From positions 1 to 52,056 of IMG/VR virus record IMGVR_UViG_3300042566_000050: 52,056 nucleotides of DNA. One strand, 5' to 3'. Below, in pieces: positions 1 to 52,056 of the stretch. The stretch is from a virus. The position numbers and the translations under genes were made by a program. Each line of letters opens with the position of its first letter. The first letter of the stretch is position 1. The notes under the pieces were generated by a model. It was not told where the DNA came from. It made no database searches and worked only from the letters and a program-made list of their open reading frames with translations.

Positions 1-84
1 GACGGCAAAACTTTTGGGCATCCAGAGGTTAACCTGACAAGGTACGTTGAAGCGAATGGGGGTTACGATGGCTTCGACACCTGA
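1..84 (+). CDS. 3' end of an unidentified gene (partial)
   Basis: A frame open from the first base encodes 27 residues (start DGKTFGHPEVN, end GGYDGFDT) and stops at TGA 82-84. Its stop lies 17 bases inside the next gene if that gene starts at ATG 68. Such overlap is usual in this tightly packed block, so this is probably the tail of a real upstream gene. The fragment is too short to assign a family. It could also be chance, since 27 open codons are not rare. Confidence 0.4.
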   Translation, partial: DGKTFGHPEVNLTRYVEANGGYDGFDT

Positions 85-379
85 ATCAAAAGTAAAAGCG
101 AACGTACGGAAACTACTTGATGAACTCAAAATCTACCACTTCATGCCCCCCGCTAATGGCTTTGGCCGAGCGGGTATACCTGACATCATTGGCTGCATGG
201 ACGGACAATTCATTGCCATCGAGTGCAAGGCAGGCAAGGGCACAACCACAGCTCTTCAAGACAGAGAACTCGACGCCATCCGAAATGCATGGGGTATTGT
301 GTTCATTGCCCGTGAGCACAACCTTGATGAGCTGAAAGCACTACTGGAGCTCAAACGATATGAAATACAAGGACTTTGA
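68..379 (+). CDS. VRR-NUC domain nuclease
   Basis: A 103-residue stand-alone VRR-NUC protein, a PD-(D/E)XK-type nuclease family often found in phages beside SNF2 helicases and thought to cut branched DNA. The visible core is GIPDIIGC (the catalytic Asp), then a strand ending in IECKAG (the E-x-K pair), then a conserved Gln in the following helix (TALQDRELD). Length is typical of phage single-domain members. I start it at ATG 68, which gives the family-like opening MASTPESKVK and has a G-rich ribosome site (GGGGG at 58-62) about five bases upstream. TTG 47 and ATG 56 are in-frame alternatives. It overlaps the next gene by 20 bases. It probably acts in recombination or replication with the SNF2 helicase at 4.9 kb. 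Confidence 0.85.
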   Translation: MASTPESKVKANVRKLLDELKIYHFMPPANGFGRAGIPDIIGCMDGQFIAIECKAGKGTTTALQDRELDAIRNAWGIVFIAREHNLDELKALLELKRYEIQGL

Positions 380-656
380 CGGCTCAATGTCTGAAGCGGA
401 GCTACACCGCAGGGTGCAAGCCATGTCAGACGAAGAGCAAGCCCACTTCAAGCTACTGATCCACAAACTGGTGATGTGCTATGGCGAGGGCAAAGCACAA
501 GGCGCGGTCATCGTTGGCCGCGCTGAAGACCAAATAGCAGGAGTCGTTACCCTAAACTGTAACGAGATGGAGGCGTCGCAACTCATGTTGGCGGCAAACG
601 ATTTTTTCGGCTTTCTAAACTTGCTAGACGCACCACCCAAGGAGAACTTTAATTGA
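360..656 (+). CDS. hypothetical phage protein, 98 aa
   Basis: I do not recognise this 98-residue protein. The N-terminal half is acidic and helical (SEAELHRRVQAMSDEEQAHF). The second half carries a strand-rich stretch (AVIVGRAEDQIAGVVTLNCNE) followed by a hydrophobic helix (LMLAANDFFGFLNLLDA). There are no membrane segments or metal motifs. It starts inside the end of the nuclease gene, and its stop TGA overlaps the TTG start of the next gene (TTGA), so the three are likely translated in a coupled way. Confidence 0.65.
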   Translation: MKYKDFDGSMSEAELHRRVQAMSDEEQAHFKLLIHKLVMCYGEGKAQGAVIVGRAEDQIAGVVTLNCNEMEASQLMLAANDFFGFLNLLDAPPKENFN

Positions 657-940
657 ACAGACAAGACATTTTACAAATGGGGCGACAGGCGGGTTCGTTC
701 ATTGAACTAGCGCAAGAGAAAGACTTGCTTTGGCTTGAACGCTTTGCCGCCCTTGTTGCGAAACACACGCTTGCAAATACTGACCCAAGCAGTTTTATGA
801 CATGGCAAGAGGGGTACGAAGTAGGCAAGCAGACCGAGCGTGAGGCGTGCGCAAAGGTTTGTGAGCAGACAAATGATGGAACGCCGTATAACTTGGCTGA
901 AGCCTGTGCCGAAGCCATCCGAGCAAGGGGACAAGCATGA
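653..940 (+). CDS. small conserved phage protein with ACAKVCE...AIRARG motif
   Basis: A 95-residue protein starting at TTG 653, which shares two bases with the previous stop. The sequence AAGGAGAAC sits just upstream as ribosome site, so the rare start is credible. Its C-terminal half, EREACAKVCEQ followed by AEACAEAIRARG, is a motif I have seen in many small phage proteins of unknown function. Three cysteines lie in that segment. It ends in ATGA, overlapping the next gene. Function unknown. Confidence 0.65.
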   Translation: MNRQDILQMGRQAGSFIELAQEKDLLWLERFAALVAKHTLANTDPSSFMTWQEGYEVGKQTEREACAKVCEQTNDGTPYNLAEACAEAIRARGQA

Positions 941-1182
941 CCGATTGGACACCCGAAGAAGACGAAGCCTTTAACGACGTCGAGAAACACAGCAACCTTG
1001 GCAAGCAGATACTGCGTGACTTGGGACAGCCGTATGTGTACGCACCCAAGCGTGAGTGGGTGGGGCTGACGGATGTAGAGATCGTAGACATTATGGATGC
1101 GGAGTTAACTACGCAAAACACTGAACACTTTGCACTCTGCCAAGCCATTGAAGCCAAACTAAAGGAGAAGAACCATGGATAA
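937..1182 (+). CDS. small phage protein with WVGLTDxEI motif (paralogue of next gene)
   Basis: An 81-residue acidic protein with an ATGA start-stop overlap to its upstream neighbour. Its C-terminal half contains REWVGLTDVEIVDIMDAEL and ends in AIEAKLKEKN. The next gene has the same arrangement (RPWVDLTNKEIGEIYRAGW, then AIQKALKEKN), so the two look like a tandem duplication of one small domain. The motif is widespread in phages and its function is unknown to me. The ribosome site of the following gene (AAGGAGAAG, 1162-1170) lies inside this gene's end. Confidence 0.65.
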   Translation: MTDWTPEEDEAFNDVEKHSNLGKQILRDLGQPYVYAPKREWVGLTDVEIVDIMDAELTTQNTEHFALCQAIEAKLKEKNHG

Positions 1183-1411
1183 ACCAAGACTTGACCAAGG
1201 CCCAGACTACGAGCGCGGGTTTATTGACGGCATGATGCATTTAACACAGAGCAGTGTGTACAAAGCTGTTGATGCAATGTCAAAGCGCCCTTGGGTCGAC
1301 CTGACCAACAAAGAGATCGGTGAGATATACCGCGCAGGGTGGGCTAACAACATGGACTACGCCGAGGCGATTCAGAAAGCACTAAAGGAGAAGAATGACC
1401 GCCCCCTATGA
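1175..1411 (+). CDS. small phage protein with WVDLTNKEI motif (paralogue of previous gene)
   Basis: A 78-residue protein overlapping its upstream paralogue by eight bases and the polymerase gene by 17 bases. The N-terminal 30 residues (DYERGFIDGMMHLTQSS) resemble the start of other small phage proteins with a YxxGFxDG pattern. The second half carries the shared WVxLTxxEI...LKEKN domain. A strong AAGGAGAAG ribosome site precedes ATG 1175. Function is unknown, but its place directly before the polymerase suggests an early accessory role. Confidence 0.65.
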   Translation: MDKPRLDQGPDYERGFIDGMMHLTQSSVYKAVDAMSKRPWVDLTNKEIGEIYRAGWANNMDYAEAIQKALKEKNDRPL

Positions 1412-3380
1412 CACGATCATCACGATCGACTTCGAAACCTACTGGGACACCAAGATAGGTTACACACTAACCAAAATGACAACTGAGGAGTACATACGCC
1501 ATGACTTATTTCACGCGTTTGGATGCTGCGTTCATGAGTTCGGATCTGACAGCCCAACTACGTGGGTTAGAGGAGATGGACTACGTGAATACTTTTCTGG
1601 AATCGACTGGGGACGAACCGCAGTGCTTGCGCACAACGCACAGTTCGATGTATCAATTATGGAGTGGCGATACGGCGTACGCCCATGCTTCATCTTCGAC
1701 ACGCTATCAATGGCGCGAGCTCTCAGAGGCGTTGAGGTTGGCAACAGTCTCGCCAAACTTGCAATCGATTTTGGTCTTCCCGCCAAAGGGACAGCCGTAT
1801 ACAGTACCAATGGTGTGGCCGAGTTGGACGAGGTCATGGAATCTGAGCTTGCAGACTATTGCAAACACGACGTACATCTATGCGAGCGAATCTTTGCACG
1901 CTTGGTCAATGGATACCCTGCGAAAGAACTACGGCTTATAGACATGACCCTCAAGATGTACACCCGTGCATGCCTTGAGCTTGACCCCAACATGCTGACC
2001 GACGCCATACTAGACGAAAAGGAAAAACGTGAAGCCCTACTACAGAAACTCGGCGTGGACGAAACTGCTCTGGCGTCGAACCCGCAGTTTGCTGCACTAC
2101 TTGAGAAACTCAATGTGGTTCCGCCAACCAAGACAAGTAAGACGACTGGGAAAGAGACACTTGCCCTCGCTAAAAACGATGCCCTATTTCAAGCGCTACT
2201 CAATGGTGAACGTGAAGACGTTGCCCTACTTTGTGAAGCGCGTCTTAAGGTTAAATCTACCACTGAGCGCACCCGTGCACAGCGCTTCTTGGACATCAGC
2301 AAACGTGGCTCGCTTCCAGTTCCGCTTTCGTACTACGGTGCACAGACAGGCCGCTGGACAGCGTCGAAAGGCTCGGCCATCAACATGCAGAACCTCAAGC
2401 GAGGCTCGTTCCTACGCAAAGCGATTATGGCTCCCGCTGGCCACCAACTCGTCGTTGGAGATCTATCGCAGATTGAGCCGCGAGTACTCGCGTGGCTTTC
2501 AGACTACACGGACATGCTGGACATCTTCCGCGCTGGGGGTGACCCTTACGCCGCGTTCGGTTCGCAGATGTTTAACATACCCGGACTTAGTAAGGAGTCT
2601 CACCCCGATCTTAGGCAGTCAGCGAAAAGCGCGCTCCTTGGCTGTGGATACGGTCTTGGCTGGGCGGCTTTTGCTTCACAGCTTCTCACTGGATTCCTTG
2701 GGGCACCACCACAGCGCTACGACTTGGCCTTTGCAAAGAAGCTTGGCGTTACTCAACAAGCAGCGCAGAAGTTCTTGGAATGGGAAGTCAATGTCGAGAA
2801 GCTCCAATCCATACCGCACACCTGCACAACCAAGGAGCTAGTCATCCACTGCCTTGCGGCCAAGGCCATCATCGACAAGTACCGCGCTACGGCTACGCCT
2901 GTGGTGGAGTTCTGGGACTTGAACACACAGCTTATCGGTGAGTGTCTGTACAGAGGCAAGACGTACAAGCACAAGTGTCTGACGTACCGCAAGGGGGAGA
3001 TTGAGCTGCCCTCTGGCATGAAACTGTTGTATCCTGACCTCAACATCAGGCGCTTTACAGACGAGAAAACAAATAAAGAGCAGACAGAGTGGACATACGG
3101 GCCAGATCGTACTAAGATATATGCAGGAAAAATAACCAACAATGTCACGCAGGGCGTAGCGAGATGCGTGATGACTGATGGGATGGTACGTACTGCAAAG
3201 AGATACTTTGTGGCGGGGACAGTACATGACGAGCAGATCGTTGTGGTTCCTGACGCTGAAGTAGCTGAAGCTAAGACTTGGGTCTTGGCGCAGATGACTA
3301 TGGAGCCGCCTTACATGCCGGGCATTCCATTGGACGCTGACGGTGGCGCGCACCGTAGATATGGGTTAGCAAAAAACTAG
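1395..3380 (+). CDS. DNA polymerase family A with 3'-5' exonuclease
   Basis: A 661-residue replicative polymerase of the Pol I/T7 type. The N-terminal proofreading domain shows Exo I (D12 and E14 in IDFETYW), Exo II (HNAQFD, 80-85) and Exo III (YCKHD, 155-159). The polymerase domain shows the TGRW segment near 318-321, motif A DLSQIEPR with D356, motif B from R407/K411 to Y419, and motif C VHDEQ with H611, D612 and E613. All catalytic residues are present, so it should both polymerise and proofread. There is no 5'-3' nuclease domain, as in other phage enzymes. Motif A has Pro where Pol I has Leu (SQIEPR), which I believe is common in phage members. GGAG four bases before ATG 1395 supports the start. 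Confidence 0.96.
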   Translation: MTAPYDTIITIDFETYWDTKIGYTLTKMTTEEYIRHDLFHAFGCCVHEFGSDSPTTWVRGDGLREYFSGIDWGRTAVLAHNAQFDVSIMEWRYGVRPCFIFDTLSMARALRGVEVGNSLAKLAIDFGLPAKGTAVYSTNGVAELDEVMESELADYCKHDVHLCERIFARLVNGYPAKELRLIDMTLKMYTRACLELDPNMLTDAILDEKEKREALLQKLGVDETALASNPQFAALLEKLNVVPPTKTSKTTGKETLALAKNDALFQALLNGEREDVALLCEARLKVKSTTERTRAQRFLDISKRGSLPVPLSYYGAQTGRWTASKGSAINMQNLKRGSFLRKAIMAPAGHQLVVGDLSQIEPRVLAWLSDYTDMLDIFRAGGDPYAAFGSQMFNIPGLSKESHPDLRQSAKSALLGCGYGLGWAAFASQLLTGFLGAPPQRYDLAFAKKLGVTQQAAQKFLEWEVNVEKLQSIPHTCTTKELVIHCLAAKAIIDKYRATATPVVEFWDLNTQLIGECLYRGKTYKHKCLTYRKGEIELPSGMKLLYPDLNIRRFTDEKTNKEQTEWTYGPDRTKIYAGKITNNVTQGVARCVMTDGMVRTAKRYFVAGTVHDEQIVVVPDAEVAEAKTWVLAQMTMEPPYMPGIPLDADGGAHRRYGLAKN

Positions 3381-3388
3381 GAGAAGCA

Positions 3389-3694
3389 ATGAAGTTACCA
3401 ACCAAGATAAGAGTTGGGCGAAGGTGGTACTCAGTCGAAGTAGTCGAAGCCATGCTTGACAAGCGTGACATGGGGCGGGTCTTTTACCATGACCAACGCA
3501 TCCAACTAGGTCGAACGAGTAACACCACAGGCAGGCAGTTCAAGCCAGAAGAGATCGCAGATACCTTCTGGCACGAGGTTGTACACACAATTCTGAGGGA
3601 CATGGGCGAGCACCGCCTCAATGCCAACGAAGCGTTTGTCACCAAGTTTGCCAACCGACTCACCGAAGCCATTAACACAGCGAAGTTCGAATGA
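3389..3694 (+). CDS. small HExxH metallopeptidase-like protein
   Basis: A 101-residue protein with a zinc-protease signature WHEVVH (H62, E63, H66), followed by NEAFVTKFANRL, where E81 could be a third zinc ligand. This pattern resembles minimal gluzincin or ImmA/IrrE-like cores. The N-terminal part is strand-rich (IRVGRRWYSVEVVE). Such small HExxH proteins are common in phage replication blocks and their substrate is unknown. GGAGAAGCA precedes ATG 3389 and overlaps the polymerase stop. The stop overlaps the start of the next nuclease gene (ATGA). It may be a peptidase acting on a host regulator, or a zinc-binding protein with no protease activity. Confidence 0.7.
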   Translation: MKLPTKIRVGRRWYSVEVVEAMLDKRDMGRVFYHDQRIQLGRTSNTTGRQFKPEEIADTFWHEVVHTILRDMGEHRLNANEAFVTKFANRLTEAINTAKFE

Positions 3695-4356
3695 AAAAAC
3701 AAGCATGGTCACACAGCAGTCTCAAAGATTTTGAAGGCTGCCAACGCAGATACCACGAAGTCAAGGTCTTGAAGAAGTACCCCTTCCAAGAGACTGAGGC
3801 AACAAAGTACGGCAATCAGGTGCATGAAGCCATTGAACTCTACATCAGAGACAAGAAGCCAATACCGCCTGAGTATGCGCAGTTCCAGTCTGTAGTGGAC
3901 GCCATGCTTAAGAAGCCCGGAAGGGCTTTGGCTGAGTACGAAATGGCGCTGACTGTTGACCTACGCCCTACCAACTGGAAGGCTCCCGATGTTTGGGTTC
4001 GAGGCATTGCCGACATCCTGATCGTAGATGACGAGAACCTTACAGCTTGGGTGGGTGACTGGAAGACTGGCAACAACAAGTACCCCGACAGGGATCAGCT
4101 TGTGCTCATGTCGCTCATGGTGTTCGCGCACTTCCCGCACATCCGCAAAGTTAACTCTGCGTTGCTGTTCATCGTCAAAGATGATATGGTCAAGATGCAG
4201 ATGACACGAGACCAAGCCGAGCAGTTCTGGTGGAAGTATCGTGAGCGTACTGCGCGTCTTGAAGCATGCTTTGAGACAGGTGTATGGAACCCCAATCAAA
4301 CCCCACTATGCGGATGGTGTCAGGTCACCGGATGCGAGTTCAACCCTAAGCACTAA
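3691..4356 (+). CDS. PD-(D/E)XK nuclease, RecB/Cas4-like, putative Fe-S
   Basis: A 221-residue nuclease of the RecB/Cas4 (PDDEXK_1) kind. Visible motifs are SHSSLKDFEGCQRRY at the start, GNQVHEAIE with H45, RGIAD with D108, GDWKTG with D123 and K125, and Q136 in DQLVLMSLM. One cysteine near the N-terminus (C17) and three near the C-terminus (C207, C210, C215) match the four-cysteine layout that holds a 4Fe-4S cluster in Cas4 and AddB. It is therefore likely a single-strand or end-directed exonuclease with an iron-sulfur clamp. The gene lies between the polymerase and helicase, and no cas1/cas2 or CRISPR array is visible, so a role in replication or recombination is more likely than spacer capture. 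Confidence 0.88.
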   Translation: MKKQAWSHSSLKDFEGCQRRYHEVKVLKKYPFQETEATKYGNQVHEAIELYIRDKKPIPPEYAQFQSVVDAMLKKPGRALAEYEMALTVDLRPTNWKAPDVWVRGIADILIVDDENLTAWVGDWKTGNNKYPDRDQLVLMSLMVFAHFPHIRKVNSALLFIVKDDMVKMQMTRDQAEQFWWKYRERTARLEACFETGVWNPNQTPLCGWCQVTGCEFNPKH

Positions 4357-4364
4357 GGATTTTT

Positions 4365-4649
4365 ATGTCACTCACACAAGCACATGTTGTTCATCCGTTT
4401 TACGCAGACACCTGCCATGTTTGCGGTAAACCTTTACGCGCCTGCGATAGCTCTGTGGAGCATGATGGGTGGGTTCGTACACATCACCAAGAAAGTTCTA
4501 GCAGGGGGTCAATTGGATTGCACACAGAGTGCGCTACTATTTTGGCGATGCGATTGATCGCAGATGTAATGAGACATAAAGGCGCTGAGCATGAGCCGCG
4601 TGTAGTGCTTAGCCTGAGCAGAATCCGTAAAGCAATTTTAGAGGACTAA
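4365..4649 (+). CDS. hypothetical protein with CxxC, possible zinc binding
   Basis: A 94-residue protein not assigned to a family. The segment TCHVCGKPLRAC (C17, C20, C27), followed by several histidines (H33, H40, H41, H53) and C56, could bind zinc. The C-terminal half is helical and basic (LAMRLIADVMRHKG, SLSRIRKAILED). It begins eight bases after the nuclease stop and ends two bases before the HNH gene, so it belongs to the same transcription unit. Confidence 0.65.
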   Translation: MSLTQAHVVHPFYADTCHVCGKPLRACDSSVEHDGWVRTHHQESSSRGSIGLHTECATILAMRLIADVMRHKGAEHEPRVVLSLSRIRKAILED

Positions 4650-4651
4650 CC

Positions 4652-4891
4652 ATGACACAAGTGAACGGCAAGCGTGACTACAAACACGCATACAAACTGC
4701 AAAAGAAAACGGGCGAGACAGCCGATCAGGTCGAGCGTCAGAAAGCCCGCAGAGCCTACGACAAGAAGGGCATTGACCGAGCAGGCAAGGACATTGACCA
4801 CATCAAACCTTTGCGTGCAGGCGGCAAGTCAACGACAGGTAACACCCGACTCCGTAACAAGAGCGCTAACCAAAGCGACAACGGAAAATAA
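4652..4891 (+). CDS. HNH endonuclease-like small protein
   Basis: A 79-residue, very basic protein. Its C-terminal half, DIDHIKPLRAGGKS followed by GNTRLRNKSANQSDNGK, fits the HNH pattern: D49-H50 of the first strand, N64 in the middle and N73 in the final helix. Small free-standing HNH proteins of this type are common in phages and may act as nicking enzymes, homing endonucleases or packaging partners. The position far from terminase argues against packaging. The N-terminal half is a charged helix with no clear domain. The start ATG lies two bases after the upstream stop. Confidence 0.65.
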   Translation: MTQVNGKRDYKHAYKLQKKTGETADQVERQKARRAYDKKGIDRAGKDIDHIKPLRAGGKSTTGNTRLRNKSANQSDNGK

Positions 4892-4906
4892 TAGCTTGGA
4901 GAAGCA

Positions 4907-6466
4907 ATGGAAATCGTAGAAGACAAAGCACTTATCTTACGCACAAGGAACCCGCACAAGTACTCAATCATCCCAAAGAGCAAGGCCATGCCCCGTGCAG
5001 ACGGTGGCTACGATGTCGCTGTTTACTGGGGTCTTGACGAAGCGCGGGTGTTGCGTAACCTAGGTGTTAAAAATGTACCATCGCCAATTGTTCGGCGCTA
5101 TGACTGGCCGGGGCGATACAAGCCCATGGCGCACCAGATCGAGACTGCATCGTTCCTCACGATGTACAGGAGAGCCTTTGTGTTCTCTGAGCCCGGTACT
5201 GGCAAGACACTGTCTGCGCTCTGGGCGGCTGACTACTTGATGCGCTTGAAGAAGGTGCGTAGGGTTTTGATTCTGTGTCCTCTGTCGATCATGCACAGCG
5301 CATGGATGGGTGACATCAACAACAGCGTCATTCACCGCTCTGCCGTTATCGCGCACCATCCGCAAGCTAGTCGACGCATCGAGATGATCCAGCGAGATTA
5401 CGAGATCGTCATCACCAACTACGAAGGGCTCAACCTGATTGCGGATGAAGTGCGTAACGATGGCCGCTTCGACCTAGTGATTGTTGACGAAGCCAACGCG
5501 TACAAGACACCCACCACACGCAGATGGAAGTCGCTCAACTCTATCCTTATGCCCAGCACGTACCTGTGGATGATGACGGGTACGCCTGCATCGCAGTCGC
5601 CTGTGGATGCGTACGGCTTGGCCAAGTTAGTTAACCCCGAAGGTGTGCCCAAGTTCTACACAGCATGGCGCGATCAAGTGATGAACAAGATCACCACATT
5701 CAAGTGGGCTCCTAAGTTTGATGCCAAGGAGAAAGTGCACGAAGCCCTGCAACCTGCGATACGCTTTACCAAAGCACAGTGCCTTGACTTGCCGCCTGTC
5801 ATCACAATGACGCGTGAAGTGCCGCTGACCCCACAGCAAGCCAAGTACTACACAATGCTCAAAGACCGCATGCTGGTGCAAGCTGCAGGTGAGACGATCA
5901 CCGCTGTCAACGCCGCCGCAGGCGTATCCAAGCTACTGCAGATCAGTTGTGGTGCGGCCTACACAGACGACAAGGAAGTTGTTGAGTTCGACTCAGCGCC
6001 CCGCCTGTCGGTGCTTGAGGAAATCTTGGAGGAGACTGATCGCAAGGTCATCGTCTTCGCCCTGTTCCGAAGCACCATCGACACCATCAGCAACTACCTG
6101 ACCAAGAAGGGTATTGTCAACGAGTGCATTCACGGAGACATATCCCCAAGCAAGCGCGGTATAACTATCAACCGCTTCCAGACCGAGCCAAACCCCCGTG
6201 TGTTAGTGATGCAACCAGCCGCTTCTGCCCACGGCATTACGCTGACTGCCGCTGATACTGTGGTGTTCTATGGCCCGCTCATGAGCGTTGAGCAGTACAT
6301 CCAGTGCTGTGCCCGTGCTGACCGCAAAGGACAAGACTCAGACAAAGTTACTGTGATTCACATTCAGAGTAGCCCGATTGAGAAGAAGATGTTTAATGCG
6401 TTGGCTGGGAAAGTTAGCGATAACTTACTTTTGACTGACATGTTTGAAACTGAAATTAAATCTTGA
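4907..6466 (+). CDS. SNF2-family DNA helicase/translocase
   Basis: A 519-residue superfamily 2 ATPase of the SNF2 kind. In order: Q-like motif MAHQIETASFL (74-84), Walker A EPGTGKT (95-101), motif Ia LILCPLSIM, motif II VDEAN (193-197, DEAN instead of DEAH), motif III MTGTPAS (223-229), motif IV IVFALFRST, motif V region AASAHGITLTAAD and motif VI QCCARADRKGQ (466-476) with the arginine finger pair. Phage members usually occur with a VRR-NUC nuclease, which is at the start of this window. They probably remodel branched or protein-bound DNA during replication. GGAG at 4898-4901 sets ATG 4907. The first 70 residues resemble the N-terminal DNA-binding part of SMARCAL1-like phage helicases only weakly. 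Confidence 0.93.
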   Translation: MEIVEDKALILRTRNPHKYSIIPKSKAMPRADGGYDVAVYWGLDEARVLRNLGVKNVPSPIVRRYDWPGRYKPMAHQIETASFLTMYRRAFVFSEPGTGKTLSALWAADYLMRLKKVRRVLILCPLSIMHSAWMGDINNSVIHRSAVIAHHPQASRRIEMIQRDYEIVITNYEGLNLIADEVRNDGRFDLVIVDEANAYKTPTTRRWKSLNSILMPSTYLWMMTGTPASQSPVDAYGLAKLVNPEGVPKFYTAWRDQVMNKITTFKWAPKFDAKEKVHEALQPAIRFTKAQCLDLPPVITMTREVPLTPQQAKYYTMLKDRMLVQAAGETITAVNAAAGVSKLLQISCGAAYTDDKEVVEFDSAPRLSVLEEILEETDRKVIVFALFRSTIDTISNYLTKKGIVNECIHGDISPSKRGITINRFQTEPNPRVLVMQPAASAHGITLTAADTVVFYGPLMSVEQYIQCCARADRKGQDSDKVTVIHIQSSPIEKKMFNALAGKVSDNLLLTDMFETEIKS

Positions 6467-6473
6467 AAGGGGG

Positions 6474-6501
6474 TTGCAACGATCGAAATTACATGTAAAC
6501 T
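6474..6501 (+). promoter_or_regulatory. candidate promoter with overlapping palindrome
   Basis: This lies in a 71-base gap, longer than others in the early block. TTGCAA (6474-6479) and TAAACT (6496-6501) are separated by 16 bases and each matches a sigma-70 hexamer at four of six positions. The perfect ten-base palindrome TTACATGTAA (6489-6498) covers the -10 region, as an operator would. It could let the coiled-coil, SSB-like and primase genes be transcribed separately from the upstream genes. The match is weak and could be chance. Confidence 0.3.
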
Positions 6502-6537
6502 GTCCAACCTTAGACAACAAAATAACAGGAGAAGCAA

Positions 6538-6939
6538 ATGGAAGAAGAAGCAGTACCGCTCGACAAGTTGGTAAAAATCTACCGCAAGTTGCGCACGCGT
6601 TTGACCGAGTTGACCCAAGAGTACGACACCCAAGCGGAAGCACTCAAGGCACAGCAAGACGAGATCAAGAACGCTATCAAAGACCAGATGAAGGCCATGG
6701 GGGTCACATCTGTACGCACTACCGAGGGCACGGCAGTCATGTCCGTGAAGACTCGCTACACCACACAAGACTGGGATGAGTTCAAGAAGTTCGTATTGGC
6801 ACACGAGGCCGTTGAACTTCTGGAGAAGCGCATTGCGCAATCTAACATGGCTCAGTTCTTGGAAGAAAACCCCGGGGTCGTACCGCCCGGACTCAACTCA
6901 GCATCTGAGTATGACATCTCTGTACGCAAACCTACTTAA
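6538..6939 (+). CDS. conserved phage coiled-coil protein, 133 aa
   Basis: The first 55 residues form a charged coiled coil (KLVKIYRKLRTRLTELTQEY, then KAQQDEIKNAIKDQMKAMG). A strand pair follows (VTSVRTTEGTAVMSVKTRYT), then a helical part and a C-terminal PPGLNSASEYDISVRK. I recognise this layout, especially the PPGLN...VRKP ending, from many phage replication blocks. It slightly resembles Gp157-type proteins, but I cannot assign a function. GGAG at 6528-6531 supports ATG 6538. It precedes the SSB-like gene by a short spacer, so the two may act together on single-stranded DNA. Confidence 0.7.
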   Translation: MEEEAVPLDKLVKIYRKLRTRLTELTQEYDTQAEALKAQQDEIKNAIKDQMKAMGVTSVRTTEGTAVMSVKTRYTTQDWDEFKKFVLAHEAVELLEKRIAQSNMAQFLEENPGVVPPGLNSASEYDISVRKPT

Positions 6940-6951
6940 TTGGAAAACAAA

Positions 6952-7935
6952 ATGAGTAACATTACTATGTTCAGCCCCTCAAACGTGCCCTCATTCGCTA
7001 AGAATGCAGAGTTATCCGCAACCACTTTGGCTCTGGCCGGTAACGTGAACGCCGGTGGTGGCATGAAGCGCGTCTCCATCAAGGGCGGTGTGTTCCGCCT
7101 GCTCTCAAGCGGCAAGGAGATTGCCGCGATTGACGAGCGCTTCTTGGACGTCATCATCGTGAAAGCCGCCCCCAAGGTCAGCCGTATTTTCTACGCTGGT
7201 GGCTACGACAAGGATGCGGCTGCAGCCGCCCCTGACTGCACCTCTGGTGACGGTGAGAAGCCAGATGCAGGCGTTCGCAACAAGCAGTCCTCAAGCTGTG
7301 CCACATGCCCACAGAACATCGCTGGGTCAGGTACAGGTCAGAGCCGTGCATGCCGCTACCAACAGCGCTTGGCTGTGGTGTTGGCCAACAACCCCGAGGG
7401 TGATGTGTTGCAAGTGACTTTGCCTGCGACTTCTATCTTCGGCAAGGAAGACGGCGAGAAGCGCCCACTGCAGGCATACGCCCGTTACATGGCGGCTCAG
7501 ACTCCTCCAGTGAACTTGGACTCCATCGTGACACGTATGAAGTTCGACACCAAGGCGGAGTCTCCCAAGTTGTTCTTCGCCCCTGTGCGTTGGTTGACTG
7601 AAGATGAGTACGAGACCGCGCAAGATCAGGCCAAGTCCAAGGACGCTGAGAAGGCCGTGGCTGTTACCCCTGCCTCTGCTGATGGCGTTGCCGCCCCTGC
7701 ACCGCTGGCCATTGAAGGCAAGCGTCCTACCACCAAGCCTATGGGCGAGATGATGGACGAAGACGAGGCAGAAGCCGTGGCCGAAGTCAAAGCCGCCAAG
7801 CCTAAGAAAGCCAAGCCTGTTGAGGTGGAAGCCGAAGAGGAGCCCGAAGTTCGTAAAGCGCCAGCCAAGGTTGAGTCAGTACCTGCCAAGAAGGGTAAGC
7901 TGGCCGACATCGTTGCTGATTGGGATGACGAGTAA
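6952..7935 (+). CDS. probable ssDNA-binding protein with four-Cys site and acidic tail
   Basis: A 327-residue protein. Residues 1-90 are strand-rich with KRVSIKGGVFRLL. Then C96, C116, C119 and C134 (pattern C...CxxC...C) form a likely zinc site next to a basic RACRYQQRLAV helix. Residues 215-310 are a flexible A/P/E/K-rich linker, and the protein ends in the acidic ADIVADWDDE. A folded core with an acidic end is typical of phage single-stranded DNA-binding proteins such as T7 gp2.5 and T4 gp32, in which the tail recruits polymerase and helicase. This is inference from architecture and position. I use ATG 6952; TTG 6940 is an in-frame alternative just after the upstream stop. Confidence 0.55.
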   Translation: MSNITMFSPSNVPSFAKNAELSATTLALAGNVNAGGGMKRVSIKGGVFRLLSSGKEIAAIDERFLDVIIVKAAPKVSRIFYAGGYDKDAAAAAPDCTSGDGEKPDAGVRNKQSSSCATCPQNIAGSGTGQSRACRYQQRLAVVLANNPEGDVLQVTLPATSIFGKEDGEKRPLQAYARYMAAQTPPVNLDSIVTRMKFDTKAESPKLFFAPVRWLTEDEYETAQDQAKSKDAEKAVAVTPASADGVAAPAPLAIEGKRPTTKPMGEMMDEDEAEAVAEVKAAKPKKAKPVEVEAEEEPEVRKAPAKVESVPAKKGKLADIVADWDDE

Positions 7936-7945
7936 TTAAAGGTTT

Positions 7946-8053
7946 CGCTAGGCCGCAGTCGGCGGTCGCATTGCGTGTGCCGGGGGGCTCCATCCTCGTT
8001 AAAAAATGACTCACATGCACACGACTGCGTTTCCCGTTCTGCGTGTCCTAGCG
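7946..8053 (+). ncRNA. candidate structured RNA / leader in the 7936-8069 gap
   Basis: The 134-base gap before the helix-turn-helix gene holds nested inverted repeats: CGCTAGG (7946-7952) with CCTAGCG (8047-8053), CGCAGTCG (7954-7961) with CGACTGCG (8022-8029), and GTGTGC (7975-7980) with GCACAC (8017-8022). The last two share base 8022 but are otherwise colinear, giving a long stem with a 13-base bulge. There is no U-run, so it is not a plain terminator. A 17-codon frame (8006-8059) lies inside but lacks a ribosome site. It may be a leader controlling the downstream genes, a processing site or a free RNA. It does not look like a tRNA. Confidence 0.4.
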
Positions 8054-8069
8054 CCTTAACAAAACCACT

Positions 8070-8363
8070 ATGGCCTACTCACAAAAAATCATTGACGACG
8101 TAGCGAAGACCCCCAAGTCTCTGGGCAACCAGCTTGGGCGTTGGGCGATTCATCTTGACTTTCCCGTCACGAAGATTGCCTATGCGCTTGGCGTCTCTCG
8201 ACAGACTGTATACAACTGGTTTACAGGCACGGAAGTGTTTGTGGCCTATCGTAACCGCGTCGAATTCTTAACCAAAATAATGCAGACCTCTCGCACAGCA
8301 GACGAGGCATGGAGAAAAATATGTACGGAATACAACCTAGATCCCTCACCACGCAAGAACTGA
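8070..8363 (+). CDS. helix-turn-helix DNA-binding protein
   Basis: A 97-residue protein with a helix-turn-helix at about residues 31-53: PVTKIAYALGVSRQTVYNWF, with the usual A-x-x-x-G-V-S spacing of Cro/XRE or transposase-type domains. A C-terminal helix (RVEFLTKIMQ) could dimerise. It is the first gene after the structured gap at 7936-8069, so it could bind there or be controlled by it. In this lytic-looking genome it is more likely an early-to-late regulator than a lysogeny repressor. Its end overlaps the next gene by 43 bases. Confidence 0.75.
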   Translation: MAYSQKIIDDVAKTPKSLGNQLGRWAIHLDFPVTKIAYALGVSRQTVYNWFTGTEVFVAYRNRVEFLTKIMQTSRTADEAWRKICTEYNLDPSPRKN

Positions 8364-8506
8364 TTCGGTTTTGCGCTGAACTCATAGAACTGCCCGCAGG
8401 CATGCCCAAAGACTGGCAACAAGAAGTCCTGCGTCGCTTGACGGTGCTGGCTCCGCCTGATGAAGCCCTAGTTAAAGACGCTAAACAGCTCGACCTGTTC
8501 CAGTAA
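8321..8506 (+). CDS. 61-aa protein ending in a beta-clamp-binding motif
   Basis: A small helical protein whose last six residues are QLDLFQ. The pentapeptide QL(S/D)LF is the consensus by which bacterial polymerases and partners bind the DnaN sliding clamp, and here it is an exact match at residues 56-60, exposed at the C-terminus. The body (TTQELIRFCAELIELPAGM, DWQQEVLRRLTVL) is two helices of unknown type. I choose ATG 8321 because GGAG at 8311-8314 lies six bases upstream. ATG 8309 is an alternative. The gene overlaps the helix-turn-helix gene and precedes the primase. It may capture the host clamp for the phage replisome or block host replication. Confidence 0.65.
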   Translation: MYGIQPRSLTTQELIRFCAELIELPAGMPKDWQQEVLRRLTVLAPPDEALVKDAKQLDLFQ

Positions 8507-8523
8507 CCCAACCAAGGACTTCA

Positions 8524-11415
8524 ATGACCCCGCTTGAGTTTTTAGCGGTTGTTCTGCCGCCGCCAGTATTTGGCAACTATTGCGTAGCAGAGCTTACTAG
8601 GACAAAAGAGCACGTCTTTGTGGACTCGCTCGATCAAACAACAGCGCACATCAAGCGCTGGCACGACAACAAGTGTGACGTTTACTTTGCCTTGGCCACC
8701 TTTAGCGAAGACAACAACCGCACTGCCGCCAACGCTCGGTACGTTAAATCCCTGTTCATTGACATGGATGGGTATGCCACAAAGAAAGATGCCGCACTTG
8801 CGCTCAATGCGTTCTTGGAGAAGACTGGCCTAGATGCGTTGGGTACGCCCTACGTGGTGGCGTCTGGTGGCGGCTTGCACTGCTACTGGCCACTGCAGGA
8901 GGCTTTGCCTATCGACTCATGGAAGCCTGTGGCCGAGAACTTTAAACGCCTGTGCAAACAGGAAGAACTGGCCATCGACATGACTGTGACGGCGGATGCC
9001 GCCCGTGTCTTGCGTGTGCCTGAGACGACCAACTTTAAGAAGAAGTACGCAACGCCGCGCCCCGTGCGCATACTGACTGAAGGCGATGTGTTCAACTTCG
9101 ACGACATAGCGGCCATCATCAGGGAAAAGCTTGTCGGTTCGGTCTATGAGGCGCAAGCCCCAAGGCTTGACTTGCCCGGCTCCCGTCCTTCGGCTGCCTC
9201 CACTTCCCCGACCAGTGTCAAACTCTTTGAAAACAGCGTAACCAAGTTCAAACCAATTTGGCTGGCCACGCAAAACGATCGGGGTTGCAACCAGCTTGCG
9301 CACTACGTTGAGCATGCTCAGGAAGAAGGCATGGAGCCGATCTGGCGTGGTCTTCTGTCATGGACTAAAGTCTGTGAGGACGGCAACCGTGCGGCTGTGT
9401 GGCTAAGCAAGATGCACCCGTACGAGCCAGAGCGTATGAACCAGAAGCTGCAAAGCATCAAGGGTCCGTACCCCTGCATCAAGATGGATAGCGAGAACCC
9501 CGGTGTATGCCCGTCATGCACACATTGGGGCAAGATCACCAACCCGCTGATACTTGGCCGTGAATTGGCAGTCGAGGTTGAGGAGAAAGAGATTGAGGTA
9601 GCGCTGTCTGCTGAAAGCTCGAGTTCCTTAAAAGAAACCATCAAGGTCATGCGCCCAACACCACCACGCGGCTATGCCTATGGCGCAAATGGTGGCACGT
9701 TCATGGAGCGCACAGTAGAAGACGAAGAAGGCAACAAGGCCAAGAAGCAGGTCATGTTGTTGCCCTACGAACTGTTCGTTGTTGACATCCTCAACAGCAA
9801 CGGGGATCACACAGTGCACATGATAGCGCTCAAGCCTGAAGGTGCAGTGAACGTGACTATGGCTCAGAAGGCTGTGGTCAGTAAAGACGAGACAGTCAAA
9901 GCACTGGCTAGTCAAAACATCGTGGCCGCTTTTGGCCACGGCAACGATAAAAACCTATTTGAATATGTGAGGGCATGCGTGGAAGAAGCTAGCACAAGCA
10001 GACCAGCTATAAAGGTCCCTGACAGCTACGGCTGGCAGGCAGATAACACATACGTCTATGCAGGGCGTATCTTCAGTAAGGGTAAACCCCCAGTCAAAGT
10101 CCCGATGCCGGGTCTTGAGAACATCACAGTAAACACCGAACCCAAGGGAACCATTGAGGCATGGCGTGACTTCATTAACATGCTGATTGCCAAGAAGATG
10201 TGGGGACACCTTGCTGTGATCCTTGCCGGTGCTGGGTCGCCATTCATGCGCTTTACAGGCATCTACGGCATGACATACCACTGTGCATCAACTGAGTCCG
10301 GTACAGGTAAGACCTTGTCTTTGGAAGCTGCAGCATCTGTATGGGGACACCCGACCCACTACCGCACAGGCAAGAGCACATCTCCTGTGGCCATGCAACA
10401 GCGCTTGGGCTTGCTCAACAGCCACCCACTCATTACCGATGAGATCACCGCCAAGAACCGAGCCGCTCCTGAGTGGTTGCCTGAGTTCCTGCTTGATATG
10501 ACCGAAGGCCGTGGCAAGGAGCGTATGGAGTCTGGCTCCAACAAAGAGCGCTTGAACTTGTCTACATGGATGACTACCTGCCTGATGTCTTCCAACACCC
10601 ACGTTGTGGACTACCTGACTGGCGGTCGTGACCACTCTTCGGAAGGTGAACTGCGCCGCTTGCTTGAGTTTACGTTTGAAGAAGCGCTGGCATGGGAGCC
10701 CCATGAGATTGAGATCATCAAGTCCTTGCAGTACAACTATGGCGTGGCTGGCTACAAGTTGGTCGAGTACATGGTTGAGCATGTGGATGAGTTCCCAACA
10801 TCTGTACGCGAAGCAGTAGCCGCCATGTACACAGAGTTCAACGCCACCAACGATGAGCGCTTCTGGATGGCTGGTATCGGAACCGCAGTCCATGCCCGCA
10901 ATGCTTTCAAAGCCGCTGGCATTGTGGATATCCCCCTGCGCCCCGTACTGAACGCTTTCAAGAAGGTCGTGGCATCTATGCGCGCTAGCATGAAGCACAG
11001 CCTGCGCACTGCTGAAGATGTGCTGAACTCCTACACTCGTGACAGCTACGGCAACTTTGTGGTGATTAAACCCAGCACTGGCGGTCTTATGGCTGAACTC
11101 GGTAGCGGCCAGATCATTGACCAGACTATCACACGCAACAAGATTCTTGGGCGTGTGGAGCACGGCATAACGCCCGGCTACATTGACTACTTCATTGAGG
11201 AGACACTGCTCAAGTCCTATTGCGCTTCCATGAGTTTCGGTTACGCTTCATTCAAGCGCCAGCTTGAGGATACGTTCCAGATCGAGTATCTTAGGAAGAA
11301 CATGACAGCCAAGACCAAAGGCCCCGCGATGCGGGTTCCTGCAATGCGCGTCAGGCGTAAGATGGACGAAATAGATGAAAGTATCATCAATCCACTTCCC
11401 GTGGGAGAAACTTGA
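8524..11415 (+). CDS. primase-helicase (AEP-like primase + P-loop helicase)
   Basis: A 963-residue fusion. The N-terminal third looks like an archaeo-eukaryotic-type primase: FIDMDG with D80 and D82 as metal ligands, SGGGLH (114-119), IDMTVTADAARVLRVP (151-166) with a further acidic residue and an arginine, and FKKKY after it. Cysteines around 317-331 (including CPSC) may form a zinc knuckle. The C-terminal two thirds hold a P-loop ATPase with ESGTGKTL near 591-598 and Walker B-like LITDEIT near 636-642, of the DUF927 type found in mobile-element and phage primases. It should prime and unwind at the fork for the family A polymerase. Its end overlaps the next small gene by 41 bases. Confidence 0.85.
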   Translation: MTPLEFLAVVLPPPVFGNYCVAELTRTKEHVFVDSLDQTTAHIKRWHDNKCDVYFALATFSEDNNRTAANARYVKSLFIDMDGYATKKDAALALNAFLEKTGLDALGTPYVVASGGGLHCYWPLQEALPIDSWKPVAENFKRLCKQEELAIDMTVTADAARVLRVPETTNFKKKYATPRPVRILTEGDVFNFDDIAAIIREKLVGSVYEAQAPRLDLPGSRPSAASTSPTSVKLFENSVTKFKPIWLATQNDRGCNQLAHYVEHAQEEGMEPIWRGLLSWTKVCEDGNRAAVWLSKMHPYEPERMNQKLQSIKGPYPCIKMDSENPGVCPSCTHWGKITNPLILGRELAVEVEEKEIEVALSAESSSSLKETIKVMRPTPPRGYAYGANGGTFMERTVEDEEGNKAKKQVMLLPYELFVVDILNSNGDHTVHMIALKPEGAVNVTMAQKAVVSKDETVKALASQNIVAAFGHGNDKNLFEYVRACVEEASTSRPAIKVPDSYGWQADNTYVYAGRIFSKGKPPVKVPMPGLENITVNTEPKGTIEAWRDFINMLIAKKMWGHLAVILAGAGSPFMRFTGIYGMTYHCASTESGTGKTLSLEAAASVWGHPTHYRTGKSTSPVAMQQRLGLLNSHPLITDEITAKNRAAPEWLPEFLLDMTEGRGKERMESGSNKERLNLSTWMTTCLMSSNTHVVDYLTGGRDHSSEGELRRLLEFTFEEALAWEPHEIEIIKSLQYNYGVAGYKLVEYMVEHVDEFPTSVREAVAAMYTEFNATNDERFWMAGIGTAVHARNAFKAAGIVDIPLRPVLNAFKKVVASMRASMKHSLRTAEDVLNSYTRDSYGNFVVIKPSTGGLMAELGSGQIIDQTITRNKILGRVEHGITPGYIDYFIEETLLKSYCASMSFGYASFKRQLEDTFQIEYLRKNMTAKTKGPAMRVPAMRVRRKMDEIDESIINPLPVGET

Positions 11416-11575
11416 GAAGGGGCAGGGGTTCTTTATCCCCTGCCTAGACCATGCCGCCATGCGTGAGCTTGGCTTAAAGAAAGCAGTCCTTTGCCGCATA
11501 CTAGATGCCCGTGCTATCACGGGCATCCACAACGGCTTTACTGGGGTACTGTTCTATCGACCGCCCCGCGCATAG
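11375..11575 (+). CDS. small phage protein, 66 aa
   Basis: A short protein with FPWEKLEKGQGFFIP near the start and GFTGVLFYRPP at the end. That W-x-x-L-x-x-G-x-x-F-F-x-P...YR layout recurs in short phage proteins of unknown function, possibly DNA-binding. It starts inside the primase end and runs 38 bases past the stop of the convergent 2918-residue gene. Two perfect hairpins lie inside it, so its codons are doubly constrained. There is no obvious ribosome site, so translation may depend on coupling to the primase. Confidence 0.6.
   Translation: MKVSSIHFPWEKLEKGQGFFIPCLDHAAMRELGLKKAVLCRILDARAITGIHNGFTGVLFYRPPRA
11421..11444. terminator. perfect 8-bp hairpin just after the primase stop
   Basis: GGCAGGGG (11421-11428) pairs with CCCCTGCC (11437-11444) across an eight-base loop. 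It begins six bases after the primase stop and lies in the convergent zone. No U-run follows on either strand, so a classic intrinsic terminator is not supported. It may slow polymerase, protect RNA 3' ends or act with Rho. Confidence 0.35.
11504..11527. terminator. perfect 10-bp hairpin at the convergent gene junction
   Basis: GATGCCCGTG (11504-11513) pairs perfectly with CACGGGCATC (11518-11527) around a CTAT loop. It lies 11 bases beyond the stop of the 2918-residue gene on the minus strand and inside the 66-residue plus-strand gene. It lacks a U-run in both directions. The position suggests it ends or stabilises the late transcript, with an equal effect on the early transcript. Confidence 0.4.
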
Positions 11576-14500
11576 TGTCAGCGTACCTGATTTTGATCTT
11601 GCGAATCTCATCAAGACGTTCACGCTTTTGCTCAGGGGTCAGGTTGGATGCGCGGATGGCTCTCTCGTACTGGGTCAACTCTCCCATAGTCGATGTGAAG
11701 TCGTGCGCAATCTCTCCAGCCGCATACTCATTGGCTTTGGTGTTGATGAGTTCCAAGGCCTTGGCCTTTTCACCGCGCTCAATCAAATCATCCACAGTAG
11801 ACTTGACCTTGGAAAACTCGTTCATGCGGTCGTAGGCCATGTTGATAATGCCGCCAGCATCGTTTGGCTGGAACACAGTGCCCACTACAGGCATCTCTGA
11901 CAGGCGCTTGAACGCTTTCTCAGGTGAGTCGGACTTACCAAACGGCATACTGATAGCCTGCAAGAACGCCAAGCCTAGCGAACCGGTATAGCCCTGCACC
12001 AATTGCTCAAGGATAATCGGAGATACGCCAGCCGTCGCGCCTATGCTCTTGGCAATCTGTGAGGTATTCTCACGGAACTGTGCTTCAGGCAACAACTTCT
12101 GCTCGTGGGGAGACATGATGTCGCGTCCTGTGTAGAACGACTTGCCAAGGCCAGCTTCGATGGCTGGGCGCATTGCCTGTGGGATGCCGAAGGAAGAACC
12201 GCCGGGTATTGTGTTGAGCAAGATTTGACGGAAAGCTTGCACCGCTTGCTCGCCACCGCGCTCATTTACCATGGTGTTGTACAACGCTTCTGGCAACGCC
12301 TTGAAGATGTAACCAATCTCAAACGGAATCGGTAAGCGCACAGCCTCTTCTACGCCGGGTATACGCACAAACCAGTTGCCGTACTTCTGCTCAGGTGTAG
12401 CGTTCTGGTAGGCTTCGTCGTCCTGCATCATGGCAGCATACGCAAGGGTGCCGGCAGCAATCATCAAGCCACGAGTCAACAGCTTCTCTTGAACCTTTAA
12501 CCGCTCATTGAAAGGCATCTTGCCAGTCATGGACTTGTACAGCACGTTCAGACCTTGAATCTGTGCGTTAAAGAACGGGATCAATGAGTTGGCCATGTGA
12601 ATGCTAGGGGAAGCACCGCGCTTGGTAAAGTTCATTGACTCAAGCGCCATGTACGTGGCTTCCATCTCAGACAAGCCTTGCTTGATGTAGCTGTTGTACT
12701 GGGCACGACGTGACAACGCGTCAGCTTCCATAGAGATGCTTTCGGCCTTAGACACAAAGTCAGACCAGCCACTCTTGCCAGAGGCGATGCGGCGCATGAT
12801 GTCGGTAATATCTGCCGCACCACCCGTGAACACCTGACCGCCTGTAATGCCTCGGCTTTCAAGCGTGCCTTTGGTTGCACTACCAATCTGTCTGAGCGCT
12901 CCAGTAACGGGAAAGAAATCGGCTCCGGACAGCAACGGGGCAGCCAGCGAATCACGGAACAACTGACGAGCCGCGTACACAGGCGTTGCTGTAACGGCTT
13001 TGCGCAAGAAAGAGGCAGGAGCTGCCAGTACACGCAAAGCAAACGGCATCTGGGTTGGGATACCTTCCATGCCCTTGACCAAAATGTCAGCTGGCACGCC
13101 TGCTCTATCGGTGTCGACTTGGGCGAAGCGGTCTTCTCCGTCTACCTTGAATTTGATAACGTCAGGGCCAGAGATAGCCTTGTCCGTAATCTTTGCCATG
13201 TCCATGTTCTTCAACTCAAACACAGCGTTCTTTGTGGCCAAGTTACGCAAAGCCATATCCACCATCATGTTGGTGTTTTGCACAGAGCTGACCATGAAGT
13301 CCATGATAGGTGCGTCACCGCCCACCAACTCTTGCAAGTAAGGCTGCTCTTTGATATTGCCAATACGGATTGGGTTTTCTCCACCAATCATCAGCTCAAC
13401 AACGCCATTGCGCTCGCGGTAGAACGGGATGTAGTCGTTGCTCTTGAGCAAGGCCTCTGCGTCGGCTTTACGGATAGCGCCAGCAGAAACGGCAAAATTT
13501 ACCAGACCTCGGTTGTACTCGTTGTACTCTTGGCGAGCACGCTCAAACACATCCTTAATTGTCTTGTTGCCTTCAACTGTGGCCAGTACTCGGTCAAGTT
13601 CTGCTTGGGTAATTGTGCCGCTGAAGTTCAGCTTATCTAAGCCAACACGCTTTGCACGCAAAGCCGCCATGTAAGAAGTAAACGCACGGCTCGCATTATC
13701 GGCACCGCCCATAACATCAGAGGCTCCTTTGAGAATCTCGGACACACCACGCAGGCTTGCGCCGGGTCGGCTCTCAATCAGGTACTCTTTTTGGCCGTCA
13801 GCACGAACTTTCTCCACAATCTGTAGAGCGCCGTTAGCCGCGGACTGAGCCACAAAGTTCATGCGCTGGTCATACATGCGCAAGTAGTACATCATCTGGA
13901 TGCCCTTGAGCTTGTCCATGACTTTAGACAGACGCTCAAATCCAGCAAAGCGATCGACCAGCTGAGTCTCAAACGCCAAACCTGTAGCGTTAACCTTGAT
14001 GCTTTCGCTCCAAGTCTTCTGACGGGCAACCATCTTGTTAGAGATGTCCACAATGTCATCAAACTCAGAGTCACGCGCACGGTTCAGCCTTGGCTGGTCC
14101 AGCGTCATGTCGGCTTCGGTAGGTCGTGGCACCTTAGTCATCAAGCGGTCAACGGCGGCAATAGCCGCTTCGCTCATGTTGGTTGGAGTCTTCACGCCAA
14201 GCAAGCGCAAAATGACGCTCTTGAAAGCATCCCACATGTACTTAAGCGTCCAAGGCTTGGACTGCATGTAAGTGCGCAACTTAGGACTTGTCAGTGCCTC
14301 TGCCGCAAACTCATTCAAGCTGGTGACCAGCTCGGGGTAAGGCATGCTCTTGTCTGCCTTGAGTGCGTTGTATATAGCGACAAGTTCTTTCTTGGCGGCC
14401 AACTGCTCAGGAGTCAATTGGTCTTCTGGCAAATTAAGCACACGCTCAACACCGGCGTGAACGCCTTCGTGCAAAGCTGTCTGCTCATTCAAACCATAGG

Positions 14501-17500
14501 TTTTGTCCAGTTCAATGAACGAGCCATTAGACGCGGCAGTTCCGTACACGGCTTCGCCGTTGTCACCACGCAAGTCGTCAACCAAGCGCACTTCAGTATT
14601 ACCAAGAAGCATCTTTAAGCGTTCAGCAATCGCTCTGTTGATCTCATCGTTGGTACTTGTGCTGATGTTCTGCATGATTGCAGCAGCGCTCTTCTCGGTA
14701 TCGACTTCGTCTTTTAGCGCGGGGCCTTGGGAAGATGTTGCGGCAAGCTGTAACAGTTTCTTGGTAGATGGCTGAATCTTAGTGATGTTACCCAGCGAAG
14801 CCAGTTCGTCACGCTTGGCTTCAATTTCTGCGGCAATACGTGCCTGATTACCAGTAAGTTTGTTTACACGCGCAGTGTCCCCAGCGGCTGTGGCCGTTTC
14901 CAAAGCTGCATCATTGCGTCTGTCCAAGTCTTCCAAGTAGTTAAGCCTGTCCGTGATGCGCTGCAACTCGGTGTCTTTGTTGGCTTGTCTCTGGGCTTGC
15001 TTGCTTGTTATCGGACGTGTCTGACCAGACTGGGTAACTTTGTTCTGGGTAGACAGTTTGCGCTCTTCTGTGGTCGTCACGTCACCCGTGCGCACATTAC
15101 CTGCCGTAACAGTTTTCTTAACCACAGGGCCAATCTTGCGTGCGTCAAGGCGTGTGCCGGGAAGAACTGACTCGGTCTCGGTTCCAAGCTGGATGTTCTT
15201 ACGGGTAATACCTGTTTGTGCTGACAGTTTGTCAAGCAACTGTTGCTTCTCGCGCTTGGCTTTGTTCAGCTCTTTAATACGTGATGTGCGCAGTTCTGGG
15301 CTAATGCCAGATTCTTGGCTAGACGTTGTGCGGTTCTTGATGTTCTCTTCAACTTTGGCTAAGCGCTTCTGTGCAGACTCCATGACGGCGGCGGCAACAG
15401 ACTGGATAGGGTTACCAGCAAGGTCGTACTCAACTTCGTTGGAGAAGATTCGGCTAATGGTTTGTTCAGCATCGCCAAGGCGTTCTTTAGCGTCTTCCGC
15501 GTCTTTCTTTTCTTTCTCCAATTGCCCACGCATGCTGACCACATCACCCAGCATGGCTTCATAGTCGGCAATGTTGCGGGAGTAAATCTCAAGCTCCACC
15601 TTGTTTGCAATTGCCCACTTCTTATCTTCTTTGGCTTTGGCAAGATGCTCGTTAATCAGACGCTCATCTTTAACCAACTGCTCCAACTCGGTGTTAGCTT
15701 GGTCAATAGTGGCATCCAGATCAGCATACGCTTCGGGCGTAGCGTTAAGTTTTTCTGCCAGCTTACGGCGTTTGTCAAAGGAGATGCGCTCCCCTTCCAA
15801 AGAAGCCAAACGGTTGTTACGCTCGTTCTCAATACGCTTGACTTCAGCGTCACGGTTTTCTCTATCCAGTTGTGTTTCTGGCGTTACAGGGAAACCTTCT
15901 CTGCGGCCAAGCATGAACTTGTTGATGGCGTTCTGCGCCATCTTTTCAATGTTCCTTGCGGCATCAGCAACAGGCCCCAGCGCTCTAACCAAATCTTTTT
16001 CAAGGTCGGTTGCGGCGCGGATTGTGATGCCGGTAGTAGAGTCTTCACTAAAGCGGTGGTTGATTTTGTAGTCGGTAACGCCCAACTCGGAACGCAATTT
16101 GTCAATGTCAGCTTGCTGCTCGGCAATACGCTTCTCAGACTCTTCAACAAGATTCTGCGCAGTACTAATTTCCTGTCGAGCTTTTTTAAGCGCCGTTCTG
16201 TTTTGAACGTTTCTGTCTTGTGTGTTCTTGGCCAAGGTAAGCGCAAGCCCTGCGTCAAGCATGTTCTGACTAAGGCCGTCAAACTTAGCAATTTCAGCTT
16301 GCAGTTGCATCTGCAAGTTAAGGTCTTGATCCAAAAACTTAACGATGCGTGACTGTGACTGGTTCAGTGCATACAACCTGCGCCACTTGGTAGTAGCGTC
16401 AATAACGGCTTGCTGTGCGGCCAAAACTTTCTTTGTTTCTTTAATGCCGCGGAAGGCTTCGTCAAACGTAACGCCTTCTTTAACTTCCTTGACCTGCTGA
16501 GCCAGCCTTTCACCTTCGCCCTTGTGGACGGTCATGTAAGTCTGCTTGATTGCGGTAGCAAGTTTTTCTTTAGCTTCCAACACTTCTTGCAGGGCGGCTT
16601 CTTCTTTGCCTGTGAAGTTGTTTACGTTGGCTGCAATGGCTTTGCTGATGTCTTCGGACGTCTTGATTGAGAACTCAAGCGCGGTGGCGGCTTGAATGTA
16701 CTGTGCCTGCAAACCAAAAAGCTCGGAGTCCAAACGATTCACAAGCTGACGCTGGTTTTCCTGAGCTTCTTTAAGCATCTGCTGCGCGGTTTCTAACTCA
16801 CGCTTTTGCTGGGCCAAATCACCAGCGTTCATTTGCTTCAGTTGCTCAAGCTGGGCTTCTTTGTCAGCACGAATCTTGTCGTACTTTTCCACCATTGCAT
16901 CGCTCTGTTTGCGCAGGGCGGCAGCTTTGTTAGAGAAAACACGAACGCGGTCAAGCAATCGGGTCAGGGTAGGACGGCCAAGGCCAATAGCCGAGCGCAT
17001 CTGTTGCAGGGCATCAGAACCAAGGAACTTATCGAACTCAGCGTAGTTGGCAAACTTGTAACCGCTGTACTCTTTGTCGCTAAACAAGTCTTCTTGAATA
17101 GCTGTAACAGGCTTAGCGGCTGTGCCCCACGCAGTTTCGCGGGTCTGTACGTCTGTCTCAGACAACTTTGCACGCTCAATAGCGTCAAGCCTTTCTTCTA
17201 CTCGGTCACGGAACTCTTTGCTTTCTTGGCCAATGCTGACGCTATACAACCATTGTGAAATGTCGTCGGCCAAAGTCGTAGGCAAAGTTCCACGGCGGCT
17301 AGGAGGCAGTGCTGTCTCTTCTCCAACAGCGGCGTTGGCCTGTACTTCACGCCAGTTATCCCCAATACGGGCAGCTAGTTTGCGTACTTCTGGAGAAGTC
17401 TTGTCGTTGGCCAGCGTGCCATCCAACTGCTTGAGCAGGGCTTCTGGTGAAGTTGTCTCAGGCGCATAAGTGCGGGTAACGCCGGGGCCTTCTGGAGAAA

Positions 17501-20294
17501 TATAGCGGTCACGAATTTGATCCAGACCTTCTTGGATGGCCATGGCCGCGGCGTAAGGGTTGCCAAATGTACGGCGCCCTTGTGTGCGTGATTCTCTAGA
17601 GGGGTAACCAAAAGGATAGCCAGCTTCGTTAGTAAACTCTCCAGACAGTTCTTGTGCGGGAGTAAGTTGTGGCTCCTTGCTAGTACCCTTGTTATACATG
17701 TCGCGGGTATCGCCAAAGCGTGTAATCAGATCACGCAACTCAATGTTGGCTTCGCGCTCAACAGCAATACGCTCTTGGTCCGTAAGCTTCTGCCCACGCT
17801 CAAACTCAACCTCTTTAACAAGACTGTCAACCACTTTTTGACGGGCGGCATCTAGTTCTTCCTGTTTGGCACGGCCTTTGTTGTAGCGGCTAACAATACG
17901 CACCACATCCGCATACGCTTCTTCACGGGCATCGGCCACAGCTTGGCGCTGGGCAACCTTTTCTGGCATCCGTGTGCCACCAAGCGTAGTCTCCATAGAC
18001 TGCTTGGACTCGTCCAGCATCCGATTAATTTCATCTTCAGGCACGCCTTCAGCTCGCATGCGATCAAGATCAACTTGATCCAACTGGCCTGTTCTGGAAA
18101 TACGGCGGGGTTGCCCTTCAACGCCAAGCTCTGCGGTCAGGCGTTTGATTTCGTCTTGATTACCAGAAGCATAGGCACGGTCCAGCGCTTCCATTTGTTG
18201 TTGGCGCTCACGCTTGGCATCCATGTCAGCCAAGATTTCTTTGAGGCGTGCAATCTCAGGCTTGTTGCGAGAGGCTTGGGCGATCTGCAACTCAGCGGCA
18301 ATACGAGCTCTGGACTTATCCGCGGCGGGCAATGTACCGCGCTGAACACCGCTACGCAAACTGGGGGAGCCAAACAACTCGCCTTGGTCTTGGAACGGCT
18401 GGTTGCGCGGGATGTTCGCCATGTCGGCGACTTCTTTGTCTGTAAAACCTTCGCGGCGCTGTAAGTCAAGCGTATCCAAGTCTTCCAGATAGCTTGTAAC
18501 TCCGGGGGCTCCGGCAGGCGCAACAGGCGGCTTTTCCCCCTGTATTTTTAAATCTTCTGTACGGGCGGCAAATTCTGCCTTAGCTTGCTTGTCTAGTTCT
18601 TTGCCCAACAGTCTGCGCAGAGTGTCTTGCTCATTAGTCTTTAGTCCGGGCAACGGCAGGTTTTGGTCAACAATCAAACGCGCTCTATACGGGTCCTGCA
18701 GAAGATACGCAATGTAGTCGTCCACATGTGCTTGTTTGTTACCCGATGTCTGGCTTTCTGCCAAACGCATACGATCGTTAGCGTATTTAGTAATCTCTTG
18801 CGCAGAAGGCGGCTTCGTTTGCGCTGCGGCCGCTAGTGCTGCTGCCCTCTCTTTGGGCGTTAAAATTTGCTGTTCGTAGTAGCCAATGTTGGCAAGGTCT
18901 GCTGACAGCTCTTCTTGTGTTTTTACAGTGCCTTTCTTTTTTGATTCAGCAACTGTATCGGTCTGCTCCATCATGTAGTCGTATGGAGACATGCCGGCAA
19001 TACGGGCCTTCTCTGCGTCTTTGATAGCTTGTTCTGCAAGCTGTTCACGCATACCCTTGGTGCGGCGGTACTCAGGTGTCAGCTCTTTAAGCTGCTCACG
19101 CAGACTATTGACTTCTGCTTGATTTTCTTTATAGATAGCCCACTCTTCCGGTGTGCCAGTATCTTTGTTAGGTTTCTTAAGCTCACCGCGCTTTTGTTGG
19201 TACTGTGCCAACAATGCCTCGTATCTCTGGCCAAGCTCTGCGGCGTACTCAGGCGTTTGTTTCTGCGCTTCCAGCTTGTCGGCTTCTTCTTGGGCTTTCT
19301 TGGCTTCTTCTTCACGTTGTACGCGAGCTTCTTCTTGCTTGCGCACCATGACTTCACCACGCGCACCAGCACGCTCAGACAAACGACCAGCCGCACCTAT
19401 CGGGGCAAGCAGACCAACTTGGTAAGCAGTCTCTCCGTACTCTTTAAGCGCATCAGCATCAGTCAGGGACAAGCCTGCTTGCGCACGCTCAAGCATCTGC
19501 TGGGTAATCTCTGTTGGGATTTCAGCCAAAGCGCCAGTAGCCGTACCTTTAGCCAAAGTGGCCAGCAGTTTTTCATCTGCCAGTTTTGTAACTTCTGCGG
19601 CAGATTTACCAAGCAGAGCTTTTTCAGGAATGCCTGTGAGCTTACTAACAAGGCGGCCGCCCAAGGGGATCAATGTACCTGCAACGTCCAAGGCAGCTTG
19701 AGGAAGGGCTGCGGCTCCGGCAGCTCCGGTGTCAATTTTTAGTGCTTCGCCACGGGCTTTTTGCTCTGCGGCTTGACGCTCAACGTTACCGCCAAACTGC
19801 TGGAATAAAGAAGGAACTGCCGCGCCTGCAAGACCGCCAACAACCGTACCAACAGGACCAGCTAACGAACCAAGTGCCGCGCCAGCACGAGCAGTACCGA
19901 ATGTGGCCGCAAGGTTAGGCGCTTGTTCCGCAAGTGCCGCAGGGATTTGACTAATGGCTTCGCCAGCGGCTGGCAACAGGCCACGTTCTTCATACGCTTT
20001 CTTAACCTTGTCAAGGCTGACTTGGTCAGCGTATTTTTGGGAAATCTTTTCACCGCGCTCAAGTCCTGCCTGCGCGGCTTCTTCGGCGGAGCCAGTAAGC
20101 GCACCCAACGCGGTACGGCCAGAAGAAATTAAAGACTCAAGGCCTTTGCTTGCCGCGGCCCCAAGGCCTTCTTTTGGTTTGAGCTGTTTATAGTTTGCTT
20201 GAACAAATGCAACAACTTCATCAGGAGATGCGCCGGGAGGGCCCTCTACACTATAAATACGACCATCGGGTCCTTCTACTTTGTATATGGGCAT
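11538..20294 (-). CDS. giant polyvalent (ejected) protein with HExxH peptidase and LPD38-like region
   Basis: A 2918-residue protein, last gene of the late block. It opens with MPIYKVEGPDGRIYSVEGP, an N-terminal module I know from many phage giant proteins. Then come an Ala/Gly-rich, membrane-like stretch (about 125-215), long charged coiled coils (about 1100-1850), and a zinc-peptidase site LHEGVH (H1942, E1943, H1946) with NEFAAEA near 1994-2000 as a likely third ligand. The C-terminal segment of about 2500-2800 (GASPSIHMANSLIPFFNAQ, then LPIPFEIGYIFKALPEAL) resembles the LPD38 domain of polyvalent proteins. Such proteins are packaged and injected with DNA. Its place beside the transglycosylase matches T7 gp14-16. 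No polymerase motifs of an N4-type virion RNA polymerase were seen. AGGA lies about ten bases before ATG. Confidence 0.85.
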   Translation of the reverse strand: MPIYKVEGPDGRIYSVEGPPGASPDEVVAFVQANYKQLKPKEGLGAAASKGLESLISSGRTALGALTGSAEEAAQAGLERGEKISQKYADQVSLDKVKKAYEERGLLPAAGEAISQIPAALAEQAPNLAATFGTARAGAALGSLAGPVGTVVGGLAGAAVPSLFQQFGGNVERQAAEQKARGEALKIDTGAAGAAALPQAALDVAGTLIPLGGRLVSKLTGIPEKALLGKSAAEVTKLADEKLLATLAKGTATGALAEIPTEITQQMLERAQAGLSLTDADALKEYGETAYQVGLLAPIGAAGRLSERAGARGEVMVRKQEEARVQREEEAKKAQEEADKLEAQKQTPEYAAELGQRYEALLAQYQQKRGELKKPNKDTGTPEEWAIYKENQAEVNSLREQLKELTPEYRRTKGMREQLAEQAIKDAEKARIAGMSPYDYMMEQTDTVAESKKKGTVKTQEELSADLANIGYYEQQILTPKERAAALAAAAQTKPPSAQEITKYANDRMRLAESQTSGNKQAHVDDYIAYLLQDPYRARLIVDQNLPLPGLKTNEQDTLRRLLGKELDKQAKAEFAARTEDLKIQGEKPPVAPAGAPGVTSYLEDLDTLDLQRREGFTDKEVADMANIPRNQPFQDQGELFGSPSLRSGVQRGTLPAADKSRARIAAELQIAQASRNKPEIARLKEILADMDAKRERQQQMEALDRAYASGNQDEIKRLTAELGVEGQPRRISRTGQLDQVDLDRMRAEGVPEDEINRMLDESKQSMETTLGGTRMPEKVAQRQAVADAREEAYADVVRIVSRYNKGRAKQEELDAARQKVVDSLVKEVEFERGQKLTDQERIAVEREANIELRDLITRFGDTRDMYNKGTSKEPQLTPAQELSGEFTNEAGYPFGYPSRESRTQGRRTFGNPYAAAMAIQEGLDQIRDRYISPEGPGVTRTYAPETTSPEALLKQLDGTLANDKTSPEVRKLAARIGDNWREVQANAAVGEETALPPSRRGTLPTTLADDISQWLYSVSIGQESKEFRDRVEERLDAIERAKLSETDVQTRETAWGTAAKPVTAIQEDLFSDKEYSGYKFANYAEFDKFLGSDALQQMRSAIGLGRPTLTRLLDRVRVFSNKAAALRKQSDAMVEKYDKIRADKEAQLEQLKQMNAGDLAQQKRELETAQQMLKEAQENQRQLVNRLDSELFGLQAQYIQAATALEFSIKTSEDISKAIAANVNNFTGKEEAALQEVLEAKEKLATAIKQTYMTVHKGEGERLAQQVKEVKEGVTFDEAFRGIKETKKVLAAQQAVIDATTKWRRLYALNQSQSRIVKFLDQDLNLQMQLQAEIAKFDGLSQNMLDAGLALTLAKNTQDRNVQNRTALKKARQEISTAQNLVEESEKRIAEQQADIDKLRSELGVTDYKINHRFSEDSTTGITIRAATDLEKDLVRALGPVADAARNIEKMAQNAINKFMLGRREGFPVTPETQLDRENRDAEVKRIENERNNRLASLEGERISFDKRRKLAEKLNATPEAYADLDATIDQANTELEQLVKDERLINEHLAKAKEDKKWAIANKVELEIYSRNIADYEAMLGDVVSMRGQLEKEKKDAEDAKERLGDAEQTISRIFSNEVEYDLAGNPIQSVAAAVMESAQKRLAKVEENIKNRTTSSQESGISPELRTSRIKELNKAKREKQQLLDKLSAQTGITRKNIQLGTETESVLPGTRLDARKIGPVVKKTVTAGNVRTGDVTTTEERKLSTQNKVTQSGQTRPITSKQAQRQANKDTELQRITDRLNYLEDLDRRNDAALETATAAGDTARVNKLTGNQARIAAEIEAKRDELASLGNITKIQPSTKKLLQLAATSSQGPALKDEVDTEKSAAAIMQNISTSTNDEINRAIAERLKMLLGNTEVRLVDDLRGDNGEAVYGTAASNGSFIELDKTYGLNEQTALHEGVHAGVERVLNLPEDQLTPEQLAAKKELVAIYNALKADKSMPYPELVTSLNEFAAEALTSPKLRTYMQSKPWTLKYMWDAFKSVILRLLGVKTPTNMSEAAIAAVDRLMTKVPRPTEADMTLDQPRLNRARDSEFDDIVDISNKMVARQKTWSESIKVNATGLAFETQLVDRFAGFERLSKVMDKLKGIQMMYYLRMYDQRMNFVAQSAANGALQIVEKVRADGQKEYLIESRPGASLRGVSEILKGASDVMGGADNASRAFTSYMAALRAKRVGLDKLNFSGTITQAELDRVLATVEGNKTIKDVFERARQEYNEYNRGLVNFAVSAGAIRKADAEALLKSNDYIPFYRERNGVVELMIGGENPIRIGNIKEQPYLQELVGGDAPIMDFMVSSVQNTNMMVDMALRNLATKNAVFELKNMDMAKITDKAISGPDVIKFKVDGEDRFAQVDTDRAGVPADILVKGMEGIPTQMPFALRVLAAPASFLRKAVTATPVYAARQLFRDSLAAPLLSGADFFPVTGALRQIGSATKGTLESRGITGGQVFTGGAADITDIMRRIASGKSGWSDFVSKAESISMEADALSRRAQYNSYIKQGLSEMEATYMALESMNFTKRGASPSIHMANSLIPFFNAQIQGLNVLYKSMTGKMPFNERLKVQEKLLTRGLMIAAGTLAYAAMMQDDEAYQNATPEQKYGNWFVRIPGVEEAVRLPIPFEIGYIFKALPEALYNTMVNERGGEQAVQAFRQILLNTIPGGSSFGIPQAMRPAIEAGLGKSFYTGRDIMSPHEQKLLPEAQFRENTSQIAKSIGATAGVSPIILEQLVQGYTGSLGLAFLQAISMPFGKSDSPEKAFKRLSEMPVVGTVFQPNDAGGIINMAYDRMNEFSKVKSTVDDLIERGEKAKALELINTKANEYAAGEIAHDFTSTMGELTQYERAIRASNLTPEQKRERLDEIRKIKIRYADTMRGAVDRTVPQ

Positions 20295-20322
20295 TGCAGC
20301 GCATCCTAATTGTTACGGGGTA

Positions 20323-22308
20323 TCAACTAACCCCTAAAAACTTAAAGCCTCCGCCACCCGCAGGTGCGGCCTGTTTAGCCATTATAGGTTTAACTCCAGC
20401 ACTTGCATAGATTTGTTCACGAATTCTTTGTTCTTCGCGCATGCGGGCCGTTGGGTCTTGCATGGCCAATATCTTGTTGTTCTTGTCCCAGTTGGCCATG
20501 TAGTCGTTGACTTCTTTTTCAGCTTCAAAAGATATGTTCTTTTCTTTGGCACCGCGCTCAAGTGCGTCTGCGTACGCAGACTGATACCTAGTTTGAGCTT
20601 CTCTGTAGGCTTTTTCTGTTGCTGATTTTTCGCGTTCTTTCTTGTCAGCCAATGCACCAAGTCCAGACTCGCCAGCCGCAACCAAGAAGTTTGGATTCTT
20701 ATTGGCCATCAACCGCAAGCCAAGGGACAAGTAGTCCTCGTCTGAAAGACTGAAACCTTTCTTCTCTGGCACAACTGCTTTAGCAGTTTCAACAACTTTG
20801 TCTTTGACAGGTTCTGACATACCGCCAAACTCGTCAGGGCTAACGGGCTCCATTTTGTTGGGGTTATAGCCAAGGCCAGAAGCCGCAGAAGCCGCGCTAG
20901 CAGAAGCTGCGTCAGAGGGAAAAGCTTCATTGGAAAGGGCGCTTACACGTCCAGCAGCCTGAGCTTTTTGACCAGTTTGAGCTAAGCGTTGTGCTGTTGC
21001 AACATCCACAGCTTCCCGCGCTTGAGATGCCTGTGCAATCTGTGCGGCTTTACTTGGGGCTTCTGCGGCACGGCGTGCTTCAATCATTTTGCGCAGATAC
21101 TCTTGCTCTTCCAATGTAGCGCCAGCAGCCTGTGCGTCTTTGGTAACTTGCTGAGCCGCTTCAAGCGCCTTGATACCACTCTGTTCATTTTTTGCAGCCG
21201 CAAGTTCCGCCGCAGACATGCGTCCTTTAGGCCCTTGCAAAAGACCAATTTTGTCGCCAAGCTTTTCGCCCAACGCAACAATGCCAGAAGACCCAGATTT
21301 AACTGAGCCGACAACAGGTGCCAATGGTGTAGGGGCGTTTAACGTAGTACCAATTTGGCGCTGGGCTTCAAGAGGAATGCCCAACTTGTCAGCCATCCGA
21401 CCAAAGAACGAGTTGGTTTGATCGTAGTTAGAAACAGGCGCAGGTGTTCTTTGACCGGGAATTTGAGAAGCCGCGCTAGTGTCGGCAGGGGCTGCGGCTT
21501 GCTGTTTTTGCGGTGTACCCGCTTGAGCAGAACCAATAGGCAACATAGCAGTCATGCGCTGGGCAATGCTCTTACCGTACTCAACAGTGTCTGGTGCGTT
21601 GGGGTTCTTCGGATCACTTACCGCCACGCCTTTGGCCGCTTTTTGCATACCGCCGGGACCGCCGTAGTAGTAAGCGCCAGCCAACACAGGGTCACCGCCA
21701 GCCGCTTCGTAGCCTTTTTTACCGTAGCGAATACCAGCACGCATGTTGTCCAGCGGCTTGTTGATGTCCATGTCTTTATCCGCCACTTGCTTAAACGTGC
21801 CGGGAAGAATTTGCATAGCGCCATGGGCGTCTCGGTTAGACGTTTTTGCAGTAGTTTTACCGCTGGATTCTTGGGCGTGAAGCGCCTTCAAGAACGCACG
21901 TTCTTTTGGATCGGTGATGCCTTCCATGTCCAAAGCTTTTTCAAACAACTCTGCGCCTGACATCTTGGTAGGGCCGCCCTTAGACATGCGAACCACAGGC
22001 TCGTTGCGTTGAGCAAAGTTAAAGTCATTGTCGTCGTAGCCAGCGATACCGCCATCAGCCATACCGTCAATATTGGGCGCTGGTAGTTGTGCAATACCCA
22101 TCTGATCTACCGCCGCATCGGCTACTTTGGGCATCTGAGCCATTTGGGATTGTGCGGCTTGACGCGTGCGTTTACGGCGGCCATCTTCAGAGATGATTAG
22201 TGGCAACACATACGGGTCGGCCTTGTGCATCATGGCCATTTGTTTCAAGGCCGCGTCAGGCAGTTTTTCTAAACGCGAAAGAATGTTTTCTGAGTTTGGG
22301 AGTGCCAT
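20323..22308 (-). CDS. virion lytic transglycosylase (SLT domain)
   Basis: A 661-residue protein with an SLT/lysozyme-fold domain at about residues 118-220: ALHAQESSGK with catalytic E147, DAHGAMQILPGTF (161-172), DNMRAGIRYGKKGY and DPVLAGAYYYGGPGG. It should cut peptidoglycan during DNA entry. Around it lie a short N-terminal part with GMADGGIAGY and a long A/Q/K-rich coiled C-terminal half that may be the scaffold within the virion. It sits between the Q/A-rich protein and the giant protein, a T7-like order of ejection proteins. It is distinct from the M15 peptidase of the lysis cassette. Confidence 0.88.
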   Translation of the reverse strand: MALPNSENILSRLEKLPDAALKQMAMMHKADPYVLPLIISEDGRRKRTRQAAQSQMAQMPKVADAAVDQMGIAQLPAPNIDGMADGGIAGYDDNDFNFAQRNEPVVRMSKGGPTKMSGAELFEKALDMEGITDPKERAFLKALHAQESSGKTTAKTSNRDAHGAMQILPGTFKQVADKDMDINKPLDNMRAGIRYGKKGYEAAGGDPVLAGAYYYGGPGGMQKAAKGVAVSDPKNPNAPDTVEYGKSIAQRMTAMLPIGSAQAGTPQKQQAAAPADTSAASQIPGQRTPAPVSNYDQTNSFFGRMADKLGIPLEAQRQIGTTLNAPTPLAPVVGSVKSGSSGIVALGEKLGDKIGLLQGPKGRMSAAELAAAKNEQSGIKALEAAQQVTKDAQAAGATLEEQEYLRKMIEARRAAEAPSKAAQIAQASQAREAVDVATAQRLAQTGQKAQAAGRVSALSNEAFPSDAASASAASAASGLGYNPNKMEPVSPDEFGGMSEPVKDKVVETAKAVVPEKKGFSLSDEDYLSLGLRLMANKNPNFLVAAGESGLGALADKKEREKSATEKAYREAQTRYQSAYADALERGAKEKNISFEAEKEVNDYMANWDKNNKILAMQDPTARMREEQRIREQIYASAGVKPIMAKQAAPAGGGGFKFLGVS

Positions 22309-22313
22309 GTTCT

Positions 22314-23354
22314 TCAGCCCATGTTATAGATTGCAAGATCAGCCAAGCCTGCGGGTTTATCCCTATATGCGACATCCTCAACAGCGCCGCCCTTCTTGAA
22401 CACGCCCAAGCCTTTAGCGGCAAGGCCAACACCTGCTATTTGCGAAATCGGACTTGCAGGAGGTGCGTATATAGTGCTACCCATCTGAGACAAAGGTGCA
22501 CCGCGAAGAATGTCAGACATGAAGCCCATCTGTTTGTAAGGCTGGTTCTGAGCATTGAGCCACTCTTGGTACTGATTGCCAAGAATAGTATTCATCTGTT
22601 GCTGTTGCTGGCCACCGTACTGGTTTTGCAACTTGTTAATATCCATACCTTGAGTGAACTGGTTCTGACCAATTGTGTTCAAAGTATTAGCGCCTGTAAG
22701 AGCTGTTTGCAAACCTTGCAGGCCAAGACCCGCGCCATACTGGCGTGACTGCTCGTTTAACTGAGCCGCTTGCTGGCGTTGCTGTTGCTCTGTATTGAAT
22801 TGGTTCAGTGCTTGGCCGTAAGCGTTCTGCATGCCAGTAGCAAAGATGTCGCCCTTTTGACGAGCCAAATTACCAGCGGCCTGACCCCGCATAAGATAGT
22901 CACCACTACCGCCAAACGCACCAGCACGAGCCGCTTGAGCTTGCTGAGCCTGTCCTGCAATAGCCGCTTGACGAGCCGCATCGTTTTGCTGGCGCTGAAT
23001 GACTTGCTGAACATAGGGCGACATGTACTGAGACAGCGCATCACCGCCAGTCACGCTACCTGCTTGGTAGTTGCTAGGGCCATACTGTGTGTTGAGTGCC
23101 TGTTGACCCGCCAACCCTGCCAAACCTGAAGCGCCAGCCAATTGGTATGCAGGCTGCATTTGCTGAGCGCCTTCAAAGGACTGCTTTTGAAGTGGAGAGA
23201 ACTGCGCAACACGCTCTTTTGTATAAGCCTCGTAAGGGATGTTGGGGTCAGCAAAAGCTTCTGCTTTTCCCAGCAATCTTTCTGCGTAAGGGGCAAGTTG
23301 AGGCGCAAAACCTACTTGGTTTTCCGTTGTTTGTTGTAAGACTTGGCTGGCCAT
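22314..23354 (-). CDS. Q/A-rich internal virion protein
   Basis: A 346-residue protein rich in Gln, Ala and Gly, mostly helical. Notable stretches are QQVIQRQQNDAARQAAIAGQ, then QAAQLNEQSRQYGAGLGLQG, and a C-terminal FMSDILRGAPLSQMGS. This composition and position between the proline-rich protein and the transglycosylase match internal (ejection) proteins of podoviruses, comparable to T7 gp14/gp15 in place though not in visible sequence. It has no signal peptide, but the Gly/Ala helices could form a pore in the cell envelope. Function by inference from context. Confidence 0.65.
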   Translation of the reverse strand: MASQVLQQTTENQVGFAPQLAPYAERLLGKAEAFADPNIPYEAYTKERVAQFSPLQKQSFEGAQQMQPAYQLAGASGLAGLAGQQALNTQYGPSNYQAGSVTGGDALSQYMSPYVQQVIQRQQNDAARQAAIAGQAQQAQAARAGAFGGSGDYLMRGQAAGNLARQKGDIFATGMQNAYGQALNQFNTEQQQRQQAAQLNEQSRQYGAGLGLQGLQTALTGANTLNTIGQNQFTQGMDINKLQNQYGGQQQQQMNTILGNQYQEWLNAQNQPYKQMGFMSDILRGAPLSQMGSTIYAPPASPISQIAGVGLAAKGLGVFKKGGAVEDVAYRDKPAGLADLAIYNMG

Positions 23355-23365
23355 TTACTGACTCC

Positions 23366-25741
23366 TTATGCGGGAAGATGTTTCTCAGAACGTGAGTTGG
23401 CGGCTACTTTGCCCTTACCAACAGTCTTGCCCCGAGCTTTTTGAATGCGGTCCATCATGGCGTACAACTTACGTGCGCCAGCTTCTGTAGAGCCGTTACC
23501 CAGCTCAGACACAATACGTGCGGGCACTACGAACTCACCATCAGCAAGACGTGCGGGGTGTTTCTTACGGCCAATCGTAGCAGGGATGCTGTCAGACACG
23601 CCGTCTCCGGGACCTTTGAGCAAACGGCCACCATCAGAGTAACCGCCCAGTGCACCAAGACCGCCAAGGGCGTAGCGGGGCATCATGCCGCCGTTGGCGT
23701 AGCCCATCAAACCACCGTTGGCATTACCGGCGTAATCGTAGCGGTCTTCGTCAATATTATCGTCACTCTCAGCTTCTATAAATCTGTCGCTACCACCACC
23801 AATGGTACCGGCACCACCATCGTCATTGCCAATGTATGTTGGTTCGCCGGGGTATGAGCCAAACGCGTCTGGCAGGCCTTGTTGTTGCACACTGTCTGTT
23901 TCGCCAGTGTACGTGTTGTTACCGCTGTTTAGCGAGTTGTCACCCGCCATAGAGCCGTCGTAGTATCCCGAGTTGTCAACGTTTTCCCAAGGCTGAACTT
24001 CATATTCTGTGTTGTCATAGGGCTGATCGTATGGATCGCCTTGAGGAGGTGTATAGGGCTGATCGTATGGATCGCCTTGATATGGTACAGGCTCTGGCAC
24101 ACCCGTGTTCCCATAACCGGGCTCGAAGAAGTTTGGATCAACTGGCTCTGGGTCAGGAATATAGGGCGGGTTATACACCGGGTCAGGGTTGTAAGGGTCC
24201 GACGGCTCAGGGTAACGAATAGGGTCAGGCACGTCTGGGTCAGGCTCAAATGGTGGCGGCTCTGGCTCTGGCTCTGGGTAACGAATAGGGTCAGGCACGT
24301 CTGGGTCAGGCTCAAATGGTGGCGGCTCAACTGGCTCAGGCTCGTAAGGTGGCGGCTCCCAAGGCAGTACAGGCTCAGGCTCTGGCTCTGGCTCAGGGTA
24401 GGGGTATGGATCAGGCGGCATAGGCTCAGGATCAGGCTCTGGCTCTGGGTAACGAATAGGGTCAGGATCTGTTGGGTCAGGCTCAAATGGCGGTGGCTCA
24501 ATAGGATCTGGATCAATGTACGTAGGGGGAGTATAGACTCGAGGGGGTGGCGTAGTTGGCGCAGAAGTTGGTTCTGTAACGCCAGTAGTTGGAGTAGTGG
24601 AAGTAGTAGTACCCGTAGTAGGTGTAGGTGTAGGTGTTGGGGCAGGGGGTTGAACTGTTGCCACAGGAGCAACTGCTGAACTAGCTGTATTACCCATCAA
24701 ATAGTCGTACGCATCCTTAGACTGGCCAGACAGGGTGTTAAATCTGGCATACGGATCGTTTGTATTTTGAGCTGGGGCCTGTGCTTGGGCTTGTGCTTGT
24801 GACTGCGCTTGTTGTGCCTGCGCGTATAAAGCGGGGTCTGCTCTTTGTTCTACTTGTTTTAAAAGACTGCGTAAAATGCCGCCGCCGGCGAGCGCCACAA
24901 TACCGCCGCTGGCCATGCCGGGTGGGAGCTGCTGTCCTAGACCTGCTGGGGGTGCGGATGGTGCGGGGGGTGCGGTCTCCCCTTTACGGATAAAGTCAGG
25001 GAACTGACGAGCGCCCCACTCACTGGCCAACACGGGGTCCATTGCTTTGACTGTGCGGGTATTAGCGTCGTATTGGTATGGTCGAATGTATCCCTTATAC
25101 TGGGATGTAGGCATTTTGGTCGTTGTGGGGACCATGGCGTCAGCAATAAACGGAGACGCGGCGGCAAGGCCTGCCTTCCAATTGTCTTTGGCAAATTGTC
25201 CAAACGCAGAAGGGGTGTCCGTAACGGCTTTAAATCCAGCTCCAATTTTGTCTAGGTTTGATGTAGCCGCAGCGTTGGCGGCGGGGGCAGTGGCGGCATT
25301 TTGAAAACCTAAAGCCTGTGCTTGAGCATCTGTCAAAGAGGTTGCTAAATTAGCACTTTGTGCCCCCACAGCATTTGCTCCAGCCCCCATAAATGCTTGG
25401 CCTAGACCTGCACCACCATAAGCACCAAGACCTGCCATCAAGCCTTTAGACAAACTTCCAGTAGCCAAAGCCGTGACGCCGCCGACTGCTAGTCCAGCGC
25501 CTGCGGCACTCATCAAACCAAAACCAGCGGGGCCTAATGCAAAGCCTGCAATCATGGGCAAAAGCTTCTTCAAGAAGCCAGCTTCAGGCAAACCTGTGTC
25601 GGGGTTGATGGTTAGTGAACCGCCATTTTTCATGGCCAATGCCTGCAGACTCGCCACTTCTTCGGGAGTCATGTGAACAAGCATGGAGTCAGAGCCACGC
25701 CCTTTGGTGGCCATGTGGTTGGCTAATACGTGAAGGCTCAT
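23366..25741 (-). CDS. P/E/D-repeat virion protein
   Basis: A 791-residue protein in three parts. The first (about 55-180) is Gly/Ala-rich and hydrophobic (FALGPAGFGLMSAAGAGLAV), possibly membrane-inserting. The middle (about 380-600) is a Pro/Glu/Asp/Tyr-rich repeat including three copies of PPPFEPDP...DPIRYPEP, likely a stiff extended arm. The end (about 700-791) has Gly-rich MGYANGGMMPRYALGG and ADGEFVVPARIVSELGNGS. I recognise this C-terminal piece from other phages' ejection-region proteins. A GAGAGG ribosome site precedes the ATG. It is probably a virion protein delivered with the giant protein. ATG codons at about residues 10 and 20 are possible later starts. Confidence 0.65.
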   Translation of the reverse strand: MSLHVLANHMATKGRGSDSMLVHMTPEEVASLQALAMKNGGSLTINPDTGLPEAGFLKKLLPMIAGFALGPAGFGLMSAAGAGLAVGGVTALATGSLSKGLMAGLGAYGGAGLGQAFMGAGANAVGAQSANLATSLTDAQAQALGFQNAATAPAANAAATSNLDKIGAGFKAVTDTPSAFGQFAKDNWKAGLAAASPFIADAMVPTTTKMPTSQYKGYIRPYQYDANTRTVKAMDPVLASEWGARQFPDFIRKGETAPPAPSAPPAGLGQQLPPGMASGGIVALAGGGILRSLLKQVEQRADPALYAQAQQAQSQAQAQAQAPAQNTNDPYARFNTLSGQSKDAYDYLMGNTASSAVAPVATVQPPAPTPTPTPTTGTTTSTTPTTGVTEPTSAPTTPPPRVYTPPTYIDPDPIEPPPFEPDPTDPDPIRYPEPEPDPEPMPPDPYPYPEPEPEPEPVLPWEPPPYEPEPVEPPPFEPDPDVPDPIRYPEPEPEPPPFEPDPDVPDPIRYPEPSDPYNPDPVYNPPYIPDPEPVDPNFFEPGYGNTGVPEPVPYQGDPYDQPYTPPQGDPYDQPYDNTEYEVQPWENVDNSGYYDGSMAGDNSLNSGNNTYTGETDSVQQQGLPDAFGSYPGEPTYIGNDDGGAGTIGGGSDRFIEAESDDNIDEDRYDYAGNANGGLMGYANGGMMPRYALGGLGALGGYSDGGRLLKGPGDGVSDSIPATIGRKKHPARLADGEFVVPARIVSELGNGSTEAGARKLYAMMDRIQKARGKTVGKGKVAANSRSEKHLPA
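24210..24499. repeat. coding direct repeats, 53 bp, in the P/E/D protein
   Basis: A 53-base block starting GGGTAACGAATAGGGTCAGG occurs exactly at 24210-24262 and 24276-24328 (66-base period, 22 codons), with a diverged third copy at 24447-24499. The repeats keep the reading frame. They could change copy number by slippage or recombination and so vary the length of the protein's proline-rich arm. Confidence 0.85.
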
Positions 25742-25775
25742 GTTTGCCTCTCAAAATGGGGGTTAATCAAGTTTA

Positions 25776-26048
25776 TCATGTTGACGTCTTTATGCGAAGC
25801 ATTTGGCTTGTTGCTTGTACACCATCTTGTGTGTCTCTGTAAACATCGCCTAAACGTAAGTTGGGTAAATCCGCATCAGTAGGCAGCGTAGCTAAATCTA
25901 AATTTAACGTAGTTCCGCCCATATCGCCGGGGTTAGACAGCTGGTTAAAAAACAGACGCAAGATATTGTTTAGCTGATCTTGATACCTGCGCTCGTACTC
26001 GTTGGGGGCCAACGGTAAGTTTGGTGGGGTTACATTTAGTTCAGCCAT
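25776..26048 (-). CDS. small helical structural protein, 90 aa
   Basis: A 90-residue protein with APNEYERRYQDQLNNILRLF in the middle (a helix, probably coiled) and a Leu/Asp-rich end (LPNLRLGDVYRDTQDG). It overlaps the tail nozzle-like gene by one base and lies just before the ejection proteins. Similar short proteins sit at this place in other phages, as far as I recall. Probable minor virion protein; exact role unknown. Confidence 0.6.
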   Translation of the reverse strand: MAELNVTPPNLPLAPNEYERRYQDQLNNILRLFFNQLSNPGDMGGTTLNLDLATLPTDADLPNLRLGDVYRDTQDGVQATSQMLRIKTST

Positions 26049-28126
26049 CAGCGTCTTCCATCCGCACGAATATCAATACGAGGAGCGCCCAACTGCCAAG
26101 CAGTGTTGATTTGGTTAGAACTGATCTTAAAGATCATCTGGCGACCACGCAAGCGTGTGTAAATCTGACCCGTGAACTCTTCCGTAATGTTGTACGTACT
26201 GCTTGAAGCCACAGGCTGGCCTGCATCACTTGTTACGCCAGAGCCTGAGTTAGCCAAACCAAACAATTCCATGGTCACTGTTGGCGTAGTGCCAGATGGG
26301 GAGTTTGTAGAGTTCTCAAAGGTCAAGTCTGGCAAGATCCGCCATACAAAACCAAAGTTGTGGCCGTCGCCAATATCAAACTCAGACGAAGAAATATAAG
26401 CATTAAGCGGCAGAACTTCGGGGGTCTCAACGTCGTTCAGCCCAAACTCATGGTTGACCAAGTTGTAGCTGTACGTGGCCGCAATCGGTGTTGGCAATAG
26501 CCCTGAATCAAGCCAAGCAGTACGCGCCATGGTTCCGTAGTACCAGATTTTCTCGACGTAGTTGTAAATCACATACTTGTCTACAGTCGTGCTGCTGCCA
26601 GAGCAATAGAACCACCAGACTTCATTGAAGCCTTCGTTAGTACCGCTGAAAATCTGAAGCGTTTGTTCTGGGTTCAGGTCTTGGAAAATGTAGCGGCGCA
26701 AGTCGCAGTTAAGCGTTTGTACACGGCCATCGTATGCGTAGAACTTGTCCACGCCCATCCAGAAAATAATACCTGAAGCAATCACAGCCGCGTTGGGGCT
26801 GATGATAGAGATGTTGTCACCCAAAAGCTGAGACGCCCAGACATACGGAGGGCCAAGGTACTGGAGTGAATACGCGCTTGAGTCAGTAAACACCACAATC
26901 TCTTGACGAGCCTGCACAGTCGTAATGATCTGCGAGCCGTGGGATAGTCGGGTAAACCCTGCCTGATTGGTGGGGTCTGGCGTCCAGTTATAGGGGTCGT
27001 TCTGGCCAGACCAACGGATCAGCATAGGATCAATTGCACTAGAGCCGTAGTCGTTTGTACCAAACACCATCACAAAACGTGAAGCATCTGAGACAGTCAG
27101 CGTGTTTTGCACAATCGGCGCATCAACAATGTTTGAGATGTAAACGCCCGAGCCAGTAGATGTGGTGCTGACTTCGTTGCCCGCCGCGTTAAGGAGACCA
27201 AAAGTCAAGCCGTCAACATTGAACGCATAGTACGTAGTTGCCACAACAATCCCGGTTGGCAAAGATGTCGTAGCGGCAAACTGAAGCGCAGCGCCTTCGG
27301 TAAATGCAACCGTGGAAGTCACGACAGTAGGCACACCCGTCACAGCGCTGTTGGTAAACGTCACATTCCCGCCCAGCGTGTTCAAAGCTACGCCTCGGCT
27401 AGACAAGCCTGCGGTGGCATCCCAATAATACACCCCGCCGCCGCGGGGACCAAACACAAGGTCTTCACCGTAGTTAATCTGGCTCCAAATTTGCAAAGCG
27501 CTGGTACTCGTAGTACCTGTGCCCCAAGGACCTTCGCCCCATCCGCCTGCACCCCAACCTGTCAAAGGAACCGCGTAGGCCGGGCCAGCATTGATTTGGT
27601 ACGCGGCAACGACAGCGGAGCCGCCATAAGAACCGGCAGGAATTGCCGACGGCACTGTGATGATAAAAGAGTCAAGGCTTACAACAGTAAGTTGGTACTC
27701 GGCATTCCATGTTGAAGCGTATGTGCCTGTTGCGCCACTGAAGGTAACAAACGAGCCGGTAGTAGCGCCATGCGCTATAGAACTTACTACAACTGTAGTT
27801 GTGCCGTCAGCCGTGAATGGGTTTGCCCCCAACGTAACTGTGGAGCGGATGGGTGTGATGTCGTTGTAAACGCCGCCCTTTTCAATGTAGAACTTAGTGT
27901 TTGTTCCGACACCAACCAAATTCAAAAATCCAAGCGTTACCCAGTTCCACAATGAGCGGCACACACCGTTAAATGTGTATTCAGAAACCTGCTCCCAACC
28001 ACCAATGACTTCAGGGTTGCCTTGACGGAAACGAATTTTGTCGCAGTCGTACCAACCACCTTCGGTGGTATAGCGCGTATTCTCTTTATTTACGCCGGGC
28101 TTAAACAGGATTTTTTGTAATGGCAT
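26048..28126 (-). CDS. tail nozzle / stabilisation protein (P22 gp10-like)
   Basis: A 692-residue, strand-rich protein. Its start, EGGWYDCDKIRFRQGNPEVI followed by GGWE, matches the opening of phage tail nozzle or 'stabilisation' proteins (Phage_stabilise family, P22 gp10; T7 gp12 has the same role). Middle parts contain repeated Gly/Thr/Val strands typical of beta-propeller-like or Ig-like virion proteins, and WYYGTMARTAWLDSG is also typical. It should form the lower part of the short tail. It is followed directly by ejection genes, as expected. Assignment is by motif recognition only. Confidence 0.6.
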   Translation of the reverse strand: MPLQKILFKPGVNKENTRYTTEGGWYDCDKIRFRQGNPEVIGGWEQVSEYTFNGVCRSLWNWVTLGFLNLVGVGTNTKFYIEKGGVYNDITPIRSTVTLGANPFTADGTTTVVVSSIAHGATTGSFVTFSGATGTYASTWNAEYQLTVVSLDSFIITVPSAIPAGSYGGSAVVAAYQINAGPAYAVPLTGWGAGGWGEGPWGTGTTSTSALQIWSQINYGEDLVFGPRGGGVYYWDATAGLSSRGVALNTLGGNVTFTNSAVTGVPTVVTSTVAFTEGAALQFAATTSLPTGIVVATTYYAFNVDGLTFGLLNAAGNEVSTTSTGSGVYISNIVDAPIVQNTLTVSDASRFVMVFGTNDYGSSAIDPMLIRWSGQNDPYNWTPDPTNQAGFTRLSHGSQIITTVQARQEIVVFTDSSAYSLQYLGPPYVWASQLLGDNISIISPNAAVIASGIIFWMGVDKFYAYDGRVQTLNCDLRRYIFQDLNPEQTLQIFSGTNEGFNEVWWFYCSGSSTTVDKYVIYNYVEKIWYYGTMARTAWLDSGLLPTPIAATYSYNLVNHEFGLNDVETPEVLPLNAYISSSEFDIGDGHNFGFVWRILPDLTFENSTNSPSGTTPTVTMELFGLANSGSGVTSDAGQPVASSSTYNITEEFTGQIYTRLRGRQMIFKISSNQINTAWQLGAPRIDIRADGRR

Positions 28127-28156
28127 GGCTCATTTTCCCATCAATTTGGGTGCGCA

Positions 28157-28585
28157 TCAAGCATAAAGCCGTGTGCCTGTTTTATCAATAATCAGCGCTT
28201 GTTTTCTTGGCTTGGCGTCTGGTGTGTTTGGAATGCTCACATGGGTCCAGCGGTCAAACTCTCGAATGACTTGGTCGTAGGGCAGCCCAGACGCAATGAT
28301 GGTTTTGACCACTTCATCAGGGGTCAGTTGAGGAACTCGGATGTCCACAGCACAACCAATACGATGCTGGCTAGTATCTTTACTGCCCACAGCATCATTG
28401 ACTTGCTTGCTTCTAAAAGCCGAGTTAACCATAACAGGTCTTCCGCCCAAGGCAGTTTTGACTTCCTCAAGGAAGGCGGCGAGTCGCTTAATGTTCTCCA
28501 GCTCGGCTTCATTGGGGGTGTTGTCATACTGTCTGTGGTCAGTGTGCGTGAGTTCTTCGAGTGTAAAGTGTGGCGTCAGGTTCAT
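28157..28585 (-). CDS. endolysin, M15-type peptidase
   Basis: A 142-residue peptidoglycan peptidase of the M15_3 (D-Ala-D-Ala carboxypeptidase-like) family. Visible motifs are VNSAFRSKQVN (53-63), SQHRIGCAVDI with zinc ligands H74 and D81, then YDQVIRE (103-109) and WTHVS with zinc ligand H115. It has no signal peptide, so it depends on a holin. Its start overlaps the holin gene's stop, giving a compact lysis unit. It most likely cuts the peptide cross-links at lysis. Confidence 0.9.
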   Translation of the reverse strand: MNLTPHFTLEELTHTDHRQYDNTPNEAELENIKRLAAFLEEVKTALGGRPVMVNSAFRSKQVNDAVGSKDTSQHRIGCAVDIRVPQLTPDEVVKTIIASGLPYDQVIREFDRWTHVSIPNTPDAKPRKQALIIDKTGTRLYA

Positions 28586-28992
28586 TTTTTACCTTTCATA
28601 TCCATGATTTTCTCAAGAGTGCGGCCACCAAAGTAGAAGGACATGACCAGCATACCCCACTGCCCCAGCAGTTCAACAAATGCGTCAGCAATGTCAATTA
28701 CCGAAGCGTCTAAGATTGCCAGCAGCAAGTACGCCACCAGAATGTAAACCAGCGTCATGGGCCGGATGTTCTTAGACAGCCATGAATCCGACGACATATC
28801 CGCTTTCAGGCGGTCGGTCAGGTTGTTTTGCTCAGTCTTGTACAGTTCGGTTTCGTTGGCCATCCTTGCTAATTCGCCATCTTGTGCCATTTTTGCAAGG
28901 TCAAGTTGCGCCTTGGCTTTGGCCTCTGGGTCAGGAATCAGCTTGTCGATGAGCTTGCCACCCACGTTCAAAAGTGCGTCTAGTCCAATCAT
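28582..28992 (-). CDS. holin, GTA_holin_3TM type
   Basis: A 136-residue protein. The start, LLNVGGKLIDKLIPDPEAKA, then a charged helix, and NIRPMTLVYILVAYLLLAI match the GTA_holin_3TM family as I know it. Two clear membrane segments are at about residues 79-95 and 104-121. The third, expected by family name, is not evident. It should form lesions in the inner membrane for the M15 endolysin, whose gene follows with a four-base overlap. The upstream gene encodes a second probable holin. Confidence 0.75.
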   Translation of the reverse strand: MIGLDALLNVGGKLIDKLIPDPEAKAKAQLDLAKMAQDGELARMANETELYKTEQNNLTDRLKADMSSDSWLSKNIRPMTLVYILVAYLLLAILDASVIDIADAFVELLGQWGMLVMSFYFGGRTLEKIMDMKGKK

Positions 28993-29600
28993 TGTTTAGC
29001 CCTCGATAACATCGTACTTGCAATTTGCAACATCCCTTTGGCCTTGTATAAGTCACTAGGTTCTTTGTCCCAGCCAATGGTAATTTGCCCCACAAACCTG
29101 CCCTGCTCTGGCGGCACACTGACACGGCAACCAAAGGTCATGCCTTTCTCAATGTACCAAAGCCCAATTTCACTCTGCGCCACAGCGTATTCGCTACACG
29201 GTATCTCATTGGCCATCAGCGCAACCACATCACGGTTGTTAGACGAACTCTGTGTAAACAGCCCTACATCCAGACCATCATGCGTCTTATCCCTACCTTC
29301 ACGAGTGTAAGCCCGAAACAGAACTCTTGTACCAAACAACGGGTTAACTTTGAAGATTGCGATCACGGTTGCGTCTGTGTTCTTAAACAAATGCGCCGCA
29401 ACATCCTCGGCCCTGTCTTCCGCAATCATTGGCAGTTTTCTGTTTTCCTTGTACGCCTCAAACAGGAACGACTGGTTCTGCCAAACAAAGTACCCAGCAA
29501 AAGCAAAAACCGCCATGAGTATCAGCGCAAACAGCTTGAACGGGCTATCCACATAGGACAACACCTTGCTCAATATATCTGATGGCTTCTCGTCACTCAT
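28989..29600 (-). CDS. T4 gpT-like holin (class III)
   Basis: A 203-residue protein with a short cytoplasmic start, one membrane segment (about 22-40) and a 160-residue outer domain, the topology of the T4 holin T. From memory of T4 T, both start with a PSDIL...VL helix, have a W...SFxFExYK boundary after the membrane segment, and end in GxITxxW...AxxxLxRAK. Length is close too (T is 218 residues). C135 and C158 lie in the outer domain and could form a disulfide. It overlaps the GTA-type holin gene and a tiny membrane protein gene. If right, lysis timing could be set by outer-domain contacts as in T4. Confidence 0.7.
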   Translation of the reverse strand: MSDEKPSDILSKVLSYVDSPFKLFALILMAVFAFAGYFVWQNQSFLFEAYKENRKLPMIAEDRAEDVAAHLFKNTDATVIAIFKVNPLFGTRVLFRAYTREGRDKTHDGLDVGLFTQSSSNNRDVVALMANEIPCSEYAVAQSEIGLWYIEKGMTFGCRVSVPPEQGRFVGQITIGWDKEPSDLYKAKGMLQIASTMLSRAKQ

Positions 29601-29746
29601 AGACCAAACATCCCCAGTATCTTGTTTACAACCTTGTCAGCCAGATCATCTGGCAGAAAGCGCAGTAGCCCCAGCACCCACCAAACAATGCAAAGCCTGA
29701 CAAAGACTTTGAGAAACATGTCAAACTGTTTCTGGTACTCATTCAC
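29597..29746 (-). CDS. tiny membrane protein in the lysis cassette, 49 aa
   Basis: A 49-residue frame fills the gap between two lysis-region genes. It starts at GTG 29746-29744, which overlaps the upstream stop (GTGA), and its TGA overlaps the ATG of the T-like holin (ATGA), the typical signs of coupling. AAGG lies upstream at usual distance. The protein has one hydrophobic segment (about 11-30, VFVRLCIVWWVLGLLRF) and an amphipathic end (LPDDLADKVV). It could be an antiholin or a pinholin-like partner. It was not predicted as a long frame, so the call rests on overlap and composition. Confidence 0.55.
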   Translation of the reverse strand: MNEYQKQFDMFLKVFVRLCIVWWVLGLLRFLPDDLADKVVNKILGMFGL

Positions 29747-30237
29747 CGACCACACCTTGTCTTGGCGCATAGGTCTTGTATCTCAGCAATGCCCCAACCA
29801 ACTGCGCCGAGGAGCATCACAATGATGACGACACCAAACGCCCATGCCAATTGCTCTTGCTCTTCTTCTTTGCGCTTCTTCTCTTCTTCCTTGGCTTGCC
29901 TAGCTAAGTGAGCGTCTTCCAAATCCATCTGCTGCTGGCGCTGTTTAATTTTCTGCCACACATCCGCACGGCCAGTGGCCTGAAACAGCATCATCAACTC
30001 TTGCTCAAACCGCTTGGCCTCATCCAGAGCCATCTCAATCTGAAGCGCAGTGCCAAGGTTTGACTTATTCCCAGACCTCTTGGCCTCAACCATCGCCCGT
30101 GTAGCAACGCTCTTGGCGTCAAACATCTTGGCGATAGACGGAGCCAAGCCAGCTAGATCGTTAGCGACCTTGCTGGCCTTTTTGACTACACTTATTGCAC
30201 TTTGTAGTCCTGCTAGCGCCGTCATCGGGTCAATCAC
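29743..30237 (-). CDS. coiled-coil protein with C-terminal membrane segment
   Basis: A 164-residue protein. It starts MIDPMTALAGLQSAISVVKK, a start I have seen in other phage proteins near lysis genes. A helix region (60-105) and a highly charged coil (EEEKKRKEEEQEQ, about 117-129) are followed by one membrane segment (about 131-150) and a short Cys-containing tail. The orientation (cytoplasmic coil, C-terminal anchor) is opposite to Rz-type inner spanins, so I do not call it a spanin. A role in lysis or at the membrane is inferred only from its place upstream of the lysis cassette. Confidence 0.6.
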   Translation of the reverse strand: MIDPMTALAGLQSAISVVKKASKVANDLAGLAPSIAKMFDAKSVATRAMVEAKRSGNKSNLGTALQIEMALDEAKRFEQELMMLFQATGRADVWQKIKQRQQQMDLEDAHLARQAKEEEKKRKEEEQEQLAWAFGVVIIVMLLGAVGWGIAEIQDLCAKTRCGR

Positions 30238-30255
30238 ACTGCCCCCTACTACCTA

Positions 30256-30852
30256 TTAGAAAATAATTTCAGCGCCTATTTCAACGCCAGTTTTTGTTGC
30301 AACAATGTTGGAGCCACCACTATCAGTTGCAATTTGAACAGTGTATTGTTTGTAAAATGCGCCATTTGCTGTTACTGAAATGCCAAAGTACGGGGTAATT
30401 GACAAAGAAATCCAAACTCCTCTTGCGTTACCCGTATCGGTTATAGGGCCACCAGAAGAACCAGTTTGCGTAAGTCTTATCCAATAGCTTGAACCAATTC
30501 CAGTAGTGGTAGGTGATGCCCAATTACCCGAACTTTGTGTACCTCCATCGCTAGTGCCAGTTTGTATGGTTCCGTTACTGTTAAAAATGTATTCAGCGTA
30601 AGCAGTATTACCCGGATATGCAAGCCCGTATACACCCACTAAAGCTGCTAGAGAAATTGTGATGGCGGGGCTTGGGCCTTTGTTATAAAACTCATTAAAC
30701 GAAATTGCGCCAGATGAAAACGTGCCGGAGCCGCCACCAGCCGTGTACCACTGCGTACCGCGATAAGCGTTTAAATTTAAACCGCGACCATCAAACACTG
30801 AATTGATAGTCGAAAACGCAAGTGCGCCACTGCCGGGAAGGTATCCTGCCAT
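30256..30852 (-). CDS. minor virion/tail protein, 198 aa
   Basis: A Gly/Ser/Thr-rich, strand-rich protein. Residues 25-60 (GLNLNAYRGTQWYTAGGGSG, then ISFNEFYNKGP) resemble short modules in phage virion proteins. The rest looks like a beta-sandwich with Trp and Tyr on the surface (GNWASPTTTGIGSSYWIRLT), so it might bind sugars. It lies directly beside the collagen-like fibre gene, so a fibre-tip or adhesin role is possible. No firm family. Confidence 0.55.
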   Translation of the reverse strand: MAGYLPGSGALAFSTINSVFDGRGLNLNAYRGTQWYTAGGGSGTFSSGAISFNEFYNKGPSPAITISLAALVGVYGLAYPGNTAYAEYIFNSNGTIQTGTSDGGTQSSGNWASPTTTGIGSSYWIRLTQTGSSGGPITDTGNARGVWISLSITPYFGISVTANGAFYKQYTVQIATDSGGSNIVATKTGVEIGAEIIF

Positions 30853-30855
30853 TTT

Positions 30856-32454
30856 TTACTCCTTGGCTTTTAACTGCTTTTCCAAAGACACAACACGCTT
30901 GGCCAACTCAACCACAGCCGCAAGCGCGGCGTTGCCGTAAGACACACCAAGCAAGCCATTTCTTTTCTCAACCGCATCGGGCATAACCTTTTGCAACGAA
31001 CCAGCGCCAACACCAACTTGTGTTTGCTGTCTGTCTATACGGTCATAGATGCCGTTTTGTACCTGCGCCAATTGCTCAATGAAGTCGTCAGGGAATCCGC
31101 GCCAGTTCATCTTCAGCGCTTCGTCAGAGTAAGCCGTCACGTTGCCGTTGGAATATAGCGCGCCTGCAGTCAGGGTTGTGCCGTCAAAAGTTAAGTTTCC
31201 AGAGCCAACCGCTGTACCGCCGCTGTTGTAAATAACTTGTCCAGACGAGCCACCAATCGGGCCAGTGGGGCCCGTCGGTCCTGTGGGTCCTGTGGGTCCT
31301 GTGGGGCCAACTCCGCCGGTAGGTCCGGGGGCTCCTGTATTACCAGTCAAACCTGTGGGGCCAGCGGGTCCTGTAGGTCCGGGCGAGCCGTTTGTACCTG
31401 ATGGGCCAGTAGGTCCTGTAGGTCCGGGGGGTCCGGGAACAGTTGAGCCGGGTCCAGTAGGTCCAGTGGGGCCAGTAGGGCCGGGACCGCCAGTCGGTCC
31501 GGGGGGTCCGGCAACAGTTGAAGCAGGGCCTGTGGGTCCAGTCGGTCCAGTAGGGCCGGGAGGTCCGGGAACAGTCGAGCCGGGTCCTGTGGGTCCGGGA
31601 GCACCAGTAGGGCCAGTGGGTCCAGTAGCGCCTTGTGGCACTACAAAGTCAAACACCGCCGCTGACGGAGTGCCTGCGTTTGTAACCGCCGCAGGTCCAG
31701 TAGAAGTTGTGCCAACGGCAACCGTGGCAGCCGCACCGCTTGGCCCAGTGGGTCCCGTAGGTCCGGGGTTGCCCGTAGGTCCGGGGCCACCAGTGGGGCC
31801 GGTAGGACCCGTAGGTCCGGTGGGTCCTGTGGGACCAGTAGGTCCGGGAGCGCCTTGGCCGCCGGGAGACCATGTGCCATCACCACGCCAGTATGTAGCA
31901 GCCGAAGCGTTAGTGCCGCTGTTCAGATTAGTAACGGGCAAGTTACCTGTAACATTTGTAGCAAGGTTGACGAACGTCGTGGCGCTTGTGCCTGTACCGC
32001 CAGATGTGATTGGCAGGGGTGTGCCCAGAGCCAGCGTAGACAAATAGTCGATTTGGTTGCCAACGTCAGTGCCGTTGTTGTAGACCACCGTGCGCTTGCC
32101 AGACGGCACAGACACACCTGTTTGGCCAGAGACCTTGACGGTGATTGCAAAAGAGTCGTTGTTAATAATCAGGTATGGCTTCTGGATTGCGGGGACGTTT
32201 AGCGTACCGGCAGCAGACAAGCATCCTGAAGAGATCACCAAGCACAGCGCCCGAGCATTTTGAGCCGAGGTTGTGTTGGACAGCGTGAGTGTGGCTACGT
32301 TGGTCGTGAAGTTGGCGGAAGTTAGTGTGGCCATACCAACAATGGCTTGCTCAACGGCGGTGCCGATATTGCTGTTGGTTGTCGTGCCCCACACACCCGG
32401 CTGCTCGCCCGTCGTGATTAGCTCAAACTTTAAATTGGAAAAGGTGCTTGGCAT
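30856..32454 (-). CDS. collagen-like tail fibre with S74 chaperone domain
   Basis: A 532-residue fibre. The N-terminal part (1-150; [20 protein letters not shown]) is a virion-attachment module known from other phages. Residues about 199-400 are Gly-x-y repeats, mostly Gly-Pro-Thr, with interruptions, including one of about 40 residues that ends in a VFDFVVPQG stretch. From about 441 it has an S74-type intramolecular chaperone: SDEALKMNW with the Ser and Lys expected of the self-cleaving pair, ending in a coiled coil. The collagen part should form a triple helix and the S74 domain fold it, then cut itself off. It binds the host surface. A dioxygenase gene lies two genes upstream. Confidence 0.88.
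31256..31860. repeat. collagen Gly-Pro-Thr coding repeats
   Basis: About 600 bases of nine-base units that encode Gly-x-y, seen on the plus strand as GGTCCTGTGGGTCCTGTGGG-like runs. The repeat is coding on the minus strand. The opposite strand is also open and would give Gly-Pro-Val repeats, which I take as a mirror effect. Length change by slippage is plausible. Confidence 0.9.
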
Positions 32455-32474
32455 AATTCATTCCTTTGGAATAA

Positions 32475-33440
32475 CTAAGTGTTGTTGATGTCGTCCCAAG
32501 ACGGGTTTTGTGGGGTATCAATCAGCGTCCAGCCTGACGATTGGGGGTTATTAATTACTGCCCACCCGGCGTTTTGCGTAGAGCTAATACCCGTCCAACC
32601 AGCGTTTTGCGTATCCGTAATGTTTACCCATTCGGCATCCATACCGGTCTCAATCTTGAACCAGCCAACAACGACTGTATTTTGCGCCATTTCAATGGCT
32701 TCGGCAATACTTGTTTGAAAGTCTGCGCGAATCTGCAAAACATCTTCTAGTGTTGTGTTTTCTGTGATGCTGAAGTAAAAGCCCTGCGATGCGGTGTTGC
32801 TGTCCGCAGAGTCCAAATTCTCTGTAATAGAGAAGAAAATGTTTAAAACAGCAACCTGCGAGTCGCCCAGCGTAGAGTTCTCAGAAATGGAAGAAACAAA
32901 CTGGGCGGCGATATTTACCACGTCGGCCATATCTACAGCTTCTGTGACGGCCTGCGCAAACTGCGCAGTAATGTCTTCTATCGAGGCTAGATCAGCGTTC
33001 TCTGTAATGGTCTGGCCAAAGTTTGACTGCTGGTTAGAGAAATCGGCAACCTCAAGAATCGGCTCAGAAAGGCTTGCCAAGAACTCTGTGTACACCTCTT
33101 GGCTGTCAGCAATGGCCGAATCTTCCGTGATGGACGAGGCAAAGTCGGCTTGGATTTCAGCGCTGTCGGCAGGCAAAGAGTCCTCAGAGATAGAGAACAA
33201 ATAGGCGTACTGCTCAGTGCTAAAGTCGGCAACGCCCGTGTCTTCGTAGACAAGCGCAAAAAAGTCACCTGCCGTAGCGTCAATATCATCAATTACGCTG
33301 TTCTCTGAAATGCTTTGCAGAAATGCCGAAATCTGAGAGCTGGCATCCGCAGACTCAAATCCCTCGGAAATATCAAAGACAAAAGCGTTCCCGGCTAAGG
33401 AAGCAAATGGAACTTGGGCGAAGCTTGCAAAGCCGAACAC
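32475..33440 (-). CDS. tandem-repeat virion protein (12 x 20 residues + 5 x 11 residues)
   Basis: A 321-residue protein made almost wholly of repeats. Residues 23-263 are twelve units of 20 residues (one of 21) with consensus S-I-(S/T)-E-N-x3-A-D-S-x5-F-x2. Residues about 269-321 are five units of 11 residues, (A)GW-x2-I-x2-T-Q-N, with one Trp each. The first type could stack as a beta-solenoid or helical rod. The Trp type resembles W-x2-I repeats found in other phage virion proteins. It is acidic. It lies between the collagen-like fibre and the hydroxylase, so it is probably a fibre, fibre linker or tail-associated part. Confidence 0.65.
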   Translation of the reverse strand: MFGFASFAQVPFASLAGNAFVFDISEGFESADASSQISAFLQSISENSVIDDIDATAGDFFALVYEDTGVADFSTEQYAYLFSISEDSLPADSAEIQADFASSITEDSAIADSQEVYTEFLASLSEPILEVADFSNQQSNFGQTITENADLASIEDITAQFAQAVTEAVDMADVVNIAAQFVSSISENSTLGDSQVAVLNIFFSITENLDSADSNTASQGFYFSITENTTLEDVLQIRADFQTSIAEAIEMAQNTVVVGWFKIETGMDAEWVNITDTQNAGWTGISSTQNAGWAVINNPQSSGWTLIDTPQNPSWDDINNT

Positions 33441-33449
33441 GGCAAGCTC

Positions 33450-33989
33450 CTATCGGAACCTTGGTCCGTTGAACCAAACAGTTGCTGAATAGCGAATGCC
33501 AGAGAGCACCGGCGTGACGCGGTGTTCAAGAATAGATGGGAACGCAATCATCGTCCCTTTTTGTAACGGTGCGTCGTAGTCGCTGTACAAACGCACTTGG
33601 AACTGCCCGCCTTCAAACTCGTCATTGAGCAGGCAGACCACGGTAATCTTGCGCTCAGTCGGTTTGCCAGAAAGGGTGAAGGTGTCTGTGTGCCATGTGT
33701 AGTGTTGCTCGGGGCCGTACTCAGCCAACTGCACATTCTCACGACCAGTGACATGGTATTCCCAGCCACAGTGTTTATTGGCTTCCATGGCAAACTGCTC
33801 AAGGCGGTCTGTCAGCCAGTAATCTGATCCGCCAAAACGCACGTTGGTGTTGCGCGTTCTGGTGTCTTTTTCGGTTCCCTCTACCCCCATGGTTGCATCA
33901 CGCACTTCGATGCCCGACAACTCTGCAATGGCTTGATTACAGGTGTCGCCGTCCAGTTGACCTAGATACCATAGGGGAAGATGTGCCAT
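33450..33989 (-). CDS. 2-oxoglutarate/Fe(II) dioxygenase (prolyl 4-hydroxylase-like)
   Basis: A 179-residue enzyme of the P4Hc/PKHD type. The iron triad is WHTD (H100, D102) and LEHR (H156), and the 2-oxoglutarate-binding Arg is in SGIRYS (R166). The segment FEGGQFQV and GTMIAFPSILEHRVTPV fit the double-stranded beta-helix. It should hydroxylate proline or a related side chain using oxygen and 2-oxoglutarate. Many phages of aquatic bacteria carry such genes with unknown targets. Here it is close to a collagen-like fibre and a repeat protein, which are possible targets. It ends ten bases before the repeat protein gene and shares its direction. Confidence 0.9.
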   Translation of the reverse strand: MAHLPLWYLGQLDGDTCNQAIAELSGIEVRDATMGVEGTEKDTRTRNTNVRFGGSDYWLTDRLEQFAMEANKHCGWEYHVTGRENVQLAEYGPEQHYTWHTDTFTLSGKPTERKITVVCLLNDEFEGGQFQVRLYSDYDAPLQKGTMIAFPSILEHRVTPVLSGIRYSATVWFNGPRFR

Positions 33990-33991
33990 TC

Positions 33992-34189
33992 TTAGCCTTG
34001 ATTCAAATCAGTAGCTGCTGGTGGGGATAGGCGGATGCTGTTTTGCTGTGCAGCTTGGAAGTCTTGGCCAAGTTTGCTCAGTTTCATGAACAGGTCAATG
34101 CACTCGCCCAGTTGACCAGCGGCCAGCTGCTTCATGATGACGTTGAACTCTGCAACAGTTACTTCTCCAATATTGATCTTATCGTTCAT
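33992..34189 (-). CDS. small helical protein, 65 aa
   Basis: A 65-residue helical protein (VAEFNVIMKQLAAGQLGECI, then DLFMKLSKLGQDFQ) that looks like a two-helix dimer. It has no membrane segment. It lies between the dioxygenase and a poly-Gln protein, all in the fibre block. Similar short proteins sit near fibre genes in other phages, and a fibre-assembly chaperone role is possible but unproven. Confidence 0.55.
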   Translation of the reverse strand: MNDKINIGEVTVAEFNVIMKQLAAGQLGECIDLFMKLSKLGQDFQAAQQNSIRLSPPAATDLNQG

Positions 34190-34201
34190 GGTTATTTCCT
34201 T

Positions 34202-34561
34202 TTAGGAAGTTGGTGGGGTTGGGGGAACTGGGGGAACTGGGGGTGGGTCCCACGGTAACGCAGGTGTTTCTTGCTGCTGTTGTTGTTGCAACGAAAACGA
34301 TACGGCGTTTTGGAACGACTGCATCTGAGCCAAAGGAGTATACTGGTCAATCCAAGCCAAAACTTGCTCTTGTGTTAAATCGGCGTACGGAATAAACGGC
34401 TGCCCCGCTGTGTATGGGACGTAAGTTGTTGCTGGGCAGGTAGCTGTAAAACCATTTTCAGTACCAACTAGGCTCCACGAAACGCCAAAAACAACGTTGG
34501 ACTCGCCGTCAATCTCTTTGTACGCCTGCATACTGATGATGGTTTTTGTGTAGGTAATCAT
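34202..34561 (-). CDS. small phage protein with poly-Gln and poly-Pro end
   Basis: A 119-residue protein. The main part (ENGFTATCPATTYVPYT, then FIPYADLTQEQVLAWIDQY) is a pattern I know from short phage proteins near tail fibre genes, with function unknown. The end has seven Gln in a row or nearly so and then a Pro-rich tail (PPPVPPVPPTPPTS), which could bind or act as a flexible linker. It lies directly downstream of the large fibre gene in the same direction. Confidence 0.6.
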   Translation of the reverse strand: MITYTKTIISMQAYKEIDGESNVVFGVSWSLVGTENGFTATCPATTYVPYTAGQPFIPYADLTQEQVLAWIDQYTPLAQMQSFQNAVSFSLQQQQQQETPALPWDPPPVPPVPPTPPTS

Positions 34562-34570
34562 AGCTTTCCT

Positions 34571-37500
34571 TTAGTTACATTTTGCCACAAGCGCCTCAAG
34601 AGCGGCAATCCGTTTATCTTGCTCAAGCACACGTTTGGCAAGTTGAATAGCTGCGACCAAAGCAGCGCCGCCGTAGTTAACAGACATTTTATCGTGCTCA
34701 TCTGTTGGCGCAGAGTATGGTAGAAGTGTGTGTAACGACTGGGCAGATACACCGTCTTGGGTAAGTTCAATATCTGTGCGGTCGTAGGTGCCGTGTTTTA
34801 CTTCAGCAAGTTGCTCAACAAAGTCAGCGGGGTAATCTCGCCAGTTTGTCTTTACGCGCTCATCAGAGTAGGCAACAACGTTACCTTCCGAATAAACGCC
34901 TTTAATGACATAAATACCGTACGAAGAAGACGTTGCTGACGTGCCAATACCCATGCAGTTGTTGCTAAGGTTGTGATAAAAATACCATCTGCCATTGGCT
35001 TCTCGGTACACACCGCCGTTACCTGCGCTGTCGTACATAAATCCAGCCACAGAGCTGTACGTATCAAAAATGCCGCTGTAACCGTTTCTACTACCGGATA
35101 TTGCCCAAGTGGTGTATGTAGATGCGTTGTTAGGATACCAATGAGCCCCGTTTGCACTGGGTGCGTACAAGCCAAAGAAACCGTTTAGTTGCAGCCAAGT
35201 ATCAACTTGGTTGTACGTACTACCGCGCTGCCCAACAAATGTGCTCGCCGCGTAGCCCCCTAGTTGGTCCGAAGTACGCGTAGAATCTACACGAAGTCCG
35301 TATGTGCTACCGCCGTTCCAACCCATCAAAGTCGGGTACGTCGCAGACCAATTAACTGCTGGGTTTGTGTTGTTACAACCACTACCGCTAGGTGTAGTGC
35401 TTTGGGATGCGTCAAAAATAACGTGGCTGTTGCCGTAGTTTTTCCACGCAAGCATTCCTACGACATTATTGATAACAGTGTTATCGTTCCAGCTAGACTG
35501 CCCGCGAGCCGGGACTGCGTAACTAGAAACATTGCCTGCGGTGAGAACTTGACTGCCACCTTGTTGAAGCGCTCCGCTAGTAACGTTGACTGTGCTGCCT
35601 GAAATTTGCAGGTTGGATGCGCTGCCTGCAATATTTAAAGTTGCGTATGTTCCGGAGTCTCGGCTGTAGCAAAGAACATAGCCTTGGCCCCCACTAACGC
35701 CTACTTCAGTTGCAAGCGCCGTAGATGCACCACCTGCGTACCACCCAGTAAAACGACCTTGCCCGGTGGTTGATATGTCTCCAGAAAATGCTCGCTGAGA
35801 AGTGGTAGTCGAATTACCACTCAACGAACCAGAAAAAGTTGGTGCTGTTACCGTTCCCCCAAATCTTGCAGCCCCGTCACTAGAACGAATTTCAGCAACA
35901 ACAGTAGGTTGGCCAGTAGCTGAACCTGACTCAAAAGTCCAACCGTAATTCGCAACGTTTTCAATAAAACTACGAAGCGCCCAACTTGTTACAAGCGTTC
36001 CGCTTGGAGCTGTGATGTTGCCGGTCGGCCCTGCGCCGGTTGCTCCAGCGGGAGACATGTAATCAGCCCACGCCGTATAACTACCTGAATACCAGCTAAG
36101 GCCAGATTGGGCAGTTCCGGCACGGTTAAGGTAGTGTTGTGGCGCAGTTAACGCTCCGCTAAAAGCACCCGTAGTTGCGGCAAGATTTGTCGCGCTTAAA
36201 GTTCCACTGCTTGAAGTAATTGTTACCGCCGCGCAAGAATACGCTCGTGAAGACCCCGCATAAGGGCCAACTGCACCTTCATTTGCAAGCCAACAAACCG
36301 GATAAGTCGCACTATCTGTGCGGCCAAAGTATGCTTGCAAAAGACCAGCAATAGTAGCTGAGCTAGCCGTACCCGCAGAACCAGCAGCCCCTGTAATATT
36401 AATACCCCAAGTACCAGAAGCACCACCGCCTGTTAATGTTGGGCTAAAGTTGTTGTAGTTGTTGCTGTTTAGATAGCGTACCCAGCTAGACCATGTACCG
36501 GCGTAACGCCCCCGCATGAACAGCTCATTTGCGGGTGAGGCATAAGCAATAGCCATTTGCGTAATTTGGCCAGTGCCATCATTACTTGCATATTCAATGT
36601 TAAATGGGTGGTAGTAGTTACCACCGCCGGGGCCATTTGATGCAGTGCCCAGCAAAAGAGTAGTGCCCACGCCGGGAATGGTATTAGACGAATCATCCCA
36701 GTTTAGTACGCCGCCAGTACTTGTGGTGGCAAACAACCACTTAGAAAACGACGTAGATGCAGGGACAGTTGTCGCACTTGTTTTACCAGCAGTAGTTGCA
36801 CTCGCAGCGCTACCGGTGATGTTGATGCCCCAAGTACCAGAAGCCCCTGTACCGGTTAGTGTAGGCGCGTAGGAGTTGAAGTTGTTTGAAGTAAGAACAA
36901 CGCCGTTGTTATATCTCAGCGAACCAGAACCATCCCCGGAATTGATATCAAGGTTACCGCCTGTAGCGCGTATGTTCCAAGAGCGAGTGCCTGATTGGTC
37001 AAACCTTAAAAAGTTGCCGCCAAGTTGGAGATCTCCAGTCAAAGCTCCGCCAGAAAGCGGTAAATAGTTAGCCGCAGTTGTAGCCGTAGCCGCATTGCCC
37101 GTAATATTTATACCCCAAGTACCGCTAGCGCCTGAACCTGTTGTTGATGGAACATTCAAACTAGACTGCGCACCCGCCGCAGTGGTCGCGCCAGTACCAC
37201 CAGCCGTGACAGGCAGAGTGCCAGAGGTTAGTGTTGAAGAGCTGTTAGCGTAAACTGCGCCGCCGCTTGTGTAGCTTGTGAGACCTGTGCCGCCGTAGCC
37301 TGTGGCAATCGTGCCGCCCTGCCATGTGCCGCCAGAGATAATCGACGTGCCAAGATTAAAAGCGTTTGTGCCAAAAGTTACGCCTTCTGGGAGATACGCG
37401 TGAAGGTCCCAAGTCCCGCCAGTTGTGCTGTTGAGTGTTAAAAAGACTGCGCTCGCACCGCCACTAGGAATAGTTCCAATAGTGGTACCCGCAAAATTTG

Positions 37501-38152
37501 CAAGAGTTAGTGTGCCTGTTGCTAGGTTGTTAAAAACAAACGCTACCCCTGTTGTCAGAGTGGTTGCGTCAGGTAGCGTGTAAGTCTGGCCGCCAGTCCC
37601 AACAAGAGTATGGATATAGCTTGATGCCGCCGTCAGTGCGGTGGTCCCACCAGCAGCCGTTGTGTTTGTGTTTGACTGGTTTACTCTGTTGACCGCAATG
37701 TTTTGATTGCTATCACGCAGCACCACAGAGTTTGCGCCAGAAGAAGTAGTTACACCTGTGCCACCATAAGCTACGCCAACGGTTGAGCCTTGCCATACAC
37801 CAGACGACACTGTGCCCAGAGGACTGACGTTGTCGCTTGCATCCAGATTGACAGACTTCTCTGCGGGGTATGTCAGGAAAATGCTCTTTGTTCCAGCCGC
37901 CAATGTGATTGGCGAAGTGTTGCCGCTGGAGTTAGACAGAACCGTAGTACGCGCAAGCGTGGGGCCAGACGTAGAGTACGTACCAATACCCACTTCCCAT
38001 GCAGAACCGTCTACGATGGTGTAGTAGCAAGTATTCCCATTGCCAACGACGGCAAACGACTGAAAGCCGGGGACAGCACCGGCCAGCGTTACTGAGCCAG
38101 TGCCTGTTGTTGTCGTTGTCTCTTGGACACGATCAAAAAGTGCCAGAGCCAT
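34571..38152 (-). CDS. large tail fibre with S74 chaperone domain
   Basis: A 1193-residue fibre. Residues 1-100 (ALALFDRVQETTTTTGTGSV, later GWEVGIGTY-like WEVGIGTYST) are a virion-attachment module seen in other phages. The body is Gly/Ser/Thr-rich, with three copies of GASGTWGINITG at about 342, 435 and 577, which are typical of trimeric beta-helix fibres. From about 1090 it has an S74-type chaperone (SDERVKTNWRDYPADFVEQL), clearly related to that of the collagen-like fibre. Ser and Lys of the self-cleavage pair are present. It should be the main receptor-binding fibre and mature by self-cut. Confidence 0.88.
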   Translation of the reverse strand: MALALFDRVQETTTTTGTGSVTLAGAVPGFQSFAVVGNGNTCYYTIVDGSAWEVGIGTYSTSGPTLARTTVLSNSSGNTSPITLAAGTKSIFLTYPAEKSVNLDASDNVSPLGTVSSGVWQGSTVGVAYGGTGVTTSSGANSVVLRDSNQNIAVNRVNQSNTNTTAAGGTTALTAASSYIHTLVGTGGQTYTLPDATTLTTGVAFVFNNLATGTLTLANFAGTTIGTIPSGGASAVFLTLNSTTGGTWDLHAYLPEGVTFGTNAFNLGTSIISGGTWQGGTIATGYGGTGLTSYTSGGAVYANSSSTLTSGTLPVTAGGTGATTAAGAQSSLNVPSTTGSGASGTWGINITGNAATATTAANYLPLSGGALTGDLQLGGNFLRFDQSGTRSWNIRATGGNLDINSGDGSGSLRYNNGVVLTSNNFNSYAPTLTGTGASGTWGINITGSAASATTAGKTSATTVPASTSFSKWLFATTSTGGVLNWDDSSNTIPGVGTTLLLGTASNGPGGGNYYHPFNIEYASNDGTGQITQMAIAYASPANELFMRGRYAGTWSSWVRYLNSNNYNNFSPTLTGGGASGTWGINITGAAGSAGTASSATIAGLLQAYFGRTDSATYPVCWLANEGAVGPYAGSSRAYSCAAVTITSSSGTLSATNLAATTGAFSGALTAPQHYLNRAGTAQSGLSWYSGSYTAWADYMSPAGATGAGPTGNITAPSGTLVTSWALRSFIENVANYGWTFESGSATGQPTVVAEIRSSDGAARFGGTVTAPTFSGSLSGNSTTTSQRAFSGDISTTGQGRFTGWYAGGASTALATEVGVSGGQGYVLCYSRDSGTYATLNIAGSASNLQISGSTVNVTSGALQQGGSQVLTAGNVSSYAVPARGQSSWNDNTVINNVVGMLAWKNYGNSHVIFDASQSTTPSGSGCNNTNPAVNWSATYPTLMGWNGGSTYGLRVDSTRTSDQLGGYAASTFVGQRGSTYNQVDTWLQLNGFFGLYAPSANGAHWYPNNASTYTTWAISGSRNGYSGIFDTYSSVAGFMYDSAGNGGVYREANGRWYFYHNLSNNCMGIGTSATSSSYGIYVIKGVYSEGNVVAYSDERVKTNWRDYPADFVEQLAEVKHGTYDRTDIELTQDGVSAQSLHTLLPYSAPTDEHDKMSVNYGGAALVAAIQLAKRVLEQDKRIAALEALVAKCN

Positions 38153-38167
38153 TTAAACGACCCCTTA

Positions 38168-38770
38168 TTAAGATGTTGCAGTGGTGCTGTATGTAACTGA
38201 AACAGTATCGCCAGCAGTGGTAACTTTAGCAGTGGCAAACGCGCCAGCGCTATACAGAGTACCAGAAGTATTGCCTTGAGTAGTAGACGCGCCTGAACCT
38301 GTCACCAAGAAGCAACCGCCAACTGTACCGCCAGCGCCTGTGATAGTGTACGTAATAGCCGTAGCAGTCTTTGTGGTCACGTTGGTTGGTGTTGTGCCAG
38401 TCGAAGTTGCAGAAGCAAACACAGCCGTACCGCGCACTGCTGAGCCGCCCACAGTGTAGTTCGTGAACTCAGTCCATGTTTTTGAAGACATGGTGTCAGC
38501 GGCGGCAAAAGTCAGCCCTGTGCCAGAAATCAGACCAAGGTATGGTCCAACTGTGGTGTAAGAAACGCCAGACAACAATGTGTCAAGCATCAACTGCTTA
38601 CCAACGGCGTTGACCAGATTGGGGAAGCCTTCTTCCCATTTGATGTTGCCATCAGCATCGCGGCAGACTACGTGGTAGACGCCTTCAATACCAACAGTTT
38701 CGGAGCCTGTGACGTTTGACTGCATGCTGATTTGCGCACTGTCGCCAAAGCTAGAAAATTCTTTAGTCAT
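38168..38770 (-). CDS. virion structural protein, 200 aa
   Basis: Residues 28-70 (GVYHVVCRDADGNIKWEEGF, then PNLVNAVGKQLMLDTLL) are a motif I know from phage structural genes upstream of tail fibres. The remainder is Thr/Ser/Gly-rich, a probable beta-sandwich (AITYTITGAGGTVGGCFLVT). Probable fibre-proximal or tail surface protein. No catalytic motif. Confidence 0.65.
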   Translation of the reverse strand: MTKEFSSFGDSAQISMQSNVTGSETVGIEGVYHVVCRDADGNIKWEEGFPNLVNAVGKQLMLDTLLSGVSYTTVGPYLGLISGTGLTFAAADTMSSKTWTEFTNYTVGGSAVRGTAVFASATSTGTTPTNVTTKTATAITYTITGAGGTVGGCFLVTGSGASTTQGNTSGTLYSAGAFATAKVTTAGDTVSVTYSTTATS

Positions 38771-38779
38771 GATAAGTCC

Positions 38780-39226
38780 TTAAGAGATGCGCACGATGGC
38801 ACTGTTGGCATCGGAAGCAGGGAAAATGATCTGGAAGGTGTCATTGCTGACAGTCTTGTCTGCGCCAAAATCCAACACAGCCACAGATTTGTTACCTTGG
38901 CTGACATTGTAAATTAGCGCACCACGACATGTAAACGACGCATTTGCCCAGCTTGTGTTGGCAAACGAGATATATGCAGTTGGCACGTACCCTGTGTTGT
39001 TGCCTGAAGTTGGTGATGTGGAGATTGTCAGCGTGTTGCCACCAGCGACGTAGCCTGTACCCACGACTTCTCCACTTGTTGTGTACACAGTTGTAGTGGG
39101 GCCGATGTTGGCCGCGCCTGTGTACAAGGCAAGCTTGAAAGTGTTAGGCGACGTAGGGCCAAAGTTGTGAATTGCTTGAAGCAGTTCCACCCGAAAGCTT
39201 GTAGTCGTGGTTTGCGCAATTGACAT
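38780..39226 (-). CDS. virion structural protein, 148 aa
   Basis: A strand-rich protein with RVELLQAIHNFGPTSPNTF then KLALYTGAANIG and GTGYVAGGNTL, a combination shared by many phages and found next to the adaptor gene. The second half (SFTCRGALIYNVSQGNKSVA) also fits. Probable tail or tail-tip protein. Family function is not known to me beyond 'structural'. Confidence 0.65.
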   Translation of the reverse strand: MSIAQTTTTSFRVELLQAIHNFGPTSPNTFKLALYTGAANIGPTTTVYTTSGEVVGTGYVAGGNTLTISTSPTSGNNTGYVPTAYISFANTSWANASFTCRGALIYNVSQGNKSVAVLDFGADKTVSNDTFQIIFPASDANSAIVRIS

Positions 39227-39227
39227 G

Positions 39228-39920
39228 TCACATTACCTTCTGACGGTATTGGCCAGAGCGGTACGCGTCTTGACGCTCCATACCATCGCCCAGACGTTTA
39301 GCCAACATCAGCGCTTCCTGATACTTGGTGTTGTACATTGTCATCATGTCCGCTTCACCCTTCATGTAGGTGTAGGCTTCCACCAAAGAACCGTACAACA
39401 GCACAGAGTCAAAGTTGTCGCCAAGCCATGTCTGACCGCCTGCCGCAGTCGTGATGGACTCAGGGTAGTAGTAATAGTGCAACTCGACGTTGTACTCTTG
39501 GTTGGGGGTCGGGCCAATGATAAACGTCAGCTCGTTAGATATCGTGGCACCAGTCACAGTAGGACCAAACAACGCGTAATACTTTGGCACGCCCTTATCG
39601 TCAGGTACAGGGTACGCTTGACGGATAAAGTTCACGTCCTTGTTCAGCAAGTACTCGTACGTGCCGGTGTTCAGGTCATTACCTGTCACGTCTGTAATCA
39701 CCGCCAAGGAGTATGTGGCCAAGTAATCAGTCGGTGCAGACAGGTACTTGTTATTGGCGGCAATCACGCCCGTCATGTTTTTACGCAATGACGGGAACTG
39801 GACGGTGTTGTAAATACGCTGCTCAGCTTGCTGAACGAACACGGGTATCTGAGCAATAAAGCTTGCTTCGGTATTTTCCGTGTACGCCTGAATAGCGTTG
39901 CTGAGTTGCGTATAGTTCAT
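39228..39920 (-). CDS. head-tail adaptor (SU10 adaptor-like)
   Basis: A 230-residue protein starting with a helical IPVFVQQAEQRIYNTVQFPS, then strands (NKYLSAPTDYLA) and VELHYYYYPESI, and ending in helices (LLYGSLVEAYTYMKGEADMM). This order fits the SU10-type adaptor family, which forms the ring between portal and tail nozzle in podoviruses with short tails. It starts inside the end of the upstream small gene (ATGA). It lies downstream of the second connector-like gene at 40.7 kb. Confidence 0.65.
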   Translation of the reverse strand: MNYTQLSNAIQAYTENTEASFIAQIPVFVQQAEQRIYNTVQFPSLRKNMTGVIAANNKYLSAPTDYLATYSLAVITDVTGNDLNTGTYEYLLNKDVNFIRQAYPVPDDKGVPKYYALFGPTVTGATISNELTFIIGPTPNQEYNVELHYYYYPESITTAAGGQTWLGDNFDSVLLYGSLVEAYTYMKGEADMMTMYNTKYQEALMLAKRLGDGMERQDAYRSGQYRQKVM

Positions 39921-40114
39921 GCCATCGGACCTCGGGCCATTGTGCCTTTAGTAGCGCATCCAGTACCGCGAATCTTGATACCAGAAGTCTTCACGCCGTC
40001 GTAGGGGTTGCTACGCTCGTTGGCAATAGACATGTTGGCTTTCAAAGCTTCTTTAACAGGCATCTGACCAACAACAACGGTTGGTTCTTTCTTTGGTTGC
40101 TTGTATGTAGCCAT
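39917..40114 (-). CDS. small basic protein with RGTGCATKGTMARGP end
   Basis: A 65-residue basic protein. It starts at ATG 40114, with GGAGG a few bases upstream inside the end of the preceding gene; a TTG farther upstream is less likely. Its C-terminal motif IKIRGTGCATKGTMARGPMA is shared in form with two other small proteins here (42194-42619 and 42629-43054). Similar 'RG' endings are common among small phage proteins and their function is unknown. They may bind the virion or nucleic acid. Confidence 0.6.
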   Translation of the reverse strand: MATYKQPKKEPTVVVGQMPVKEALKANMSIANERSNPYDGVKTSGIKIRGTGCATKGTMARGPMA

Positions 40115-40115
40115 C

Positions 40116-40307
40116 TTAGCCTCCACGACCAACAGAACGCTGGTTCATGACCTTGGCCATGTTGCGTCCATACTTGAGCATGTCGCTATTGGTTTTACCG
40201 CCAGCTTTGAGCTTAGTAGGCGTTTTGCCGGGGTGCATGTGTTTCTCATGCTTGCCAACGGCAGACTTAATCATCTTCTTGTCTTGGGCTAAATCTTTTT
40301 TGTCCAT
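40116..40307 (-). CDS. small Lys-rich protein, 63 aa
   Basis: A 63-residue, very basic protein: DKKDLAQDKKMIKSAVGKHE then KHMHPGKTPTKLKAGG. The stop lies one base before the next gene's ATG. I have seen similar D-x-x-QDKKMIKKAV proteins next to adaptor genes in other phages. It may bind DNA or sit inside the capsid or tail. Function unknown. Confidence 0.6.
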   Translation of the reverse strand: MDKKDLAQDKKMIKSAVGKHEKHMHPGKTPTKLKAGGKTNSDMLKYGRNMAKVMNQRSVGRGG

Positions 40308-40308
40308 G

Positions 40309-40740
40309 TCAGACTCCTATCTGTATCGTTACTGTACCAACTTGCGCTGCCATTGCCAAGTCATTTGGCGTTAAAGCAGTGTCAAAAACTCTGGCTCCCC
40401 CAACAGGATTCCAGCCCCACTGAAAAACCCTGCTACCTTCAGACGGTAGCCCTGCCGCATCTTTGCCTGAACTGTTGGTCAGAACAATCTGCAAGCCTGT
40501 GTTACCAGACTGATAGTAGCTCACGTCAGGACGCGGATCACGCACACCTTGCGGGTCATCCACCGGATACATGCCCAACTGCAACTGCGGCTGGTCAGGG
40601 TCCCAACATGTTTTGCAAACCAAGAGATTGTAGTTCTTGGTTTTGATAATTTCTTTACGTAATTCGTGCAGCTTAAAGCGAAACCCACAACGGTCACATT
40701 CCGCAATGGAGTTCTTGCCGGACGAAAACCGGTTTCCCAT
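40309..40740 (-). CDS. zinc-ribbon phage protein
   Basis: A 143-residue protein with a zinc ribbon: C15 and C18 (ECDRCGF), then C42 and C45 (VCKTCWD). This is followed by DQPQLQLGMYPVDDPQGVRD and PRPD, a block shared with many phage proteins in head-tail regions. The C-terminal part (VFQWGWNPVGGARVF, ending QVGTVTIQIGV) may be strands. Likely structural or an assembly factor. It abuts the connector gene at 40741. Confidence 0.7.
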   Translation of the reverse strand: MGNRFSSGKNSIAECDRCGFRFKLHELRKEIIKTKNYNLLVCKTCWDPDQPQLQLGMYPVDDPQGVRDPRPDVSYYQSGNTGLQIVLTNSSGKDAAGLPSEGSRVFQWGWNPVGGARVFDTALTPNDLAMAAQVGTVTIQIGV

Positions 40741-41688
40741 TTACGTACCGCTTCCAATGTACTGCTGACGAGGCACAAAGCGTACTGCCGCCTTTTCTTG
40801 GTCTTCGCCTGCGGCTCTGTCCCAAGCTTCGTCATATTGTTGCTTCAAAACATCAAGGCGCTGTAAACCCTCGGGCACTTTGAGCGCAATGTAGTAAGCC
40901 AAACCTGCGGCCAAGCAGGGCACAAAACGAAACGGGACATCCATAGTCTTAGTGCCGCCACCAGCGTCTTGAATACGGCGCATGCGCCAGTAGACGAACT
41001 GATACGTTGTGCCGGGGTTAGGAGTTGGCCACACAGTGATACTGTTCTTCTGAACCAAGCTCATGGCCGCGCCAGTTGTGTGGCTAGCCGCAGTTGTGCC
41101 GTCCTGCCCACGCGTGCAGTTGAGCAAGTACGCAGGCGTAGCACCGCTAGCTGGGGTTGTCTCGTTGTATCCAATCAGCTCTGCGCCAATCTGGATAAAA
41201 CCAGCAGTTGGCACGCCCACCAAAGAGGTGATTGGGATAGTTGTGGCTGTCGCGTTGATGGTTGACTGGACTGTGCCAGTCAAAACGCTGGAGTTACCCG
41301 TCAAACGCTGTACCCAAACCTGAATAGGACGGCCTTGGATCAATTTATTTGGGATGGTGGCATACGTGGGCATGCTGATCCGCGTAATCGTCAGGTCGGC
41401 CTGATTATTGGCTACGTTGGCGTTTGTTCGGATGACATGGTCAAGCAAGTCAACAGTGTCGTCCGGGATTGCGTACGTTGGCTGGCCAGTCACAAGCGTG
41501 ATGGTGTTTTGCTCAAACGTCCACATGTTCACGCCGCGGTTTGCCCAGTCAGCAAAGAGTAAGTTAAGCGATCGACGGGCAGTGCGCAAGTCATAGCCCG
41601 TGCGGAGTTCAGAACCCGCCCGTTCAAAGGCCTCCTCAACCATGTCGTTGAGGTCCAGATTGAATGAGGTGAGTCCTGAAGTGGTCAT
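40741..41688 (-). CDS. head-tail connector / tail tubular A-like protein
   Basis: A 315-residue protein. The start (TARRSLNLLFADWANRGVNM, then WTFEQNTITLVTGQPTYAIP) is typical of connector or tail-tubular-protein-A-like proteins in short-tailed phages. Residues about 134-210 look like an inserted strand-rich domain (GFIQIGAELIGYNE, LLNCTRGQDGTTAASHTTGA). The end returns to helices (LKVPEGLQRLDVLKQQYDEA). It probably sits under the portal with the SU10-like adaptor. Confidence 0.65.
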   Translation of the reverse strand: MTTSGLTSFNLDLNDMVEEAFERAGSELRTGYDLRTARRSLNLLFADWANRGVNMWTFEQNTITLVTGQPTYAIPDDTVDLLDHVIRTNANVANNQADLTITRISMPTYATIPNKLIQGRPIQVWVQRLTGNSSVLTGTVQSTINATATTIPITSLVGVPTAGFIQIGAELIGYNETTPASGATPAYLLNCTRGQDGTTAASHTTGAAMSLVQKNSITVWPTPNPGTTYQFVYWRMRRIQDAGGGTKTMDVPFRFVPCLAAGLAYYIALKVPEGLQRLDVLKQQYDEAWDRAAGEDQEKAAVRFVPRQQYIGSGT

Positions 41689-41918
41689 CTAAATCCTGCC
41701 GTTTTCTTTGCAATCGTTTTAGGTTGCGCTACGAATTGTTTTCCGGCTTTTTTGCCCGCACGTTTCGCACGCGTTGTCGCAGCGTACTCAGCAGGACTGA
41801 GACTTTTAATCGCAGCACTAGGAAGGTATCGCTCGCCCGTGTCAGAAGATTTTTTACCACTTTTGGTTCTCCATTTCTGGTCGCCCCAGTCCTTCAATGA
41901 TTTCTGGGGCGCTTTCAA
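41685..41918 (-). CDS. small basic phage protein, 77 aa
   Basis: A 77-residue basic protein. SLKDWGDQKWRTKSGKKSSD, then TGERYLPSAAIKSLSPAEYA and AKRAGKKAGKQFV form a chain I know from many phages, where it has no assigned role. It overlaps the connector gene by four bases and the next gene in the same way. Its charge suggests nucleic acid or capsid binding. Confidence 0.65.
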   Translation of the reverse strand: MKAPQKSLKDWGDQKWRTKSGKKSSDTGERYLPSAAIKSLSPAEYAATTRAKRAGKKAGKQFVAQPKTIAKKTAGFR

Positions 41919-42190
41919 TCTCGGTAACCCCCGCCAGCCGCCTTGTACTTCTTGGCAACTAGCTGAGCTTTACGGGCAGACCATTGACCTGCGCCGGTGC
42001 CGTGGGTGGCCGCGGCTTTTACTTGAGACACAATCTTCTTGCGAAGACTGGGCTTCGTGTAATTGCCTGCGGCGTTAACCTTCCCACCCTCTTTGTATTG
42101 GGTGAAGTCAGTATCGTCCCGTCGGGCTTTCTTAACACCCTTGGGCATTTTAGAAGGGGCGATATCCCCCATCCCACGGCTGGCCATCAT
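41915..42190 (-). CDS. small basic phage protein, 91 aa
   Basis: A 91-residue basic protein with GGKVNAAGNYTKPSLRKKIV, then HGTGAGQWSARKAQLVAKKY and KAAGGGY. The pattern is shared with many phage proteins, often beside the 77-residue family seen next. Start at ATG 42190, with a second ATG one codon later. Function unknown; probable virion or DNA-binding part. Confidence 0.65.
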   Translation of the reverse strand: MMASRGMGDIAPSKMPKGVKKARRDDTDFTQYKEGGKVNAAGNYTKPSLRKKIVSQVKAAATHGTGAGQWSARKAQLVAKKYKAAGGGYRD

Positions 42191-42193
42191 GGT

Positions 42194-42619
42194 TTAGCAC
42201 ATCTTTCCGCGTGTTTTACCACGCTGAGCAATACCGTCTGCACGAGAAGAAGCAGAACCGCCGCTTTTCATGCCCATAGCAGAACGAACGCGCTCGTTAA
42301 CAGAACGCTTATCGGTTGAACCGCTACCGCTTCTAGCGCTCTCACGGGTTGCCTTTGCACGCTCTGACACAGACATTTTGGTCTTATCGACAGGCCGCTC
42401 AAAAACTTCTTTATAGTTGGGCACGTCAAAGGCCCTTCTTTCGGCTTTTGTCTCTGTATTTTTTGGCTTCGCGGCGGCTTTGGAAGAGGCTTTCGTTGTG
42501 TACGACGTGCCAGACTCGCCATATTCTTTGGCGTTGGGGTTTCTCAACCCCATGTCTTCGCGTTTATTCGCTTCTTCCAGTGCGTCTATTTCACCGCCAT
42601 CGTCGTAACGTCGTTTCAT
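42194..42619 (-). CDS. small basic protein with SRADGIAQRGKTRGK end
   Basis: A 141-residue charged protein. Mid part is Lys/Arg/Ser/Glu-rich with no evident fold. The C-terminal motif GGSASSRADGIAQRGKTRGK, followed by MC, is the clearest example of a motif that recurs in the next gene and, in altered form, in the gene at 39917. Probably a disordered virion or DNA-associated protein. Confidence 0.6.
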   Translation of the reverse strand: MKRRYDDGGEIDALEEANKREDMGLRNPNAKEYGESGTSYTTKASSKAAAKPKNTETKAERRAFDVPNYKEVFERPVDKTKMSVSERAKATRESARSGSGSTDKRSVNERVRSAMGMKSGGSASSRADGIAQRGKTRGKMC

Positions 42620-42628
42620 GTTGCTTCC

Positions 42629-43054
42629 TTAGCAGGCTTTGCCGCCGTAAGCCATCTTCTTGGTCATGCCGCCCTTTTTCATACCCAAGGGAGTGCTGCC
42701 CTTCATAGAGACCATAGTGCCTTTGGTCTTGCCTTTAGAAGCAACACCGTCACGGCTAGGAGCCGCTGTACGCACTGAACCCATTTTGGCAGTAGTGATG
42801 CCGTTGTTTTTACGTGTAGCCATGATAGATCCACCTTCTTTAAAAAGAGCCATTTTCCCGTGATCGGTTTTAGCTCGGTTCGCCTTCTGAATATCTGGAC
42901 GGGTTTTCCCGCCAGAACCAAACTTCTTACCCTTGTCCGCTTCGTTGAAATCTTTCCCAACGCTTTGCGGAACTCCCACCTTCTTGGCAAACGCAGGATT
43001 ATTTGCAACCGCGGCCATGAAGTTGTGTTGCTTCTTGCTTGTACTTGGCATCAT
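42629..43054 (-). CDS. small basic protein with SRDGVASKGKTKG motif
   Basis: A 141-residue basic protein. It begins MPSTSKKQHNFMAAVANNPA-like (MMPSTSKKQHNF), then KKVGVPQSVGKDFNEADKG, a pattern of short phage proteins I recognise. Mid part is Lys/Gly-rich. The motif APSRDGVASKGKTKGTM is close to the end and is followed by a Gly/Lys/Met-rich tail. Function unknown; its start overlaps the next upstream gene. Confidence 0.65.
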   Translation of the reverse strand: MMPSTSKKQHNFMAAVANNPAFAKKVGVPQSVGKDFNEADKGKKFGSGGKTRPDIQKANRAKTDHGKMALFKEGGSIMATRKNNGITTAKMGSVRTAAPSRDGVASKGKTKGTMVSMKGSTPLGMKKGGMTKKMAYGGKAC

Positions 43055-43296
43055 TTACCGCCTGCGTACCAATTAACAAGCTGAACCAAACCTGCGCCTA
43101 CAACGCTACTAGCTCCGCCAACTAACATTAAAACTTTCCAGCCACCTTTGGCTTCAGACAATGTTTTGTCAATAGCCGCTAGTGTTGCCTGCATAGTTTT
43201 CATGTTATCCAGCATCTTGTCCATATCATCTTGCAAATGCTTGATGTCAGACGCATGCGTGGCTAACTCTCTGGCGGTTTGAATAGCGTCGCTCAT
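43051..43296 (-). CDS. XhlA-like coiled-coil membrane protein, 81 aa
   Basis: An 81-residue protein with a coiled coil (SDIKHLQDDMDKMLDNMKTM, 16-36, and on to 50) and one membrane segment (about 53-77, WKVLMLVGGASSVVGAGLVQ). This layout is like XhlA/Bdr-type phage proteins, which help holins in some phages. It lies among structural genes, far from the lysis cassette at 28-30 kb, so a virion or membrane attachment role is also possible. Confidence 0.6.
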   Translation of the reverse strand: MSDAIQTARELATHASDIKHLQDDMDKMLDNMKTMQATLAAIDKTLSEAKGGWKVLMLVGGASSVVGAGLVQLVNWYAGGK

Positions 43297-43297
43297 A

Positions 43298-43552
43298 TCA
43301 GCAATTCCAAGCCCGAAGGCTTTTGTTTATGCGGGAGTTCGGGTCTTTCTTGGCCTTCTCTCCGGTCAGCTTCTTCTTCATGCCTTCCATACGGGCGCAA
43401 AAAGAGTCGCGGCGTTTGCCGCCCTCGGGCTGGGGAGCCTTCAGGCCCGGCTTGCCGGGGTTTGCCTTGTTGTACGAGGCCCGTCCCTTGGCGTTCAAGC
43501 CGCCCTTCTCGGACTTGCCCTCTTTGCGTTGCCATGCTGGTGTCTTAGCCAT
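43298..43552 (-). CDS. small conserved phage protein (DUF6321-like)
   Basis: An 84-residue basic protein with WQRKEGKSEKGGLNAKGRAS, then GGKRRDSFCARMEGMKKKLT and DPNSRINKSLRAWNC. This is a highly conserved family in phages, which I believe is DUF6321. Function unknown. The very even conservation suggests strong binding limits, perhaps a virion DNA-binding part. Its start overlaps the next upstream gene by eight bases. Confidence 0.75.
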   Translation of the reverse strand: MAKTPAWQRKEGKSEKGGLNAKGRASYNKANPGKPGLKAPQPEGGKRRDSFCARMEGMKKKLTGEKAKKDPNSRINKSLRAWNC

Positions 43553-43826
43553 AGAAAATTGTCACTTTTGCAGCGGTTGGAATCGTCACGTGAATATCTG
43601 TCGTAAACAGAATACCTTCGCCGGGGATTGGTAACCCAATTGGTTGAGTGCCCGTACCAATATTAAACTGCAACCGAATAGTGCCTGCAGCGCCCCCGTC
43701 ACGGAAAATAATATCGCCAGCTGTACCGCCAGAAATACATTGATAGCCTTTTAAACGGTTGCGGCTAGACACAATGGTGCCCGTAGCCTCAATGTGCGCC
43801 GACTTTACGTCATATTGCATTGTCAT
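43545..43826 (-). CDS. beta-rich small virion protein, 93 aa
   Basis: A 93-residue strand-rich protein (QYDVKSAHIEATGTIVSSRN, then GDIIFRDGGAAGTIRLQF and PGEGILFTTDIHVTIP). I start it at ATG 43826, seven bases after GGAG. A TTG two codons upstream is less likely. It is the first gene after the terminator at 43841-43860, so it begins a second late segment. Probable minor head or tail protein. Confidence 0.65.
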   Translation of the reverse strand: MTMQYDVKSAHIEATGTIVSSRNRLKGYQCISGGTAGDIIFRDGGAAGTIRLQFNIGTGTQPIGLPIPGEGILFTTDIHVTIPTAAKVTIFYG

Positions 43827-43840
43827 AATCAATCTCCTTT

Positions 43841-43860
43841 AAAAACGGGGCCGAAGCCCC
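43841..43860 (-). terminator. intrinsic terminator
   Basis: On the minus strand GGGGC-TTCG-GCCCC (43860-43847) is followed by G and TTTTT (43845-43841). This is a strong stem with a stable UUCG-type loop and U-run. It lies ten bases after the stop of the 111-residue gene, ends the capsid segment and would reduce transcription of downstream genes. Confidence 0.88.
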
Positions 43861-43869
43861 TTGGGTTGA

Positions 43870-44205
43870 TTAGGAAGGAGTAACAGCAGTAGTACCGTCG
43901 GCGTTGACCCACGTGCTAGTGGCAGTTGCGCCAGTGGCAATTTTAAGGGTGCCTAAGGTTGTGTCAAAGACGATCGTACCAGCGGCCTTGCCAGTGGTGT
44001 TCACGGCGTTGGATGCAGCAGCAATTTGGACGCTGGTAGCTGTACGGAGTTGGATGTAGCCAGCAGTAGCAACTACGTTGCCTGTCACTGTGCCTACTAC
44101 GTTACCTGTTACGTTACCTGTTACGTTGCCAGTGATATTGCCGGTTACTGCGCCAATAAAGCCATTTGTGGACGTTACTGGGCCGGAGAAGGTGGTTGAT
44201 GCCAT
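43870..44205 (-). CDS. small virion protein with TGN(V/I) repeats
   Basis: A 111-residue protein. Residues 18-46 are tandem TGNI/TGNV tetrapeptides (GAVTGNITGNVTGNVTGNVV), which likely form a beta-helix or extended strand stack. The rest (YIQLRTATSVQIAAASN) resembles other phage proteins placed just after the major capsid gene. It is followed by one terminator and preceded by another, so it is a separate transcriptional segment with possible high expression. Probable capsid-associated part. Confidence 0.65.
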   Translation of the reverse strand: MASTTFSGPVTSTNGFIGAVTGNITGNVTGNVTGNVVGTVTGNVVATAGYIQLRTATSVQIAAASNAVNTTGKAAGTIVFDTTLGTLKIATGATATSTWVNADGTTAVTPS

Positions 44206-44229
44206 GATTTTTCCTTACATGCAAGTGAG

Positions 44230-44284
44230 GGTGTTCTGTCTGCATGTCGTCAGCCGGGACTGTCAGAACACCGGGAAAGCCCGG
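44230..44284. repeat. inverted repeat and hairpin in the gap after the capsid gene
   Basis: GGTGTTCTG (44230-44238) is an exact inverted copy of CAGAACACC (44264-44272). A short CCGGG/CCCGG hairpin follows (44271-44284). They fill the 44206-44308 part of the gap between the capsid terminator and the next gene. I see no convincing promoter hexamers. It may be a regulatory leader or a processing site for the 111-residue gene. Confidence 0.4.
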
Positions 44285-44308
44285 AATGAAGTCAATATAC
44301 ACGAAAAG

Positions 44309-44332
44309 AAAAGGGGGCACAAGCCCCCTTTT
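44309..44332. terminator. terminator after the major capsid gene
   Basis: AAAAGGGGGC (44309-44318) pairs with GCCCCCTTTT (44323-44332) across ACAA. On the minus strand the G/C stem is followed by TTTTCTTTT, as expected of an intrinsic terminator 11 bases after the capsid stop. The symmetric A/T flanks could act on the plus strand too. Confidence 0.88.
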
Positions 44333-44343
44333 CACAAGTTCAA

Positions 44344-45273
44344 TTAAGAACCTGAAGAACCCCACATACCGAGGGGATCAGACCAGCCGAAGCTATAACG
44401 CTCACGGGCTTTGTAACGAACGTTACCTGTATCGAAGTCACCGTCCATGCTGTTTTGCAAGGCGATACGCTCGAAGTGCTTCATGCCGTTTGGCACGTCG
44501 GTAATCAAATACCAGCCGTTGCTGTCGGTCAAGAAGTGGTTAACAGTGTAACCTTCAGGGATTGCACCCATCTGCTTCAACGCGTTGATATCGTTGTCAG
44601 CAGTAGAAACACGCAGCTCAGTGTCAAGCAAGCGCTTGGCAACGAACATCAGTGCTGGGGGAACAACCATCTTACGGGGCTTAGCGGCGATCAACAGACC
44701 ACGCTCGTCCACCCACGCTGCGATTTGAATCACGGCGTTTTCCAAAGATGTTTCGTTCAAGTCAACGCCAGTTGTTGGGCTGTTGAAGTTCACACCACCG
44801 CTAACGAGGGGGTGACCAACGCGAGTGTTAGAACTGTTGTTGCCGAACAAAGTGACGCCGTCACCGCCCAAGTATGAACCGTTGAAACCGTTGTTGATAA
44901 CGGAAGCGGCTTTAACTTGCTTGGTGTAAGACATGGCACGGGCCAAAGCTTTGGTGTAACGTGCAGACAAAGAGTCATACAAGTTATCTTCCACAGCTTC
45001 TTCAGTGATACTGAAGCCCAGAGCGATTGTCTCGTGGTTGTAGCGTGCAGTGAAGGCTTCTTGCGCATTGTCATAGGCAATGGCTTGACCTTCATTCTTG
45101 ACGGGAGCAGAAGCAAAGCCAGCAAGCTTTGTCTCTTCTTCGAAGCTACGCTCAGATTTCTCTGTTTCGTAGATTTCTTTGTGCTCTTCGCCGTAGCGTG
45201 CGTATTCCATGCCGAACAAAGCGTTCAGGCCGGGGAGCAACTCTTTAAGTAGTTGTGCGCGTGAAATAGCCAT
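44344..45273 (-). CDS. major capsid protein (HK97 fold)
   Basis: A 309-residue protein typical of short HK97-fold capsid proteins: helical start (LLKELLPGLNALFGMEYARY), E-loop-like region near 60-80, then spine helix (SLSARYTKALARAMSYTKQV) and P-domain strands. ALMFVAKRLLDTELRV and DVPNGMKHFERIALQNSMDG near the end are found in other podovirus-type capsid proteins. It has no long protease-cleaved start, so scaffold is separate (46391-47341). A strong terminator follows, matching high expression. Confidence 0.88.
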   Translation of the reverse strand: MAISRAQLLKELLPGLNALFGMEYARYGEEHKEIYETEKSERSFEEETKLAGFASAPVKNEGQAIAYDNAQEAFTARYNHETIALGFSITEEAVEDNLYDSLSARYTKALARAMSYTKQVKAASVINNGFNGSYLGGDGVTLFGNNSSNTRVGHPLVSGGVNFNSPTTGVDLNETSLENAVIQIAAWVDERGLLIAAKPRKMVVPPALMFVAKRLLDTELRVSTADNDINALKQMGAIPEGYTVNHFLTDSNGWYLITDVPNGMKHFERIALQNSMDGDFDTGNVRYKARERYSFGWSDPLGMWGSSGS

Positions 45274-45286
45274 GGTTAATTACTCC

Positions 45287-45916
45287 TTACAGACCAATTG
45301 CAATGGTGTATGAGTGGTAGCCGGGGTTGAACTTCACCAGCAAATCAGTATAAGCGTCGCCCGGTTGGGACTGAGCATTGTTCACAAAACCAACAATGCG
45401 GAAAGCGGCGGTCGCGATAGTGGCAGAAGCCGATACAGCAACGTTGCTATTTCCTGTGGTTGTAGAACCAGTGCTTGTGCTCTGGATGTTAGCCAAGAAC
45501 ACGTTTTGACCCAAAGCAGATGCAGCCACAGTGTTGTTAGCTTGCACAGAGAACACAGCGCGGTCGTCATCAATAACGAAAGCAACAGCGTTCACAGCGT
45601 TAGCTGGGTAGTACTGTGAAAAGATCGTTTGACCTTGTGCGTTCACATAGGAGCAACCGACGAAAACGCCGATAGAACCTGTGTTGGTTGCAGAGCTACC
45701 GCTTCCTGTGGGGAAGTAGTTGGTAGTTGCGTCAGCACCAGTCGCAGTCACGAGTTGCAGGTAACCTGACGCAGCCACGTACACCAACGATCCATTGAAG
45801 ATGTTGACGGCGTAACCGGCAGGGTCTAGGGGGAACGAGCGAGTGCTACCAGCGTATGGTAGGCCACCCAACTCATTTACGGCTCGAAAACCGTAAGGGG
45901 TTTGTGTAGATGCCAT
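45287..45916 (-). CDS. capsid decoration protein
   Basis: A 209-residue protein that begins STQTPYGFRAVNELGGLPYA and has a central IGVFVGCSYVNAQGQTIFSQ and DDDRAVFSVQA, then DAYTDLLVKFN. I know this pattern as a head decoration or cement protein found just upstream of capsid genes. Probably binds the mature capsid surface. It is separated from the capsid gene by 13 bases. Confidence 0.75.
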   Translation of the reverse strand: MASTQTPYGFRAVNELGGLPYAGSTRSFPLDPAGYAVNIFNGSLVYVAASGYLQLVTATGADATTNYFPTGSGSSATNTGSIGVFVGCSYVNAQGQTIFSQYYPANAVNAVAFVIDDDRAVFSVQANNTVAASALGQNVFLANIQSTSTGSTTTGNSNVAVSASATIATAAFRIVGFVNNAQSQPGDAYTDLLVKFNPGYHSYTIAIGL

Positions 45917-45933
45917 TTAAGGACTCCTAAAGT

Positions 45934-46389
45934 TTATTTGGAACCAGAACCAAATCCACCACGGGTTGAAGTCGACTTGCGGTCGGCAAACAACGGCATG
46001 CGTGGATCATTTTGTCGCATGAAGCTATTGTCAACTGAGTCCATCTGGTTTTGAGCTTGCTGGTCGTAATAAGCTTTACGGGCTTCGAACTTCTCTTTTG
46101 GCATCTTGCAGAGCATGAGGCCGCCGATTTCGACGTTGCCAGTCTTATCATTTCCAACCATCATCAATTCTGGATGGTCCTCTGCCTTCACCGGTTCCCA
46201 ACCTTCACGCATTTTGCGCGATACGTTGGTCACTTCCGACTGTCCCAGAACGTGCGTAGCCACCCAGTGGTACACCCAGCCCGGTTCAGGCGTTGGATCA
46301 GGCAAGTTGCTCGGCGGTACGTATACAGCACGGGCAGATTTTTCGCGTGTCGTTAGATCACGATTTTTGCGGTCAATTGTTTCAGCCAT
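45934..46389 (-). CDS. conserved phage head-region protein, 151 aa
   Basis: A 151-residue protein with PPSNLPDPTPEPGWVYHWVA, then VSRKMREGWEPVKAEDHPEL and EIGGLMLCKMPKEKFEARKA. I have seen this block beside scaffold and capsid genes in many phages, without a clear role. The Arg/Trp-rich block and helical end could bind scaffold or capsid. It abuts the scaffold gene. Confidence 0.65.
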   Translation of the reverse strand: MAETIDRKNRDLTTREKSARAVYVPPSNLPDPTPEPGWVYHWVATHVLGQSEVTNVSRKMREGWEPVKAEDHPELMMVGNDKTGNVEIGGLMLCKMPKEKFEARKAYYDQQAQNQMDSVDNSFMRQNDPRMPLFADRKSTSTRGGFGSGSK

Positions 46390-46390
46390 T

Positions 46391-47341
46391 TCAGTTCTCC
46401 AGTTTCGCTACTTGTGCAGCATATTGCTGCGGGGTTAAACCTAATTTCTTCGCCAACGCAACTTGCGTTGTCGTCAGCTTGATTTTTCCTGCGCTCGTAG
46501 AACGAGACACAGAGGCCACCACTGTTGTAGGTTTCCGTTGAACCTCACCAGACCTTGGCTTGTCTTCGCTTCGACCAAATAGATCAGGAAACGTTGACTT
46601 CATGCGAGCATCAATTTGCTCGAAGTATTCAGCAGAGCGGGGGTCCACTCCGTTTGTGACTAGCTTTTGATGCAGCCCTAGTGCGTAGCTGGTGTATTCT
46701 TCAAACCCCTGAGCACCGAACCACTGGTTTTTTGCCTGCCAGCGCAGAGTTTTTTCGTCGGGCTCAACCTTCTCAGGTTGGGTTTGTTGCGGTTGTACAG
46801 CAAATTTTTCTTCCTGTAAAGGGGTAGGACGATAATTTTTTGTCTGTTCAACTTTAATCTTGGCATCCATCACAGCTTCTTGAGCGGCAATGATGGCATC
46901 CGTGTCAAAGGATTCTTGTGCTTCCTTGAGCTTGCGGCGAGCCATTTCTAGTTCGCTTTCAGCTTTTGACTTGGCGCCAGCAATGATTGCTTCTTGGCCT
47001 GTGTAGACGTTTTTCTTGAGGCGTTTGTTCTCCTCAATTAACTGCTGTGCAAGACGCTCCAGCTCTTGTTTCTCACGCAGTGTCGCTTCTTTGACACGGC
47101 GCTCGTCGTGGCGTGCGTGTGTCAGCTCTTTAATGCGTGATTTAACTTTGTCCGAATAAGACTCAATCTCTTCATCGGTTGGGTCAACAACTTCCTTGTC
47201 CAAAGGCTTGCGGCCTCTGTCTTGGGCAGGCGTGTCGTCTTCAATCTCGATGTCAACATCCCCTTCGCCTTCAATTTCAAATTCGACGTCAGGGGTCTTC
47301 TTCGCTTCTACTTCGTCAGGAAATTTAAATTCGTCTTTCAT
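46391..47341 (-). CDS. scaffolding protein (putative)
   Basis: A 316-residue, highly charged protein. The first 80 residues are very acidic (EIEGEGDVDIEIEDD); a long coiled coil follows (about 75-165), then a helical end with a basic KIKLTTTQVALAKKLGLTPQ. Acidic start, central coil and basic C-terminal helix, together with place just before the capsid genes, are the usual marks of phage scaffolds, which guide capsid assembly and leave. Assignment by context and composition. Confidence 0.7.
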   Translation of the reverse strand: MKDEFKFPDEVEAKKTPDVEFEIEGEGDVDIEIEDDTPAQDRGRKPLDKEVVDPTDEEIESYSDKVKSRIKELTHARHDERRVKEATLREKQELERLAQQLIEENKRLKKNVYTGQEAIIAGAKSKAESELEMARRKLKEAQESFDTDAIIAAQEAVMDAKIKVEQTKNYRPTPLQEEKFAVQPQQTQPEKVEPDEKTLRWQAKNQWFGAQGFEEYTSYALGLHQKLVTNGVDPRSAEYFEQIDARMKSTFPDLFGRSEDKPRSGEVQRKPTTVVASVSRSTSAGKIKLTTTQVALAKKLGLTPQQYAAQVAKLEN

Positions 47342-47351
47342 AACGTTCCTT

Positions 47352-47807
47352 TTAAGCGCGGGTTAAACCGCGAGGGTCTTGCACAACAGCATCAACTTGG
47401 TCGTCGTTGATGAGACGGAACTCCTTGCCAAAGATCTTGAATCTTGTGCCGGAGTAAGTACGTACTAACACAAAGTCGCCTTCTTTACACCATGCTCCGT
47501 TGGGGAACTTGGCGCTGTCTTTGTACGCATCGGGGCCTACACGCAATACAAACAACACCGTGGTGGCGTGTTCTTCTTGGCGCATAGTGGCTGTATCTCT
47601 CACGAGATCCAGTGACGTGCCAGCAATCTTTGCTTCAACTTCAGGCACGATACAGAGCAGCTTCCAACCTGTGGGGGTCGGCAGTGCGCCTGCTTTGTCT
47701 TCATTGTCATCATCCTCGTCTGGGGCGTCCATCGGTTGGATGTGTGGCGGCAATGAAATACCGGGGGGCAAAATCAAACCAGATTCAGTGGTTGTCTGCA
47801 TCTTCAA
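47352..47807 (-). CDS. GroES-like co-chaperonin (putative)
   Basis: A 151-residue protein. After a 40-residue acidic start, residues 45-148 follow the GroES pattern: PTGWKLLCIVPEVEAKIAGT (start of the barrel and the region that holds the mobile loop), VLFVLRVGPDAY (the G-x-V-x-x-V-G segment), then WCKEGDFVLVRTYSG, FKIFGKEFRLINDDQVDAVV (the ending of GroES-type proteins). T4 gp31 and similar phage proteins replace GroES when the capsid protein is folded by GroEL. Its place between portal and scaffold genes fits that role. It could bind host GroEL to fold the capsid or a large tail protein. No search was run. Confidence 0.72.
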   Translation of the reverse strand: MKMQTTTESGLILPPGISLPPHIQPMDAPDEDDDNEDKAGALPTPTGWKLLCIVPEVEAKIAGTSLDLVRDTATMRQEEHATTVLFVLRVGPDAYKDSAKFPNGAWCKEGDFVLVRTYSGTRFKIFGKEFRLINDDQVDAVVQDPRGLTRA

Positions 47808-47982
47808 CTTTCTTTAGCAGGTCAAGAACATAACGCTCTGCAAGGGCTAGACCCGAAATAATCCCGCAGAGTTTTTGGTATTCCTCAAATGAGCGACATG
47901 CACCGCCAGCCAAGTCATCGGCATAGTTGTTCATGTCCCTACGTATTTGGTCGCGCAATACGTGTGCGAAGTCTTGAATCAT
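47785..47982 (-). CDS. small conserved phage protein, 65 aa
   Basis: A 65-residue helical protein (RDQIRRDMNNYADDLAGGAC, then SFEEYQKLCGIISGLALAER). I recognise this from many phages as a short protein next to the portal gene. It overlaps the portal by four bases and the GroES-like gene by 23 bases. Function unknown; possibly a portal or terminase partner. Confidence 0.65.
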   Translation of the reverse strand: MIQDFAHVLRDQIRRDMNNYADDLAGGACRSFEEYQKLCGIISGLALAERYVLDLLKKVEDADNH

Positions 47983-50477
47983 TTGCTTGGTTTAGGTTGG
48001 TTTCTGGATGCGTTCTGCAGTGCTGCAGTCCGCGCTTGCAATTCCGTTTGGGATTTGCTCTTTGCGATGTCGATGCCCATCTGGACACCGGCACGTTCTT
48101 GTTCAAACTGGGATTTGGTTTGGCTCTCTCTGATCTGAGCACCAACGCGCATGGCTTCCAATTCCAGATGACCTTTGACCTTTTGCTCTTCCAGCTCTTG
48201 CTTGTCTGCGGCAATTGCAGCGTCTGCGGCGATCTTCTTCTCTTTGAGTTGAAGCTCTTGCGCCTTGAGTTGGAGTTCCTGCTGTTGCATCTGAACGATG
48301 GGGTCCTGCGCCATCTGCTGAGCCTGCATTTGAGCGGCTTGTGCTTGGCTTTGCTGGAGCACCTGATTGGCCGCCTGAGCCATCATGCCGGACAAGGCAA
48401 TCTCGATCTCTGGTGGCAGCTTCTCGTCTTCGGGTGGCAGTGGCATACCGAGTTGTTGCTCGATCTTCTGGCGCATCTGGTAGCCAACGTGCTCTGCAAT
48501 GTGCGCTGACATGCCGCCCATGATCTTGGCCGCTTGCGGGTTCTGACCAATGAACTGCTGAATCATGGGGTCCTGCATTACAAGCATGTGCACTTGAATG
48601 TGGGCTGTGTGATCCTGATGCAAGAACGCTTTCATGGGCTTGCCCGTCAGCGCATTCTGGTTCTCCTGCACTGGGTCGGTAGGCTTCATGTCGTCCTCGA
48701 TCGGCACAAGCTTCTCAGCATTCTTGATGCCCAAGACGTTGAGCATCCCGCGGTGCAGCTCTGGCAAGTTGTAGATGTCTGGAGCCATCTGCGCCATCTG
48801 AATCACAGCTTGGTACTGAACAACGCGCTGAGACATGGTCGCAGCGTTGGGGTCAGACACGGGGATCACGTCCACCAAGTCGTAGTCTGCCTTCTTGGCT
48901 TTGCGGCTGCCGTACTCGGGATCGTACGTGTAGTCTGGGTCTGTGTAGTCGCGGATGATGTTCTTGAGCAGCTTCAACTCTTGCTTCAGAGCAAAGTGCA
49001 CACGGGCCTGAACAGCCGTCATGACTTTAAGCTGGCGCTCAAGCAGAGCTAGCGTCGTGCCCACAGGAGCGTTAGCGCTCATGTCGGAGACCTTCATGTC
49101 AGCCGTTGCAGCGAAGCGGCGGCCTTCCTCCACAATGTTCTGCATCAAGTTGTACAGAGTAACGCTTGGCTCCTTGTACGGCAGGGGCAGAATGCTGTCA
49201 CGGATGTTGCCAGAGGCTACGTCGACGTCTCTCCACTCTCCGGGGGCAATCGGTGTGTCATCACCTTTAATGCGAAGTCCGCGCGACTTGAGTCCACCGG
49301 GAAGATTAGATAGCGTTCCTGCGTCAACCAATTGACGCATAAGGCTTGTGGCCGACTTGGCAAAACCACCGATAAGATGGAAGAGTCCAAAACCATAAGC
49401 TCCGAATCCGGGGATATATTGGTAGTGTACAAAGTGCTGGCGCTTGAGGCGAAGTTCATCATCTTCATTCCAGTTGCGGCGTATGGACAGAATGTCATTG
49501 GTGCCCTTAATGATGGTTACAACGTACGGCAGCATGATGCCGGTCTCTTCACCATCGTCGTCCTTGTCCTCATAGCCGTCAAGGTTCAAGTCAACGTGGC
49601 ACTCATAGATGGTGTAGCGGTCGTCGTTCAGGTCGTTAAAGCCTGTCTCTTTATCCTTGGCTTTCTGAATGTCCGTGCGGTCTTTGGGCGCATCAGGCAA
49701 CTCGATGTCCAGATAAAACCCAGCTTGCTGAAGCTTGACGATCTCGTTCTTGGTCTTGCGCATGACGTGCGTGATGCGGTGGCAAGTGTCGAGGTCTGTC
49801 GCGCCATATGGGAGCAACATGTCTTCTGCTGGGATGAACATAGAGACTTGACGGCCAAGCGCGGGGTCAAAGTACACCTTCTTAAATGCAGAGCCCGTGG
49901 CTGGCAGTGACCACAACATGCGCTCATGCTCAGAGCGGTACTCAGTCATGTTCTCGGTCAACTCGAAGTTCATGTCGTCTTCAACGTTGGCCGCTTTTTC
50001 TTTGATCTCAGGCGTTTCTTTACCAATGATCTTGGTACGCACAGGCCCTTGAGCTGGGAACGTCTCTGTGATTGTCTCAGCTTGGAAGCGAACAACAGCT
50101 TCTGTAATCATCGGGTGGAACACACCGCATGCGCCTTGCCAAGGTTCTGTACGTTCCTCAATCTGCAAGCCCAAGAGCTTCAGCCCATCAACGTACGTCT
50201 TCTCCCACTCTTTGCGTGAGCCCTTGTCGTTGTCAATGTCTGAGACCAAGTCACCAGCAAGTGACTGCATCGCGCCATCGTCCATGTACTCGGCCAAGTT
50301 ATCACCGAACGCTTCTTCACCGTCTTCGTCTGGCTTAATCTTTATCTCCAGCCCGTCCATGCCAATGGTGACTTCTTCGGGATCAACGATCTCGATCTCC
50401 AAGGGGGACTCTTGCTGCGCCAATTCTTCAATGCCAACGGGCTGTTGGAAGAGCGCTTTGTCGATGTTCGTTGCCAT
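47979..50477 (-). CDS. portal protein (P22-type)
   Basis: An 832-residue portal of the short-tailed-phage type. The opening is acidic. Then the WEKTYVDGLKLLGLQIEERT, PWQGACGVFHPMITEAVVRF and EHERMLWSLPATGSAFKKVY blocks are typical of the P22/podovirus portal family, as is RITHVMRKTKNEIVKLQQAG. A Gln/Ala-rich coiled coil (about 690-800, QVLQQSQAQAAQMQAQQMAQ) forms the barrel that is expected inside the capsid. It makes the dodecamer through which DNA passes. It lies next to terminase, as usual. Confidence 0.92.
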   Translation of the reverse strand: MATNIDKALFQQPVGIEELAQQESPLEIEIVDPEEVTIGMDGLEIKIKPDEDGEEAFGDNLAEYMDDGAMQSLAGDLVSDIDNDKGSRKEWEKTYVDGLKLLGLQIEERTEPWQGACGVFHPMITEAVVRFQAETITETFPAQGPVRTKIIGKETPEIKEKAANVEDDMNFELTENMTEYRSEHERMLWSLPATGSAFKKVYFDPALGRQVSMFIPAEDMLLPYGATDLDTCHRITHVMRKTKNEIVKLQQAGFYLDIELPDAPKDRTDIQKAKDKETGFNDLNDDRYTIYECHVDLNLDGYEDKDDDGEETGIMLPYVVTIIKGTNDILSIRRNWNEDDELRLKRQHFVHYQYIPGFGAYGFGLFHLIGGFAKSATSLMRQLVDAGTLSNLPGGLKSRGLRIKGDDTPIAPGEWRDVDVASGNIRDSILPLPYKEPSVTLYNLMQNIVEEGRRFAATADMKVSDMSANAPVGTTLALLERQLKVMTAVQARVHFALKQELKLLKNIIRDYTDPDYTYDPEYGSRKAKKADYDLVDVIPVSDPNAATMSQRVVQYQAVIQMAQMAPDIYNLPELHRGMLNVLGIKNAEKLVPIEDDMKPTDPVQENQNALTGKPMKAFLHQDHTAHIQVHMLVMQDPMIQQFIGQNPQAAKIMGGMSAHIAEHVGYQMRQKIEQQLGMPLPPEDEKLPPEIEIALSGMMAQAANQVLQQSQAQAAQMQAQQMAQDPIVQMQQQELQLKAQELQLKEKKIAADAAIAADKQELEEQKVKGHLELEAMRVGAQIRESQTKSQFEQERAGVQMGIDIAKSKSQTELQARTAALQNASRNQPKPSK

Positions 50478-50485
50478 GTGTGTTC

Positions 50486-52027
50486 CTAGTAGTATTCGTA
50501 CTTCTTACGGCGGAAAAGCTCAATATCTTCTTTCTCGTCCGTGTCCAGTGTAATAAAGCCGCCTTGCCTAAAGCGTAGCAGCGCCTGTGTTGTGGTGTCC
50601 ACGTAGTCGTCGTGCTCTCCAACAGGGAAAGCCGCTATCTCTTCAATCACTTCCCGTGCCCAGCGTGTGTCTGGTGCCCAGACTTTACCACTGCTGAATA
50701 AATCCGCAACTGCGTTGACACGCACCATCTTGTCGTTGCCGCGGCTTGGGCTGAACTCCTGCACCGGTATGCCCAGCGCCCTGAGTTCCTGTATCAGAGG
50801 AGCGCCAGCGGCCTTCTTCTCCACAATAAACGCGTCGGGGTCCCACTCCTTGTAGTGTTTGAGCGCAATGGTCTTAAGTTCAGGGAACGCCATCCTGTCC
50901 TTGAACGCGTCGAGCAATATGAGCTGGGGCGTATCGTTCTCTTCCTCGTTGTAGAAGATGCCCCACGTTGTGCAAGCCGAATAGTCGGAGTTGTTCTTGG
51001 TCTCAAACGCCGTGTCCCACGACTGGATGATGTACTCGCACGTTGGCGGCTCGTCACCTTCCCAGATTCTCCAGAGCTTGCGACTGATGATGGCGCTGTT
51101 CTCGGATGTAGGCTGCTGCATGTACTGCGCGTTCCAGTATCTCGGATCCAATGACGCTTTGGTGGACTTGAGCGACGCCAGCGGCCACTGCTCTGGCCAC
51201 AGAGACTTCTCGTTCTCCGTGTCTTCATTCAGAATGGCCGGCAACTCCACGATTTCCCATGGCACAGCTTCTGGATTCTTGGCTTGGTAGTCAATCAAGC
51301 GCCCAGTCAGGTCAAGCAAGGACCATCTGGTCATAATCACAATGATCGCACCGCCGGGCATCAGACGTTGCAAGGGGCCAGTCTGGAACCAAGACCAAGC
51401 CGTGTCAAAAGCCAGCCGGCTGTTGGACTTTACATCTTGTTCTGAATGAGGGTCATCAATGACGAAAAGATCAGCCCCACGGCCAGCCAGTGCGCCACCA
51501 ACACCAGCAGCATAATACTGCCCACCAGCAGAAGTCGACCACTTACCGGCAGCTTTCTGATCGTCTGCGACCATTGTTTGAGGGAAAACTTCACGATACT
51601 CCTCCGAATCAATCAAGTTACGTACGCGCCGACCAAAGTCTTCAGACAGACCCGCAGTGTGCGTGCCCATGATGATCTTCTTATTAGGGTATTTACCTAG
51701 AAAGTACGCAGGGAACAGGTATGAGCTGAACTCAGACTTACCCATACGTGGCGCGATGTTGATAATCACACGCTTTTTGCGTCCTTCGACCACATCTGTG
51801 AAGATTTTGGCCAGCTTCCTGTGGTGTGGACCGATCTTAAAGCCCGGATAGACGCTCTGGGCGAACCCCAGCATGTTTGTTTTGGCGGCTTGCAAGCTGG
51901 CGCGTTGTTCGCGCATCTCCAAATCTTGGAAAAGCTCCAGCTTTTCTGCCAGCGTCATGTGCGGCAGTGCCTTGGCCATGGCTTCTAGCTCAAGCTTGCT
52001 CAAGGTTGTGAAGTTTTCAGGCTTCAT
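50486..52027 (-). CDS. terL: terminase large subunit
   Basis: A 513-residue packaging motor. ATPase: Walker A-like APRMGKSE (92-99), Walker B LFVIDD (187-192), and the coupling region MTRWSLLD near 231. RNase H-like nuclease: D337 (SWDTAF), E402 (VEKKAAG) and D472/D473/D476 (HDDYVDT). All are intact, so it should pump and cut DNA. The start at ATG 52027 lies in an upstream open frame that ends at 52017, giving an 11-base overlap. No small terminase is visible within the window and it may be beyond the right edge. Confidence 0.96.
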   Translation of the reverse strand: MKPENFTTLSKLELEAMAKALPHMTLAEKLELFQDLEMREQRASLQAAKTNMLGFAQSVYPGFKIGPHHRKLAKIFTDVVEGRKKRVIINIAPRMGKSEFSSYLFPAYFLGKYPNKKIIMGTHTAGLSEDFGRRVRNLIDSEEYREVFPQTMVADDQKAAGKWSTSAGGQYYAAGVGGALAGRGADLFVIDDPHSEQDVKSNSRLAFDTAWSWFQTGPLQRLMPGGAIIVIMTRWSLLDLTGRLIDYQAKNPEAVPWEIVELPAILNEDTENEKSLWPEQWPLASLKSTKASLDPRYWNAQYMQQPTSENSAIISRKLWRIWEGDEPPTCEYIIQSWDTAFETKNNSDYSACTTWGIFYNEEENDTPQLILLDAFKDRMAFPELKTIALKHYKEWDPDAFIVEKKAAGAPLIQELRALGIPVQEFSPSRGNDKMVRVNAVADLFSSGKVWAPDTRWAREVIEEIAAFPVGEHDDYVDTTTQALLRFRQGGFITLDTDEKEDIELFRRKKYEYY

Positions 52028-52056
52028 CGGTCTTTTCTTCCGTCACATCAACTACG
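52017..52056 (-). CDS. 3' end of a gene upstream of terminase (partial)
   Basis: A minus-strand frame enters from the right edge, reads VVDVTEEKTDEA and stops at TGA 52019-52017, 11 bases inside terminase. The acidic, charged end and close overlap are what a small terminase or other packaging gene would give. Only 12 codons are visible, so this is a guess by position. Confidence 0.35.
   Translation of the reverse strand, partial: VVDVTEEKTDEA

Follow-up and report, generated by a model that had tools for sequence, protein, structure and literature searches.

A tailed phage from an environmental sample carries a late lysis cassette in which a holin of the GTA_holin_3TM type (PF11351; hereafter the 3TM holin) lies next to p203, a protein predicted to share the helix plan and fold of the class III holin T of phage T4. 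This pairing of a T-like protein with a 3TM holin is real, and it is common among environmental phages. The explanation that we favour, with moderate confidence, is that the cassette holds two holins, in which p203 would act as a T-like holin beside the 3TM holin.

The virus record is 52,056 bases long and was analysed in full; this whole stretch of DNA is called the window below. Polymerase, helicase and primase genes occupy its plus strand, and portal, large terminase and structural genes its minus strand. A preliminary description had placed here a lysis cassette of five frames joined by start-stop overlaps, an account that the analysis bears out. All five frames were confirmed on the minus strand, from 30237 to 28157, in the transcription order p164, p57, p203, 3TM holin, M15 endolysin. 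As read from the sequence, p164 and the 49-residue frame of p57 meet in a GTGA overlap, and the three subsequent junctions (p57/p203, p203/3TM holin and 3TM holin/M15) are ATGA overlaps. The features are as follows.

28157 to 28585, minus strand: M15 endolysin of 142 amino acids, matching Peptidase_M15_3 (Pfam profile, 1.1e-16) and the endolysin family phrog_894 (PHROGs, 1.4e-34), with hydropathy and an ATGA overlap as further evidence
28582 to 28992, minus strand: GTA_holin_3TM-type holin of 136 amino acids, matching PF11351 (4.2e-11) and the holin family phrog_3427 (PHROGs, 5.8e-26)
28989 to 29600, minus strand: p203, a T-like holin candidate of the class III plan, based on an AlphaFold2 model, Foldseek and a match to phrog_31287 (9.5e-20)
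29597 to 29770, minus strand: p57, a small protein of 57 or 49 amino acids with a single transmembrane (TM) segment (68 homologues; dN/dS 0.12)
29743 to 30237, minus strand: p164, a coiled-coil protein with a C-terminal TM segment, from hydropathy and a match to phrog_32327 (6.3e-9)

The cassette is flanked by a collagen-like tail gene (30856-32454, then a gene for 198 amino acids) and by a virion structural gene (26048-28126). The tail gene encodes a long collagen-like GPTGPTGP stretch, and the C-terminal end of its product resembles, by eye, an intramolecular chaperone. Elsewhere in the structural half of the minus strand, three large proteins are without a PHROG match at 1e-4 (11538-20294, 2918 amino acids; 34571-38152, 1193 amino acids; 23366-25741, 791 amino acids).

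Hydropathy analysis of the M15 endolysin found no signal peptide, TM or other hydrophobic segment. Endolysins that have no membrane segment depend on a hole-forming holin, and this enzyme is therefore expected to need one. The neighbouring protein of 136 amino acids had been proposed to be a GTA-type holin, and the profile comparison suggested as a check of that proposal agrees with it, because the match to GTA_holin_3TM scores 43.9 bits against a curated cut-off of 24.8. The protein is built from a coil at its N-terminus and a membrane region at its C-terminus (RPMTLVYILVAYLLL...WGMLVMSFYFGG), where hydropathy gives one long hydrophobic stretch (residues 75-110) and a second, weaker one (near 107-127) can be seen by eye. 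The holin TeaA of phage ICP1 was assigned to the same family by its authors, and experiments demonstrate that it causes cell lysis and a loss of the proton motive force (PMC7182436). The family to which TeaA belongs, phrog_1544, adjoins p203 relatives too. A search for homology of p203 or p164 to TeaA or ArrA of ICP1 found none.

The preliminary description had classed p203 as a T-type protein, with traces of the T sequence at each end. Membership in the sequence family finds no support in Pfam, whereas the predicted fold, the helix plan and the conserved positions speak for a T-type protein. There is no Pfam match to p203, and the Phage_holin_T profile (PF11031), which had been named as the appropriate check, detects nothing in the window at E<=10; the same profile finds its positive controls, T of phage T4 (1e-119) and T of Vibrio phage Wyman (3e-50). 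The match of p203 to phrog_31287 is to a family of unknown function, and searches of Pfam, PHROGs and PDB sequences with p203 gave no family beyond it. The traces of T proved weak, given that the match to the T-holin PHROG (phrog_860) is marginal (E=0.058) and covers only residues 8-57, at the TM end. Profile-profile comparison of p203 with eleven T proteins gave, with one alignment, a modest full-length match (78% probability, E 1.8e-5), and a wider alignment gave a match at the TM end only (10%, P 0.003). With profile results that are weak or negative, sequence alone does not place p203 in the T family and, judged by this evidence, the protein falls outside Phage_holin_T. It is under strong purifying selection, with a dN/dS of about 0.05.

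An AlphaFold2 model of p203, built from 34 sequences (pLDDT 87), consists of an amphipathic helix (residues 6-16), a TM helix (20-41), a bridge helix (43-55) and a GAF-like alpha/beta domain (61-198), and the order of the helices in this model matches that of T4 T. Hydropathy and the modelled helix 20-41 both give a single TM segment followed by a large C-terminal domain, with a predicted N-in/C-out orientation. When the model was compared with 350,542 PDB chains by using Foldseek, chains of T4 holin T (6pxe, 6psk and 6px4; E 1.8e-5 to 1.2e-4) appeared at ranks 3, 8, 9, 18, 22 and 31 of 1106 hits. The target-normalised TM-score for T4 T reaches 0.73, which is the highest among the matches listed. 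The other top PDB matches are mostly GAF domains, and many GAF domains that are not from holins score alike. The best 25 matches to p203 in BFVD include several models annotated as T or class III holins. Other BFVD matches are uncharacterised proteins of Cronobacter phage GAP32 (K4F9M1), Klebsiella phage RaK2 (H6X3V2), Tenacibaculum phage pT24 and Polaribacter phage P12002L, and these may be more T-like holins.

Formation of pores by T4 T needs the cytoplasmic amphipathic helix, F22 at the end of this helix, R34 at the start of the TM segment and the bridge helix, and the globular domain is regulatory and dispensable for pores (PMC12162936). The amphipathic helix of p203 relatives has a median moment of 0.49, compared with 0.27 for the null, and ends in tyrosine or tryptophan in 159 of 161 relatives; lysine or arginine marks the start of the TM segment in all 161. 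Within the p203 family, C135 and C158 are invariant (30/30), and the C-terminal helix of p203 is devoid of cysteine. The cysteines that are invariant in T proteins, C175 and C207, are a pair not kept in p203. On the strength of the modelled plan and fold, p203 probably works like a T-type holin and, as such, would form pores.

The small membrane protein that had been reported as hidden among the larger frames is a real gene. There are 68 homologues of p57 among the relatives and, across 38 distinct sequences, dN/dS is 0.12 in its own frame versus 0.9 and 2.75 in the other two, shifted frames, which reveals purifying selection in the frame of p57. Hydropathy gives one TM segment, and no significant family match was found in Pfam or PHROGs. 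Translation might start at ATG 29770 (57 amino acids), GTG 29755 (52 amino acids) or GTG 29746 (49 amino acids). The last of these, which was the start chosen in the preliminary description, has AAGG 8 bases upstream and is a GTG in 50 of 62 relatives. The product of the first gene, p164, combines a coiled coil with a C-terminal TM segment and a short tail containing two cysteines (hydropathy); its PHROG match is of unknown function, and it adjoins 3TM holins both with and without p203.

A family of small proteins, p77, was also encountered in related cassettes (for example at L104:6567-6836, L118:5588-5875 and L106:6567-6845, where the L numbers denote loci), and its members have a signal peptide and two invariant cysteines. 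The p77 gene overlaps the end of p203 (ATGA-type) in 28 loci and elsewhere precedes 3TM holins without p203, and it is often followed by a gene for a soluble protein of 72-79 amino acids (p78). A Foldseek search with a p77 model gave nothing below an E of 1, RI (6psk_R) was absent among the matches listed, and there was no profile match. The proposal that p77 is an RI-type antiholin specific to p203 was dropped, because p77 also occurs without p203 and its predicted fold gave no match to RI.

Two scans of IMG/VR each detected relatives of p203 in more than 560 stretches, on contigs of 4 to 345 kb. For 66 loci chosen for p203, the 3 kb on each side was analysed, and the resulting counts rest on models built here. 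A 3TM-type holin lies no more than 3 kb from p203 in 58 of these loci (none in the remaining 8), and in most loci it comes directly after p203. The 3TM types counted include phrog_1544, the family of TeaA, and phrog_6637, which lacks a Pfam match and was assigned by its plan and by a weak link to the PF11351-type protein. Endolysins are present within the same distance in 61/66 loci and belong to several unrelated families (M15, GH24, GH108 and GH19). The two holin types side by side had been considered unusual when the cassette was first described, but the 58 loci demonstrate that the arrangement recurs in environmental phages. When 74 loci were instead selected for their 3TM holin, p203 was present in 13 and absent from 61, and two circular relatives (L003 and L005) are without p203 altogether. 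Since the 3TM holin mostly occurs without p203, the latter is an optional component.

The position immediately preceding the 3TM holin can alternatively be taken by p164 or a protein of 95 amino acids with two TM segments. No locus has both the 95-residue protein and p203 (21 versus 185 loci), which is partly a sampling effect. For example, in cassettes that read p77, p78, X, 3TM holin, endolysin, position X is taken by p203 in L141, L146 and L228 and by the 95-residue protein in L225, L235 and L252. An exchangeable as well as optional role for p203 in the membrane would fit these arrangements, and exchange with the 95-residue protein is suggestive only, because this protein is without a significant holin match. 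Its representatives in the p203 slot (L225:5717-6004, L252:4748-5032 and L235:5744-6004) show weak matches to holin families and are possibly another second holin. Two copies of p203 are found close together in L111 (4469-5074 and 6001-6567) and in L114 (2757-3362 and 4283-4849).

Some T4-like phages encode a p203 relative and no recognisable t gene. Cronobacter phage LPCS28 carries rIIA, rIIB, AsiA, spanins, lysozyme and one gene with the annotation lysis-inhibition accessory protein, and has no annotated holin. Its gp097 (L181:44205-44786), on the late strand, is a p203 relative; a profile search of this genome gave no T, and no RI homologue was found. Further relatives occur in S13 (L002:5989-6570) and Ci1 (L004:361-960), for which neither the T profile nor the PF11351 profile gave a match; PF11031 is also negative for S13. 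A hidden T gene in S13 was considered and rejected, because the sole profile match is weak, antisense, contains a stop and lies inside the ribonucleotide reductase gene. A scan of viral contigs with the S13 protein found nothing. The S13 copy of p203 adjoins head genes and not an endolysin. In this group of phages, the strongest candidate for the holin is the p203 relative, and they might also possess another holin that went unrecognised.

These observations suggest how two holins of unrelated build could operate in the same cassette. The M15 peptidoglycan peptidase would stay in the cytoplasm. The N-terminal amphipathic helix of p203 would lie on the cytoplasmic face, the TM helix would cross the membrane, and the bridge helix would carry the GAF-like domain in the periplasm, where a disulfide between C135 and C158 probably locks it. 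If p203 behaves like T4 T, it would accumulate in the membrane until triggering, when its amphipathic helices would line a pore. The 3TM protein, a PF11351-type holin, would be the second of the two, and the endolysin could be released by either. Most probably, basic hole formation would fall to the 3TM holin, since this is the element that constantly accompanies the endolysin in relatives, and p203 would add a pore that has a periplasmic handle for timing.

Alternatively, p203 might be a membrane-tethered periplasmic regulator, either an antiholin or an activator, that times the 3TM protein as the sole holin. Such a role is possible but rather unlikely. It would suit the cassettes without p203 (61 of 74, plus L003 and L005), which indicate that a 3TM holin can suffice, and also the usual position of the 3TM-type holin directly after p203; in ICP1, moreover, an antiholin gene adjoins that of TeaA (PMC7182436). 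However, neither a PF11351 holin nor t was found in S13 and Ci1, which encode a p203 relative, LPCS28 has no T match, and 8 of the 66 p203 loci present no 3TM-type holin within 3 kb. The pore features of T (the amphipathic helix and the equivalents of F22 and R34) are conserved in p203, and the antiholin candidate of ICP1, ORF138, is polytopic and unrelated to it. Another alternative, in which p203 merely travels with late genes and serves as a GAF-type sensor in the periplasm or in superinfection exclusion, is improbable. Generic GAF domains are indeed among the best structural matches, and the S13 copy sits beside head genes and not beside an endolysin, but chains of the T holin are placed as high as the leading GAF matches, endolysins of several unrelated families accompany p203 in 61 of 66 loci, and S13-type phages have no other recognisable T.

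A further proposal, which is compatible with a T-like p203, assigns timing to p57, which would be an antiholin acting on one or other of the holins. The p57 gene is genuine, its product has one TM segment, and it overlaps the start of p203; antiholin genes commonly sit at such an overlapping position (PMC7182436). Many p203 cassettes, however, are without p57 and have p77/p78 or nothing recognised instead, and p57 has no significant family match. We regard this assignment as doubtful.

If p203 is a T-like holin beside the 3TM holin, its significance could extend beyond this cassette. Structural work has established how antiholins control T-type holins through their periplasmic domain, and such holins had been known from phages resembling T4 and T5. 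A tentative extension of our reading, which may well prove wrong, is that p203 represents a widespread, unnamed family of T-like holins, added to or replacing other holins, whose GAF-like domain senses a signal (e.g. superinfection) to give lysis inhibition in the style of T4, and which has replaced T in the LPCS28 group. Through periplasmic sensing by p203, phages with a plain 3TM holin would gain this form of lysis inhibition. If true, the p203 family (more than 500 viral contig stretches) extends T-type control to common environmental phages, and phrog_31287, annotated as 'unknown function', gains a function. The repeated pairing of p203 with a 3TM holin would also make the question of why two holins are used directly testable.

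Among known systems, p203 resembles T4 holin T (class III; PF11031; 6pxe, 6px4 and 6psk) in its predicted amphipathic helix, single TM segment, bridge helix and GAF-like periplasmic domain, in the aromatic and basic residues conserved at the cytoplasmic face, and in being a late gene. The two proteins differ in that p203 has no significant sequence-profile match to T (identity in the structural match is about 13%), has another cysteine pair and usually has a second holin alongside, and an RI-type antiholin was not found. A T-type holin adjoins an M15 endolysin also in the T5-like Vibrio phage Wyman. The coil and C-terminal membrane region of the 136-residue protein are likewise present in ICP1 TeaA, whereas the partner of TeaA is the polytopic candidate antiholin ArrA and the partner here is a T-like protein. 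The pair formed by a PF11351 holin and a T-like holin is not described in the lysis literature cited here, as far as the portions used extend (PMC7182436, PMC12162936, PMC9025707 and PMC13056207). More than one holin-like membrane protein is likewise encoded by phage P1 (LydA, LydC and LydD; PMC9025707) and by mycobacteriophage F1 (LysF1a and LysF1b; PMC13056207). LysF1b differs from p203 in its N-out/C-in orientation, and its authors consider it distinct from class III holins (PMC13056207).

Follow-up and report, generated by a model that had tools for sequence, protein, structure and literature searches.

A predicted phage prolyl hydroxylase linked to proline-rich collagen-like tail fibres

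Results

Gene content of the locus

The window, i.e. the whole stretch of DNA analysed here, comprises 52,056 nucleotides of the IMG/VR virus record IMGVR_UViG_3300042566_000050. Its minus strand carries a gene for a 2OG-Fe(II) oxygenase of predicted prolyl-hydroxylase type (33450-33989; 179 amino acids, a single domain) and a gene for a collagen-like tail fibre (30856-32454; 532 amino acids). Both open reading frames had been named in a first-pass annotation and are present where it placed them. That annotation described the fibre as lying two genes away on the same strand; the strand is correct, but only one gene (32475-33440) intervenes.

Judging from its sequence, the product of 30856-32454 is a collagen-like tail fibre: it matched the Pfam family Collagen (E 7e-14) and several tail-fibre PHROGs. 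It consists of an N-terminal anchor (residues ~1-180), a Gly-X-Y shaft (residues 198-403; 31246-31863, minus strand), which is the presumed substrate of the oxygenase, and a putative C-terminal S74-type chaperone domain (residues ~427-532). The Peptidase_S74 score of the C-terminus (19.6 bits) is under the cut-off of 22, PHROG long-tail-fibre C-termini match residues 402-529, and the motif S-D-x-x-x-K occurs in this domain. About 200 residues of Gly-x-y had been claimed for the shaft, which is true of the region as a whole, but the uninterrupted triplets number just 54 (162 residues) in five tracts. Gly-Pro-Thr prevails among them, as had been noted (29 of 54), and proline occupies position X in 39 triplets and position Y in 10. 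The Y prolines had been thought limited to a few Gly-Pro-Pro triplets; most are in fact in other triplets (GPP 3, GAP 3, GGP 2, GNP 1 and GSP 1). The tracts contain no lysine, which excludes their lysyl hydroxylation, and we rejected this activity for the window phage.

The intervening gene (32475-33440, minus strand) encodes an acidic repeat protein of 321 amino acids with no Pfam or PHROG match. It had been suggested as an alternative target of hydroxylation. However, it has only 6 prolines, with Gly-Pro and Pro-Gly both absent, and in the related locus L006 it is not located between the oxygenase and the collagen fibre; we therefore rejected it as a substrate. Since the oxygenase directly adjoins the collagen fibre in L006, the repeat protein is not needed for the pairing either. 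Immediately upstream of the oxygenase, a 65-amino-acid ORF (33992-34189, minus strand) is kept in oxygenase-bearing relatives and also in L076, which lacks the oxygenase. Beyond it lies a DUF7936 protein (34202-34561, minus strand; PF25590, E 3e-13) with a proline-rich tail (PPPVPPVPPTPPTS), and a tail of the same kind is found in L076 as well. Next lies a second tail fibre of 1193 amino acids (34571-38152, minus strand) that is not collagen-like and has a homologous C-terminal domain; some relatives (e.g. L220/L270) have a collagen tract in its place.

The oxygenase resembles peptidyl prolyl hydroxylases

The oxygenase is a member of the 2OG-Fe(II) oxygenase superfamily, whose fold is a double-stranded beta-helix: PF13640 was its sole Pfam match (E 3.4e-18, 66.8 bits, cut-off 27), and the best PHROG was phrog_61, '2OG-Fe(II) oxygenase' (E 1e-30). 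The reported H100/D102/H156/R166 set could be read at exactly these residues. An alignment of 23 homologues shows no variation in the iron triad (H100, D102 and H156) and a conservation of 90% or more for R166. R113, before the core strand, and W172, after the distal His, are also invariant in this alignment; their counterparts in the Bacillus anthracis prolyl 4-hydroxylase (P4H; 3itq) are Arg and Trp, whereas PiuC and Sbal_3634 carry Asp for R113.

The AF2 model of the protein (pLDDT 88.9, pTM 0.86) was compared with known structures, and the best 30 PDB fold matches were all peptidyl prolyl hydroxylases, led by the Pseudomonas putida prolyl hydroxylase, the Dictyostelium PHD, the PBCV-1 viral collagen prolyl hydroxylase and PHD2. 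Profile matches to several P4Hs had E values of 1e-7 to 1e-13, although on the sequence profile alone PiuC-type enzymes slightly outscore P4Hs. Taken together, the modelled fold and the sequence place the oxygenase among the peptidyl prolyl hydroxylases (P4H/PHD type), which is its predicted activity. A search of bacterial and archaeal genomes with the single sequence found no relative, and a family alignment retrieved only 27-37% matches in three MAGs; a bacterial origin was therefore rejected.

Oxygenase and collagen-like genes are linked across phages

To quantify the linkage, we searched viral contigs with the enzyme alone and counted the loci with full flanks in which a Gly-X-Y protein lies within 4 kb; the 23-sequence homologue alignment was too diverse for a locus scan. 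In the family of the window enzyme, such a protein was present in 33 of 33 loci and was proline-rich in 31, the Gly-X-Y neighbours in L806 and L807 being poor in prolines. When this family was clustered at 90% enzyme identity, all 39 clusters had a Gly-X-Y neighbour. A second enzyme family, whose seed sequences were drawn from loci found via the Gly-Pro-Thr pattern, had a Gly-X-Y protein within the same distance in 21 of 22 loci, and in the sole exception (L746) a Gly-Pro-Thr tract lies ~4.1 kb off. Thus, the enzyme and a proline-rich Gly-X-Y gene are linked across phages in two enzyme families, and oxygenases equally often without a collagen-like gene, the outcome named beforehand as contradicting a modification of the fibre by the phage, were not what we found. 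Kinship inflates these counts: on the tree, the collagen-neighbour label has to change 13 times, with 8 of the changes forced, so that independent events are fewer than loci.

Relatives of the window phage that lack the enzyme, identified via the tube protein, had a Gly-X-Y tract in 0 of 21 cases, and 19 of these 21 retain the fibre anchor (~30-38% identity) with a different shaft. Where both partners are present, the tract lies downstream of the enzyme, upstream of it or on both sides, indicating that the pairing survives rearrangement.

We also compared sets of 50 unrelated viral contigs selected for (Gly-Pro-Thr)5, (Gly-Ala-Thr)5 or any 15 Gly-X-Y triplets. PF13640 genes were present in 16, 3 and 5 contigs, respectively (Fisher p 0.002 for Gly-Pro-Thr versus Gly-Ala-Thr and 0.0003 versus both controls). 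In the (Gly-Pro-Thr)5 set, 12 of the 16 PF13640 genes are within 2 kb on the same strand, where 2.9 were expected (p ~8e-8). The other 34 contigs of this set, all contigs being partial, show no PF13640 gene, so a detectable enzyme is not a prerequisite for collagens of this kind; PF13759 was found in only 1 of these 34, and we rejected the idea that this other family stands in for PF13640. PhoH was slightly commoner in the Gly-Pro-Thr set (4/50 vs 0/50), which means that accessory genes of any kind may be more frequent in this set. Among 50 (Gly-Pro-Pro)4 contigs, where several pattern matches were not genuine Gly-X-Y tracts, PF13640 occurred in 8 with mixed adjacency.

The linkage does not extend to every phage PF13640 gene. 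Only four of 55 distantly related loci (L013-L067) have a Gly-X-Y ORF on the stretch retrieved, in which proline is absent or, in one, present at Y only, and 11 regions from phage records, mostly of cyanophages (L408-L418), contained no Gly-X-Y within 2.5 kb of the oxygenase. In the tree, the members of the window family group on a separate branch (98 SH-aLRT), all of it collagen-linked and apart from the uvsW-linked oxygenases.

Triplet composition of the linked collagens

Gly-Pro-Thr makes up 53% and 42% of the triplets in collagens beside the two enzyme families, compared with 6% in viral collagens at large that lack the enzyme (p 1e-14 and 5e-11, respectively). Proline at Y accounts for 12% in collagens beside the window family versus 1% in enzyme-less Gly-Pro-Thr collagens (p 1e-8). 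The caveat raised in the first-pass annotation, that most triplets offer proline at X while classic 4-hydroxylation is at Y, is therefore real but weaker than it was put, also because hydroxylation at both positions has been reported for the B. anthracis enzyme (PMC8968730). Moreover, the title of a paper by Bann & Bachinger (2000), cited in PMC13125179, indicates that hydroxyproline at X can stabilise the helix.

Discussion

We consider it quite probable that the oxygenase is a small, stand-alone prolyl hydroxylase that serves the collagen-like tail fibre of its own phage. The idea that the phage modifies its own fibre had been put forward in the first-pass annotation, and it gains support from the pairing in 33/33 and 21/22 loci, from the missing tracts in all 21 enzyme-less relatives and from the predicted peptidyl prolyl hydroxylase fold. 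The substrate would be collagen proline: using Fe(II), O2 and 2-oxoglutarate, the enzyme would hydroxylate prolines of the Gly-Pro-Thr/Gly-X-Pro shaft on nascent fibre chains in the infected cell, before winding. The S74-type C-terminal domain may gather the chains, and the hydroxyprolines would then stabilise the triple helix of the shaft, which is probably the effect of the modification. Since two enzyme families adjoin collagen-like fibre genes in almost every relative checked, phages probably harden their own collagen much as animals do. A more specific version is possible but somewhat doubtful: phage collagen prolyl hydroxylases may convert the X proline of Gly-Pro-Thr, giving Gly-Hyp-Thr; the second family may be restricted to X, whereas the window family may act also at Y (Ser/Ala-Pro-Gly). 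If true, Gly-Hyp-Thr collagen would represent another way to stabilise collagen, the second one, and would be widespread among phages of the environment.

The target could instead belong to the host, for example EF-Tu or a ribosomal protein, with the fibre nearby by chance or through gathering of accessory genes. The top PDB fold is that of a P. putida prolyl hydroxylase whose structure was determined together with EF-Tu (4iw3), and accessory genes are frequent in fibre regions, but such a target would leave unexplained the near-universal Gly-X-Y linkage in two enzyme families, the preference for proline-rich over Gly-Ala-Thr collagens and the joint absence of enzyme and collagen in relatives with the same anchor; we regard it as unlikely. 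Very unlikely, in our view, is an action on other proline-rich phage proteins, i.e. the DUF7936 tail or the Pro/Glu-rich linker of a 791-amino-acid protein (23366-25741), by analogy to the algal virus enzyme, which acts on proline-rich repeats. This 791-amino-acid protein has 14.5% proline, and its proline content is 0.079-0.145 in three enzyme-bearing phages versus mostly 0.04-0.08 without the enzyme; however, it reaches 14.3% in L125, a relative without the enzyme, the DUF7936 tail of L076 likewise occurs without it, and in unrelated phages the linkage goes to collagens.

It is also highly improbable that the oxygenase modifies the fibre for an end other than helix stability, with hydroxyproline serving, for example, as a sugar attachment site, or with another residue being hydroxylated. 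Hydroxyproline bears sugars in plant systems, and at one cyanophage locus 2OG oxygenases adjoin an O-fucosyltransferase. Nevertheless, no glycosyltransferase was recognised among the scanned neighbours in the fibre region (part of the window ORFs), the closest folds are prolyl hydroxylases, and the absence of lysine from the tracts excludes their lysyl hydroxylation. As for a role directed at DNA, RNA or a small molecule, oxygenases of cyanophages, one encoded between uvsY and uvsW, are the closest relatives among annotated phage records, and a DNA-repair role has been proposed for these enzymes (PMC2984593). Such a role is extremely improbable for the window enzyme, given its separate, all-collagen-linked branch, best folds that are peptide hydroxylases and the absence of repair genes from the adjacent genes that were scanned.

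The prolyl hydroxylases to which animal collagen owes its stability have been said to be missing from bacteria and viruses (PMC3368898), and what viruses use their prolyl hydroxylases for 'remains cryptic' according to another paper (PMC9301287). A viral collagen prolyl hydroxylase is already known from an algal virus; we found no report of a phage collagen prolyl hydroxylase in the open literature. The association of two phage enzyme families with proline-rich collagen-like fibres in nearly all loci checked suggests a concrete, testable structural role for common 'auxiliary metabolic genes'. If this role is true, these phages would be a source of small single-domain enzymes and natural substrates for the production of hydroxylated collagen in bacteria.

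Comparison with known systems

The cyanophage 2OG-Fe(II) oxygenases belong to the same PHROG family (phrog_61) and share 27-37% identity over most of the window oxygenase, but they have no collagen linkage in the 11 phage-record regions, and some lie amid replication and repair genes. PKHD-type enzymes (PiuC/Sbal_3634) gave the top sequence-profile match in the catalytic half (E 2e-17); as the homology is confined to residues ~90-178, R113 is replaced by Asp in these proteins, the fold similarity is lower (TM 0.62) and their annotation is iron uptake, we rejected a PKHD-type (PiuC/YbiX) identity. An animal-type α2β2 collagen P4H, which has a separate peptide-substrate-binding domain and a PDI β subunit, was rejected as well, since the catalytic domain alone was recognised within the 179 amino acids. 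The P. putida PPHD (4iw3, 4j25) is the top fold match (TM 0.77), with 23% identity and EF-Tu as partner in the solved structure; we know of no collagen linkage for it.

The fibre resembles collagen-like phage tail fibres (phrog_819, phrog_5073, phrog_1806) in having a Gly-X-Y shaft within a tail fibre, and those fibres have been said to be without prolyl hydroxylation (PMC3368898). The B. anthracis P4H (3itq, 5hv0) is likewise prokaryotic and single-domain, matches the oxygenase over nearly its full length (E 9e-14) and hydroxylates collagen-like peptides at X and Y, favouring Y (PMC8968730). It is a bacterial enzyme, however, with Lys aligned to the Arg of the window oxygenase at the 2OG-binding position, and the literature that we found names no established native collagen target for it. 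The viral counterpart is vCPH of Paramecium bursaria Chlorella virus-1 (5c5t/5c5u). It differs in its eukaryotic algal host, in sharing 19% identity with the window oxygenase and in being described in the literature without pairing to a neighbouring viral collagen-like fibre gene, but like the window enzyme it is a small, single-domain, virus-encoded protein of the prolyl-hydroxylase fold (TM 0.70, profile E 3e-12).

Gene context and fold of the oxygenase

The 52,056-base IMG/VR record carries polymerase, primase, terminase, portal and SU10-like adaptor genes, and we therefore regard it as a tailed phage. The oxygenase gene (33450-33989) lies in a minus-strand region transcribed in the order second fibre (34571-38152), DUF7936 protein (34202-34561), a 65-aa ORF, oxygenase, 321-aa repeat protein (32475-33440, no family match) and collagen-like fibre (30856-32454). 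The repeat protein consists of degenerate acidic SITENxxLADxxN repeats, with W-x-x-I-x-x-x-Q-N-A-G-W repeats in series at the C-terminus, and it is kept beside the enzyme in many relatives. Elsewhere, a giant 2918-aa ORF (11538-20294, minus strand) has an LPD38 polyvalent-protein domain close to its C-terminus, and the ORF next to it (20323-22308) encodes a transglycosylase SLT domain.

The oxygenase matched PF13640 (E 3e-18) and the PHROG family phrog_61, and the catalytic residues H100, D102, H156 and R166 listed in the first-pass annotation are indeed present. When its AlphaFold2 model (from 23 homologues; mean pLDDT 88.9, pTM 0.86) was compared with the PDB using Foldseek, the top match was the P. 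putida prolyl hydroxylase (TM 0.77), ahead of the hypoxia-sensing hydroxylase of Dictyostelium, the viral collagen prolyl hydroxylase of PBCV-1 and PHD2. In the sequence profile, iron-uptake PKHD enzymes (E 2e-17) ranked slightly above B. anthracis P4H (9e-14), but their alignment was confined to residues 90-178, and R113, an arginine in the window enzyme's family and in B. anthracis P4H, is an aspartate in the PKHD enzymes.

Co-occurrence of the oxygenase with collagen-like genes

The first-pass annotation had proposed that the phage may modify its own fibre, and had named as a refutation that oxygenases in related phages occur equally often without a collagen gene; tested in four ways, this was not found. 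In the first test, with the window enzyme's own family as the query, 80 loci (50-98% identity) were fetched. All 33 loci with full flanks (at least 4 kb on either side of the enzyme) had a Gly-X-Y protein within 4 kb, which was Pro-rich in 31. When the enzymes were clustered at 90%, all 39 clusters had such a Gly-X-Y neighbour. In a second enzyme family the count was 21/22, the sole exception having a Gly-Pro-Thr (GPT) tract slightly more than 4 kb from the enzyme; since this family's seeds were loci found by the GPT pattern, close relatives do not count as wholly independent. In the second test, enzyme-less phage relatives fetched by an unrelated gene, that of the tube protein, had a Gly-X-Y tract in 0 of the 21 cases where the region was covered, although in 19 of these a homologous fibre anchor was retained, joined to another shaft. 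In the third test, unrelated viral contigs were picked by collagen codons alone and scored for PF13640, which was present in 16/50 contigs for (GPT)5, 3/50 for (GAT)5, 5/50 for 15 arbitrary Gly-X-Y triplets and 8/50 for (GPP)4. Twelve of the 16 PF13640 genes in the (GPT)5 set were on the same strand and no more than 2 kb away, where 2.9 would be expected (p about 8e-8). The accessory gene PhoH, used as a control, also showed a slight excess among the GPT contigs (4/50 versus 0/50).

As no enzyme was detected in 34 of the 50 GPT contigs, presumably some GPT fibres can do without the putative hydroxylation, or these contigs are incomplete. In the fourth test, distant PF13640 oxygenases showed no collagen linkage, which rules it out as a superfamily-wide property. 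On the enzyme tree the collagen-neighbour label has to change 13 times, and supported branches force at least 8 of these changes; thus, the pairing is recurrent, with far fewer independent events than loci.

Other 2OG-Fe(II) oxygenase loci were also seen: two phage contigs (L282 and L421) each carry at least six different oxygenase genes, and Synechococcus phage S-SCSM1 (7830-10247) has a predicted protein O-fucosyltransferase between two oxygenases, followed by GDP-fucose synthesis genes, possibly a hydroxylate-then-glycosylate cassette.

Candidate substrates and proposed role

Within residues 198-403 the fibre has 54 uninterrupted Gly-X-Y triplets, 29 of them GPT, with proline at X in 39 and at Y in 10. 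The earlier remark that only Gly-Pro-Pro supplies Y prolines was therefore too strict. Without correction for shared ancestry, GPT made up 53% of collagen tracts beside the window family and 42% of those beside the second family, against 6% in enzyme-free general Gly-X-Y viral contigs; for Y-Pro the values were 12%, 2% and, in GPT collagens without the enzyme, 1%. The classic X-Pro-Gly site was far commoner in the window family's collagens, not in the second family's, which suggests that the two families differ in positional preference. The objection that most prolines are at X is weakened by B. anthracis P4H, which is reported to act on both positions (PMC8968730), and by the title of Bann & Bachinger (2000; cited in PMC13125179), according to which Hyp at X can stabilise the helix. 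The peptides in that study were reportedly of the Gly-Hyp-Thr kind. At two loci (L806 and L807), the window-family enzyme adjoins a Gly-X-Y protein of mostly GYS, GFS and GIS triplets with few prolines, a useful test of whether few GPT triplets suffice.

Other substrates were considered. The best fold match, the P. putida enzyme, raised EF-Tu. Among phage proteins, candidates are the Pro-rich tail of the DUF7936 protein and the Pro/Glu/Asp-rich linker of a 791-aa protein (23366-25741, minus strand; 14.5% Pro; repeats like PEPEPEP, EPPPFEPDPDVPDPIRYPEPEP). Proline tends to make up more of this 791-aa protein in relatives that carry the enzyme than in most of the rest. The Pro-rich tail and the linker are each also present in relatives that lack the enzyme. 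The 321-aa repeat protein was rejected, having almost no proline. Most likely, the enzyme would act inside the infected cell, hydroxylating prolines of nascent fibre chains, and this would raise the triple-helix stability of the shaft. A C-terminal S74-like domain (19.6 bits, below the Pfam cut-off; S-D-x-x-x-K seen in the sequence) would keep the three chains in register.

Comparison with known systems

Viral prolyl 4-hydroxylases appear in a Baltic Sea study, which says that their use "remains cryptic" and mentions collagen in tail fibres (PMC9301287); a phage-collagen study states that bacteria and viruses have no prolyl hydroxylase (PMC3368898). The open-access papers searched contained no account of phage enzyme families tied to collagen-like fibres. 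A virus-encoded collagen prolyl hydroxylase is already known from the algal virus PBCV-1 (PDB 5c5t). Animal collagen P4H has a peptide-binding domain, whereas the window oxygenase consists of a single catalytic domain.
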